A stretch of 64,000 nt of DNA from Henricia sp. BOLD:AAB3569 (Eukaryota; Echinodermata; Asteroidea; Spinulosida; Echinasteridae), in NCBI GenBank assembly GCA_037783545.1, contig JBBELK010001217.1, forward strand, positions 57,441 through 121,440. Direction: 5' to 3'. Below, piece after piece: positions 1-64,000 of the stretch. Every line of letters begins with the position of its first letter. Position 1 is the stretch's first letter. The position numbers were made by a program, and so were the translations under genes. The notes under the pieces are model-generated. The model ran no database searches. It was not told where the DNA came from and saw only the letters and a program-made list of their open reading frames with translations.

Positions 1-2990
1 GATAAATTTGATAATTCGTAAACAGCGGAAGCCGAGAAAAAAGTTCCGGTTTACGTACAATTTTGCCGATCATCCATATTCGTAGGGCTGCGTTCCACTT
101 ATGCAAACGTTTCTGTTGCCAACTTCGCCACTGGTTAGTGTTTTTGTGCACTCGTCTATGGACAGCAGGATACCAGTTGTTGGCGAAAGATAGGGGTGTT
201 TCCCTTAACGTGGCGCACTTTGATTTTTGCTCTTTGTTGGCGCAATAAACAATTTGATGCACTTGGCATGAAAAGGAAATAAAGTTATCAAGTACCTTCA
301 TAAATTTCAAAACTATAATATTGAAAAGAATCATTAATTTACAAGAAATTAACAGGAATGTGAAGGCATCGCCATTTGCTTCAGGTTGACGTGACATCAT
401 GCACGAGAGCCTGTAATAGGCATTTCACGTGAATAAAATCATACCTACCATATCCTGTATCACGGTGCGTGCGTACAAACGGATATCACAGGCCACTGTG
501 GCATGGTTCAAAACAATTCAGCCAATCAGTGTTGAGTGCGCCACGTTAGGGAACACAGGATTTTTGCTGCATCGGTTTGGATAAATTAAGTTAATGGCTG
601 TTTTTCTGGAAGACATATATTTTTACATTACGCTGTAAATTCCTGAACCTCATATGCTAATGGATTTTGCTGTGAATTAATATTTTATAACTATCACCGT
701 GCTCAATCGTCCAAATGAGCTGCTCCTACCAACGCCCAAACGGGCGTTAGCCTCCGTTCCGCAGCACGATCAAGCGATTAAACCTGGCAGCTTGAACAAC
801 CACGCTGTTCCATTTGGCGAAATCGCTAAATGGAGCTATTATGCTCAGTCTAGCAAAAGTTCCCAACTGTGTACATGTTACTGTTCTTGTCCTAATTGTT
901 TGTTTGACATGTGCACATGCAGACCCCTACCCATTTAACAGTTTATATAAGGTCCCCTTCCCAATTGTTCGATTATGTATGGACTAATGATGTAACAAAG
1001 AATTTGTCTGTCGTTCCTTGACGAGACTGCATCTTAAAAGAGCTGACTTTACACATGTTACATGTACATGTACGTACATGTATGTGTACCGTACATTGTA
1101 GGCCCGTAATGGGCACTTTGTACAGGCTGCACGATTCAAGCTTCGCATACATGTACAATGTACATTACTTTCAGTAGGTGTAGGCTACTTATACTATGTA
1201 CACGTACACTGTGCATTTGGACTGCATTGGTCTCGCACAAAACTACATAATGTCGTGGCAGCATTTTCTTACCTTAGTTTGAGATACATGTACCGGTAAA
1301 CTGAAGACATCTGAAAGTAATTTGTGACTTATTTTTTAAATACATGAAGGCCCATTAGCGTGTAAAGTATTTACCGGTACCGGTACGGTACGTACACGAC
1401 GAACTGAGAATGAAGCGACGAATCTACGGTACATAGAATAAGTCATGTTGAAACAATTGGATGTACCTTAATTACGTTTATTTTGCACAATGTACCAGTA
1501 TCAGGTCTTAAAATACTTAAAAACTACATGTAGTCAAGTGAATTATTACATTGTAGCATTTTTGAATGGTGTAACAAACTTTGGCATAGTATGTCATTAT
1601 GAGCAACTAACATCAATTGGGCACTGTGCCCAATTTCCATTGTTAATGGTTTTTGCCCAATTTTCATTGTTAGTTGCTCCAGTGAACGATTTCCCCTGTA
1701 TCGCATCGCAAAATGCGACGCGTTTTTGACAATCTGCGATGCCACTTTTAAATTTGCGACACATTTTTTTCAAAAATCTGGTCCTTATTCTTGCACTTCC
1801 AGATTATAGTTTTGTTAATGTTATTGAAAAACGAAAATGAAAAAAATCTCCAGAATAATGTACCGCGACGGCTTACGGCAGGGTTCTCCCGATCTCCACG
1901 CACACACGTGCGTATCATAGCCCGATACACTGAAATTCTGTTCCGCTGACACACATGAAAAATTGCCGATCAAGAAAAAAAAGCCACGAACGCCGCAAAT
2001 AGCATGTTATGCATTTAAACATCGATGCGGTCATCGCGCTATTTTGTTCCAAATAGTGTCCTTGACAACCACCATATTCACGAATAATGGCGCACAAAGT
2101 TATCAATAAAGGAGATCTCTCAGTGAACGCTGGAATTAAGAATACGGAAGTGCATGAAGACCAATATTCTAATCGCGACTTTCTTGTGAAAATTAGCAAA
2201 CCGGGATAAGCCTACTGTACATACATGTAAGCAAGTACATACATGTACGTGGTGCGATGTATTCCATGGGAAATATTTGTCACAGTTATATTGTTCCGGT
2301 TTTCCTGGCCATAGGCAGCCATACTGTAGGTGCAGAAAAATCAATCCCATTTCCCTGCAGCATAAGCAGCAGTATTCCTTTTTATCCCCTACCGTTAAGT
2401 TGTAGGCATTGCTTAAAACTTTGATTTCTGTTGAAATTTCTGCATTAAATTGGTACATTTTCAGTGGAAAAAACGCGACACGAACCACTCTGTCCGGACA
2501 GTTGATAGGAAAAAAACTTGTGCAAATGGTAATCTGCCTATAATGCCTATGGAGATGGGTACCAGTTTATGCATATTGTTTTCCTACTGTGCTTCCGGAC
2601 CCACGTGCATTATATAGCCATCTTTTTCTTTTGGCAAAAAAAATAAATTACATAGTGTATAAAAATGATGGCGTTTGGGGAAAAAGAGGGGTAGATACCT
2701 AACACAAGATTTGTGTTGGTATTTTTTTTTTCACTCAGTGACATAAATTTAAGAAATGTTTTGCTTAAATATGGTACAGGGGCATTTTTAACATTTGACA
2801 TGTACCGTATTACATGTACCGATATGCATCCACTGCACTTTCCTTTCTTATTTCAATTGGATTGTACTTTTGTAGCTTGCGCCATGGGAAATGTGGTGGA
2901 TGGCTAATTGCTAATTATAGCAACATATAAGTGGTATTTAAAAAAACGATTAGGACAGCTGTCGGAAGTACTACAAATGTCCATGTAAAT
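1..2990. other. Intergenic DNA, no gene seen
   Basis: I find no open frame with splice sites or recognisable protein similarity on either strand. The stretch is rich in ACATGT/TACATG words, notably around 1040-1170 and 2220-2250, and in ACCGGTAC words around 1290-1395. At 1590-1680 a short repeat (GAGCAACTAAC...CCCAATTTCCATTGTTA) recurs at 22750-22825, so at least part of the stretch is old dispersed repeat. Confidence 0.5.
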
Positions 2991-3786
2991 ATACACATCA
3001 ATGTATGAAGATTCCCCTTGTTCTACCATGGAGTATAGATCCATGGTTCTACCATGGTTCTACATACCTACCAGTACATGTATATCATGGAGTTAGGAAT
3101 ACCTCCATGCCTATGTACATGTACTGTACATGTAACCACAGTCTCCCTACATATTGCACTGTACATGTCAAGGTGACTTGATCAGGTTTCACTATGCTGG
3201 GTGCAGTATCTATACATGTACATAAATAATGTACTGTACATACATGTAAAGGCATAGGGAGGGGGAATGGTGGGGGGGGGGGGGGGGGGGGGGGGGAGCG
3301 TGTTTCAAAGAGGTAATTCCATGAAAACAGGACAGTGTCCCCCCTAATATGTTATGACACTTCTGGAGTTGATTTTTTTAATCTAGTGGACTTCAGTCGC
3401 ATGACAAATTGCCTTTAAATTATGTGCATTTGGCATAATTACCAAAGTTTATGCCCAAAATGATACGTGCAAATAACAACAAATTTACAACAGAGGGAGT
3501 TTTAATAATTAAAAAAGAGCACATCTATTGTAAGTTATACACCAGCACTATTTTTTTTACACTACATTATAGTACGAGGGTTGTTCTAAAACCCCCTCGA
3601 CCCCCACGACCCCCACGACCCACGACCCACGACCCCCTCGACTTGCCGTCACGTGCGATTTGTTCACGTGCCCAAACCTGTGTTCACAGCCCGATTACGA
3701 ATGCGGGCCAGCGCGGCCTAGTTCGAATGAGCCGCGCGTCGCCGTGTCATTGCTTCCAATGCGTTTTTAATGTGTGTATCACCGAA

Positions 3787-3950
3787 GGGGCCATCCATAA
3801 AGTACGTAGGCACGGAATGCCGACTTTTTAGACTACGCTCCCCCGTACGCAAATTTCGTGACGTCACCCACATACTTTAACGTTGGGTGTAGGCATTGGC
3901 TCCAACCCTCCCTCTTCCCCTCCGTGCGTACGTAGTTTATGGATGGCCCC
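3787..3950. mobile_element. Nested palindromic MITE
   Basis: Ends are GGGGCCATCCATAAAGTACG and its inverted complement at about 3931-3950. It is 164 bp long and inserted inside the larger element at 3578-4559. GAA lies on both sides and may be a 3-bp target duplication. No coding capacity. Confidence 0.75.
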
Positions 3951-4105
3951 GAAAGCGGTACAGCTAGCTTATCAGTCAGTCCGCAGCGCACGCGTTAATG
4001 ATGTCAAATCCTGAATTTTCTTTGCACGGCTTGTGTCGCGATCAAGCCCCGATAACAAATAACGCTATATTTCGATAGGGGAGATAATGAGCTTAACTAG
4101 TGTAA

Positions 4106-4275
4106 AGCCCGCCGCACACCTTTGCGATTTACCGGCCCATCGGACACCGGACCATCGGATCCGGAAAAATCAAACAAGTTTGATTTGCTCCAGTCTATAG
4201 CGTACGGTCAGACCGGCCCGGTATGTGGTCCGATGATCCGATTATCCGGTAAATCGCAAAGGTGTGCGGCGGGCT
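4106..4275. mobile_element. Nested palindromic MITE with TAA duplication
   Basis: Inverted ends begin AGCCCGCCGCACACCTTTGC and run for about 30 bp. TAA occurs immediately outside both ends (4103-4105 and 4276-4278). A 3-bp TAA duplication is typical of PIF/Harbinger-type MITEs, but no transposase is present to confirm this. It is the second element nested in the 3578-4559 transposon. Confidence 0.7.
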
Positions 4276-4696
4276 TAAGATCGGGTTTTAGAAGGTAGGA
4301 AATTTAGTCATTTTTAAGAACGTATTGGAAGCAACACTATGACGTCGCGTTCGCACACGGCGACGCGGCTCGATCATTCGAACTAGGCCGGGCTGGCGCT
4401 GACGCATATGGCCCGCATTCGTAATCGGGCTGTGAACACAGGTTCGGGCACGTGAAAAAGTCGCACGTGAAGGCAAGTCGAGGGGGTCGTGGGGGTCGAG
4501 GGGGTCGTGGGTCGTGGGTCGAGGGGGTCGTGGGGGTCGAGGGGGTTTTAGAACAACCCATAGTACGATACACAACTGCATTTTCATTGAGACATACCCT
4601 GAAAGAATTATCTATTACGGTTATAAATTTGATTTTTTCTTCTTCCTAAAACCCAAAAAAGAAACAAATGCACTTTGATTCATTTTTGGAGACAGA

Positions 4697-4925
4697 TGAC
4701 CCTGATAACACCACGACGTCGGGCCAACGTTGGCTGTTGGTCGGGAACGTCGGCACACGTCGCAGTTGGCAATTGGTTGAGATTTGATGTTGGGCCAACG
4801 TGGGTTTCATGTCGGCAACGTGCTCAACTTTTCGTGTTGGCACATCCATGTTGGCACAACGTTGGGCCATGGTCGGCATTTCTGTTTGATTTATAATGTT
4901 GGCAGATCATCGGCCCAACGTCATT
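4697..4925. repeat. GTTGGCCCAACG-rich repeat element
   Basis: The stretch starts CCCTGATAACACCACGACGT and then repeats short words of the type GGCCAACGTTGG. The same terminal sequence appears inverted at about 9203-9234, so both are ends of one element family. The right boundary here is unclear. Confidence 0.55.
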
Positions 4926-6221
4926 GTAACGTAGAAAAAAGTAATGTAGAAAAAATAACGGCCCATGGCGGCAATCATATCGCGGTCGATGTACAAACAA
5001 ATTTACTGTTGCAGTTTATGAAATTTGGCCAAAGAAAAGGTAAATGTTTATTCTTTTTACTAAAAATGAAGATTCTAGGAAACTGCAAACAGAAAAAGAC
5101 AGAACAGTACATGAAAAAAATAATATATGGAAGGGATTGAACCTCCGATTGACCCGATACGATGTATATCATTTTACCCGATCACCCGATTACGCCATAA
5201 GAAAACCCGCGGAGTGATACGCACAGACGTTGGCCCTATCCTGGACTGGAGCCAGTATACATTTGCTTTCGTAAGATGTTAAGCACGTCTGGGTACAAGT
5301 CCAGGAGACTGGATACCATCACACACTATTTGTTTTATGCACGCGCGCCCCGATCCTATTGCTATTGTCCTATGTGGAATATGTGGAATATGTGGACGGG
5401 AACCAGTCTAATTCTTTGTTCGGCAACCGGCGGGAAACCGGCCCAGATCGAGCGAGTGTGATGATGAGTTTTCGACATGACTGCCTGCACGTCATCCAAC
5501 ATTGCCCAATAATTCTGTAAGTTTGTCAAAATTTGATTTCATCATTTCGGCTGGTGTATCGACAGTGAACCTGCGTTCATTGATCATCACTTTTTTTATT
5601 TTCAGTGGGAACGAATTGAGTAGGCCGGCCTAGCATGATCATTCATAGTCAACTTAATCCTTGTGACAACTCGACCGTTTGCCAACTCGACCGTTTGCCA
5701 AATCGAGTTGGTAGGCCTACAACGGTCGAGTTGGTTTTAGAGAAACTATTACCTCCTGGAATCAATAGATAATCTAATTCCAATACATATACTTCCCACT
5801 TACACTTTTGTCGCAAATGTTGCTTTTCTATCACATTTTCTCCTTCAAAAATTGCCTTCAGTTAGTGCACAAGATAACCATTCACGCGCGCGCAGCGCCC
5901 TCTGTTGTCACACTTACGCACAGACCGCTCGCTGCGTCATTTTGTGCATTACTTTACGCAGTAATTTATTATTTATTTATCTCATAAATGCAACATTTGC
6001 GACAGAAGTGCAAGTCGGAAGTATATCTTAGAATTTGATGATCTGTTGATTCCAGGGGGTAATTTCATTCAAATCTTTATTCAATGTATACAAAAAAAAT
6101 ACAGCTTAGAACTGAATGATCTGTTTATTTCAGGAGGTAATTTCATTCAAGTCCTTGTTCAATGTATACAAAAAAAATACCTTTTTTTCATGCTATAAAT
6201 AAAATCTTAATTCTATTTCAG
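4926..6221. other. Intergenic or intronic DNA with repeats
   Basis: No exon is recognised. A motif ATATGTGGACGGGAAC at about 5387-5402 recurs in the 23.7-24.3 kb region. CTCGACCGTTTGCCAA words at 5667-5740 belong to the CTCGACC element family described at 24.8-27.4 kb. If the exon at 6222-6370 is real, part of this stretch is its upstream intron. Confidence 0.45.
5745..6175. repeat. Inverted repeat plus tandem copy
   Basis: The 80-bp block at about 5752-5834 reappears inverted at about 5988-6072, around landmarks such as GCAACATTTGCGACA and GGAAGTATAT. The right arm is then followed by a tandem copy of about 80 bp (6040-6095 versus 6118-6179, both ending in GTATACAAAAAAAATAC). This looks like a foldback element with a local duplication. 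Confidence 0.65.
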
Positions 6222-6370
6222 AAGCTGTCAAGTTCAAACCCCACCATACCGTCATCTCGCGACACGATGTAGAGAATGTTGCGAAGATAAATCAAGCGGC
6301 CGAGCGAGAAATCGCCAGGAGTGGAGCTCAGGAGCTGAGATTGCTGCAGAACGAGATTAAAGGATCTTGA
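6222..6370 (+). CDS. Probable terminal exon of an unidentified gene
   Basis: A pyrimidine-rich tract ending TTCTATTTCAG precedes an open stretch of 2 nt plus 48 codons and a TGA stop. Its base composition is richer in GC than the AT-rich DNA on either side. It would encode a charged, probably helical tail with AVKFKPHHTVISRHDVENVA followed by an A/E/R/Q-rich run and a KGS end. I do not recognise the protein and find no upstream exon in the window. It is judged coding only from the splice acceptor, open frame and composition. Confidence 0.4.
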
Positions 6371-6488
6371 CCAGAGAACTTTTTCTGACGTACCACACCC
6401 CTCACACTTACCTTTCGGGTGATAAGATTTTTACACCATATTTTGTCATATTTTTCTGTTTACCATTCTTAAATTTCGCATTCTCAAT

Positions 6489-7130
6489 CTGTAAAGTAAA
6501 TGTTGGCATAGTCGCCATGTCCGCGTGATGTCGCCACCCTATTCATAAGCCATTGTTCATCAATACGTGACTTTACGGTTCCCCCACAATTCACTGCGCA
6601 CGGTAGATGGCGCAGTGCATGATGGTATGCAATTCTAGTACACATCGCCTCGGCCCTCACGGCTTTATTGCTCAAGTGAATGGGAATACAATGACCGTGC
6701 ACGGTGCAAGACGCGTTGAGTGCGTGGGCATCTTCTCGGTACACTCGGTGCGTTGTGCACTGTCATTGTATCGCGTTATCGGAGTATAAACATTATGACA
6801 ACCCGTGTCAGTTTTTCACGACGATATAATCCCAAAACAGACATACAGTAGGTTGAATTTGTATCCGAGGTCTATATATTACCAGTGAAAATTTGTCATA
6901 AACACAAATTTGTCACGTTTTACAAGTTTGAAGCGACCGAGTACTGTCAATTCTCATTCACTTGTGCAATAAAGCTGTGAGCGCAGAGACGATGTGTACT
7001 AGAATTGCATCCCATCATGCACTGTGCCATGTTCCGCTCGCAGTGAATTATGGGGGAACCGTAAAGGCATGTATAGGGTGACGATGTCACCAACCTTACG
7101 ACTATGCCGACATTTATGTTACCTTTTCAA
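6489..7130. mobile_element. Foldback element with ~190-bp arms
   Basis: The left arm (about 6489-6690) and right arm (about 6945-7130) are inverted copies. Matching landmarks include GTACTAGAATTGCAT, CAGTGCATGATGG and the GGCATAGTCG end. The spacer is about 250 bp. No reading frame resembles a transposase, so it is a MITE or foldback element. Arm divergence suggests an old insertion. Confidence 0.75.
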
Positions 7131-8300
7131 AGATGTCATAAGAAAAGATCACCATGCACAGACACCCTCTGGGACCTCATACACTAAACTAGGAATGGGA
7201 ATTTACGGTTAATTCAAAAACCAGTTTGTAATTCTTTCAAGTGTTGGTTAACCCATGGTTAACCTGTTAACTGTTCGGTCGACACCAAGGATTGTTGCTG
7301 TTGTTTATACATGTATGTAGATGCATTTGCAAATTGCAATGCACACAATCCCCCAGGCCCCCAAAATAACGCTGAAACTTTATTTGCATAGTCAACATTT
7401 TACTACGACCGTATATAAACTTATTCCAATTTCAAGAAGTCATTACAAACAACCCCCTGAAAACTATTGTAAATTCTTCAAAATTGGGTTTCGTTTAAAC
7501 TTTACGGAAAAACCGGTTTTAAATTTTCTTTCGGTTAACCGGTTAAACGCATCCCATCCCTACAGTAAACGTAAATTCATGACACTTTACCTCCTAATTT
7601 TGTGTTTTTATCATCAAACTAACATTTTTATTATAGGTTTGAACAACGAAATCCTGGGTGTCCGTGTGCAGGTTAAATAACCAAAAAAGAACCTTGTGCA
7701 TAACAAGTACAACTTGCAATATAACAAAAAATATTACCCACTAAAAATCAAATACGAATTTCACAAAAAATGACAATTGCAGCGATGCCACATGGTATGG
7801 GCGCCGCCATTTGTCTAAATACTGCCTGGGCTGGAATGACTTTTTGCGTACAACTTTGTTGACTGTATTGTCATAGGAATGAATTAAAATGCACAAAGAT
7901 GTCATTCTTTGCCCAGTAATCAGACAAAATGGCAGTGCCCATAGTGCGGCGATTCGCTAAAATTGCCATTCTTTGTGAATGATTGTGATGATGCAAATGA
8001 TATACCTTTAATTGGCCTTTAATACTCCTGGCCTGGTTGTAACAAAAACACCAACGTCACACTTTAAGGCTCACAATTCATAGAATTAACCTTTTCATAA
8101 CTTGCAGTACATTGTACATGTATTTACATTTTTTTGGTCCATTTTTGATAAACATTTTACTCGGTGCTGTGAACTTATACTATTATAAGCTTCTTTTTTT
8201 TATCTGTAGTAGTTGCCAAACACTTGCGTTACTAAACATTTCAACGGTGATTTTACATCATACCAAACATTATTCTTTGTAATAAATTGTTATCAAAGTA
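7131..8300. other. Intergenic DNA, nothing recognised
   Basis: AT-rich. I see no supported exon, RNA gene or clear terminal repeats here. The one longer open frame (7321-7680) has AT-driven composition and no plausible splice context. Confidence 0.45.
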
Positions 8301-8302
8301 TA

Positions 8303-8412
8303 CAGTCGAACACTGATAATACAAACCAATGCTTTTTTCAAAAATAATACAAGATTACTGTTAAGACAAGGATTTTCAAAGTCGCAAGGACCTTGTATTA
8401 ACAGTGTTCGAC
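8303..8412. mobile_element. 110-bp MITE of Tc1/mariner-pogo type
   Basis: Inverted ends of about 23 bp begin (C)AGTCGAACACTG and continue to TAATACAA. TA lies directly outside both ends (8301-8302 and 8413-8414). A TA duplication and AGTCGAAC-type ends fit pogo-like Tc1/mariner MITEs. The class is inferred from ends only. Confidence 0.75.
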
Positions 8413-8638
8413 TATATTTTTCAATATTTTTTAACGTGCTCTAGTTTCTGCTCTGCTGCCGTCGTCATGACCTTCTACATAATGTACAAATGTTTAATAA
8501 GTTATACATAAGGTTTATAGCAATGTGTTTTGTCATTTTTGAATACATTCAAAATACATGTAAACAGACGGAATATTCTGATATGATGTTCAATTTCTGG
8601 TTGTTATGGTTTGCCATGTTTAGGGGGGTTGGGTGGGA

Positions 8639-9234
8639 GGGGGGGGGGGGGGGGGGAGGGGGCAGTCAACATGTTGGCAGCTACCCTGTATAAAGGTTGG
8701 GAAATAGTTGGTACCATGTTGGCCCCACGTTGTTCCTACGTCGGTTTAGTGTGGGCATGTTGTTGGGTTAAGGGTGGCCAGACGTTGGCCCGACGTCATC
8801 TTTAAATGATGCATATAAGGCTAACGTTGGCCCAACATTGTTTCAACGTTGGGCCGATGTCTCTTGCCGACGTTGGCAGCTACCCTGAATAAAGGTTGGG
8901 AAATGGTTGGTACCATGTTGGCCCAACGTTTAACACTAGTATTACAGGTGGTGCCATTGTTGGCCCCACGTTGTTCCTACGTCGGTTTAGTGTGGGCATG
9001 TTGTTGGGTGAAGGGTGGCCAGACGTTGGCCCAACGTCAACTCTAAATGATACATAAAAGGCTAACGTTGGCCCAACATTGTTTCCACGTTGGGCCGATG
9101 TCTCTTGCCGACGTTGGCCCATCGTAACCTTGATGAGCAAAATCACGCTGGCCCAACGTCATTGGCCCACATTGGGCCAACGCGGAAGCACACATGGACC
9201 CAACGTTGGCCCGACGTCGTGGTGTTATCAGGGG
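8639..9234. repeat. GGCCCAACGT-rich element with internal tandem duplication
   Basis: A unit of about 200-240 bp starting at CTACCCTGTATAAAGG (8681) is repeated at 8880. Both copies are filled with GTTGGCCCAACGTTGGG-type palindromic words. The right end (GTGTTATCAGGGG, about 9222-9234) is the inverse of the left end of the element at 4697. The left end runs into a poly-G tract at 8639-8656. Confidence 0.7.
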
Positions 9235-10019
9235 ATGTTGTCATAACATGTACACATAAATATAATATGAGAAACACTGCAAAAAGCAATGGTTCTACAT
9301 ACCTACTGGTACTACCAATACATGTATATCATGGAGGTAGGAATACCTCCATGCCTATGTACAGTACATGTAACCACAGTCTCCCTACATATTGCACTGT
9401 ACAGGTCAAGGTCACTTGATCAGGTTTCACTATGCTGGGTGCAGTATCTGTACATATAATGTATACATGTACTGGTACATGTATACATAATGTACTGTAC
9501 ATGTACACTTGTGTAAAGGCATAGGAGGGGGAATGGTGGAGGGGAGGTGTTGCCTGGTGTTTCAAAGAGGTAATTCCATGAAAACAGGACAGTGTCCCCC
9601 CTTATGTTATGACACTTCTGGAGTTGATTTTTTTAATCTAGTGGACTTCAGTCGCATGACAAATTGCCTTTAAATTATGTGCATTTGGCATAATTACCAA
9701 AGTTTATGCCCAAAATGATACGTGCAAATAATAACAAATTTACAACAGAGGGAGTTTTAATAATTAAAAAAGAGCACATCTATTGTAAGTTATACACAAG
9801 CACTATTTTGTTTTACACTACATTATAGTACGATACACAACTGCATTTTCATTGAGACATACCCTGAAAGAATTATCTATTACGGTTATAAATTTGATTT
9901 TATTTCTTCCTAAAACCAAAAAAAGAAACAAATGCACTTTGATTCATTTTTGGAGACAGATGATGTTGTCATAACATGTACACATAAATATAATATGAGA
10001 AACACTGCAAAAAGCAATA
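9235..10019 (+). repeat. Dispersed repeat copy B with intact empty site
   Basis: The stretch is paralogous to 3046-4698. It keeps the single 9-bp ATAGTACGA site near 9826-9834 that is occupied by a transposon in copy A. A 60-bp block (GATGTTGTCATAACATGTAC onward) occurs at both ends, at about 9235-9293 and 9961-10019, as flanking direct repeats. Confidence 0.8.
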
Positions 10020-10346
10020 GTTGGTCAGATCAGAGATAATCTAAGTTTTCTGAAGTATACGTACATTGTATGTGGCGAGATTTTGAAAGTCTTAATGGAA
10101 TACCGCAGTAACACCCGTACATGTACATGTATAAATCCCCATGCAATTATCAAGTTGGTTTTGTGTATAAGAAGTTCAAAAGTTGTTTCAAAAGCATAAC
10201 GATTTGCGGATGGTAATATTTTCACAAAGCAGCCCTGGTTTAAATTTGTTACTACGTGTACAAGAACTTGTGTTTGTTTTAATAAATCGAATTGGATGCC
10301 TATGCTTAGTGCATTCATAAATGTTTTTGTTCCTTTGTGAATGTAG

Positions 10347-10468
10347 CGGTCCGAGTTTACAGAGTGCACTACCTGTACGCAACTGAAAGAGAGGAGAGAC
10401 AAGGCTGTGAACGATGTGCAACAGAGTGTGCTCAGGGATCTGATGACACAACATGCCACCATTGTGGA
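10347..10468 (+). CDS. Gene 1, first exon found in window
   Basis: The acceptor is GTGAATGTAG and an in-frame stop lies just upstream, so the frame can only enter by splicing. It encodes 40 residues plus two bases, with ECTTCTQLKER and a helical stretch ending QHATIVE. The donor GTATGT at 10469 restores the frame to the next exon (ATIV-E-NERREY). A downstream GTAATT donor at 10491 was considered but would add out-of-place residues. Confidence 0.75.
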
Positions 10469-13400
10469 GTATGTTGCTAGTAACATTTGGGTAATTCCCT
10501 AACTTAGGGGTCCAAAACATTTGGTGTCCCAGTTACGTACGACACTCTCTGCTTCAAAAATCACCACTCATGATCACAAATTCCCAGTAATGGACTGTGG
10601 CCTGTGATTATAGGGGTCAGCATAATTTTTCTCAATATTTTGTTCCCCGTTTCCTGAAAAATATTGAAAACAAAAGACCATAAAGGCTTATAATTTGTTC
10701 CATGGTTTTGAATAGGAGTTTGGTGTCCTGGGTGTCACGTACGCCAATAAAAATTGGCTGTAGAATCAGTTTGCATTAATCTTGGTGCCATACCTACACA
10801 CAAACATTAAATTTGAGTGGCATTTGTTGAAATAAAATAATATTTTTCTACTGGGAAACCACTTTCAATCACTAAAAACACTTTGAAATCTGAAAAAAAG
10901 CATGTCACACTTTTGGACCCCTAATTTATGGAATTAACATTTCAGATAAAGTTTTAACGATTTTTCCTTGTTTGTTTCAATTTTGCTATGTATTTTCTAC
11001 CACATGCATACTTTGTACATGTTTTTTTGGGACATACAGTATGTCGCAATAACTGACGGGTTCAGAAAAGTGTTAATAACATTGGATATGACACTACATC
11101 TCTTTGTAACAGCATAAGGTGAACACACAATGTTGAAGAAAACAAAAACTAAAGCTTCCATTGATTGTCCACTGACAATCTGTATTAAAAAGGATTCATA
11201 AAAACATGTAGTGTACCAGTTTACGCATTCCTATTGATGTTTTTCACCACATGCTTTTTGGCATCTTTTGTGCGTCTGTGTTCAAATCATGGGGATATCA
11301 CGCGCCTTACACGCATTTTTACATTCTAGCGCGCATTGTAGAAATACCAAAATTCACGCGCGTCTGCTGACTTGGAACACTTCCCGAAGATATACTAATA
11401 AACCTTTGGACGTCTCGTGACGTACCGGTAACGGGATAAACATCAATTGGCCAGGTAGTTGTGAACACTTTCTAATCTGGCCAGTGGCACCTCAGTCAGT
11501 TTCAGTGGAACACGCACACATGCAAAAAAAATGCATGTGTATCCTATGTATGCCCTAAAGCAAATTTGACACAGTGTAACAAATAACCCGGCCATGTGCA
11601 TGTGTACATACAGCATGCGTGCAATGCATGTTGTAGGTCTTGTACCCACCTCCCACCGCGGATGTCCCATTGTTCCTCTTAGTTTGGACTTAGTTTTTTT
11701 GGCGACTGCTCTAATTTGTTTTGTTCGTACAATGTACGTGTACATGATTCCAAATCGCAAACGTCTTTAGCGATCGCGGACCCTATTGTACATGTACCTA
11801 TTGTTAAACGTCCCCCATTTGAATACAGAAACCCGCACAACTTAATGCACAGAACATTACCAAAAAAAAAATGTCGAAACAGCGTAGGGTTTTGTTGAGT
11901 TTTACTGATCATGCTGATTTACACAAAATCAGATAATGGCCCGTTCCTCAATTTAATATTAATGTTTTCCTATTAATTTAGGAGTTTTAATTCTGGATGT
12001 TTGAAACATTGTACATGTACATGTACATATGTACATGTATGACTGTATATGTACTGTTCATGTCCACCATTTGTCTACCAATTGTCTCCCCCTATCGCTC
12101 CTCCCACCACTACTACCATCCCCACCCACCCCACTCTCCTTCTCTCTCCCTTCCTCTTTCAGAAATGAGCGAAGAGAGTACCACACTGCTCGGGAACGTT
12201 CAAGGCGTCACCCCATGGACCAAACCACAATAATTATTGATGGGATGGATCAGTCCAAGACTGATGTACCTCATCTAATCAGAAGGGACAAAGGTTCCGT
12301 TCATCTATCAAGACTTCCTGTGCACATAACAGGTTTGTATATTGACATCAAATGAAATCTGTAACGTGGTTACATCTATTTTTTGGGTGGTTTTAGCTTT
12401 TCCGCAAGTCATGCTAATTTAGTAAATGTTTGTTCACAGGTGTGTTGGTGCATACTGGAGTGGCAGCTGGAAAAATTCCCATAATTTTTATCGACCACAA
12501 GCAAGTCCCCCACGACAGCAATCTCACAATTCATTGCCTAGTGCAATCACTTTCACTTCACCAAGAAAAGCTAGGTAAAGCTTTATTCCTCCAGTTGGAC
12601 AACTGCTATCGGGAGAATAAAAACCGCTACATGATGGGTTTTGCAGCCTTGCTTGTCCAACTTGATGTCTTCGAGGAGGTATGTCTTGGGGAAGTTTTAG
12701 CAAAGTGGCCCGAAATTAGTACATGTGACTGATGGCCAATAAACATACCCATAACCTCAAAACTGTTGTTGTACATTTGGTTTGAGGAAACTTTTCAATT
12801 GAAACCAAGACAATTTTTGGCATGTCCATTTCTCGAAATGCTCATATTTAGTATCGTTTAATTTTCTTAATACCATTGGGTTAATGCCTTATATATTGAG
12901 TATTGCCATACCAAAAATAAAAGAGCAATTTCCTGTATTTTAAAAAATACATCACTAAGATTGTAAAAGTGTGCAAAAAAAAGAAAAACGAGTGACGCTG
13001 GAATGGCCCTTTTGCAAATTTACATTGAACAGTTTAGTACCGCATGTATGCCTGTACATGTACAGGCATACCGGTAAATGTGTAGTGTAGCAGCAAGTAC
13101 CGTTTAACATGTAGAGTATTGTACACTGTGTACAGTAGGCACACTGTATTACATGTACAATACATACAAAACATGAAATGTGGAAAAGACATGTTCTGTT
13201 ATCAACAGACCTAGTACAGTATGTACATGTAATTATTTAATTGTTTGTTTTTTATTTAATTTAACCTTTTTTTATTTGGTTTTTTTAGTCCTTTTTTTTC
13301 ATTTTGTTTTCCTTTTTTTTGGTTCAGGTTACCATGCATTTTCTCCCAGTTGGGCACACCCATGAAGATGTCGACCAACTGTTTTCTTGTATTTCAAGCA

Positions 13401-16400
13401 AAATAAGAAAGACAGATATACACACTTTGAATGGTAAGCAACCTTTGTGTCTGCACAAGCTATATTGCATTATGTTTAGTGCCTAATAAATGAGGCGAAA
13501 AGACCGTATTCCTGAACGCGTGATAAGGGCACTTGAATTTGGTGATTTAGGGAAATTCGCCCAGTCTGAAAGTGGGAAATGGAGTGAGTTCTATAATTGT
13601 ACGTCTGTGGGGAAAAGTCGCGTTCGCAGAGTGCGGGCCCGTGGCGTGGGCACAGACTTTCATTTAAAGGTAAACATTTGGAAGGCGTGCATGCACACCG
13701 CATTTTGTGTTCGAACATAACGCGCGATGGGCGCTGACCACTTGACAGCACTCTCACGCGTTCAGTCAGGAATACGGTCTATTGAATATCAAGGTAATAA
13801 TGATACACCAAACCTAAATGGTTGGGAGGGTTTTAATTGGTGAAATGCATTAAGTGTTTGGGCACTACAATGATGAAGCGGAATTTGCAAAATTTAAAGT
13901 CAGTCTTGTTAACTTCTTACTTGTATTTGGTGGGTTCTTGTTTGAATTAACAAGAATTTTAGTCATCAACCAAGTTTATCCTGGGATTTTACCGTATTTG
14001 CATAAACGTTATAAATGTACATGTACATCAAGTTTGGTCACTAGATGCATTGTTTTTACTGATACAGACATGGAAATTGCCCTTCGAGAAAGCTACTCGC
14101 CAGAGGTCAGTATACATTATGTCGTGCCACTGCTAAATGTGAAGCACTGGTTGGAGCCTCATCTGTTTGGTGATTTCCATAATCACAGCCACCCTCACTG
14201 GTTTCGTTTTACAAAAGTAGACGGAGTCTGTCGAATGCACTGGAGGATGTGGGTGTCCAGCCCATGGGAGCCACAGCTAAACACTGAAGACTCGGAAGAT
14301 ACAGATTATGACTATCATCATGGTTTTCGTTGTCTCAAAGTAAGTCAGCTTGTGTTTTGTTTTTTTCTTCCAATTTTTCTATAAGGGTCGTTCCAAGAAG
14401 TTGTGACACAAAAGTGTGACATTTCTTCATTTCCACAAAATGGCCAATAAGTAAACAGAGAGTTGTGTTCTCTATAATGATATTGAATGATATGGTTGCT
14501 TTGCCTGTTCTGTGATAATATTTTAGTTTTCGGCAACTCTGTACGGGTGCGACTAAAATTGTTCAGATGCGACCAGTGTTCTGCTCTTACTCACGGCCAC
14601 AGCTTTGGTCTGCATTGTATCCAATGCAGCTTTTGTATAATTTATACGTACATACATGCATAGGTATCCCACTATATTCAACAATGTATACTGTTTTGCA
14701 GTTTTGCACTGTACGTGTACACTCGAACAAATGGCTATTACACTTGTGTCATTGGTGAAAGGTTTTGCACATACGTTCACTTGCAGCTGCTATTTCTACA
14801 AAAAAATTGCTGAAAAGATAAAATGTTTCAGATTTTTCTTTACAATGCACACCAGGTTATTAGTGAAATACATGTACTCGATAAGGCGGTGGTTGTGGTA
14901 AGAGTTTAATGGGAAAAACAAGGAGTGGAAAAGTGGACAGATTCAGTGGCGGATCCTGAACAAACATGCCTGATTTACATGACCTCGCGCAAAAATGCAC
15001 ACACAAGTTGCGCGAAACAAGAGATGTTGCATATATGTAGCAACTGTGCTTGGTTCCCAGACGCCTTACAACTGTCTTGATCGTTGCGATTATAACCAGA
15101 CTATGAACATTTTAGGCTCATTCTACACGAAAAAATTGCATAAACCGACGCTATTTTTCGCTTCTAGCTCATTGGAGTGTATAGTTTACAAATCGAACAA
15201 CCAATAAATCAAAATACTGTAGGTGTTATTTTCAGTCCGAAAATGTAAATGGAAGTAGCCTACCAAAATGCCCTACGAAACTAACACTTTTGGGGAATCG
15301 GCCCACTGCCTGATTATTCAAATGCCTCTGTGGCTACCTTTTTTTTTGTATTAGTTATTTACTCAATTATATGTCAACCCACTGTTCAGAGTACACCTGC
15401 TTTGATTCCAACACCATCTTGGGTGGAGCCTTGTCTGGAGAAAATTGATGTTCCTGCGCTTAAAAAAGATATTCTACATAGTGAGGGATACAGGCTTCGC
15501 CTTCCAGATGACGCAAGAGAGTGGTGGGAGCAGTTTTTCCATCAGGTTATCGAATGGGAGAAGGTGAGTTTTCAAGGTGATCTCATGTAATCCATTTTGT
15601 ACAAATAACTATAAATGAGAGCCTCGTTAACAATTGAAAACAGATTTCTAGGTTGGATCTTAGGAGAAAAAGTAAAACAAATTAAATAAAACAAATAAAA
15701 CCTGAATTAATAAATACATGACTACATTGAAAAAAAAATGCATTTAAATGGCTTGTTAAAAAATCCAGTGTGGGAATTTCACGGAGGCCATGGAGGCCAT
15801 TGCTCAATGCTACTTCCTTTGCTGCCCCTGCCTCCGTTTCCCCCGGTCTTGGCCTAGTTGCCTTTTTGCCATCCTCTCATAGACTTTTTGATTTTCCAAC
15901 GGAAGTGCCCTTTAAAAACCAAAAAATGGCAGAACACCTTCAGTGACGAAATTCCTACAATGAAAATAGCATCAATATAAGGGGCGTTCGAGATGCTGAC
16001 ACCGGGTAACACCAACTTACACCGGAGCGTTCTTTTAGCCATCACGTGCTACACGAGTCTGCCCCGGTGGCAGCCACTACTACCCGAGCTCGCGGGCGGG
16101 TCTGTGGTGTAAAGCAAGGTGTAATGACGTCACCTAGTAACCGCGAGTACCGTATGACTTTTTAGAACCCCAAAACGTCGGTGCGTCTTATCTTTCGGTG
16201 CGCCTTGTCTGCTGACGATTGATTTTTTTGTTGATGATCACTGTGTGAAATAATAAATACCTTCTTGTCCAGTTCAAATCAACGGTCTTTGTGTGAAGAA
16301 TCCTTACTCAATAATGCGGTCAAACGTCAAACAAGGCTGAACTATTCAGACACTGAGACCGTATTTAGTTCGAACAATGCCGCAATCCCCCAGACCGTCC

Positions 16401-19400
16401 TTTCATTCCAACAATGCCGCAAGGTGTTGATCCCCCATGACCGTGCTTTCATTCCAGCAATGCCGCAATGCGTCTAGCTCCCCCTTATGACGGTGCTTTC
16501 GGTCCAACCATAACAGACGTCGTCGTCGTTCATACGTTTTTCTGTGTGGCCGAGTATTCGTTCCGATGATGCATTCGACAGTCAATGCATTAACCCAACC
16601 TCTATTGTGTTGTTAATTTGAGGGTTGTTATTGGAGAGAATATATCTGAAGTATTGATTAGGCTTAACGTATTATTTAAGGATGGGATAATTATTTTTTT
16701 ACGTTTGTGATTGATAAGTGCTTTGGGAACTTAACGTAATACAATCTTTAGTAGCATTATTTTATGATAACAATAGATAGGATTTGTATTTTATGGTAAA
16801 AGAGTTTTGTCGTAATACAAACAAAAATTGGGACTTTTATGATTTGGGAACCTTTTTTGATTTATTATGGGAACGTAACATTATTTTATTAAAATAATAG
16901 ATATTATTTGTATTTTATGTTAAGGGAGTTTTGTTGTAATAAAACTTTCTATTTCTGGACTTTTGAAGAACCAACAAAACCAACCGTCCTTTTCAGGACG
17001 AGAAAAGAGATGGTTCATGTGTCTGTTTCGTTGATTTATTTCATCATTCAAATAAAACAATGATCCTTAAAAACAAAACCGACACTATTAAAGAAAGGGG
17101 GGGGGGGAGATGTTTTAAATAAATATCTTATGAACAAGACTAACAAATTATTAGTTTGAAATAAATCAAACGAACTTTAAATACTAAAAAAGAATTTGAA
17201 TTGCAAAACCTTTAATATACATATAATATAATAAAACAATTTTTTTTTCGTCCTCTAGGGTGTTACGGGACCAACAAAACAAAACGAGAAAAAAAAATGG
17301 ATCATGTGTCTGTTTCGTTTATTTCATTTGTAAAATAAAAATTGATCCTTAAAAACAAAATCTTATGAACGAGATTAACAAATTATAGGTTTGGAATAAT
17401 AGGAAATAATTCAAAAAAAACATTACAAAAACTTCCACAACTATATATATAATGAAACATTTTGTTACGTCTTCCCGGGACGGGATTATTACAAAGACGA
17501 CGCTAGTTTTGGTATTAGTCACCGGTAGAGGGCGCAACATCTACTGGCTCGGGGGGACTTAGACTGGTTACCTGTCTGTATCAGCAAGGATCCTCGTTGT
17601 GGGACGTCGGATGCTGAGGCTAGGAGGGCCTGGGTTTGTGTTGCAATTTCTTCAGACAGTGCTTGGACCATCGTTTCTGGCCGCTGATTAGGACGGACTT
17701 CATATTATTAACAACGGACAGTGTTGGCTGAATAGATGGATGAAGGTCGGTATCAATTTACGTTGGTTTTTTTCTGCATGGCTCTACACACCCATGTGGT
17801 TACGGTTTCATTCATGCTTCGAAAAAAATGTGTGAACGCTCCAAAAAGGCAACAAAATGACGTCTTTGTGTCAATGTACCGACACCGGGTGGCGCCCGGT
17901 GTTCTTCCGTGTGCGGTTAAACCTGCGCCTTATGCGGCGGTGCGCCTTGTCTGCTGACGTTTGAATTTTTTTGGGTCATTTTAGGGTCCTGCGTCTTGTC
18001 CGCCGAGCGTCTTATCCGCAGGAAAATACGGTAGTAAAACATGGCGGACAGTTTGGAATCGCGACGTGAGTACGAAGAAAAACAATTATTTATGACACAA
18101 AATAGGAGAAAATAGGGCTGTAAATACATTTTGCTGAATCAGTAGATATCTGTGGGCATTAAAGAAGTTTATTTCGGTACTTTAAGCCTACTATTTTTGC
18201 GTGCCGCCGGCTTTATTTTTCATCCTGCGTCAAACGATAACGGCGTTTTTAAAGACCACGTGTTCCCAGAATTCAAAGCGAGACCCTGTGTCATTCGTTT
18301 TGCATCTTCTGGGGGCTTCCCCCGGTGTAAACCCCGTGTTACCCGGTGTAAGCATCTCGAACACCCCTATAGTTACCTAAATTCAGTGCATGGGTGCAGT
18401 TATTACAGAAATAAATGTGGCTGTTCGTAACTATGAAAATTGCCATTTTTTAATGTTTCAAACCCTTTGATTTTTGTCAAAAATGCACTGATTTCCATAG
18501 TTTGTTTTTATTTTGCTCAGCAACTGGTACTGCTTTGTACAAGAAATAAACAGTAACTGTACCCCCTTCATTTTTAATACAAATAGCCCGTAAAAACTGA
18601 CAAGTTAAAATGGTACACCTGATTGTGAAATAGCCGTGTACAAAGTTGAAAATTGTTTGCATTTTCCTCTTTATTTGTAATGACCCAGTTGCATGGCTGA
18701 TTATTACAAAAACCTAGAATCTGGGGAATCAAGTGCAGTGAGAAAATCTGTGTTTGCAAAATTAATGATTGAACCAGAAAAACCTTCAAATAACTGTGTA
18801 AACAAGTGGCTTTAGGCATGTTCCCATTGGACTTCTTTTTCCGCGCCCTCGCGGTAACTTTCCGCGACACCCTGTAAACATTCCTTTCTGTAAAATCTCC
18901 CGTGCATTCCCACTTACCATATATTTTACACGACGCGAGCGGAAAATTTAGCTACTCTGCTGGCCATGTGGTCAATTGAGGGCGTGGTTTACATAACCTT
19001 TGACCTAACAGGATGTTTGACATGCCATGCGATGCACATATTGGCGCGAAATTATTAATTGTTGTGCATGCTGCACGAAACCTAATCAAATTTCGAACAA
19101 CTTTGATTAAACTTGCCATTATATTTGCGAAGAAAATAGCATGAAAAAACACAGGGCGGCGCGGTTCCCATTGGACTTTTCGAGGGCCCTGTAAAACTCC
19201 CGCGGTTGAGCGGAAAGTTTCCGCGGCCTCTCTCGCCCTGTACGTTTTACATCGTGGTCGCGGTAACTTTACAGGGACGCTAATTCTCCGCTAATTCTCC
19301 CATTGGACTAAATTTTGTTACTCTCCCACACAACCACGGGAGTTCAACAAAAAATAGTCCAATGGGAACACCACTTTTGACTCCTGACTCTGGCAGACTC

Positions 19401-21077
19401 GATCTGGGCCGTGAGGATTTCATGACAATTCTAACAATTATAATTTGTTGTCTGTCTTCAATGCAGATCCCCGATATGCCTGAAACATGGTCACTCTGTC
19501 AACTGCAAGACAATTGTCATACTGTTGGAAATGAGCAGATGGTTCCAAGGGAGTACTTGGTCATTCAAGAACAGATTGCAAAGGAGTACCCAAAGGTTAG
19601 AACAGTCTCCTTTTCATTTTAATAGACATACAGTAAAATGTAAGACCCCATTCTCACTAGAGAAATCGCTTTGTTTGACGAAGATTAGTTTATCATTGTT
19701 AGTTAATGAAGCATGTGTTCACATGTCACTTAACAAAGATCAAACAAAGATATGAATAAAGAGCGGTACGGTACACATTGTAAGCGACAGCTAACAAAGG
19801 GCGAATAAAGCTGTAGGAGGTCGTACATGCACGTTGCGCGTCTAGAAGCGCTGTGTGGTTTTGTAGTGGCCCATCCAAAACAACTGTTGCTGGGCGCTTG
19901 ACACACAATGCGCTTGTGCAACCAGGCATGCCAAATTGCTGTATCAAACGCACGGACAAAGGGAGTGTTCTCATTACAAATTTGCTTCAGCGAATGATCG
20001 ATTTCTTCATCGAATAAAGCAATTCTAATCATCATTGAATGAAGAGGCGTGCATTCACATTAGGAAAACTCTTCGTCGAATCATCGTCCAACGAAACTGA
20101 TTTCTCTAGTGAGAATGGGGTATAAGTCGAAACTGGATAAAAAAATTGCACATTCCCAACATAATAATATGCGTTTGTGCACGCAAATACCTTGGTAACT
20201 CAAATTTCCTGTACTACCTCAATTTATTTTTGGCAAATCTATAAGGAAACCGCAACAGAAATAATCACAAAGAAGTGTAAAAATCATTTTATGTGTCATC
20301 TGTTGATGTAATCCGTCTTTTCATCAAAAGATGTAGTGTGATGCACACTGCCACTGATACAATAGGGCTTAATCAATCCATATAAGTATAAGATTGTGCT
20401 GCATAAGATTGTGCTATTTTAGCTGACTCTTTGGTTTGTCTTTTGTGGGTGATTGGTGGGACAAGTTAAGAATACATACACTCGAGCTTGCCTTTAGTGC
20501 ATGTGGCTATTTTTTAAAAGCTTGTTTCTTAATGTTTCCGTCTTCTTGCATGTACCGGTATACCGGTTTTATTTAGCAATGACCATTTTCAAAAATAAAA
20601 AAAAAAATTTAAGGTTTACAAATTAGATCAGTATGGCAGCAGAGTGACCTTATCAATCGAGAACCATTTTTTTCATTAGGTAGTAAGATGTTTTTTATTG
20701 GCTACTTTAAGGTCACAATTGGAAACCAAGGAAGAGAAAAAACCAGGGATGTATCTGTCCACAACAGTAGGTCATCAATCGAGGAGGGGCAACTTGTGGC
20801 AGTTCACCTTGAAGACACCTTCAAGAGACCATACATTGGAAAGGTTTTGAAAAAAGGCGAGCAGCATATCAACCTTCATTGGCTCAAAGGGTCATGGGGA
20901 AAGGAGTGGAAGGAGTTGTATGCAGGGAAAGGGAAACATCGCAAACCACACACAGACAATCTACCAATTGAATCCATTATTTTATGGGGTTTTTGTCTAA
21001 CATCTCGGGGTTGTATTAACAGTGCAACAAAAAAAGAATTGAAACGAAAATACTGTGAGCTTGATGGCAAACAATAG
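10347..21077 (+). CDS. Transposase-like protein gene (eight exons, 5'-partial), DUF7869-related
   Basis: Eight exons joined by GT-AG introns with matching phases give 525 codons ending in TAG. The in-window protein starts with a Cys cluster (ECTTC). It then has three acidic motifs in RNase H-like order: IDGMDQ (D67), LDNCYRENKN (D151) and GHTHEDVDQ (about 186-194). A Trp-rich middle follows (14.1-15.6 kb), then a C-terminal SH3/Tudor-like stretch with VAVHLED, RPYIGKV and HWLKGSW. From recall this matches a large family in cnidarians, amphioxus and echinoderms usually labelled uncharacterised or DUF7869-like. The DDE reading is inference. An N-terminal part should lie upstream but I cannot find it, so the gene may be truncated, or its first exons may be hidden among the repeats. 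The intact frame across eight exons argues against a dead relic. Confidence 0.82.
10489..10940. mobile_element. Inverted-repeat element in gene 1 intron 1
   Basis: Ends around 10490-10518 and 10909-10936 are inverted copies sharing TTAGGGGTCCAAAA, with TAATTCC further out. AACATTT lies beside each end (10482-10488 and 10936-10942) and may be the target duplication. There is no transposase frame. It sits just 3' of the exon 1 donor. Confidence 0.65.
10941..12162 (+). other. Rest of gene 1 intron 1
   Basis: AT-rich intron sequence with ACATGT-rich stretches (11580-11640 and 12010-12050). It ends in a strong CT-rich polypyrimidine tract (about 12085-12160) before the exon 2 acceptor. No separate gene seen. 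Confidence 0.6.
12163..12332 (+). CDS. Gene 1 exon 2, first acidic motif
   Basis: It follows CTTCCTCTTTCAG and ends before GTTTGT. It encodes NERREYHTARERSRRHP, then TTIIIDGMDQSKTDVPHL. The Asp in IDGMDQ is the likely first member of the RNase H-type acid series. The exon enters in phase 2 and leaves in phase 1, matching its neighbours. Confidence 0.85.
12440..12678 (+). CDS. Gene 1 exon 3, second acidic motif
   Basis: The acceptor is TTGTTCACAG and the donor GTATGT. It encodes GVLVHTGVAAGKIPIIFIDH at the start and LFLQLDNCYRENKNRYMMGF near the end. The LDN..RENKN signature is the most recognisable motif of this family and probably holds the second catalytic Asp. Confidence 0.87.
12679..13327 (+). 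other. Gene 1 intron 3
   Basis: AT-rich intron with ACATGTAC words at 13040-13220 and a T-rich acceptor tract at 13240-13327. No further coding or element structure seen. Confidence 0.6.
13328..13433 (+). CDS. Gene 1 exon 4, GHTHEDVDQ motif
   Basis: The acceptor is TTTTTTGGTTCAG and the donor GTAAGC. It encodes VTMHFLPVGHTHEDVDQLFS and a basic tail, leaving in phase 1. FLPVGHTHEDVDQ is strongly characteristic of the family, and its Glu/Asp residues probably complete the acid series. Confidence 0.88.
13501..13780. mobile_element. 280-bp inverted-repeat element in gene 1 intron 4
   Basis: The left end AGACCGTATTCCTGAACGCG and right end at 13754-13780 are inverted copies, differing by a 4-bp indel. 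It is non-coding and MITE-like. No certain target duplication. Confidence 0.7.
14068..14339 (+). CDS. Gene 1 exon 5
   Basis: The acceptor is TACTGATACAG and the donor GTAAGT. Phase-1 entry restores an Asp. It encodes DMEIALRESYSP, then NVKHWLEPHL, the His-rich FHNHSHPHWFRF, and RMHWRMWVSSPWEPQL. The exon ends in an acidic stretch (NTEDSEDTDYDYHHG). The order agrees with family members as I recall them. The function of this part is unknown. Confidence 0.85.
15390..15563 (+). CDS. Gene 1 exon 6
   Basis: The acceptor is CCCACTGTTCAG and the donor GTGAGT. The exon is phase 0 on both sides, 58 codons. It encodes a Pro-rich linker and the Trp-rich DDAREWWEQFFHQVIEWEK. I recognise no known domain. 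Confidence 0.82.
16376..16504 (+). repeat. Short tandem repeat, ~57 bp x about 2.5
   Basis: CAATGCCGCAA followed by CCCC.(A/T)GACCGT and GCTTTCATTCCA recurs about every 57 bp with moderate divergence. It lies within the 15980-18368 element. Confidence 0.65.
16680..17540 (+). repeat. Diverged tandem duplications, AT-rich
   Basis: The block at about 16966-17165 (GTTCATGTGTCTGTTTCG, then TGATCCTTAAAAACAAAA) recurs at about 17268-17400. Upstream, the GGAAC(T)TAACGT.. AGATA..ATTTGTATTTTATG block repeats at about 16725 and 16868. No coding potential. Confidence 0.6.
18819..19371 (+). mobile_element. MITE with TGTTCCCATTGGACT ends, copy 1
   Basis: Both ends carry TGTTCCCATTGGACT in inverted orientation. 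The interior has CG-rich words (CCGCGCCCTCGCGG) and a GTGGTCAATTGAGG block. A second, inverted copy lies at 21219-21825. Non-coding. Superfamily not determined. Confidence 0.8.
19467..19595 (+). CDS. Gene 1 exon 7
   Basis: The acceptor is TCTTCAATGCAG and the donor GTTAGA. Phase 0 on both sides, 43 codons. It encodes IPDMPETWSLCQLQDNCHTV and a charged stretch ending AKEYPK. Linker between the Trp-rich part and the C-terminal barrel-like region. Confidence 0.78.
19646..20120. mobile_element. 475-bp inverted-repeat element in gene 1 intron 7
   Basis: Ends CCCCATTCTCACTAGAGAAA and its inverse at about 20101-20120 match over roughly 23 bp. Weaker inverted similarity continues inward (CGAAGATTAG versus CGAATCATCG). 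No transposase and no clear target duplication. Confidence 0.75.
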
Positions 21078-21217
21078 TATGCTGTTTATGTGCAGTAAAA
21101 TCTTGTTAAGTCCTAACTGGTTACCTTGAAACTCTGTTTAAGTAGTGGCACATTCCCAACATAAGAATAGGCTTTTAAGCATTTAAATACCTCTGTAACT
21201 GAAACTGTCTGTAGTGG
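20149..21217. repeat. Pair of diverged direct repeats around exon 8
   Basis: GCACATTCCCAACATAA with following GTAACT and AAATACCT words occurs at about 20149-20220 and again at 21150-21215, on either side of exon 8. They may be remnants of an old repeat into which the region was assembled. Confidence 0.5.
20712..21077 (+). CDS. Gene 1 exon 8, terminal, Tudor/SH3-like C terminus
   Basis: The acceptor is TTGGCTACTTTAAG and the frame runs 121 codons to TAG. GQLVAVHLED, FKRPYIGKVLKKG and INLHWLKGSW look like successive beta strands of an SH3/Tudor/chromo-type barrel. A Lys-rich tail follows (KKELKRKYCELDGKQ). Barrels of this kind usually bind histone tails or nucleic acid. The assignment rests on pattern only. 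An AGTAAA poly(A)-type word lies at about 21095. Confidence 0.82.
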   Translation, partial: VTIGNQGREKTRDVSVHNSRSSIEEGQLVAVHLEDTFKRPYIGKVLKKGEQHINLHWLKGSWGKEWKELYAGKGKHRKPHTDNLPIESIILWGFCLTSRGCINSATKKELKRKYCELDGKQ

Positions 21218-21218
21218 T

Positions 21219-21825
21219 GTTCCCATTGGACTATTTTTGGTTAAACTCCCGTGGTTGTGCGGGAGAGTAGCAAAATTTAGTCCAATGGGGACGCACGGAG
21301 AATTAGCGTCCCTGTAAAGCTACCGCGACCACGATGTAAAACTTACAGGGTAAAAGAGTCCGCGGAAACTTACGCTCAGCCGCGGGAGTTTTACAGGGCC
21401 CTCGAAAAGTCCAATGGGAACAGCGCCACCCTGTAGAACTACCGCTACCGCTGTGTAAAATGCCAAATGGATGACGTCACTTCCTGCATTGTGCAATCCC
21501 ACCACACATTGCGCGAAAATTCTTGTACGCACATGTTTTTTTCATGCTCATTTCTTCGCAAATATAATGGCAAGTTTAATAGAAGTTGTTCGAAATTTGA
21601 TTGGGTTTCCTGAAAATGAAACTCCTGTTAGGTCAAAGGTTATGTAAACTACTCCCTCAATTGACCACATACATGTATGGCCAGCCAAATAGCTAAATTT
21701 TCCGCTCGCGTCGTGTAAAATATATGGTAGTAGGAACGCACGGGAGATTTACAGGAAGGAATGTTTACAGGGAGTCGCGGGAAAGTTCCCGCGAGGGCGC
21801 GTAAAAAGAAGTCCAATGGGAACGC
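21219..21825 (-). mobile_element. MITE with TGTTCCCATTGGACT ends, copy 2 (inverted)
   Basis: Inverted copy of the element at 18819-19371. It shares the ends, the CG-rich terminal third, the ACACGACGCGAGCGG block and the GGTCAATTGAGG block. It begins 142 bp after the gene 1 stop, so it may lie in the 3' UTR. Confidence 0.8.
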
Positions 21826-21833
21826 GCCTTATG

Positions 21834-23700
21834 CCAGTTTCTCTGTTTACCTCAAATTTGACATTTTTTAATGTTTTAATCTTGTATTTATACAATCACA
21901 GAAAATACACTTATGAACAAAAATCCTGTCAAAACATTTATTTGTAGATGGGAAAAAAGCTTAGAAAAATGCAAAATATACCAAAAAACAGACACATAAG
22001 GCCAGTGAGTTACATTTGACATTGTTTGTGCCTTTAATTGGGACCTCTGCTTATCTCAAACTCTATTAATACCGGTATGTACCTCTAAATGTTGATCAAT
22101 TTTCTTGAGTTTCGACTTGATTAAATTTTACTGTACAGGTACTGTACTTAATGTCCACTCTCAAATGACGTCACTACAGATAGCCAATTGCATCAGATCT
22201 TGAGTGTAAATGTTTATGACGCGCATCTACTGTGCCCAATGTTAAACAAATTATGAGCATCACGCATGCTTTCGGAAAATGTTTAGAGGATTTGTGTATG
22301 CATACTTGATAGAGTTTAATACACAGTTCAGCAATTTACCTACATGTACAAAGATGGCATCTGTTAGAGTGGTCAATTGCTCATCTTTAGCTTACATGTA
22401 TCTGGGAATTATTTTGGTGGTGTACAGATTGTTTGTTCTGTGTTCTGGACAGTCTACTGGGTGTCCCCAATACGTTATAGCCCATTTTAAATTAATTTCA
22501 TAAATATCTTATACAGTTTACGCATCCCTATAGATTCCCGAAGTGAATACATGTACATCACCATTTGTTGGTTGCCCAGGCAATTTGCTTTTAATTAAAA
22601 ATCACAAAACCGTGTTCCTGTGCTTTTCCAATGGTACTTTTTCCGACGGCCATGATGTTTGGAGCCAATTGCCATGGCAATACCACAACACTTTTGCTGT
22701 CTATCATTTAAAAGCATGTGATGTGGCCAGTTTGAAATGGACCATACACTACACATGTATAAGCAACAAACCATTGTTATTAACAATGGTTTGTGCCCAA
22801 TTTCCATTGTTAGTTTGTTAGTTGCTCATAGTGATAAAGGCTTGGTCAGTTTTAATAAACAGTCCTTTTAGCCTGGCCTATGGCTGTGGTCGTGCCCGGA
22901 CGCGCAATAGTCAGCGCGTGACAGCACAAAGAAAGCAAAATGTGCACACTGACAAAAATTCTGACCTTGCCACAGATAACTATTGAAATATTCGATGTAA
23001 TATGAATTTAACAATAGGCTTACACAATGTACTTGTTTTAACGGTGCTAATTTTACCAAGGTTATACTGTATAGTGTAAGAGAAGACACAAATGACAGAC
23101 TACTTTTGGAAATATTTTAAGGACCATATATGTCATTTTCAGATGAAACCTTTACACAAATTACACGGACAAGAGCATTACATAACTAAAGAATATTGTT
23201 GATTGACTGCATTGTAAAACTTCCAACCAAAAAGATTTAGAAACGAAAACAAATCCAGGCTTTTTTTAATTGTTTTTTATTTGTTTGGTGTGTTAAACGA
23301 ATGGAGAAAAACTAATGTTATGAAATTGCTCATGGTAGCCACCTTATTTTGTATTATTGCTATTATTATTTGTTATTATTATTGTTATTTTAAGCACCTT
23401 CAGTTGGCAATTTCTCTCCAATTTCTCTTAACTAATTTACACGAAAAAGAAATCAAGTGATGTTTGTTATCAATCCTAACAACACTTTATTCATGTTTTT
23501 TTAAATTCAACTCCAGTAAAATGTTTGGATCGCTGCAAATGATGAAATTGGGCCTTGATAAATTTATAGTCTGTTGTTTAAAATCTGGCTTTCTTGTGCT
23601 ATCCAACAATGTCCTTTATTCCGCGGTCAAAGTCTTTGAGTATACAGTGTATTTTTAGACCAAGCATTAAAGGCACAGCCTCGTCAGCAATGCGCGCCCG
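21834..23700. other. Intergenic DNA, no gene seen
   Basis: AT-rich. It contains a short repeat at 22750-22825 (ACAATGG, CCCAATTTCCATTGTTAG) related to one at 1590-1680, and a TTATTATT-rich microsatellite-like tract at 23350-23395. No supported exons. Confidence 0.5.
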
Positions 23701-23730
23701 CCAAATTCGTGCTGCACACGGCTGATATAA

Positions 23731-23932
23731 TGAACGCCTTTAATATCTGTCCTTATATTTTCCTGTGTGTAATATGTGGACGGGAACGACGATGCTCGAC
23801 CACCCTGGGGACGAGGTTGAGTGTACACAGGCGTACGCATAGTCTGGTTCACGGACCAAAAAAATACATATACAGGTTCCCGTCCACATATTCCACACAG
23901 GAGAATATAAGGACAGGTAAAGGGCGCTTCAT
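23731..23932. repeat. Hairpin repeat, ~58-bp arms
   Basis: The left arm (23731-23788) and right arm (23876-23932) are inverted copies sharing TATCTGTCCTTATATT-like sequence, then CCTGTGTG and ATATGTGGACGGGAAC. Related sequence occurs near 5376-5402 and 24213-24237, so this is a dispersed family. Confidence 0.75.
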
Positions 23933-24624
23933 ATTGATCTGTAATTGGTCGTATTTGCGCGTGCGCATTGTGTTTTTTATATTTAAAAATTGGCTAAGTC
24001 CTTTGCTTTAGGCAATGTACTTTATTTACATAATTGGATATGTTCGACACGCACGGCCAAGTTACAAATGTTAATTCAAAATCTGCGCACTTAATCAAAA
24101 TATAACAATAATAATAACCACGTGACAGGCAGAATTCAGCCCGTCATGGCTTCCCTTTACCGATCCCTAGGGATCGGGAACCAATCTAACAAATCCACCC
24201 ATTATTCAGACGTATGTGGAATATATGGACGGGAACCAGTATATGTAAGTGTACCAGCGAAAAGCCTGGCACCGTATCATTTATGGGAATTTATATATAC
24301 GTCTGTGTTCCGACCCAGACGTGTATATATATGTCCGTGAATCCGACGCGACGCGCGCGACATGCAAAAAGCACAGTTCCGACAGGGTGTACGTACGTGT
24401 TTAGACAAGACCATCACAGGGCACGCACGATCTTTTTCGGTCTTATAATAGTTTAGTCATCTTTGTTCTATTGATCTTCAAACAATTACAAGTGCATTCC
24501 TTGTTGCCGATTCTTTGTGGAGGTTAGTAAATTGACATTTCGTATGGTTCAGGTGGGTTTTCTAGTCTGAAAACGTCAACTGACTGGACAAAGTAAAGTG
24601 CCAGCGACTGACTGGTCTTTTTTT

Positions 24625-24667
24625 GGTTTACAGTCAACTCGACCGTTTGCCAACTCGACTCCTACCA
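24625..24667 (+). repeat. Solo end of a CTCGACC-family element
   Basis: GGTTTACAGTCAACTCGACC followed by GTTTGCCAACTCGAC matches the left end of the elements at 24816 and 25468, but no right end follows directly. Confidence 0.6.
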
Positions 24668-24815
24668 CAGATTATTAAGGCCATCGGAATGAAAGTCATA
24701 GAATACCGTCCTCCGCCCGCATAACCAAATGGCCGCCGCCAAAATTTTTCATTATTCCAAAATTTTTCATTTATATTTCAAAAAAATTGGAACTTCGACG
24801 TAGGTTACTTTCAAT

Positions 24816-25329
24816 GGTTTACAGTCAAGTCGACCGTTTGCCAACTCGACTCCTACCAACTCGACCGTCGTACCAACTCGACCGTCGTACCAACTCGACC
24901 GTCGTACCAATTCGACCGTTGACCAACTCGACTTCACGGTCGAGTCAACTCGACCGTTGACCAACTTGACCGTTGGCCAACTCGACCGTTTGTTATGAAC
25001 ATAACAAAAATTGGCACGTTTGACCTATTTCCCTCATAACCGGCACATGTTTGACTTTGAAATAGAACGAGAAAATGAATTAATGATGTTAAAATAAATT
25101 AAGAAGTAACATTGATAAAAACGGCTATCTACTACAAGATGTACTAGTTTAGTGGGACACAACGGACGAGTTGACTTCTGCAGTTAAACGTACAACGGTC
25201 GAGTTGGTAGGAGTCGAGTTGGTACGACGGTCGAGTTGACTCCTTCGGTCGAGCGCGCGACGGTCGAGTTGGTACAACGGTCGAGTTGGTAGGAGTCGAG
25301 TTGGCAAACGGTCGACTTGACCTGCACCC
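24816..25329. mobile_element. CTCGACC-family element, copy a
   Basis: The left end is GGTTTACAGTCAAGTCGACC. The right end is the inverse of GGTGCAGGTCAAGTCGACCG. Just inside both ends are arrays of CCAACTCGACCGTCGTA-type units in opposite orientation. The flanks CTTTCAAT and CTTTCAGT look like a slightly diverged 8-9-bp target duplication. The middle is AT-rich and non-coding, and is shared with copy b. Confidence 0.75.
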
Positions 25330-25467
25330 CTTTCAGTACTTGTTCATGAAAGAAATAGATATACCGGTATATGGCGCCAAACCGAGAAATCAGACGATAG
25401 TCTTGAGCGCGAGATCCAAGTGCTGACACACAAATCCACTGTTCGTGTTTCGGTGTAGCCGCGCGAG

Positions 25468-26114
25468 GGTTTACAGTCAAGTCGACCATTTGTTATGAAC
25501 ATAACAAGAAATGGCACGTTTGACCTATTTCCCTCATAACCGGCCACATGTTTGACTTTGAAATAGAACGAGAAAATGAATTAAACTGTGGTAATAATTT
25601 AATGATGTTAAAATAAATTAAGAAGTAACATTTATAAAAACGGATATCTACTACATGATGTACTAGTTTAGTGGGACACAACGGACGAGTTGACTTCTAC
25701 GTTTAGTACAACGGTCGAGTTGGTACGACGGTCGAGTTGGTACGACGGTCGAGTTGGTACGACGGTCGAGTTGGTCGAGTTGACTCCTTCGGTCGAGCTG
25801 ACTCCTTCGGTCGAGCTGACTCCTTCGGTCGAGCTGACTCCTTCGGTCGAGCTGACTCCTTCGGTCGAGCTGACTCCTTCGGTCGAGCTGACTCCTTCGG
25901 TCGAGCTGACTCCTTCGGTCGAGCTGACTCCTTCGGTCGAGCTGACTCCTTCGGTCGAGCTGACTCCTTCGGTCGAGCTGACTCCTTCGGTCGAGCTGAC
26001 TCCTTCGGTCGAGCTGACTCCTTCGGTCGAGCTGACTCCTTCGGTCGAGCTGACTCCTTCGGTCGAGCTGACTCCTTCGGTCGAGCGCGCGTCGGTCGAC
26101 TTGACCTGCACCCC
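25468..26114. mobile_element. CTCGACC-family element, copy b, with 8-9-bp target duplication
   Basis: It has the same ends and AT-rich core as the element at 24816-25329. CGCGCGAG (CCGCGCGAG if 9 bp) is present on both sides, at 25459-25467 and 26114-26122. Its right subterminal array has expanded into the 18-bp tandem repeat at 25785-26093. No transposase, so it must be mobilised in trans. Confidence 0.8.
25785..26093 (+). repeat. 18-bp perfect tandem array, ~17 copies
   Basis: The unit GAGCTGACTCCTTCGGTC is repeated about 17 times with almost no variation. Because 18 is a multiple of 3 and the unit has no stop in any frame, several reading frames run through it on both strands. This explains the long low-complexity open frames there. 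It is an expansion of the subterminal repeat of the element at 25468-26114. Confidence 0.95.
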
Positions 26115-26267
26115 CGCGCGAGACTGCAAATCCGACTGAAGTCCCGGGGCGCGTTCCTGAATCGATCATGGGCTGGCAAACCACGGGCTGCTACGCTCAC
26201 CGCCGTAAAAGACCGCGGCTGCGGCGACTGGCGTGTGGCTGTCCTTTTTTCATACATTGGGCTAGCC

Positions 26268-27170
26268 CTAAAATTAGGGCTGTAAATTGCTCGCTTTTCA
26301 AATCTGACTTATTACAGTCGCAAATTCACAGCCCTATTTGAGGTATGTACGACAATACCAAGTCTGAAACTGCTCAAATCTGACAAAGTTCCACTACAAA
26401 TATCGTCCGAAGCCCATCAGACCGAGCACTTTCACATACACCATTGCAATCCTGAGAGTCTAGTGTTTCATAAAATAACGGTAACGCTTACGGAATCGTC
26501 AATTTGGCCATCTACGATGTCTGGAAACATTGGACAAATTTCCGACAACGTTCTGCGCCGCATTTCCTGGGCGAAGCCATCTTAGCTGATATGCTGGACG
26601 GGTGGTGGCGCTTCTCGGTCAAGGAGCCCGGCTGTGCAATATGCATAATTCATATTGACGTCCGTGTGTTTATATTATCCCAGCTGGCAATACGTCACTC
26701 GCACAGTTCGATAACTAGCTGCACTGCGCGCGTGACGTACTTGCCAGCTGGGATAAACACACGCGACGTCAATATGAATTATGCATATTGCACAGTTAGC
26801 CGGGATCCTTGACGTCTCATGATCGAGAAGCGCCACCATATCAGCTAAGATGGCGTCGCCCATAGAGATGCAGGTCACAACGTTGTCCGAATTTTGTGCA
26901 ATGTTTCCAGACATCGTAGATGGCCAAATTGACGATTCCGTAAGCGTTACCGTTATTTTATGAAACACTAGACTCTCGGGATTGAAATTATGGTGTATGT
27001 GAAAGTGCTCTGGTCTGATGGTCTTCGGATGATATTTGTAGTGGAACTTTGTCAGATTTGAGCAGTTTGAGACTTGGTATTGTCGTACATACCTCAATTA
27101 GGGCTGTGATTTGCGACTGTAATAAGTCAGATTTGAAAAGCGAGCAATTTACAGCCCTGATTTTAGGGCT
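26268..27170. repeat. Long palindrome, ~430-bp arms
   Basis: The left arm (26268-26697) and right arm (26731-27170) are inverted copies separated by about 33 bp. Landmarks shared in opposite orientation include GTAAATTGCTCGC, AAATCTGACAAAGTTCCACT, CAATTTGGCCATCTACGATG and CAGCTGG. Arm similarity is high but not perfect. No coding frame is supported. It could be a foldback transposon or a recently inverted duplication. Confidence 0.85.
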
Positions 27171-27198
27171 AACATTAGGCATTTTCATTATGCTTATT

Positions 27199-27435
27199 TT
27201 CACGCCGGCTATCTACGACATGATGTACTAGTTTAGTGGGACACAACGGACGAGTTGACTTCTACAGTTAAACGTACAACGGTCGAGTTGGTAGGAGTCG
27301 AGTTGGTACAACGGTCGAGTTGACTACTTCGGTCGAGTTGACTACTTCGGTCGAGTTGACTACTTCGGTCGAGTTGACTACTTCGGTCGAGTTGGTAGGA
27401 GTGAAGTTGGCAAACGGTCGACTTGACCTGCACCC
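27199..27435. mobile_element. CTCGACC-family element, copy c, 5'-truncated
   Basis: It begins inside the AT-rich core (CTATCTACGACATGATGTAC), continues through CGGACGAGTTGACTTCTACA, and has four GTTGACTACTTCGGTCGA units. It ends with the family right end (GGTCGACTTGACCTGCACCC). The left end is missing. Confidence 0.75.
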
Positions 27436-28086
27436 CTTTTTTTTCTATTGGGGCTTTCTGTACTGTGCCAGCTGCCCAGATTACGGGTTTCCGCAGGCTT
27501 TGCCTTGAGATGGATAGGGTACAGGTCAACTCGGTCCCAAGTCAACTCGGACCCTATGGGAAATTGAACGTAAAAAATGTTTATAATCAATGGCCAAAGA
27601 TTAATAATCACCAAAGTTGGGTTTAAACATTGTTTTCTGAAACAGATACCGTTATAGTTTACTGATATATCATCTCGGGCGGAAATACTCCACTTCTAAG
27701 GATTTTCAGGCAAAATGGTCAATTACATTTTTGGACATTGCAAATCTCCTTTTTTTTGTTTCGTTTACTTAAAGTACATTCTGGTTGTTTTCGCACCAAC
27801 TGTCCTGCAGAAAATTGCCCTGCAACTGCCCTGCATTTCTGTAATTCTATTTTTAAAAAGTAAAGCTTTTACCAGTTGAAATAGTATACATAAACAAATG
27901 CAAACAACACACGAAGTCGATCAGTACACGAGCGAAAAACTAATACTGAATTATATTTTTATATGAAAATGTACCTTTCATAATAAAGATTTCACATCAA
28001 AAATGTGAGTTTACTTTTTACCTTTTTGTAACTTCGGTTTTAGATCACATATATCGATGACGAGCAAGCACTGACTACCACTTCGG
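27436..28086. other. Upstream region of gene 2, no gene seen
   Basis: Apart from ACAGGTCAACTCGG words at 27520-27550, which resemble ends of the CTCGACC family, I see nothing coding. The AT-rich part from 27640 is the likely distal promoter region of gene 2. Confidence 0.4.
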
Positions 28087-28096
28087 CTATTTAAGG
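28087..28096 (+). promoter_or_regulatory. Possible TATA-like element of gene 2
   Basis: CTATTTAAGG lies 55 bp before the chosen ATG, so a start site about 30 bp downstream would leave a short 5' UTR. A short upstream frame beginning at the ATG at 28141 overlaps the start out of frame and ends after 12 codons. An alternative is that the TTTTCAG at 28105-28110 is an acceptor and the promoter lies further upstream. Confidence 0.3.
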
Positions 28097-28150
28097 AAAC
28101 CCGTTTTCAGAGTGCGGAAAGCGCCAGAACTCCTAGCTGTATGAACAAAA

Positions 28151-28360
28151 ATGCCTCGCCAAAAACTGTGGTGGTTTGACGAAAACGACACTGGATTTTT
28201 TGTTGTGTGTGCCAACACAAGATCGGGTACTGATGCCAAGCGACTGACCAGGACAAATGGCCAACCATACGGAAAGGTGAAGGAGTTGCAGGTGTACACT
28301 TGGCCTCCAGGATCTGATCAACCGAGTACCAGCACGCAGGAAAGTCCCAGAGATATCAAG
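28151..28360 (+). CDS. Gene 2 exon 1, start codon
   Basis: ATG followed by 70 codons, donor GTAAAA, phase 0. It encodes MPRQKLWWFDENDTGFFVV and a Ser/Thr/Pro-rich end (PSTSTQESPRD). The start was chosen as the first in-frame ATG. The earlier ATG at 28141 is out of frame. Confidence 0.8.
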
Positions 28361-31300
28361 GTAAAATGCCCGTCATGTTCTGAGAAGAATTGAGAACAGT
28401 GTCGGAAGGAAAAATTTTGCGATTTAAACAAAAGACTATTGGATTTATTATTTTTGGCGGAAAACATGTTATCGAGACAAGTTTTGAAAACATAAACCAA
28501 ACCTCCGAGTCCATGTTAAACAGGAAAACTCAAAATGTGGATGGGGGATACTAGATCATGATTTTCTGATGTTTACGTTGGTGTATAACATTGGGACTCT
28601 ATTTTCTGATGTTTACATTGGGACTCTATGAATCCATTTTAGCTACTAACGTTTTATTGTCCATGGCGAAATGTTGACCATGTTGCACAATTAAAATGGC
28701 CGCCATTCTCCAAATTGAAATTTCACCTTGCAGTCAAAATTAAACATTGAAAAACTTACCATGGAGGCCCTACCACTCTCAAGAATGTTGTACACTGGTC
28801 TGTTTGCCCCGATGATTCTTCTACACAGGAAAAAAACTAGTACACCGTAACTTCTTTACATTTTTTTGGCAAACTGGATCGAACAGCTTAATTTTACAGA
28901 TGAACGAACATGGTGAATCCCAGTCAAGATAGCCCGCCCTCTTGTGGTCACCTCATTGAATGACGCCATCGCAGTACATGAGATGACCACAAGAGGGTGG
29001 GCTATCTTGACCGTGATTCGCCTTGTTCATTCATCTGTAAAATCAAGCTGTTCGATCCAATTTGCTGGGAAAATGTAAAGAGAAATTACGTTGAACTAGT
29101 TCTTTTTCTGTTTCGAATAATTTGTATGAATTCATGTTCAGGTGATGTTCTATGAAGGCAACCCACGGGTTCTTGTGAAAAAACAGTTCCTCTGGCAAAA
29201 GAACTCGTTCTGCAGAAGTCTCAAGCCAAGCCCCCAGGCTGAATGTGCAGTCACACATATAGTGCAAGGGTTCAACAAAGCCATACTCAAACTGGATGCA
29301 AGCGGCACTACATGTAGCACAGATACTGACAACAACTTTTCAACTTACGTGGATGTAGACGAGTCCGAGGGCCCAACTCAACCTGAAGATGGCAGTACAG
29401 ACATTCAGACTCAAGGATGTGGGGTGCATGACAGGTATAGTACACTGTAAATGGGGACTATATGTACATGTCGCTAAGGCATGTAAGGCCAAGGGGAAAA
29501 AAGTAAGTAAAAAAAATATATACTCAGGGTTGGAAAACAAAATGTTGTACCGTACAGTTGCACGCATGTTGTACACAAATTTTTTACCAAATGTTCCCCC
29601 CTGATAAATAAAATGCAATTTTTATTTTGTCTTTATTTTTAAGCCAAAGCAAGTCGAAGAAACGAAAACATGGAGACATCGTTGTCCCTCCCTTATTGAA
29701 GAAAAGAGCAGATACAGCCAAGCCTACCAGATCCTCCGATTGTTCAGCTGCTTCGTACAAGGATGAAGCAACAAAGGCTTTTTTAGGTATGGTACATGCT
29801 AAAATTAATTTCTGATCAAATTGTACATGTAGGAACGTGACAACAGGGCTCGAAATACCCGCTGGACCGAGTCTAGTATTTTAAGCGCCGGTCTAGTGGT
29901 CTTTATGACCGACTAGACCGGCTGTCTAGTGATTTATTTCTTGGACAGTGAAACAAAAAGACATGTGGTTTTTTGTAAAATAAACAACTCACACTCAAGT
30001 CCCATGTCGCACCACCATTACTGTAAAATCATGCGGCATGTGCGCGTGAAATTGCACTCCGATCATTCCGTACCGTCCGCGTGGACTCGGAGCCCGGTGC
30101 ACCGGGCTCAACGCAACGCGGACGGTACATGTACGGGATGATCGACCGGCGTACCATGCGCGTGCATGCTGGTCATCTCCGCTTCGCCTAGCCTGGTTGG
30201 TTCCCAGTCCAAAGTACCAGTCACGTTAAGGTTTGATGCACTGTTTTGCAACGCCGGAATACAGTACGTCATATATGAATAATACATGTTTATTTTCATT
30301 GGCATAATAATACACGTGGTAGACGATATTATTATTCATAGTGTGACGTATCAGAGTCGGAATAACACACTGCTGGTCGTGCTTCAGACATGTCGGATGT
30401 CATGTTGTCGTTGGACACGGCATGGGAAATTTATAAAACCCGTCGGAGGTAGTCGGAGGTACCCAAAGGTCCCCGGAGGTAGATTTGTTTTGCTAACGTG
30501 TAGTTGGTGCATTGACGGTAGCTCAGGAGCTACGTTGTATTAAAATAACAAGCCGGAGGTAGGTTGTAGCATGTTCTACACGGTCATACAAAATTATACT
30601 TCCGGGTTACTCCGGGTTTCAACCAAACCCCACGGCATGCACGGGAATTTTGACTACCCGTTTTGCACGTAAGTTTGTACTAAAATGTGGCGATTTTTAG
30701 AAGTTGTATTTAAACCCAAAGAGCCTCCTAAGCAGTTTGAAAAACGTGGGAAATGGACATTCCAGGAAATTGTGCTTTGTCTTATTTTGAGTTTGGTCCA
30801 GTAAAAATATTTTCGGTCTTGTAAATAGTTTTTGGTACTAGACCGGTGGTCCAGTGGTTTTTTTACCGAAATTCAAGCCCTGGACAATCAGACGTCACGT
30901 GACCACATTCGTGTGACTATAACTTATGTTCAGTTTTGTGTCGGTCGCCTGAGGTGTATTTTTTTCCAAATATCCGTGATGTTTTAATTTTGTCTAAAAA
31001 TTAGTTAACGGTAGTTGTACATTGTACACTATGAAACTATAGAATACAGGTCAACTCGTACGCGGGCCAACTTGTGCGCCGACCAACTTGTGCGCCGACC
31101 AACTTGTACGCCGACCAACTTGTACGCCGTTCCGGCAAGTGCATGTACAATGATGTAGCTAATCTCCGTTGTGCAAATATAAAAATCCTTATCGTGGCCC
31201 CAAACATGTTTGTAGAACGGTTTGTTATACCCCGGTCACACAGCTCTGCGACCTTACGAAGACCATGCCGATCATCCCGATCTGAAAAAAGTTATCAAAT

Positions 31301-34300
31301 CGGGGCATTATCGCCACAAACTGGCTACGCTTATTTTGTTGGCATGGTACGAGTTGACCTGTTTCCAAACTATTTATAGCCTGATACCCAAAATCTTGGA
31401 ATCGTCGATGCTGCTCAAGAGGAAAAAATGGAGTTAAAATGAGACCACAACAGACTTAAATTCCCATCTTCATAAGCAATAGTGGCAATTCTAAGGAATA
31501 GAAAATAAAATTGAGATTTATTCATGCAATGTGTGAAAATTGGAAGAAATGTTCTCGTTGCGACAACGGTTGCTTGGATGCGGAAAATCGGTTACAAACT
31601 GATTCACCACGTGCAAGCTAAATGAAACACGTAGTCTGTGACCAATAATGGTATAGTCTATTTCTAGGGAAAGTCCTGTTTCATGTAGTCTGTAAGCGAC
31701 TGTCGACCAATAAGACCATTAAACAAAAAATCACCTTACTTGTCATGGGCTTCGCAGCATGCAGGTGTCAACAAAAGAAATATTAATCGTCTGGGCTGTC
31801 CAGTGAAATCGTGAGCAGAAAATTTGAGATATCCTGAGTAGGAGAAGAGCGAATCGTTTGTGACAAAGTCGTGAGGCTCGCGCGTAGTTGCAACGGCTGG
31901 TAAAGCGTATAACCCGTCTTTTGACTGTTTTTGTTAATTTTGCACTTACGGGATATGTGGATTTTTTTCTTCACAACGACCATCCAAAAAGTATTGTCAA
32001 TGCTGCTACCTCACTAAATCATGTAAACAGTAGGCCGGTGTGTACCTTTAAATTTAAATGAAATAACACTTAAATTTAGTAAGGAAAATCAGTGTTGCCA
32101 TCACTCTGTAACAAAACAAATGTTTGCAAAGGAGTAATCCTGCAAAGGAGTGTTATCCTGCAAAGTGTAATTTCTGGAATCGGCAAGCTATCACTGAAAA
32201 TCGAATGTAAATGAAAGGGAATTGATTTATACTAGGAATCGATTCCTCAAAAAATTTAGAATCGCGATTCCAATTCCTGAAGTGGAATCGATTCTACTCG
32301 ACTCTGGAGTCGCCCAAGCCTATTATCAAGTATATAAACTGTCTGAATGATGAATTTGTATAATTTTTATATTTTTTCTTATGCAGGACATGTGAAAATA
32401 TCTATTCACAACTTAGAATTGGGACAACAGATTCGTCCTGTGCGGATGGAGTTTGTGTCAAATCTCCAGAAGCAGATGGAAAAATTTTCCAACTCCACCT
32501 ACCAGCCATTGTGTGTGGTGACAAAAACGCTTCAAAGCAAAGCCAATTTTTCAGAAGCAAATGTGAGTACAGTATATGCTCTTATAAAAAAACGACTCCT
32601 CGTGGCAATCTAGTCTTAGACTAGTACAAGAAACGACTAATCATCACCGGGGAAGGGCTTGATGTTGACACAGAACCTTGGTCCAGAACCCTGTGAAAAT
32701 CTCACTCACACTTAGGCAAAGCTGACAAAGCACGGACACACCATTAGCACAATACAATTTAATAAAAACCAGTGCTTACCCATTTCACTTTATAGGTTCG
32801 TACATGTGTGGCAATAGCCTAATGCCACATTATTGGTCTCTGTATTTCTTGGCTAATGAAACTCGTGTTATGTTTCCCGTAACCCGACCGCGTTTGGATT
32901 TTTCGGCCGCGTTTGAGATGCCAAAATCCTAAAACAATTAATTATTTTGTAATTTCTCCTAAAATATCAAATTTTCAAATATTTTCTCCTGCCCTTTTTG
33001 TTGGATTTTTAAAAGCAGCGCTCGAAATTTAACATTTTGGGTGAGGTGCTCATTCTCGTCTTCCTGCCAAAACAAATTTAACGTAATTTTCTTCCCCCAT
33101 AAAAGAAAAATTTCCCCAAAAACAGAGTGTCGGCGCGGCTGGCCGGCGGTACGTGAACGTTTATAACAGTGATTTACAAAAAATTCATTGAGGACATTAA
33201 GCTGCCGTTTTTTTTATGCATGTACCCGGTGTGCAAAACCCTACACGCGCAAGAGGGGATAATTTATTTTTAGTTATTACTGTCCAGTAGATGAGATGCA
33301 TTAATGGTACCAAAATGGAGAACAGAAATTAAATTGCACAATATTTAAATTTACTAACCGTGGAATTTCCCATATGACTGTGCAATGTGGTCTCTATTCA
33401 AAAGGAAGAATGTTTTCCCCAAACTCGGAAAGGCTAGGCAAAAATTTAAAAAAGGTGTGGGAGATTCCCAAGACCGTAAGAGGGCGCAGTATTTCAGGCA
33501 TGTCCAACACGGGAAAAAATCCAGTAACGATCTTGCGTCAAGACTATGAAGCAGCAAGCATGCACACGCAACACGGGGAATAAAAACTATAGTTAAAACA
33601 AATGAATAGTTTAATATGAAAGGATTACAACAATTATTCTTTCAAGGAAATGGCCTACTACCGTTAGGAATTTTGCTTCAATTTATTTTGACTTGTTTTG
33701 GGGAAACAGTGTAAATATACATAATGCAGGATCGTTCTAAACAAACGAGCTCTTAATTAAAGGTTACAATTCTAAGCAATGAAAAGATGCCTGGCATGTT
33801 GTATAATGTAAGCGTTTCTGCTTAGATGTTATTTTGTCTTTACCTTTTAGGCAAATGGATACAAGTATCTCGTAGTTGGTGGCCAGCACAACTATCTAGC
33901 TGCAAAGGCTGTGAGTCTAGTCCACACAGTAAATGAACTGTTCAAGTCTAGATGGTGCAGTGTCTTCTATGGTCCCGACTTGTCATCGGAAGCAAGGCTG
34001 TTTCTTGCAAATAGCCACAATGCCATTGGTGGTTACCGACACAAAATGACATTCAAGGATAAGGTAAGTAATTTGTACTGTCATAGCCATAAAGAGGGCC
34101 TACAGAGGTCTATGTACATGTAAATGTACACAAAACAGTATACAAATATTGACTGCAATGAGGGGCATGGTTAAGATTATAGGCCCAAGGTGATCTCGAA
34201 GCCATGACTATGCCCCGAGGCGGAAGCCGAGGGGCATAGTCATGGCTTCGAGATCACCGAGGGCCTATAATCTTAACCATGACCCGAATAAACAGCAGTC

Positions 34301-37300
34301 AATATTTGTTTTATATACCGAATGTGTAGATTTTTGTCATCTGGTTGGTTAAAAGTAACGAGACATCATATATACAGTCATGACAGTGGTCCTTCGCGTT
34401 TCGATTTCGGAAGCTGGTCTATACGGGGGAAAAGTTGTATATTTACAGCAAACATTGTAGCATAATCACCTGGCACTTTAGTAGCACATTTCACCTGACA
34501 CAGTTTTCAGTGTAGGCCACTTCTCTTACTTTCTTAAGGACTTCATCATCTACGACAGACGACAAAATGACGTCGAGATTCCGCCATTACCGTCCTGATG
34601 AATGTTTACGTGAAGCGCACAGCTGCATAGTTGGTGCACAGCTATAGCTATGCTAACACATGTAATGCGCGCGTCCGGAACCCGCTAAATGACTATGCCC
34701 GGGGCATGGCAAAGACTATTGACCGGTGGGCATATACGCGCCGGGTCTAGCCGATTCAATGCCCCCGCTTTTAACCAATCAGATGACAGGAATCTACGCA
34801 TGAGGTATATAATGTGTACTATCTTGCTCGATGGACACTCACAAGGGAACAATTTCAAAAAGATTTCCGATGTGTTGACTGTATCAATCCCATTGCATTA
34901 GACATTGTTATAAAATTGACCCCAGGTGGTCTAAACAATAGTAATAACAGTCTGGAAATAATTAAAAAAATTATTGTACAATTTTTTTTGTAGAGTTGTC
35001 TGCTTGAAAGGGCACGGTCCAAAATATTTTGGTATGGCAACTTGGGTGAGAAAGATACATATTGCATAAATACCAAACATTAATTATTCATTCTGTGAAT
35101 TATACCCCAGAAACAAAAGACATTGTGCCGAATAAATGTACATTATACAAGAACAAGAAATATGACGAACTGCAAAACAGATACAAACTTCACAGGAACG
35201 GCAATTGCTACAATGTCTACAAGTAGTAGTACGGGCACTTAATTTTGTGGCAGACGTAGACAATGTATGGATGGCCAACTGCATACGTGTATGGTTCGTG
35301 TTTTTTCATGCATGCAGTGAAAACATCGGACCCTAAACAGTTTTGAAGCGACACTTTGTCCCCAGCTAAAATCGTAGGTGTACCGTAATTTACATTTTCT
35401 CTTGTTTATATCGCGTAGCATAGAATCTAACGAGTGGCAATCAGTTTTTTTGGGGAGCAAGAGTTCGTCTTATCTTCCAAAAACGGCAAAAACCACGACC
35501 ATCGTTGGTCAAAATGTACGCTGCGATGACCCATTGCCTCATCGTAGCTTACGGTGCGTTGCCATGGCAGATATGCATTGTTAAACCCATCGCAAGTTTC
35601 TTGAAATTGTTCTTTAGACGAAACACGAGTTACGGAACAGTAACCCATCGCATCTCGAGTTACGAAGAATCATAAACGCTAGTGAAATCGACCCCGTGGG
35701 CAAACTATGCCATAACCAAAAACGATATTTCTCACAGTTTTCGGACAAAATGGTGGCGTCCATACTACAAGGCACTGCAGAAATTTACGTTATGTGAATT
35801 TCATATACATTAATCAATTAGTCAAATTTGCAAAAAATAATGTAATTGCATTTGTAAAAAAAAGAAGGCTTTAAAAAGAAAGTTTTAATTGTTGTTAAAA
35901 AGCGTAAAACACTAAATCATATTTCAGAAGGATTAACTGAGCCCGGTTTTTTAATATGGTAAATATTAAACAATCATGCTCACAGAGGTACAACTCTATA
36001 TTGAAAGTGCACAGAACTAAAACCGTATTCCATATACCATTATCAGGTTAAGATGTGCAACTCGATTAAGGATGATGCAGTTGGAAAGGCTGACGGTACC
36101 TGGAAGAAGACATGTTGCAGCATCTTGGAAGAGGTACGCAAGCAGGATTTATATCATATCAGTTTACATTTATTTAAATCGGGTTGATTAACTTGGTATT
36201 TTCTGGAAAATATGGTATGTGTTGCCAAAATACCCCCTTGACTGTAGAAACAATCAAATGTATCTCTACAATTGTTTTTGTCCAGGACCTTTCTAGCCAT
36301 TCTGCAAGGAACATGTTGTTTCTTGCAGACCAGGACGATGATATCTTCGCCCTTGTTATGCAAGTGCTTGAGATGTACGAGCGAGGAGAAGTAAAGGGAC
36401 AGCACCTGAGGAAGAAGGAGTCGGAGACAGGTGTCCTGGAAATACGCCCCTATGTATTTCGACCGTTCCAAACACTACCTAGCAGTGCTCTGGAGCGGCT
36501 TCTCCAGGATATTGTCGCCGGGCACATCACAGTACCAGAGTTTAAGACAGAGGGTGACACCCTTAACCGACTACAGAGAATTCAGCAAGCAGTTGTAGCA
36601 CTTATGGATGCAAAGAACTGGAATGAGCTTCAGGAGAAGTTTCCAACCCACTGCACACGCCAAGTTCTGTTTCAATTCATCTGCAAGGGCAAGGTAGTGG
36701 GAATCACTCCGGAGCTCAAACAGTTTTGCAGAATGCTAAGGAAATCTGAAAGCAGAACCTTTGAGGAAAGGAGTTTCCTGAGAAAAGCCCCCTACCAAGG
36801 TGCAGCCAACTCGGTTGGATTTACTATTAATATAGAACCACGAGAGCTGACAATGGAGGCGGTACGGGGTCTTTGTCCAACTTTCAATGGATTTCACCTC
36901 ACCATATTGGACTTGCCGGAGGTAATTGATTTTGTTTCTTAATCTTTATATAAAGTATTAACTTACAAGATTTCCAATGCTGTAGATTAAAGACGGAGGC
37001 TCGTCAATACGCGACAGAAACATTAGTGACACGAATTTCACCGCGCTCCATACCTTAACCTGGCAGCCGCTCTTACGATCCCAAAGGGCGTTGGTGCAGG
37101 CTAATTTATTCTACAAATAGGGTGTTTATCTTTTCAAAATCAAATATTTTTCACAGTAAACTCACCTTGCGAGACTGATTAGCCTAGCAATGCATAAACA
37201 CACTGTAGCCAGCTTGCATAAATAATGAGCCTCCACCCTGCCCTACTCAAGCAAGATATGGAGCGTGGTAAAATTCATGGCACAAACTTGTTCCTGGTGT

Positions 37301-40300
37301 AATGACGAGCCTGCGTCTTTAAGTTCTGTATTATAAAGACGTTGTGTTCATATACACTAACCATCAAAACTTTGGAAACGCCTTGAAAGTTTTAGGTTTT
37401 TGAGAAGGAAGTATTATTTTGTTTATTCATAATAAACCAAGCTATTAAAGCAAATGGAGGTGGAAGGTGTATCTGGAGAGAAAGTAGACATCTGGAGTGC
37501 TGTCCATCATGGAATGGCCTGCCCAGTCACCTGATCTCAATCCCATTGAGCTGCTCTGGGAGGGGCTGGATTGTAAGGTCAGAAAGAAATGCCCAACCAG
37601 CCAAGAAAACCTCTGGAGAGATTGTGTGTAGCTGCTAAGGGGATTCTTTGGTGGACATCAAGTTTAGCCGTTTCTTTTTGCATGCTCTCCAATTTGTTGA
37701 TAAAGCCCACTGTTGAGGCCGAAGATGGCACTAAAATTAACATGAATATATTTCCTTTTGTTGTATTACATCTATATTTGCTTTCAAAAAGTTGACATTT
37801 ACAAAATTAACATTCTCAAAATTGTTTTCTTCTCAAGAACCTGAAACTTTCAAAGTGTTTCCAAAGTTTTGATGGGTAGTGTAACAAACAAAACAAATGT
37901 ACAATAAATTACATTTTTTTTTAAAACATTTGTTTATGTTATGATTTTTACCCACATATCAACAAAGATTGGGTTCACAACCCCCCTTAATTTTCGTAAA
38001 TTTCACACATGTAAGAAAACAGAAATTGCTTATTGTTTATGGAACTACCCGGTACTTATTATTTATCCAAAACAGGAATGGAAGGAGTCCCATATCAATG
38101 AGTTCCTTGCAGTTGTGACCGCTTTGAACTTGTCGGCAGATTTACGAGGTTTTACTATCATCGTTATTTCAACCATCTCTGCCCAGGCAATGGTGCGACA
38201 GTGCCTCACTGAAACTCAACAGTTTGAACACATCAGTAACTGTTTTTTTCACCGCACCAATATGAAACCAAGTAAGTAAACTGTACGTTTAAAACGTACG
38301 TTTAAAACCGGCTAGGGGACTGACTTGGCCGCAATCCCATTCATAAATACCTTTTTTTGTGTTATTCAGCGAAACTCACCACAATTCTAAGACTAGAGCT
38401 TATGTGCTTCACGAAGCACGAATATCAGCCTGAAATAGCCTTTATAGCTGCAGTACAGAAATGCTCAATACGGCGTTTCCTCGTTACTGTACAGTCTACG
38501 GCTTCTTAGTAAAATGACCCGTACTGACCATTAGGTAGCCGATGGCCAAATTCTGTGAACAACCCATATGTAGCTTGGTCCAAAGATGTTACTGACCACA
38601 TTTGACATTAATTGGGTCAAGACTGTGGAAGAAGCATTTTATATTTTTAAAGAAAATGACCAGCAGTGACTAGTAGTTGACCATTGACCTCACGTGGTGG
38701 TCACCCCAATTAGGACTCCGGTCAAGGAAGACTCTGTCCAAATCTGGTTGAAATCGGCCACGGCGTTTGGCAGTTATTAGCAGATGTGTGATGTCACGTG
38801 ACCGTTTGCCCGAAGAAAGAAAGAAAGAAATAATTTAGAAAGAAAGAAAGAAAGAAAGAAAGAAATCGGACGATCACAATATATCAGCGTGCTGCGCACG
38901 GCTGATATAATAATCTTTCGTTTTTCCGACATGCATGCATGACATTGCGTTCATTTAAACTGCTGTGTTGAGTTTTTTTCGATGTGCGCATCACTTGTTA
39001 CAGAGAACCTTTTTTTTCTCGGGAGCATGCAGTTTCTGTGTGCGTGTGTGCGTGTGTGCATGTTTCATACGTGCTGAATAGGGTGCGGGCCAGGTGAAAA
39101 GCCGGTCTTTATCGTCTTTTTAAAACTGGCCATGTGTTGTGCTATCGGCCAATGAGGATGTGTAAACTGTCCTACCGGTAGGTATTTATTTATGAATTTC
39201 CATTCATTAATACCTTGGACAATTTAGGCATCCCTATTGACTGAGAGCATATACATAATTTTGAAATTGATAGTTTCTGTGCTTCTCAAATGTTCATATT
39301 ATTATTTTTTTCTGGTATTCATACCAAGGATTCCTCAATAGTGCCCATTGCACTGTCACTCGCAAGCGTGAGGAAACCCATGAACAATTAGAATTAGAAA
39401 TGGCCAGAGACACCGGGGAATCCCCTTGCTCTTCACAAAAGAATGCTCTGGGATCTTTAAAGTGTGTTACTATTACCTAACACACTAGACCAACGGCTTT
39501 ACATCCCTTCCGAAGGATGGGGCATGTGTGGTTGAGTGCCTTGCCCAAAGGCACAGGTACCGCAGCCGGATTCGAACACACAACACCAAGTTTTCACCCA
39601 TGATTGCGAGTCAATGACCCAAACCACTCGCCCACGGTACCCCACAGCTTAATTTGGAGTAGTGGCAAACTCATTACATATGCATCTGGTCTACTTTATA
39701 ATAATCTGGGCTTAAAAATATAACTTATAAAATCCTTAATGATTAATAACATTGTTTAACTCCGTAGACGATGACTTGCTGGCAAACGCAGTTGACAGCC
39801 TAATTGTGGCACACCACACCAAGCCTAAAGCACTAAAGTGGGCTGTAGCTGGGACGAGAACAAACCTTGTGCAGTGCAGGGAAGATGCCCTCTACACAGA
39901 CGATGACGGGATTCCTGTGGACCTGAAGCAGAAACCTGTAGCACTCTACAAGGAAGTCATCCTCACCTTCTCTTCCCAGCAACAGTGGGTGCTGGATGCA
40001 TGCTGTCGGACAGGTATGCTTCAATAGAGTGCATTATACAATTATTGCCTGCTGTGAAGGGGTCCATGGTGTTCACTTAATAACAACGCCGTACATCGCT
40101 CATGTACTTCTGACCAATGTACGTAAACATGCATGCTTATGGCATGTCAATTGATTGATTCCCATCCAATAAAAATCCACAATCTATCAATAAAAAACAC
40201 CAAAAGAGATTAGCTTCATCACTGCTTTGTTACTGTATGTTTGTCTGTTTTCACATTGGCCGATTACACTAGCTTAGTGGAATAAAATCACATTCACAGG

Positions 40301-41450
40301 GGTGTTCCTCGATAATAATACTTGTATACACATTGACTTGTGTGACCCCAAATACTTCAACACTGTATGAGGGGGTGTTTCTATTAGGAGCACTATCATT
40401 TCACAGTTCTGCTGATGTGAGGCGTAACTCTTTTAAAGCCTTACATCATTTGCAGTAACGCAAATTTTACTTCACGGGTTGAAAATAACAACTTGAATAA
40501 ATGTTTTGATAGGAGTGGAAACAAAACACAAGATTTTGGTTAAATTGTCTGAAGCCAATTATGTTACCAAGCATCTAACAAAAAACTATGCACGGATTTT
40601 TCAGGTATTCTGAAGTATTACTACATTTATGCGGCTTAAATTTCTTTACTTAGAATGTTTCTTTACTTATGATGTTCCTGTTAAATTTTTCAAATCATGT
40701 AATCGGTCTTAATCGGTATTTTGTCTGTTTCTAGGGTGCACTATTGAAAAGTGTTATCAGCTGCTACTGGCAAAATTATCATGTATCCAGCTTACAGAAC
40801 ATTGCTTTTCAAAATGCATGTGTTCTAATCCTTACCCACAGTCAAAAAGTTTATTTAACTAATGCATTCTAACAACTTGCCAGTAATCTTGCACCATCAA
40901 AATTCCTATTTCGAAAAAAATAAATGGGTGAGGTGCGACCTGCGTGTATAAAATGACGTGTGCATATGAAAAGCTGACACTTTCCTTACTACCATTATTT
41001 TATTGCTAAGGCCCATTTGTTTGTTTTTTCCCCTGTGTGATAGGAACTGGACTTATTGCCAGTTTGGAGGAGGGCAGGAATGGTTTTGCGGTCGAAAAGG
41101 ACAGAGGACTGCTTTTCCATCTGCAGGGGCGATTCAACAAAGCACCTTGGAAAAGATCCAAAAAAAAAGGCAGTCGGGACAGTGGGAAATCTACATGCAC
41201 ACCAACCGGAGACAGTGACACGGAGGAGGATGGAAACATGGAGGCGGAGGATGGAAACATGGAGGCGGAGGATGGAAACATGGAGGCGGAGGATGGAAAC
41301 ATGGAGGCGGAGGATGGAAACATGGAGGCGGAGGATGGAAACATGGAGGCGGAGGATGGAAACATGGAGGTGGAGGAAGATGTATGGGATTTTTCAGATT
41401 CCCTGGAGGAAGAACTTGCCACAATGCCAGGACTGAATGACTGTAACTAA
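28151..41450 (+). CDS. ParB-like / DNA methyltransferase-like fusion protein, ten exons
   Basis: Ten exons with GT-AG introns and compatible phases give 868 codons with start and stop. In order: unknown N-terminal region (1-168); basic nuclear-localisation stretch KSKKRKHG (about 170-178); ParB/sulfiredoxin-like domain (about 216-345) with IRPVR and VVGGQHNYLAAK; a helical middle (346-560); a beta-class methyltransferase-like domain (about 565-760); a 7-residue acidic repeat (797-846); an acidic C terminus. In the methyltransferase part the order IV, X, I is as in the bacterial beta class: DLPE at 583-586, QKPVALYKEVI, then VLDACCRTGTG and GRNGFAVEKD. Motif I (SAM binding) is good. Motif IV has lost the usual P-P-Y/W, so activity is doubtful. 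ParB plus methyltransferase is a phage and plasmid arrangement, so ancient transfer is a reasonable inference. Confidence 0.85.
28867..29068. mobile_element. Palindromic MITE in gene 2 intron 1
   Basis: Arms at 28867-28953 and 28980-29068 are inverted copies with a spacer of about 26 bp. Shared landmarks are GATCGAACAGCTT, TTTTACAGATGAA and the core CAAGATAGCCC/CCCTCTTGTGGTCA. It ends close to the exon 2 acceptor (29141) but does not disrupt it. Confidence 0.85.
29142..29434 (+). CDS. Gene 2 exon 2
   Basis: The acceptor is TTCATGTTCAG and the donor GTATAG, leaving in phase 2. It encodes VMFYEGNPRVLVKKQFLWQK, then a Cys-containing stretch and an acidic, Asp/Ser/Thr-rich end. No domain recognised. 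Confidence 0.82.
29644..29786 (+). CDS. Gene 2 exon 3, nuclear localisation stretch
   Basis: The acceptor is TTATTTTTAAG and the donor GTATGG. It encodes QSKSKKRKHGDIVVPPLLKK. The two basic clusters (KSKKRKHG and LKKRAD) look like a bipartite nuclear localisation signal, which fits a DNA-acting protein. It leaves in phase 1. Confidence 0.8.
29844..30882. mobile_element. hAT-like non-autonomous element with 5-bp duplication, gene 2 intron 3
   Basis: It begins CAGGGCTCGAAAT and ends with the inverse ATTCAAGCCCTG. Inside both ends lie GGTCTAGT-type words. GACAA directly flanks both sides (29839-29843 and 30883-30887). CAGGG-type ends are typical of hAT elements, and a 5-bp duplication suits the hAT5 group. 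No transposase. The interior holds smaller inverted repeats, for example around 30085-30130 and 30255-30355. Confidence 0.7.
31046..31363. mobile_element. Small element with ACAGGTCAACTCG ends and 16-bp subterminal repeats
   Basis: The left end ACAGGTCAACTCGTACG and the right end GTACGAGTTGACCTGT are inverted copies. Four CCAACTTGTRCGCCGA units follow the left end. The design resembles the CTCGACC family at 24.8-27.4 kb with a different repeat word. Located in gene 2 intron 3. Confidence 0.65.
31364..32386 (+). other. Rest of gene 2 intron 3
   Basis: No exon or clear element. AT-rich sequence with GAATCGATTC-type words around 32230-32300. It ends in a T-rich acceptor tract. Confidence 0.5.
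32387..32562 (+). CDS. Gene 2 exon 4, start of ParB-like domain
   Basis: The acceptor is TTCTTATGCAG and the donor GTGAGT. Phase-1 entry, phase-0 exit. It encodes GHVKISIHNLELGQQIRPVR, then EFVSNLQKQMEKF and PLCVVTK. The IRPVR stretch and the following helix match the N-terminal part of ParB/Srx-like domains. Confidence 0.83.
32563..33850 (+). other. Gene 2 intron 4
   Basis: No gene inside. AT-rich sequence. The short open frames on either strand at 33350-33580 lack splice context and similarity. Confidence 0.55.
33851..34063 (+). CDS. Gene 2 exon 5, ParB/sulfiredoxin-like core
   Basis: The acceptor is TTTACCTTTTAG and the donor GTAAGT. 71 codons, phase 0. YKYLVVGGQHNYLAAKAVSL corresponds to the conserved G-x-H/R-x-x-A box of ParB (GxxRxxA) and sulfiredoxin (GGCHR). 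Here the Cys of sulfiredoxin is Gln and the usual Arg is Asn. LANSHNAIGGYRHKMTFKDK follows. Confidence 0.85.
34142..34308. mobile_element. Near-perfect hairpin MITE in gene 2 intron 5
   Basis: Arms at 34142-34216 and 34231-34308 are nearly perfect inverted copies, with a spacer of about 14 bp around CGAGGCGGAAGCCG. Landmarks are CAAATATTGACTGC, TTAAGATTATAGG and GATCTCGAAGCCATGACTAT. Arm identity implies recent origin or repair by gene conversion. RNA across it would form a hairpin of about 75 bp. Confidence 0.9.
34309..36046 (+). other. Rest of gene 2 intron 5
   Basis: No coding exon is needed: exons 5 and 6 are both phase 0. I see no RNA gene. Parts have CG-containing sequence (34530-34780 and 35440-35660) that may be old repeats. 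Confidence 0.5.
36047..36133 (+). CDS. Gene 2 exon 6
   Basis: The acceptor is CCATTATCAG and the donor GTACGC. 29 codons, phase 0. It encodes VKMCNSIKDDAVGKADGTWK and a Cys pair. Too short for the usual ORF length limits, but required by phase and flanked by good sites. Confidence 0.78.
36286..36921 (+). CDS. Gene 2 exon 7, helical middle and degenerate methyltransferase motif IV
   Basis: The acceptor is TTTTTGTCCAG and the donor GTAATT. 212 codons, phase 0. The first two thirds look helical and charged (LLQDIVAGHITVPEFK and RLQRIQQAVVALMDAKN). The end GFHLTILDLPE occupies the place of beta-class motif IV, where DPPY or DPPW is normal. Open sequence continuing upstream of 36286 is intron read-through, not exon. 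Confidence 0.87.
36922..38075 (+). other. Gene 2 intron 7 with Tc1 relic
   Basis: It contains the Tc1-type element at 37355-37881. The remainder is non-coding. Confidence 0.65.
37355..37881 (+). mobile_element. Internally deleted Tc1/mariner element
   Basis: Inverted ends beginning CACTAACCATCAAAACTTTG (right end inverse at about 37862-37881) sit between TA dinucleotides at 37353-37354 and 37882-37883. Near 37505-37625 the sequence still encodes a Tc1 transposase tail: EWPAQSPDLNPIELLWEGLD, with the last catalytic acid in the IELLWE box. A TAG stop follows, and the N-terminal two thirds are deleted. Confidence 0.9.
38076..38271 (+). CDS. Gene 2 exon 8, methyltransferase-like domain
   Basis: The acceptor is TATCCAAAACAG and the donor GTAAGT. 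Phase 0 in, phase 1 out. It encodes EWKESHINEFLAVVTALNLS and DLRGFTIIVISTISAQAM. The helix plus hydrophobic strand fits the region after motif IV in beta-class methyltransferases. Confidence 0.82.
38811..38867 (+). repeat. GAAA microsatellite
   Basis: (GAAA)n tract with one interruption at about 38830-38840, in gene 2 intron 8. Confidence 0.9.
39400..39646 (-). repeat. tRNA-derived SINE-like repeat
   Basis: On the minus strand an A-box-like TGGGCGAGTGG (39624-39634) and a B-box-like TGTTCGAATCC (39568-39578) are spaced as in a Ser/Leu-type tRNA. TTGACTCGCAATC stands in the anticodon-arm position. The arms do not give a full tRNA cloverleaf, and unrelated sequence follows, so this is a SINE head, not a tRNA gene. 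Located in gene 2 intron 8. Confidence 0.6.
39768..40013 (+). CDS. Gene 2 exon 9, methyltransferase motifs X and I
   Basis: The acceptor is ACTCCGTAG and the donor GTATGC. The phase-1 join gives KPN-DDLLAN. Near the end are QKPVALYKEVILTFSS (motif X-like) and QQQWVLDACCRTG (first half of motif I). The intron splits motif I between exons 9 and 10. Confidence 0.87.
40014..41043 (+). other. Gene 2 intron 9
   Basis: AT-rich intron without recognised elements or exons. It ends with a pyrimidine-rich acceptor tract (TTTGTTTGTTTTTTCCCC). Confidence 0.6.
41044..41450 (+). CDS. Gene 2 exon 10, terminal
   Basis: The acceptor is CCCCTGTGTGATAG and the exon ends with TAA. It completes motif I (GTGLIASLEEGRNGFAVEKD), where GFAVEKD matches the motif II acid. 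A basic stretch (WKRSKKKGS) is followed by seven copies of an acidic heptad and the tail DVWDFSDSLEEELATMPG. Confidence 0.88.
41229..41375 (+). repeat. In-frame 21-bp minisatellite in gene 2
   Basis: Seven head-to-tail copies of a 21-bp unit (GATGGAAACATGGAGGCGGA plus G) encode DGNMEAE repeats, the last ending in VEE. Copies are almost identical, so copy number probably varies between alleles. The length is a multiple of three and the frame stays open. Confidence 0.95.
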
Positions 41451-41554
41451 TCTCAAGAAAAAACAGGTCTTGTGTTAATATTTTCTGCATTATTTTGGGC
41501 TCGAAATAGACCCGTACATGAGTCTGAAAGTACGGAATTTGGCCTGTTTTGAGC

Positions 41555-41560
41555 AATAAA
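41555..41560 (+). terminator. Candidate poly(A) signal of gene 2
   Basis: AATAAA lies 105 bp downstream of the gene 2 stop and is followed by an A-rich stretch. It is the first canonical hexamer after the stop codon. Confidence 0.6.
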
Positions 41561-42952
41561 AAAACAAAGGTCACAATATTTATTCGAATCAAATTCTGGT
41601 TCCGATAAATCACGTGGTCTTGGAGTAAGTTTCATTTATAGACGTAGAAACCTCGCGAAGTGCAAGTTGCTATTGTTGTCAGCGGTTGGTTTCTCTTCTT
41701 TTTGGAAAATAATGTTCTACGAACACTATGTACATAGCGTATTTTCCAATTTGTACACAAATCTGCCAACAGAAGGGTTGTTGGGCGTTGATACGGACTT
41801 GATAATCTCTCGGATTATCGCGTATTCACTTCGCGGCGATAAATAATATCCGAATAAAAAACCCAGCATAGGCCTATTGAGGGCGGTAAAGACACCAAAA
41901 GGTTGCGTTTGAGTTGCTTCCTCAAGCCAGCGCTGACCTGAGGGATCATGCAAGGTGTAATGAGTCAAGGAAACGAGGTTGAACACGTGTCGACCCATAT
42001 CGAACGCCACTTTTATTTACAAGCACATGATACATCGAGGTGGCTGGCATCCTCTTGCAACAGTGCCCCTTTAACACACTCCCCAACTCCTGCGTACTGA
42101 TGCCCTGTTGAAACCGGCCCCATTTCGCGGGGGAAAAAGCAACAGAAATCTTGTCGCCTATGCTGGACCAATCAGGACGCTTGGCAGTGCGTTGCAGGCA
42201 TTCAAATGTCACGCGCGCATATTGTGAACACCGTGCATTTATGTGATACATGTACTCGGTAAGGCTGGCCGTTGTCCGCATTGGCGAATGGTTGCTATTT
42301 AAAGCATACTGGTGAATCTGTTTCATTACTTTCGTGAGCATACATCCCTGTTATTCATTTGAAAAACTGCGGAGTAAATTTAGATCGTCGCCGGGAATTT
42401 TTGTAGGAATGGGACAGTCATAAGGAACAGAACCCAATACAATTTCTGGAAAGTATAAAAATCATTTATTTTCAGCATAACATGACCGAATTGATTAAAT
42501 TACATCAAAATGACTCGGGCGTGTGTTGTCCGAACACAACAACAGCCGGTTTACTCCATAGATTTGCGTGGATTTCCTCAGGGTATTGTATCGTTGCTTA
42601 TCAAAGTGAGATAGGATAAGCGGATGGTAAAGCGTATAGCCCAACATTTGTCTCTTTTTGTGATTTTTTTTACATTTCTAGTTAATTACGTGAAATTTTG
42701 ATAATTAATTTTCAAAAAGATCTTCGACAAATTATTGTCAAGGATGCTACCCGGTACATGTAGATCGCTATATTATGTAAACGGTAACCTGGTGTTTCCA
42801 TTTAAAGCGCTGTGTTATGGTTTGCGCATGCGTAGAAAATAATCTTAAGTTTCGTCACTAGTTTTTTGCATATCCTTTTAAATCTTAGCCATCCCTTAAA
42901 ATACTTTAGTAATTCTGGCTCGGGTGTAATTGTTAACTGTTTTCCTGTGGTT
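41561..42952. other. Intergenic DNA downstream of gene 2
   Basis: Overlapping minus-strand open frames at 41726-42341 have no similarity that I recognise and no splice context. I do not call them genes. No RNA gene or clear element boundaries seen. Confidence 0.5.
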
Positions 42953-43526
42953 GGGTTGTGCCAATAGACCAGCTACGTGTTAGATTTGCATAAATCATAG
43001 AGTTGTGCCTTATATTTGCATAAATGCTAGAGTCCAGGTGGTGCATGCTGGTACATGGTAACCGTGCGGTTCCTGGAATACCTCTCACATTACTCTATGT
43101 ATTTCTAAGCTGGACCATGTTGATTGAACATGTTGATCTGCAACTTCAAACCAGTCACATAACCCAAAAAAGTTTCTCTACTTTTTTGAATGCATCATTG
43201 CAGTTTGGCAACGTTCCATCCTTCAAAGTTGACATCAATTTCAATTCAAAATATACGTTCTTTTCTTTATTTGGACGAAAATTCATGTTCATTTCAACAT
43301 GTAATTCAGATGGTCCAGCCTAAAAATGCATGGAATAATGTGTGAGGTATTCCAGGTTACCGCACATTTTCGCGTCGGTTACTATGTACCACCTTGCACC
43401 ACCTGGCCCAATTTGCCAGATAGTAGTATGGTGCTTGACTCACTGGTACGCAAGCGCCACAGCGCACGGGCGGGACTCCAGGATTTATGCAAATCTATCC
43501 CGCAACTGGTCTATTGGCATACCCCA
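42953..43526. mobile_element. Foldback element next to the CCAATTG satellite
   Basis: The left end TGTGCCAATAGACCAGCTAC and the right end at about 43502-43522 (TGGTCTATTGGCATACCCC) are inverted copies. Further inward, GATTTGCATAAAT, CCAGGTGGTGCA and GGAATACCTC recur inverted. The spacer is about 230 bp. No transposase. The right end runs straight into the satellite array. Confidence 0.75.
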
Positions 43527-46500
43527 AGCACGGTTTGGGTATGCCAATTGGCGTACCCTAATCCCCGTTGGGGTATGCCAATCGTCTGCTCTACGCTAAC
43601 ACACGTACCTGTACTTTAAATGTTATTTATTCAATATTTATTTATTAATCGTACCGGTATTTGTGGAGTGCACACTTGTACATTTTAAATTTTATTTATT
43701 AAGTTAGGTTTGGTGCACCAATTGGCGTACCCCAAGCCTGGTTGGGGTACGCCAATTGCTGTACCCTAAGCCCGGTTGGGTACGCCAATTGCCGTACCCT
43801 AAGCTCGGTTGGGGTACGCCAAATGCCGTACCCTAAGACTGGTTGGGGTATGCCAATCGTCTGCTCTACGCTGACACACGTACCTGTACTTTAAATGTTA
43901 TTTATTCAATATTTATTTATTAATCGTACCTGTATTTGTGGAGTGCACACTTGTACATTTTAAATTTTATTTATTAAGCTAGGTTTGGTGCACCAATTGG
44001 CGTACCCCAAGCCTGGTTGGGGTACGCCAATTGCCGTATCCCTAAGCTCGGTTGGGGTACGCCAAATGCAGTACCCTAAGCCCGGTTGGGGTCCACTAAT
44101 TGCCGTACGTACCCTAAGCCTGGTTGAGGTACGCCAATTGCCGTACCCTAAGCCTGGTTGGGGTCCACTAATTGCCGTACCATAACTTAAGCCTGGTTGA
44201 GGTACGCCAATTGCCGTACCCTAAGCTCGGTTGGGGTACGCCAAATGCCCTACCCCAAGACTGGTTGGGGTCCACTAATTGCCGTACCCCAACCAGGCTA
44301 ATGGTACGCCAATTGCCGTACCCTAAGCCTGGTTGAGGTAAAATGTTATTTATTCAATATTTATTTATTAATCGTACCTGTATTTGTGGAGTGCACACTT
44401 GTACATTTTAATTTTATTTATTAAGCTAGGTTTGGTGCACCAATTGGCGTACCCCAAGCCTGGTTGGGGTACGCCAATTGCCGTACCCTAAGCTCGGTTG
44501 GGGTACGCCAAATGCAGTACCCTAAGACTGGTTGGGGTCCACTAATTGCCGTACCCCAACCAGGCTAATGGTACGCCAATTGCCGTACCCTAAGCCTGGT
44601 TGAGGTACGCCAATTGCCGTACCCTAAGCCCGGTTGGAGTACGCCAATTGCCGTACCCTAAGCCCGGTTGGAGTACGCCAATTGCCGTACCATAAGCTCG
44701 GTTGGGGTACGCCAAATGCAGTACCCTAAGACTGGTTGGGGTCCACTAATTGCCGTACCCCAACCAGGCTAATGGTACGCCAATTGCCGTACCCTAAGCC
44801 TGGTTGAGGTACGCCAAATGCAGTACCCTAAGACTGGTTGGGGTCCACTAATTGCCGTACCCCAACCAGGCTAATGGTACGCCAATTGCCGTACCCTAAG
44901 CCTGGTTGAGGTACGCCAATTGCCGTACCCTAAGCCCGGTTGGAGTACGCCAATTGCCGTACCCTAAGCCCGGTTGGAGTACGCCAATTGCCGTACCATA
45001 AGCTCGGTTGGGGTACGCCAAATGCAGTACCCTAAGACTGGTTGGGGTCCACTAATTGCCGTACCCCAACCAGGCTAATGGTACGCCAATTGCCGTACCC
45101 TAAGCCTGGTTGAGGTACGCCAAATGCAGTACCCTAAGACTGGTTGGGGTCCACTAATTGCCGTACCCCAACCAGGCTAATGGTACGCCAATTGCCGTAC
45201 CCTAAGTCTGGTTGAGGTACGCCAATTGCCGTACCCTAAGCCCGGTTGGAGTACGCCAATTGCCGTACCATAAGCCCGGTTGGGTACGCCAATTGCCGTA
45301 CCCCAAGCCCGGTTGGGGTCCACTAATTGCCGTACCACAACTTAAGCCTGGTTGAGGTACGCCAATTGCCGTACCCTAAGCCCGGTTGGGGTCCACTAAT
45401 TGCCGTCCACCAATTGCCGTACGCTAGGCCTGGATGAGGTACGCCAATTGCCGTACCCTAAGCCCGGTTAGGGTACGAGGGTACGCCAATTGACGTACCC
45501 TAAGCCCAGTTGGGGTCCACTACTTGACGTACCACAACTTAAGCCTGGTTGAGGTACGCCAATTGCCGTACCCTAAGCCCGGTTGGGGTCCACTAATTTC
45601 CGTACCCTAAGCCTAGTTGGGGTACGCTAAATGCTAAACTTTGTTTATAATTTGTTTAGTTTTGTAAATAGTTTCATAACCATTGGTAATTTTGTATTTA
45701 TTTGTGAAAGTACTAAATTTTATCAGCTAACTTTATGATATCCTGATCTTCATAGTTTAAGGACAACCAGAGTCAGGTATTTACTGTAAAATTTCCTTGA
45801 TGACTAGTGCCGTTTTCAAACAATTGTACTTCTGACTGCTTGACATGGTTGGGGTCCACTAATTGCCGTACCCCAACCAGGCTAATGGTACGCCAATTGC
45901 CGTACCCTAAGCCTGGTTGAGGTACGCCAAATGCAGTACCCTAAGACTGGTTGGGGTCCACTAATTGCCGTACCCCAACCAGGCTAATGGTACGCCAATT
46001 GCCGTACCCTAAGCCTGGTTGAGGTACGCCAAATGCAGTACCCTAAGACTGGTTGGGGTCCACTAATTGCCGTACCCCAACCAGGCTAATGGTACGCCAA
46101 TTGCCGTACCCTAAGTCTGGTTGAGGTACGCCAATTGCCGTACCCTAAGCCCGGTTGGAGTACGCCAATTGCCGTACCATAAGCCCGGTTGGGTACGCCA
46201 ATTGCCGTACCCCAAGCCCGGTTGGGGTCCACTAATTGCCGTACCACAACTTAAGCCTGGTTGAGGTACGCCAATTGCCGTACCCTAAGCCCGGTTGGGG
46301 TCCACTAATTGCCGTCCACCAATTGCCGTACGCTAGGCCTGGATGAGGTACGCCAATTGCCGTACCCTAAGCCCGGTTAGGGTACGAGGGTACGCCAATT
46401 GACGTACCCTAAGCCCAGTTGGGGTCCACTACTTGACGTACCACAACTTAAGCCTGGTTGAGGTACGCCAATTGCCGTACCCTAAGCCCGGTTGGGGTCC

Positions 46501-46535
46501 ACTAATTTCCGTACCCTAAGCCTAGTTGGGGTACG
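43527..46535. repeat. ~34-bp satellite with locally palindromic unit
   Basis: The unit is of the type GGTACGCCAATTGCCGTACC plus CTAAGCCCGGTTGG, repeated many tens of times with substitutions and small length changes. GGTACGCCAATTGCCGTACC is itself an imperfect palindrome. Three AT-rich spacers (about 43600-43715, 43890-43985 and 44341-44430) share TTTATTCAATATTTATTTAT. The array includes a 909-bp higher-order duplication. Confidence 0.92.
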
Positions 46536-46757
46536 CTAAATGCTAAACTTTGTTTATAATTTGTTTAGTTTTGTAAATAGTTTCATAACCATTGGTAATT
46601 TTGTATTTATTTGTGAAAGTACTAAATTTTATCAGCTAACTTTATGATATCCTGATCTTCATAGTTTAAGGACAACCAGAGTCAGGTATTTACTGTAAAA
46701 TTTCCTTGATGACTAGTGCCGTTTTCAAACAATTGTACTTCTGACTGCTTGACATGT
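45018..46757 (+). repeat. 909-bp higher-order tandem duplication
   Basis: From about 45018-45845, sequence recurs 909 bp later (45927-46757). This includes a unique AT-rich spacer (from ATGCTAAACTTTGTTTATAA to CTGACTGCTTGACATG) at 45631-45848 and 46540-46757. The copies appear identical or nearly so, so the duplication is recent or an assembly artefact. Confidence 0.9.
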
Positions 46758-47225
46758 GAAACAAAAGGTTACTAGGCAACCACAGTTAAAATCAAAGAAT
46801 TGTTGCTTTTTCACCGTGTGTAACCTTTCGTACCGTTGGTAATATTGGATTGATTTAAATTTTAAAGTGTTAATTTCTAAAATTAAGATAATGTGATTTC
46901 TACGTTATTTGACTGCCTTATATAACGGTAAAATGATGATCATGCACAAGCAAGAAAGATTGATTTCATTTGTAACATGTTAACCATTCCCAATAGTTCA
47001 GAGGCGTTGAGCGTTTTAAATCAATTAATTTAAAGGGAATGCTGGCTGACTAGTGTTTATTATCTTTTTACTGTACACAATTAAAACGGAACAATAGTGA
47101 CAGTGACAGGCAGCATATTGACAAGTAAAAACATGCAATGAAATCTCAATATCACATTTCTGTCCAGGAAAAAAGTAAAAATAGAAAAATCCAATAAAAC
47201 GAAAATAAATCCAAAGGTAGGCTGA
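46758..47225. other. Unique AT-rich spacer between two satellites
   Basis: No gene or repeat recognised. It separates the 34-bp satellite from the 273-bp satellite. Confidence 0.6.
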
Positions 47226-47879
47226 GTTTGGAGCATGCACAATTTGAAGTTGGTTGGAAAATTCCTTGATTTCCAAATTTGCCGGCATTTGGGACACACT
47301 TTGACCTAATTCCCGTCACAATCTGGGGTGAGTCAACGGCCGTAGAAATGTACACCAGCGCGGCGCAGGGTGTCCCAACAGCCACGGTTAGGGGAATAAC
47401 CACGCAGCCGAGCTCCGTTTTCCCTAAACTCTGAAATTTCTCCGTCATTTCCCAGCGAAAATCTGTCAATTTTGCATGACAAGTGCGGAATATATACAGT
47501 TTGGAGCATGCAAAATTTGAAGTTGGTTGGAAAATTCCTTGATTTCCAAATGTGCCGGCATTTGGGACACACTTTGACCTAATTCCCGTCACAATCTGGG
47601 GTGAGTCAACGGCCGTAGAAATGTACACCAGCGCGGCGCAGGGTGTCCCAACAGCCACGGTTAGGGGAATAACCAAGCAGCCGAGCTCCGTTTTCCCTAA
47701 ACTCTGAAATTTCTCCGTCATTTCCCAGCGAAAATCTGTCAATTTTGCATGACAAGTGCGGAATATATACAGTTTGGAGCATGCAAAATTTGAAGTTGGT
47801 TGGAAAATTCCTTGATTTCCAAATTTGCCGGCATTTGGGACACACTTTGACCTAATTCCCGTCACAATCTGGGGTGAGT

Positions 47880-50800
47880 CAACGGCCGTAGAAATGTACA
47901 CCAGCGCGGCGCAGGGTGTCCCAACAGCCACGGTTAGGGGAATAACCACGCAGCCGAGCTCCGTTTTCCCTAAACTCTGAAATTTCTCCGTCATTTCCCA
48001 GCGAAAATCTGTCAATTTTGCATGACAAGTGCGGAATATATACAGTTTGGAGCATGCAAAATTTGAAGTTGGTTGGAAAATTCCTTGATTTCCAAATTTG
48101 CCGGCATTTGGGACACACTTTGACCTAATTCCCGTCACAATCTGGGGTGAGTCAACGGCCGTAGAAATGTACACCAGCGCGGCGCATGCGCAGGGTGTCC
48201 CAACAGCCACGGTTAGGGGAATAACCACGCAGCCGAGCTCCGTTTTCCCTAAACTCTGAAATTTCTCCGTCATTTCCCAGCGAAAATCTGTCAATTTTGC
48301 ATGACAAGTGCGGAATATATACAGTTTGGAGCATGCAAAATTTGAAGTTGGTTGGAAAAGTCCTTGATTTCCAAATTTGCCGGCATTTGGGACACACTTT
48401 GACCTAATTCCCGTCACAATCTGGGGTGAGTCAACGGCCGTACAAATGTACACCAGCGCGGCGCAGGGTGTCCCAACAGCCACGGTTAGGGGAATAACCA
48501 CGCAGCCGAGCTCCGTTTTCCCTAAACTCTGAAATTTCTCCGTCATTTCCCAGCGAAAATCTGTCAATTTTGCATGACAAGTGCGGAATATATACAGTTT
48601 GGAGCATGCAAAATTTGAAGTTGGTTGGAAAATTCCTTGATTTCCAAATTTGCCGGCATTTGGGACACACTTTGACCTAATTCCCGTCACAATCTGGGGT
48701 GAGTCAACGGCCGTAGAAATGTACACCAGCGCGGCGCAGGGTGTCCCAACAGCCACGGTTAGGGGAATAACCACGCAGCCGAGCTCCGTTTTCCCTAAAC
48801 TCTGAAATTTCACCGTCATTTCCCAGCGAAAATCTGTCAATTTTGCATGACAAGTGCGGAATATATACAGTTTGGAGCATGCAAAATTTGAAGTTGGTTG
48901 GAAAAGTCCTTGATTTCCAAATTTGCCGGCATTTGGGACACACTTTGACCTAATTCCCGTCACAATCTGGGGTGAGTCAACGGCCGTACAAATGTACACC
49001 AGCGCGGCGCAGGGTGTCCCAACAGCCACGGTTAGGGGAATAACCACGCAGCCGAGCTCCGTTTTCCCTAAACTCTGAAATTTCTCCGTCATTTCCCAGC
49101 GAAAATCTGTCAATTTTGCATGACAAGTGCGGAATATATACAGTTTGGAGCATGCAAAATTTGAAGTTGGTTGGAAAATTCCTTGATTTCCAAATTTGCC
49201 GGCATTTGGGACACACTTTGACCTAATTCCCGTCACAATCTGGGGTGAGTCAACGGCCGTAGAAATGTACACCAGCGCGGCGCAGGGTGTCCCAACAGCC
49301 ACGGTTAGGGGAATAACCACGCAGCCGAGCTCCGTTTTCCCTAAACTCTGAAATTTCACCGTCATTTCCCAGCGAAAATCTGTCAATTTTGCATGACAAG
49401 TGAGGAATATATACAGTTTGGAGCATGCAAAATTTGAAGTTGGTTGGAAATATCCTTGATTTCCAAATTTGCCGGCATTTGGGACACACTTTGACCTAAT
49501 TCCCGTCACAATCTGGGGTGAGTCAACGGCCGTAGAAATGTACACCAGCGCATGCGCAGGGTGTCCCAACAGCCACGGTTAGGGGAATAACCACGCAGCC
49601 GAGCTCCGTTTTCCCTAAACTCTGAAATTTCTCCGTCATTTCCCAGCGAAAATCTGTCAATTTTGCATGACAAGTGCGGAATATATACAGTTTGGAGCAT
49701 GCAAAATTTGAAGTTGGTTGGAAATTTCCTTGATTTCCAAATTTGCCGGCATTTGGGACACACTTTGACCTAATTCCCGTCACAATCTGGGGTGAGTCAA
49801 CGTCCGTACAAATGTACACCAGCGCGGCGCAGGGTGTCCCAACAGCCACGGTTAGGGGAATAACCACGCAGCCGAGCTCCGTTTTCCCTAAACTCTGAAA
49901 TTTCTCCGTCATTTCCCAGGGAAAATCTGTCAATTTTGCATGACAAGTGCGGAATATATACAGTTTGGAGCATGCAAAATTTGAAGTTGGTTGGAAAATT
50001 CCTTGATTTCCAAATTTGCCGGCATTTGGGACACACTTTGACCTAATTCCCGTCACAATCTGGGGTGAGTCAACGGCCGTAGAAATGTACACCAGCGCAT
50101 GCGCAGGGTGTCCCAACAGCCACGGTTAGGGGAATAACCACGCAGCCGAGCTCCGTTTTCCCTAAACTCCGAAATTTCTCCGTCATTTCCCAGCGAAAAT
50201 CTGTCAATTTTGCATGACAAGTGCGGAATATATACAGTTTGGAGCATGCAAAATTTGAAGTTGGTTGGACAATTCCTTGATTTCCAAATGTGCCGGCATT
50301 TGGGACACACTTTGACCTAATTCCCGTCACAATCTTGGGTGAGTCAACGGCCGTAGAAATGTACACCAGCGCGGCGCAGGGTGTCCCAACAGCCACGGTT
50401 AGGGGAATAACCACGCAGCCGAGCTCCGTTTTCCCTAAACTCTGAAATTTCTCCGTCATTTCCCAGCGAAAATCTGTCAATTTTGCATGACAAGTGCGGA
50501 ATATATACAGTTTGGAGCATGCAAAATTTGAAGTTGGTTGGAAAATTCCTTGATTTCCAAATTTGCCGGCATTTGGGACACACTTTGACCTAATTCCCGT
50601 CACAATCTGGGGTGAGTCAACGGCCGTAGAAATGTACACCAGCGCGGCGCAGGGTGTCCCAACAGCCACGGTTAGGGGAATAACCAAGCAGCCGAGCTCC
50701 GTTTTCCCTAAACTCTGAAATTTCTCCGTCATTTCCCAGCGAAAATCTGTCAATTTTGCATGACAAGTGCGGAATATATACAGTTTGGAGCATGCAAAAT

Positions 50801-53800
50801 TTGAAGTTGGTTGGAAAATTCCTTGATTTCCAAATTTGCCGGCATTTGGGACACACTTTGACCTAATTCCCGTCACAATCTGGGGTGAGTCAACGGCCGT
50901 AGAAATGTACACCAGCGCGGCGCAGGGTGTCCCAACAGCCACGGTTAGGGGAATAACCACGCAGCCGAGCTCCGTTTTCCCTAAACTCTGAAATTTCTCC
51001 GTCATTTCCCAGCGAAAATCTGTCAATTTTGCATGACAAGTGCGGAATATATACAGTTTGGAGCATGCACAATTTGAAGTTGGTTGGAAAATTCCTTGAT
51101 TTCCAAATTTGCCGGCATTTGGGACACACTTTGACCTAATTCCCGTCACAATCTGGGGTGAGTCAACGGCCGTACAAATGTACACCAGCGCGGCGCAGGG
51201 TGTCCCAACAGCCACGGTTAGGGGAATAACCACGCAGCCGAGCTCCGTTTTCCCTAAACTCTGAAATTTCTCCGTCATTTCCCAGCGAAAATCTGTCAAT
51301 TTTGCATGACAAGTGCGGAATATATACAGTTTGGAGCATGCAAAATTTGAAGTTGGTTGGAAAATTCCTTGATTTCCAAATTTGCCGGCATTTGGGACAC
51401 ACTTTGACCTAATTCCCGTCACAATCTGGGGTGAGTCAACGGCCGTAGAAATGTACACCAGCGCGGCGCAGGGTGTCCCAACAGCCACGGTTAGGGGAAT
51501 AACCACGCAGCCGAGCTCCGTTTTCCCTAAACTCTGAAATTTCACCGTCATTTCCCAGCGAAAATCTGTCAATTTTGCATGACAAGTGCGGAATATATAC
51601 AGTTTGGAGCATGCAAAATTTGAAGTTGGTTGGAAAAGTCCTTGATTTCCAAATTTGCCGGCATTTGGGACACACTTTGACCTAATTCCCGTCACAATCT
51701 GGGGTGAGTCAACGGCCGTAGAAATGTACACCAGCGCATGCGCAGGGTGTCCCAACAGCCACGGTTAGGGGAATAACCACGCAGCCGAGCTCCGTTTTCC
51801 CTAAACTCTGAAATTTCTCCGTCATTTCCCAGCGAAAATCTGTCAATTTTGCATGACAAGTGCGGAATATATACAGTTTGGAGCATGCAAAATTTGAAGT
51901 TGGTTGGAAATTTCCTTGATTTCCAAATTTGCCGGCATTTGGGACACACTTTGACCTAATTCCCGTCACAATCTGGGGTGAGTCAACGTCCGTACAAATG
52001 TACACCAGCGCATGCGCAGGGTGTCCCAACAGCCACGGTTAGGGGAATAACCAAGCAGCCGAGCTCCGTTTTCCCTAAACTCTGAAATTTCTCCGTCATT
52101 TCCCAGCGAAAATCTGTCAATTTTGCATGACAAGTGCGGAATATATACAGTTTGGAGCATGCAAAATTTGAAGTTGGTTGGAAAATTCCTTGATTTCCAA
52201 ATTTGCCGGCATTTGGGACACACTTTGACCTAATTCCCGTCACAATCTGGGGTGAGTCAACGGCCGTAGAAATGTACACCAGCGCGGCGCAGGGTGTCCC
52301 AACAGCCACGGTTAGGGGAATAACCACGCAGCCGAGCTCCGTTTTCCCTAAACTCTGAAATTTCTCCGTCATTTCCCAGCGAAAATCTGTCAATTTTGCA
52401 TGACAAGTGCGGAATATATACAGTTTGGAGCATGCAAAATTTGAAGTTGGTTGGAAAATTCCTTGATTTCCAAATTTGCCGGCATTTGGGACACACTTTG
52501 ACCTAATTCCCGTCACAATCTGGGGTGAGTCAACGGCCGTAGAAATGTACACCAGCGCGGCGCAGGGTGTCCCAACAGCCACGGTTAGGGGAATAACCAC
52601 GCAGCCGAGCTCCGTTTTCCCTAAACTCTGAAATTTCTCCGTCATTTCCCAGCGAAAATCTGTCAATTTTGCATGACAAGTGCGGAATATATACAGTTTG
52701 GAGCATGCAAAATTTGAAGTTGGTTGGAAAATTCCTTGATTTCCAAATTTGCCGGCATTTGGGACACACTTTGACCTAATTCCCGTCACAATCTGGGGTG
52801 AGTCAACGGCCGTAGAAATGTACACCAGCGCGGCGCATGCGCAGGGTGTCCCAACAGCCACGGTTAGGGGAATAACCACGCAGCCGAGCTCCGTTTTCCC
52901 TAAACTCTGAAATTTCTCCGTCATTTCCCAGCGAAAATCTGTCAATTTTGCATGACAAGTGCGGAATATATACAGTTTGGAGCATGCAAAATTTGAAGTT
53001 GGTTGGAAAAGTCCTTGATTTCCAAATTTGCCGGCATTTGGGACACACTTTGACCTAATTCCCGTCACAATCTGGGGTGAGTCAACGGCCGTACAAATGT
53101 ACACCAGCGCGGCGCAGGGTGTCCCAACAGCCACGGTTAGGGGAATAACCACGCAGCCGAGCTCCGTTTTCCCTAAACTCTGAAATTTCTCCGTCATTTC
53201 CCAGCGAAAATCTGTCAATTTTGCATGACAAGTGCGGAATATATACAGTTTGGAGCATGCAAAATTTGAAGTTGGTTGGAAAATTCCTTGATTTCCAAAT
53301 TTGCCGGCATTTGGGACACACTTTGACCTAATTCCCGTCACAATCTGGGGTGAGTCAACGGCCGTAGAAATGTACACCAGCGCGGCGCAGGGTGTCCCAA
53401 CAGCCACGGTTAGGGGAATAACCACGCAGCCGAGCTCCGTTTTCCCTAAACTCTGAAATTTCACCGTCATTTCCCAGCGAAAATCTGTCAATTTTGCATG
53501 ACAAGTGCGGAATATATACAGTTTGGAGCATGCAAAATTTGAAGTTGGTTGGAAAAGTCCTTGATTTCCAAATTTGCCGGCATTTGGGACACACTTTGAC
53601 CTAATTCCCGTCACAATCTGGGGTGAGTCAACGGCCGTACAAATGTACACCAGCGCGGCGCAGGGTGTCCCAACAGCCACGGTTAGGGGAATAACCACGC
53701 AGCCGAGCTCCGTTTTCCCTAAACTCTGAAATTTCTCCGTCATTTCCCAGCGAAAATCTGTCAATTTTGCATGACAAGTGCGGAATATATACAGTTTGGA

Positions 53801-56670
53801 GCATGCAAAATTTGAAGTTGGTTGGAAAATTCCTTGATTTCCAAATTTGCCGGCATTTGGGACACACTTTGACCTAATTCCCGTCACAATCTGGGGTGAG
53901 TCAACGGCCGTAGAAATGTACACCAGCGCGGCGCAGGGTGTCCCAACAGCCACGGTTAGGGGAATAACCACGCAGCCGAGCTCCGTTTTCCCTAAACTCT
54001 GAAATTTCACCGTCATTTCCCAGCGAAAATCTGTCAATTTTGCATGACAAGTGAGGAATATATACAGTTTGGAGCATGCAAAATTTGAAGTTGGTTGGAA
54101 ATATCCTTGATTTCCAAATTTGCCGGCATTTGGGACACACTTTGACCTAATTCCCGTCACAATCTGGGGTGAGTCAACGGCCGTAGAAATGTACACCAGC
54201 GCATGCGCAGGGTGTCCCAACAGCCACGGTTAGGGGAATAACCACGCAGCCGAGCTCCGTTTTCCCTAAACTCTGAAATTTCTCCGTCATTTCCCAGCGA
54301 AAATCTGTCAATTTTGCATGACAAGTGCGGAATATATACAGTTTGGAGCATGCAAAATTTGAAGTTGGTTGGAAATTTCCTTGATTTCCAAATTTGCCGG
54401 CATTTGGGACACACTTTGACCTAATTCCCGTCACAATCTGGGGTGAGTCAACGTCCGTACAAATGTACACCAGCGCGGCGCAGGGTGTCCCAACAGCCAC
54501 GGTTAGGGGAATAACCACGCAGCCGAGCTCCGTTTTCCCTAAACTCTGAAATTTCTCCGTCATTTCCCAGGGAAAATCTGTCAATTTTGCATGACAAGTG
54601 CGGAATATATACAGTTTGGAGCATGCAAAATTTGAAGTTGGTTGGAAAATTCCTTGATTTCCAAATTTGCCGGCATTTGGGACACACTTTGACCTAATTC
54701 CCGTCACAATCTGGGGTGAGTCAACGGCCGTAGAAATGTACACCAGCGCATGCGCAGGGTGTCCCAACAGCCACGGTTAGGGGAATAACCACGCAGCCGA
54801 GCTCCGTTTTCCCTAAACTCCGAAATTTCTCCGTCATTTCCCAGCGAAAATCTGTCAATTTTGCATGACAAGTGCGGAATATATACAGTTTGGAGCATGC
54901 AAAATTTGAAGTTGGTTGGACAATTCCTTGATTTCCAAATGTGCCGGCATTTGGGACACACTTTGACCTAATTCCCGTCACAATCTTGGGTGAGTCAACG
55001 GCCGTAGAAATGTACACCAGCGCGGCGCAGGGTGTCCCAACAGCCACGGTTAGGGGAATAACCACGCAGCCGAGCTCCGTTTTCCCTAAACTCTGAAATT
55101 TCTCCGTCATTTCCCAGCGAAAATCTGTCAATTTTGCATGACAAGTGCGGAATATATACAGTTTGGAGCATGCAAAATTTGAAGTTGGTTGGAAAATTCC
55201 TTGATTTCCAAATTTGCCGGCATTTGGGACACACTTTGACCTAATTCCCGTCACAATCTGGGGTGAGTCAACGGCCGTAGAAATGTACACCAGCGCGGCG
55301 CAGGGTGTCCCAACAGCCACGGTTAGGGGAATAACCAAGCAGCCGAGCTCCGTTTTCCCTAAACTCTGAAATTTCTCCGTCATTTCCCAGCGAAAATCTG
55401 TCAATTTTGCATGACAAGTGCGGAATATATACAGTTTGGAGCATGCAAAATTTGAAGTTGGTTGGAAAATTCCTTGATTTCCAAATTTGCCGGCATTTGG
55501 GACACACTTTGACCTAATTCCCGTCACAATCTGGGGTGAGTCAACGGCCGTAGAAATGTACACCAGCGCGGCGCAGGGTGTCCCAACAGCCACGGTTAGG
55601 GGAATAACCACGCAGCCGAGCTCCGTTTTCCCTAAACTCTGAAATTTCTCCGTCATTTCCCAGCGAAAATCTGTCAATTTTGCATGACAAGTGCGGAATA
55701 TATACAGTTTGGAGCATGCACAATTTGAAGTTGGTTGGAAAATTCCTTGATTTCCAAATTTGCCGGCATTTGGGACACACTTTGACCTAATTCCCGTCAC
55801 AATCTGGGGTGAGTCAACGGCCGTACAAATGTACACCAGCGCGGCGCAGGGTGTCCCAACAGCCACGGTTAGGGGAATAACCACGCAGCCGAGCTCCGTT
55901 TTCCCTAAACTCTGAAATTTCTCCGTCATTTCCCAGCGAAAATCTGTCAATTTTGCATGACAAGTGCGGAATATATACAGTTTGGAGCATGCAAAATTTG
56001 AAGTTGGTTGGAAAATTCCTTGATTTCCAAATTTGCCGGCATTTGGGACACACTTTGACCTAATTCCCGTCACAATCTGGGGTGAGTCAACGGCCGTAGA
56101 AATGTACACCAGCGCGGCGCAGGGTGTCCCAACAGCCACGGTTAGGGGAATAACCACGCAGCCGAGCTCCGTTTTCCCTAAACTCTGAAATTTCACCGTC
56201 ATTTCCCAGCGAAAATCTGTCAATTTTGCATGACAAGTGCGGAATATATACAGTTTGGAGCATGCAAAATTTGAAGTTGGTTGGAAAAGTCCTTGATTTC
56301 CAAATTTGCCGGCATTTGGGACACACTTTGACCTAATTCCCGTCACAATCTGGGGTGAGTCAACGGCCGTAGAAATGTACACCAGCGCATGCGCAGGGTG
56401 TCCCAACAGCCACGGTTAGGGGAATAACCACGCAGCCGAGCTCCGTTTTCCCTAAACTCTGAAATTTCTCCGTCATTTCCCAGCGAAAATCTGTCAATTT
56501 TGCATGACAAGTGCGGAATATATACAGTTTGGAGCATGCAAAATTTGAAGTTGGTTGGAAATTTCCTTGATTTCCAAATTTGCCGGCATTTGGGACACAC
56601 TTTGACCTAATTCCCGTCACAATCTGGGGTGAGTCAACGTCCGTACAAATGTACACCAGCGCGGCGCAGG
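47880..56670. repeat. Higher-order repeat, 17-mer, 4651-bp period, two copies
   Basis: Variant monomers recur at a distance of 4651 bp: the CCCAGGGAAAATC variant at about 49916 and 54567, the AGTGAGGAATATA variant at about 49400 and 54051, and the 6-bp insertion near 48180 and 52835. 4651 equals 17 x 273 plus 10, which one 6-bp and four 1-bp insertions explain. The correspondence fails just before about 47700 and after about 56650. Confidence 0.88.
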
Positions 56671-56889
56671 GTGTCCCAACAGCCACGGTTAGGGGAATAA
56701 CCACGCAGCCGAGCTCCGTTTTCCCTAAACTCTGAAATTTCTCCGTCATTTCCCAGCGAAAATCTGTCAATTTTGCATGACAAGTGCGGAATATATACAG
56801 TTTGGAGCATGCAAAATTTGAAGTTGGTTGGAAAATTCCTTGATTTCCAAATTTGCCGGCATTTGGGACACACTTTGACCTAATTCCCG

Positions 56890-59800
56890 TCACAATCTGG
56901 GGTGAGTCAACGGCCGTAGAAATGTACACCAGCGCATGCGCAGGGTGTCCCAACAGCCACGGTTAGGGGAATAACCACGCAGCCGAGCTCCGTTTTCCCT
57001 AAACTCCGAAATTTCTCCGTCATTTCCCAGCGAAAATCTGTCAATTTTGCATGACAAGTGCGGAATATATACAGTTTGGAGCATGCAAAATTTGAAGTTG
57101 GTTGGACAATTTCTTGATTTCCAAATGTGCCGGCATTTGGGACACACTTTGACCTAATTCCCGTCACAATCTTGGGTGAGTCAACGGCCGTAGAAATGTA
57201 CACCAGCGCGGCGCAGGGTGTCCCAACAGCCACGGTTAGGGGAATAACCACGCAGCCGAGCTCCGTTTTCCCTAAACTCTGAAATTTCTCCGTCATTTCC
57301 CAGCGAAAATCTGTCAATTTTGCATGACAAGTGCGGAATATATACAGTTTGGAGCATGCAAAATTTGAAGTTGGTTGGAAAATTCCTTGATTTCCAAATT
57401 TGCCGGCATTTGGGACACACTTTGACCTAATTCCCGTCACAATCTGGGGTGAGTCAACGGCCGTAGAAATGTAAACCAGCGCGGCGCAGGGTGTCCCAAC
57501 AGCCACGGTTAGGGGAATAACCAAGCAGCCGAGCTCCGTTTTCCCTAAACTCTGAAATTTCTCCGTCATTTCCCAGCGAAAATCTGTCAATTTTGCATGA
57601 CAAGTGCGGAATATATACAGTTTGGAGCATGCAAAATTTGAAGTTGGTTGGAAAATTCCTTGATTTCCAAATTTGCCGGCATTTGGGACACACTTTGACC
57701 TAATTCCCGTCACAATCTGGGGTGAGTCAACGGCCGTAGAAATGTACACCAGCGCGGCGCAGGGTGTCCCAACAGCCACGGTTAGGGGAATAACCACGCA
57801 GCCGAGCTCCGTTTTCCCTAAACTCTGAAATTTCTCCGTCATTTCCCAGCGAAAATCTGTCAATTTTGCATGACAAGTGCGGAATATATACAGTTTGGAG
57901 CATGCAAAATTTGAAGTTGGTTGGAAAATTCCTTGATTTCCAAATGTGCCGGCATTTGGGACACACTTTGACCTAATTCCCGTCACAATCTGGGGTGAGT
58001 CAACGGCCGTAGAAATGTACACCAGCGCGGCGCATGCGCAGGGTGTCCCAACAGCCACGGTTAGGGGAATAACCACGCAGCCGAGCTCCGTTTTCCCTAA
58101 ACTCTGAAATTTCTCCGTCATTTCCCAGCGAAAATCTGTCAATTTTGCATGACAAGTGCGGAATATATACAGTTTGGAGCATGCAAAATTTGAAGTTGGT
58201 TGGAAAAGTCCTTGATTTCCAAATTTGCCGGCATTTGGGACACACTTTGACCTAATTCCCGTCACAATCTGGGGTGAGTCAACGGCCGTACAAATGTACA
58301 CCAGCGCGGCGCAGGGTGTCCCAACAGCCACGGTTAGGGGAATAACCACGCAGCCGAGCTCCGTTTTCCCTAAACTCTGAAATTTCTCCGTCATTTCCCA
58401 GCGAAAATCTGTCAATTTTGCATGACAAGTGCGGAATATATACAGTTTGGAGCATGCAAAATTTGAAGTTGGTTGGAAAATTCCTTGATTTCCAAATTTG
58501 CCGGCATTTGGGACACACTTTGACCTAATTCCCGTCACAATCTTGGGTGAGTCAACGGCCGTAGAAATGTACACCAGCGCGGCGCAGGGTGTCCCAACAG
58601 CCACGGTTAGGGGAATAACCACGCAGCCGAGCTCCGTTTTCCCTAAACTCTGAAATTTCTCCGTCATTTCCCAGCGAAAATCTGTCAATTTTGCATGACA
58701 AGTGCGGAATATATACAGTTTGGAGCATGCAAAATTTGAAGTTGGTTGGAAAATTCCTTGATTTCCAAATTTGCCGGCATTTGGGACACACTTTGACCTA
58801 ATTCCCGTCACAATCTGGGGTGAGTCAACGGCCGTAGAAATGTACACCAGCGCGGCGCAGGGTGTCCCAACAGCCACGGTTAGGGGAATAACCAAGCAGC
58901 CGAGCTCCATTTTCCCTAAACTCTGAAATTTCTCCGTCATTTCCCAGCGAAAATCTGTCAATTTTGCATGACAAGTGCGGAATATATACAGTTTGGAGCA
59001 TGCAAAATTTGAAGTTGGTTGGAAAAGTCCTTGATTTCCAAATTTGCCGGCATTTGGGACACACTTTGACCTAATTCCCGTCACAATCTGGGGTGAGTCA
59101 ACGGCCGTACAAATGTACACCAGCGCGGCGCAGGGTGTCCCAACAGCCACGGTTAGGGGAATAACCACGCAGCCGAGCTCCGTTTTCCCTAAACTCTGAA
59201 ATTTCTCCGTCATTTCCCAGCGAAAATCTGTCAATTTTGCATGACAAGTGCGGAATATATACAGTTTGGAGCATGCAAAATTTGAAGTTGGTTGGAAAAT
59301 TCCTTGATTTCCAAATGTGCCGGCATTTGGGACACACTTTGACCTAATTCCCGTCACAATCTGGGGTGAGTCAACGGCCGTAGAAATGTACACCAGCGCG
59401 GCGCAGGGTGTCCCAACAGCCACGGTTAGGGGAATAACCAAGCAGCCGAGCTCCGTTTTCCCTAAACTCTGAAATTTCTCCGTCATTTCCCAGCGAAAAT
59501 CTGTCAATTTTGCATGACAAGTGCGGAATATATACAGTTTGGAGCATGCAAAATTTGAAGTTGGTTGGAAAATTCCTTGATTTCCAAATTTGCCGGCATT
59601 TGGGACACACTTTGACCTAATTCCCGTCACAATCTGGGGTGAGTCAACGGCCGTAGAAATGTACACCAGCGCGGCGCAGGGTGTCCCAACAGCCACGGTT
59701 AGGGGAATAACCACGCAGCCGAGCTCCGTTTTCCCTAAACTCTGAAATTTCTCCGTCATTTCCCAGCGAAAATCTGTCAATTTTGCATGACAAGTGCGGA

Positions 59801-62800
59801 ATATATACAGTTTGGAGCATGCAAAATTTGAAGTTGGTTGGAAAATTCCTTGATTTCCAAATGTGCCGGCATTTGGGACACACTTTGACCTAATTCCCGT
59901 CACAATCTGGGGTGAGTCAACGGCCGTAGAAATGTACACCAGCGCGGCGCATGCGCAGGGTGTCCCAACAGCCACGGTTAGGGGAATAACCACGCAGCCG
60001 AGCTCCGTTTTCCCTAAACTCTGAAATTTCTCCGTCATTTCCCAGCGAAAATCTGTCAATTTTGCATGACAAGTGCGGAATATATACAGTTTGGAGCATG
60101 CAAAATTTGAAGTTGGTTGGAAAATTCCTTGATTTCCAAATTTGCCGGCATTTGGGACACACTTTGACCTAATTCCCGTCACAATCTGGGGTGAGTCAAC
60201 GGCCGTAGAAATGTACACCAGCGCATGCGCAGGGTGTCCCAACAGCCACGGTTAGGGGAATAACCACGCAGCCGAGCTCCGTTTTCCCTAAACTCCGAAA
60301 TTTCTCCGTCATTTCCCAGCGAAAATCTGTCAATTTTGCATGACAAGTGCGGAATATATACAGTTTGGAGCATGCAAAATTTGAAGTTGGTTGGACAATT
60401 TCTTGATTTCCAAATGTGCCGGCATTTGGGACACACTTTGACCTAATTCCCGTCACAATCTTGGGTGAGTCAACGGCCGTAGAAATGTACACCAGCGCGG
60501 CGCAGGGTGTCCCAACAGCCACGGTTAGGGGAATAACCACGCAGCCGAGCTCCGTTTTCCCTAAACTCTGAAATTTCTCCGTCATTTCCAGCGAAAATCT
60601 GTCAATTTTGCATGACAAGTGCGGAATATATACAGTTTGGAGCATGCAAAATTTGAAGTTGGTTGGAAAATTCCTTGATTTCCAAATTTGCCGGCATTTG
60701 GGACACACTTTGACCTAATTCCCGTCACAATCTGGGGTGAGTCAACGGCCGTAGAAATGTAAACCAGCGCGGCGCAGGGTGTCCCAACAGCCACGGTTAG
60801 GGGAATAACCAAGCAGCCGAGCTCCGTTTTCCCTAAACTCTGAAATTTCTCCGTCATTTCCCAGCGAAAATCTGTCAATTTTGCATGACAAGTGCGGAAT
60901 ATATACAGTTTGGAGCATGCAAAATTTGAAGTTGGTTGGAAAATTCCTTGATTTCCAAATTTGCCGGCATTTGGGACACACTTTGACCTAATTCCCGTCA
61001 CAATCTGGGGTGAGTCAACGGCCGTAGAAATGTACACCAGCGCGGCGCAGGGTGTCCCAACAGCCACGGTTAGGGGAATAACCACGCAGCCGAGCTCCGT
61101 TTCCCTAAACTCTGAAATTTCTCCGTCATTTCCCAGCGAAAATCTGTCAATTTTGCATGACAAGTGCGGAATATATACAGTTTGGAGCATGCAAAATTTG
61201 AAGTTGGTTGGAAAATTCCTTGATTTCCAAATGTGCCGGCATTTGGGACACACTTTGACCTAATTCCCGTCACAATCTGGGGTGAGTCAACGGCCGTAGA
61301 AATGTACACCAGCGCGGCGCATGCGCAGGGTGTCCCAACAGCCACGGTTAGGGGAATAACCACGCAGCCGAGCTCCGTTTTCCCTAAACTCTGAAATTTC
61401 TCCGTCATTTCCCAGCGAAAATCTGTCAATTTTGCATGACAAGTGCGGAATATATACAGTTTGGAGCATGCAAAATTTGAAGTTGGTTGGAAAAGTCCTT
61501 GATTTCCAAATTTGCCGGCATTTGGGACACACTTTGACCTAATTCCCGTCACAATCTGGGGTGAGTCAACGGCCGTACAAATGTACACCAGCGCGGCGCA
61601 GGGTGTCCCAACAGCCACGGTTAGGGGAATAACCACGCAGCCGAGCTCCGTTTTCCCTAAACTCTGAAATTTCTCCGTCATTTCCCAGCGAAAATCTGTC
61701 AATTTTGCATGACAAGTGCGGAATATATACAGTTTGGAGCATGCAAAATTTGAAGTTGGTTGGAAAATTCCTTGATTTCCAAATTTGCCGGCATTTGGGA
61801 CACACTTTGACCTAATTCCCGTCACAATCTTGGGTGAGTCAACGGCCGTAGAAATGTACACCAGCGCGGCGCAGGGTGTCCCAACAGCCACGGTTAGGGG
61901 AATAACCACGCAGCCGAGCTCCGTTTTCCCTAAACTCTGAAATTTCTCCGTCATTTCCCAGCGAAAATCTGTCAATTTTGCATGACAAGTGCGGAATATA
62001 TACAGTTTGGAGCATGCAAAATTTGAAGTTGGTTGGAAAATTCCTTGATTTCCAAATTTGCCGGCATTTGGGACACACTTTGACCTAATTCCCGTCACAA
62101 TCTGGGGTGAGTCAACGGCCGTAGAAATGTACACCAGCGCGGCGCAGGGTGTCCCAACAGCCACGGTTAGGGGAATAACCAAGCAGCCGAGCTCCATTTT
62201 CCCTAAACTCTGAAATTTCTCCGTCATTTCCCAGCGAAAATCTGTCAATTTTGCATGACAAGTGCGGAATATATACAGTTTGGAGCATGCAAAATTTGAA
62301 GTTGGTTGGAAAAGTCCTTGATTTCCAAATTTGCCGGCATTTGGGACACACTTTGACCTAATTCCCGTCACAATCTGGGGTGAGTCAACGGCCGTACAAA
62401 TGTACACCAGCGCGGCGCAGGGTGTCCCAACAGCCACGGTTAGGGGAATAACCACGCAGCCGAGCTCCGTTTTCCCTAAACTCTGAAATTTCTCCGTCAT
62501 TTCCCAGCGAAAATCTGTCAATTTTGCATGACAAGTGCGGAATATATACAGTTTGGAGCATGCAAAATTTGAAGTTGGTTGGAAAATTCCTTGATTTCCA
62601 AATGTGCCGGCATTTGGGACACACTTTGACCTAATTCCCGTCACAATCTGGGGTGAGTCAACGGCCGTAGAAATGTACACCAGCGCGGCGCAGGGTGTCC
62701 CAACAGCCACGGTTAGGGGAATAACCAAGCAGCCGAGCTCCGTTTTCCCTAAACTCTGAAATTTCTCCGTCATTTCCCAGCGAAAATCTGTCAATTTTGC

Positions 62801-63470
62801 ATGACAAGTGCGGAATATATACAGTTTGGAGCATGCAAAATTTGAAGTTGGTTGGAAAATTCCTTGATTTCCAAATTTGCCGGCATTTGGGACACACTTT
62901 GACCTAATTCCCGTCACAATCTGGGGTGAGTCAACGGCCGTAGAAATGTACACCAGCGCGGCGCAGGGTGTCCCAACAGCCACGGTTAGGGGAATAACCA
63001 CGCAGCCGAGCTCCGTTTTCCCTAAACTCTGAAATTTCTCCGTCATTTCCCAGCGAAAATCTGTCAATTTTGCATGACAAGTGCGGAATATATACAGTTT
63101 GGAGCATGCAAAATTTGAAGTTGGTTGGAAAATTCCTTGATTTCCAAATGTGCCGGCATTTGGACACACTTTGACCTAATTCCCGTCACAATCTGGGGTG
63201 AGTCAACGGCCGTAGAAATGTACACCAGCGCGGCGCATGCGCAGGGTGTCCCAACAGCCACGGTTAGGGGAATAACCACGCAGCCGAGCTCCGTTTTCCC
63301 TAAACTCTGAAATTTCTCCGTCATTTCCCAGCGAAAATCTGTCAATTTTGCATGACAAGTGCGGAATATATACAGTTTGGAGCATGCAAAATTTGAAGTT
63401 GGTTGGAAAAGTCCTTGATTTCCAAATTTGCCGGCATTTGGGACACACTTTGACCTAATTCCCGTCACAA
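56890..63470. repeat. Second higher-order repeat, 12-mer, ~3288-bp period
   Basis: Diagnostic variants recur about 3288 bp apart: GTAAACCAGC at 57471 and 60759, CTCCATTTTCC at about 58905 and 62193, and ACAATTTCTTGATTT at about 57106 and 60395. 3288 equals 12 x 273 plus 12. It directly follows the 17-mer block and shares some monomer types with it. The second copy has several 1-bp deletions. Confidence 0.85.
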
Positions 63471-64000
63471 TCTGGGGTGAGTCAACGGCCGTACAAATGT
63501 ACACCAGCGCGGCGCAGGGTGTCCCAACAGCCACGGTTAGGGGAATAACCACGCAGCCGAGCTCCGTTTTCCCTAAACTCTGAAATTTCTCCGTCATTTC
63601 CCAGCGAAAATCTGTCAATTTTGCATGACAAGTGCGGAATATATACAGTTTGGAGCATGCACAATTTGAAGTTGGTTGGAAAATTCCTTGATTTCCAAAT
63701 TTGCCGGCATTTGGGACACACTTTGACCTAATTCCCGTCACAATCTGGGGTGAGTCAACGGCCGTAGAAATGTACACCAGCGCGGCGCAGGGTGTCCCAA
63801 CAGCCACGGTTAGGGGAATAACCACGCAGCCGAGCTCCGTTTTCCCTAAACTCTGAAATTTCTCCGTCATTTCCCAGCGAAAATCTGTCATTTTGCATGA
63901 CAAGTGCGGAATATATACAGTTTGGAGCATGCACAATTTGAAGTTGGTTGGAAAATTCCTTGATTTCCAAATTTGCCGGCATTTGGGACACACTTTGACC

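What the first reader, a model, noticed from the sequence alone, without database searches (positions are those of the whole stretch)
28151..41450. Animal-type spliced gene encoding a ParB-like plus DNA methyltransferase-like fusion
Ten exons with consistent phases give an 868-residue protein. It has a nuclear localisation stretch, a ParB/sulfiredoxin-like domain (VVGGQHNYLAAK) and a beta-class methyltransferase fold (QKPVALYKEVI, VLDACCRTGTG, GFAVEKD). ParB-methyltransferase fusions are known from phages and plasmids. A spliced copy in a presumed animal genome suggests an ancient captured DNA-modification system. Other bacterial-type methyltransferases have been captured in animals (N4C methyltransferase of bdelloid rotifers), so this is plausible.
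Basis: partly seen in the sequence, partly recalled or inferred. Interest (0 to 1): 0.75.

Follow-up and report, generated by a model that had tools for sequence, protein, structure and literature searches.

The report
Animal ParB–methylase-like gene family
An animal genome carries an intact, ten-exon gene for a protein that joins a ParB-like part to a bacterial-type DNA-methylase part with a changed catalytic motif; it belongs to a family often found near one conserved unknown gene, with cousins inside large repeated DNA elements, and the pairing is otherwise known from phages and algal transposons.

Summary
Ten GT-AG exons at 28151-41450 join in frame to 868 residues without an internal stop. 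The host is an animal: 740.7 Mb, Wnt genes. Paralogs at 45-47% identity keep the same introns and phases; against a closer copy dN/dS is 0.13.

The C-terminal half is a beta-class (N6_N4) methyltransferase fold. In six of six paralogs compared, the aromatic residue of catalytic motif IV is gone (D[LMFIP]P[EKQ] instead of D[LP]PY); in the window gene motif I is damaged too. The ParB-like half is collinear with phage ParB but weakly supported.

'Captured modification system' is only partly supported. Family loci are linked to a DUF7869 gene, one copy of which lies 14 kb upstream (19 of 48 ParB loci within 50 kb; 7 of 18 after collapsing copies by hand; 0.6% expected). ParB-domain cousins lie in repeats of at least 10 kb dispersed over many contigs. 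Closest precedent: ParB-methylase accessory genes of algal giant transposons (PMC12477816). I file it as a new variant of that kind: animal, spliced, probably not a working methylase.

The parts
28151..28360 (+). exon 1 (aa 1-70), N-terminal domain MPRQKLWWFDE...
29142..29434 (+). exon 2 (aa 71-168)
   Evidence: counterpart in C1128
29644..29786 (+). exon 3 (aa 168-216), basic stretch KSKKRKHGD..LLKKR, possible nuclear localisation signal (by inspection)
32387..32562 (+). exon 4 (aa 216-274), first half of the ParB-like domain (QIRPV..., YQPLCVV)
33851..34063 (+). exon 5 (aa 275-345), ParB-like core VVGGQHNYLAA and SHN
36047..36133 (+). exon 6 (aa 346-374), end of the ParB-like region
36286..36921 (+). 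exon 7 (aa 375-586), linker conserved in the family, ending in motif IV ILDLPE
38076..38271 (+). exon 8 (aa 587-652), methyltransferase core after motif IV
39768..40013 (+). exon 9 (aa 652-734), QKPVALYKEVI and motif I VLDACCRTG
41044..41450 (+). exon 10 (aa 734-868), end of motif I, GRNGFAVEKD, then a 21-bp in-frame minisatellite (EDGNMEA, 7.3 copies) and the stop
12427..12687 (+). neighbouring gene, DUF7869 exon (model positions 11-95; LQLDNCYRENKNRY)
   Evidence: (E 9.1e-28)
13319..13432 (+). neighbouring gene, DUF7869 exon (model 90-127; VGHTHEDVDQLFS)
14043..14258 (+). neighbouring gene, DUF7869 exon (model 120-191)
   Evidence: (E 4.1e-8)

Best explanation
The gene is an intact, selected member of an animal gene family that descends from an accessory protein of large mobile DNA elements carrying a DUF7869 gene. 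The protein probably enters the nucleus, uses its ParB-like domain to load on or recognise DNA, and uses a beta-class methyltransferase fold as a DNA- (and in some paralogs SAM-) binding module that no longer transfers methyl groups efficiently, because motif IV has lost its aromatic residue. Its likely job is to mark, shield or regulate element DNA, or host DNA after domestication. Shown: gene model, family, conserved introns, purifying selection, methyltransferase homology, motif IV change, linkage to DUF7869, dispersed ParB-domain cousins. Inferred: the ParB fold, DNA binding, nuclear entry, loss of catalysis, element origin of the window copy itself.
For: Gene intact and spliced; same architecture in C1128 and C162; dN/dS 0.132. 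Methyltransferase: N6_N4_Mtase in 5 of 6 family members, best 4.3e-9; CcrM and other solved enzymes at about 1e-5; hhalign Prob 98.3, E 1.9e-14 to 25 phage enzymes, with DLPE placed on DPPY when the alignment is forced. Motif IV: DLPE (window), DMPK (C1128, C162), DFPE (C869), DIPQ (C317), DPPK (C513). Linkage: 19 of 48 ParB loci within 50 kb of one of 46 DUF7869 loci, 0.6% expected per locus; 7 of 18 after collapsing copies, binomial 1e-11; 10 of the 17 loci that I listed as group 2 share the same divergent order. Dispersal of cousins: seven copies identical in protein on seven contigs; the 10 kb held of one copy is matched throughout on C153 in two pieces (99-100%), and other pieces of 1.2-7 kb at 92-100% lie on many contigs in both orientations, two copies being broken by about 4 kb. 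Precedent: ParB-methyltransferase accessory gene in the 21.5-kb Sola1-1_Ec32 transposon (PMC12477816, passage).
Against: In the dispersed cousins the ParB domain and an exon-7-like exon were found, but no methyltransferase exon, in the DNA held (10 kb of one copy, 3.6 kb of another). No terminal inverted repeats were recognised for the window copy; only pairs of 40 nt or more were sought and the 25 longest of 122 shown. 29 of 48 ParB loci, among them C806, C162 and its duplicates, C365 and C514, have no DUF7869 within 50 kb. The linkage statistic assumes random placement; mobile elements cluster in repeat-rich DNA, and the loci were reduced by hand. ParB sequence support is weak (hhalign Prob 4.4). 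Orientation to DUF7869 is tandem at the window, divergent at most linked loci. Loss of catalysis is inferred from sequence only.
Confidence: 0.5

Rival explanations
1. A working DNA N6-adenine or N4-cytosine methyltransferase, guided by the ParB-like domain, that methylates its own element or host DNA, as proposed for the algal transposon proteins.
For: Fold intact; SAM motif SGTG conserved in paralogs C1128, C162, C869; D and P of motif IV invariant in all six; strong purifying selection; the Ectocarpus authors suggest self-modification (PMC12477816).
Against: The residue after P in motif IV is E, K or Q in six of six paralogs; 25 of 25 phage reference enzymes kept in the comparison have D[PLI]PY or SPPY (19, the other six; 26 were listed and the script kept 25). 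The window gene also has G to R in motif I.
Confidence: 0.2
2. A domesticated host gene family (for example a chromatin or genome-defence factor) whose closeness to DUF7869 genes is only residual; it now works for the host.
For: Conserved introns across 45-47% identity, open frames, dN/dS 0.132; lower copy number of the full-length genes than of the dispersed cousins; many family loci without DUF7869 nearby.
Against: Persisting linkage in 7 of 18 collapsed lineages; some paralogs carry stops or lack exons, e.g. C376, C6, C112; an allele-like contig C282 lacks 14.4 kb including exons 1-5 and most of exon 6, so the gene may not be indispensable.
Confidence: 0.22
3. A direct, more recent capture of a phage or plasmid ParB-methyltransferase by the animal.
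For: Among 25 references the best-scoring are phage beta-class enzymes, most with motif IV ILCDLPY and motif I VLDNCMGSGT, close in spelling to ILDLPE and VLDACSGTGT; ParB fusions with N6N4 methyltransferases are frequent in phages (PMC12704722, section 7 read).
Against: In the phage rows listed, matches cover only residues 421-551 of a 553-residue query, best E 2e-3 (477 records at E up to 1, 75 rows seen); no relative in viral or prokaryote collections; shared introns and deep paralogy speak for great age. The reference set was chosen partly by similarity to a family member, so it is biased. Plasmid collections were not searched.
Confidence: 0.06
4. Gene-model artefact: joined unrelated open frames.
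For: No transcript evidence available here.
Against: Same exons, phases and domains in independent paralogs; low dN/dS.
Confidence: 0.02

Closest known systems
ParB-like plus DNA methyltransferase accessory proteins of algal giant transposons (Sola1-1_Ec32 of Ectocarpus, 1104 aa; [quoted passage not shown]
   Same: Same two domains in one eukaryotic protein; association with large DNA elements
   Different: Here an animal; ten exons; low-copy, selected genes; motif IV aromatic lost; neighbour is DUF7869, not shown to be a Sola transposase. No algal sequence was available here to compare
Phage ParB-CTPase / N6_N4 methyltransferase fusions (PMC12704722)
   Same: The domain pair, as described there
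   Different: Phage genes have no such introns; the phage methyltransferases fetched here keep D[PLI]PY or SPPY; no phage ParB fusion protein was fetched, so order and homology of the fusion were not compared
N4CMT of bdelloid rotifers (PMC8885841, passages)
   Same: Bacterial-type PF01555 enzyme in an animal genome
   Different: N4CMT is fused to a chromodomain, keeps the catalytic SPPY and was shown to make 4mC; ParB is not mentioned in that main text
CcrM and other beta-class adenine methyltransferases
   Same: QKP..L and motif I region, CcrM aligned over 90 columns
   Different: Motif IV; added ParB-like domain and 210-residue linker

Membership tests
Beta-class DNA N6/N4 methyltransferase (PF01555) | Profile match over the curated cut-off | tested here: not met
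   Window protein 22.5 bits whole, 26.3 bits domain alone, cut-off 26.7; still significant, and 5 of 6 members match, best 4.3e-9
Beta-class DNA N6/N4 methyltransferase (PF01555) | Fold and circular order (motif IV before motif I) | tested here: met
   hhalign E 1.9e-14 to 25 phage enzymes over the motif I half; order IV then I in a forced full alignment
Beta-class DNA N6/N4 methyltransferase (PF01555) | Catalytic motif IV [DNS]xP[YFW] | tested here: not met
   DLPE, DMPK, DMPK, DFPE, DIPQ, DPPK in six of six
Beta-class DNA N6/N4 methyltransferase (PF01555) | SAM-binding motif I FxGxG-like | tested here: inconclusive
   SGTG in C1128, C162, C869; SNTG in C317; RTG in the window gene; not seen for C513
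Beta-class DNA N6/N4 methyltransferase (PF01555) | Methyl transfer to DNA | not testable with these tools
   needs assay
ParB/Srx (ParB-CTPase fold) | Profile match to ParBc | tested here: not met
   No ParBc match in 6 of 6 members; no ParB chain in a PDB profile search
ParB/Srx (ParB-CTPase fold) | Collinear box I, box II (GxxR) and box III (ENxQR) | tested here: inconclusive
   101 columns collinear with 67 phage ParB domains (of 80 loci fetched); score 21.2, reached by 0 of 100 column shuffles (best 19.3), reversed 13.2; Prob only 4.4; GGQHN in place of GERRW
ParB/Srx (ParB-CTPase fold) | NTP binding, DNA clamp | not testable with these tools
   needs assay; no structure could be predicted
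ParB-methyltransferase accessory proteins of eukaryotic giant transposons | Both domains in one protein | tested here: met
   (ParB half with the reservation above)
ParB-methyltransferase accessory proteins of eukaryotic giant transposons | Gene lies inside a defined mobile element | tested here: inconclusive
   Window copy: linked DUF7869, no ends found; ParB-domain cousins in dispersed repeats of at least 10 kb, ends not reached
ParB-methyltransferase accessory proteins of eukaryotic giant transposons | Common descent with the algal proteins | not testable with these tools
   no eukaryotic sequence collection on hand

The most novel reading that the evidence does not exclude
Animals carry a previously undescribed kind of giant DNA element (DUF7869 as putative transposase, ParB-methyltransferase-like protein as accessory), and the latter became a catalytically dead methylase-fold DNA clamp, conserved as an independent gene family: a nucleotide-gated, methylase-derived reader of element DNA in an animal nucleus.
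Probability: 0.25. Interest if true: 0.85.

Novelty: new variant of a known kind. Interest (0 to 1): 0.62.

Why it matters
It extends a domain pair known from phages and algal transposons to an animal, shows it as an intron-rich gene family under selection, and ties it to a conserved gene of unknown function (DUF7869) that may mark a class of large animal mobile elements. It also gives a caution: a profile hit to a bacterial DNA methylase in an animal need not mean 6mA or 4mC, because here the catalytic motif is changed in all six paralogs compared. Both the element idea and the loss of activity are directly testable.

Tried and rejected
Rejected: gene-model artefact (paralogs with the same exons); bacterial contamination (spliced, on a 121-kb contig of an animal assembly beside a DUF7869 gene, no prokaryote match); the C842 copy as proof of movement: it runs from the gene's 3' part straight to a DUF7869 exon, but its downstream tandem arrays match the window too, so it may be another allele or a local duplicate. 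The 273-bp satellite downstream was not connected to the gene.

Led nowhere: viral contigs with the window protein, with A1 and with A3, genome contigs with A3: no relative; PF01555 over the own genome in six frames: no match, probably because single exons are too short; PDB with A1: nothing; PDB with one DUF7869 exon: nothing; phage loci searched for a ParB open frame by pattern: one chance match; phage P1 region fetched for ParB, the gene lay outside the stretch; terminal repeats of the window unit. Structure prediction of exon 7 was asked six times and the machine was full each time. Paper searches; DUF7869 is in no held paper. In the titles and abstract starts that (20 of 62 papers; 16 of 16; 20 of 78; 5 of 5; 1 of 1; 15 of 135; 8 of 37) showed, I saw no report of a ParB-methyltransferase in an animal; that is no proof that none exists.

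Corrections to my own work: off-by-one joins. The 46 DUF7869 loci are my hand-made reduction of 100 matches, the 48 ParB loci my list, and the 18 lineages my hand-made reduction of those.
Full report
What is there. Ten exons on the + strand between 28151 and 41450 join in frame to 868 residues; all introns are GT-AG and there is no internal stop. The genome has 740.7 Mb in 2104 contigs and Wnt genes, so the host is an animal; which one is not known to me.

It is a family. With the window protein, 58 exon matches were scored in the own genome, with the paralog C1128 protein 73; the tool calls such counts lower bounds. Near copies lie on C806 (same exons 3-10, other intron lengths), C282 and C842. 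Divergent genes on C1128 and C162 keep the exon layout and phases: C1128 exons 2-10 (709 residues to the end of the DNA held, no stop), C162 exons 3-10. Over the two domains the window gene shares 257 of 549 residues with C1128 and 245 of 549 with C162. More distant members are C869, C317 (begins at the contig end) and C513 (exons 9-10 not found in the 9 kb held). Some loci carry stops or fragments (C376, C6, C112 and others). Against C806, 668 codons give dS 0.284, dN 0.038, ratio 0.132; the C806 exon 10 aligns over 334 of 407 bases with a 10-base gap, so its end may be broken.

Methyltransferase half. Pfam N6_N4_Mtase E 1.3e-4 for the window protein, below the curated cut-off; PHROGs methyltransferase 8.9e-7; 5 of 6 family members match N6_N4_Mtase, best 4.3e-9 (the C513 member in that alignment lacks the matching part). 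A family profile finds solved enzymes, among them CcrM at 8.3e-6 over 90 columns. Against 25 phage enzymes fetched here hhalign gives Prob 98.3, E 1.9e-14 for this one comparison; the confident part is the motif I half, and a forced full alignment sets ILDLPE-W on the DPPYG...W of motif IV. The six best-scoring references have ILCDLPY (five) or IIADIPY (one) as motif IV, and five of them VLDNCMGSGT as motif I, spellings close to ILDLPE and VLDACSGTGT; all 25 keep D[PLI]PY or SPPY. Nine of the 25 loci came from a search with a family member and 16 from a search with one phage enzyme, so the set is biased. In the animal family the residue after P is E, K or Q in six of six. In the window gene motif I reads DACCRTG where C1128, C162 and C869 read DACSGTG.

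ParB half. No library profile matches it. An alignment of six family members is collinear over 101 columns with 67 phage ParB domains (QIR / QP / Y.V.GG.H..A / LA..HN against PRK / QP / Y.IV.GERRWRA / ENlqR); score 21.2, reached by 0 of 100 column shuffles (best 19.3), reversed control 13.2, but Prob only 4.4 and E 0.009 for this one comparison. I take the ParB/Srx fold as likely, not proven.

Neighbourhood. Some 14 kb upstream in the same orientation lies a gene with a nearly complete DUF7869 domain (model 11-191 of 192) in three exons, 12427-14258. Its LQLDNC..EN and VGHTHEDVDQLFS motifs remind me of RNase-H-type transposases; that is recall, no call supports it, and a PDB search with one exon found nothing. 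The genome gave 100 DUF7869 matches, which I reduced by hand to 46 loci. Of 48 ParB loci that I listed, 19 lie within 50 kb of one; 0.6% would be expected per locus. After collapsing copies to 18 lineages, 7 are linked (window with C282, C1128, C376, C513, C6, C869, group 2), binomial 1e-11. Clustering of mobile elements makes these figures too strong, but the fixed divergent order in ten group-2 copies is hard to get otherwise; of the dispersed group 1, only 1 of 11 entries is within 50 kb.

Dispersed cousins. A ParB-domain open frame on C163 (profile E 8.5e-56, though this sequence was in the profile) has seven copies identical in protein on seven contigs (C163 included), one more at 99% and three partial ones at 98%; a second group at 48-53% identity has twelve longer matches. 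The 10 kb held of the C163 copy is matched in full on C153 in two pieces at 99-100%; further pieces of 1.2-5.5 kb at 92-100% lie on C736, C206, C129, C1081, C10 and others, with shorter, less similar ones, in both orientations; C153 and C736 are split by about 4 kb (only 31 of 21230 candidates were scored). An exon-7-like exon follows the ParB exon in the C163 copy (tblastn 1e-8) and, by eye, in the group-2 copy on C232, as in the window gene. A methyltransferase exon was not found in the 10 kb and 3.6 kb held. So the dispersed elements carry at least the ParB part of this family; whether they carry the methyltransferase part is open.

Allele. Contig C282 is 99.9% identical over the pieces on either side but joins window 21702 to 36123, inside exon 6: 14.4 kb with exons 1-5 and most of exon 6 are absent there.

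Literature. [quoted passage not shown] its reference 51 is the Bostrychia genome paper, seen as a citation only, and the entry before it (pmid 21507349), not held, is from memory the 2011 review by Iyer and colleagues. PMC12704722 (passages and section 7) describes phage ParB-N6N4 fusions. PMC8885841 (passages) describes the rotifer N4CMT with an active SPPY. PMC12695648 (passages) has no occurrence of ParB in its main text. The listings showed no title or abstract start on an animal ParB-methyltransferase; they are partial, and most subscription papers are not in that library.

Judgement. 'Captured DNA-modification system' goes beyond the evidence: catalysis is doubtful and the family is tied to DUF7869 genes and dispersed elements. 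I rate it a new variant of a known kind, interest 0.62.

Noticed in passing
window 47225-64000: 273-bp satellite, about 61 copies at 98%, running to the window end; it yields long open frames on the - strand that are probably spurious.
   Followed up: no
window 43500-46540: Arrays of a 34-bp unit with higher-order 102- and 306-bp periods, shared with C282 and C842.
   Followed up: partly
window 41225-41377: 21-bp in-frame minisatellite in exon 10 (EDGNMEA); the C282 copy shows a 21-base gap in exon 10, so the acidic tail varies in length.
   Followed up: partly
window 21703-36122: 14.4-kb stretch with exons 1-5 and most of exon 6 absent from the otherwise 99.9% identical pieces of contig C282: perhaps a presence/absence polymorphism.
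   Followed up: partly
window 12427-14258: DUF7869 gene, about 46 loci in the genome by my reduction, linked to ParB loci; no held paper names DUF7869.
   Followed up: partly
window 19074-21612: Inverted arms of about 300-400 bp (four pairs at 92-95%) enclosing about 1.8 kb, perhaps a nested element.
   Followed up: no
window 42045-42608: About 560-bp dispersed repeat, 89-92% identical, at 37 places outside C1217, C282 and C842 among the scored matches.
   Followed up: no
L070 (C163:298001-308000): Part of a dispersed repeat of at least 10 kb that carries a ParB-domain gene.
   Followed up: partly
C899:1661066-1669110: Two copies of the C162-type gene as an inverted pair: palindrome or assembly artefact.
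   Followed up: no
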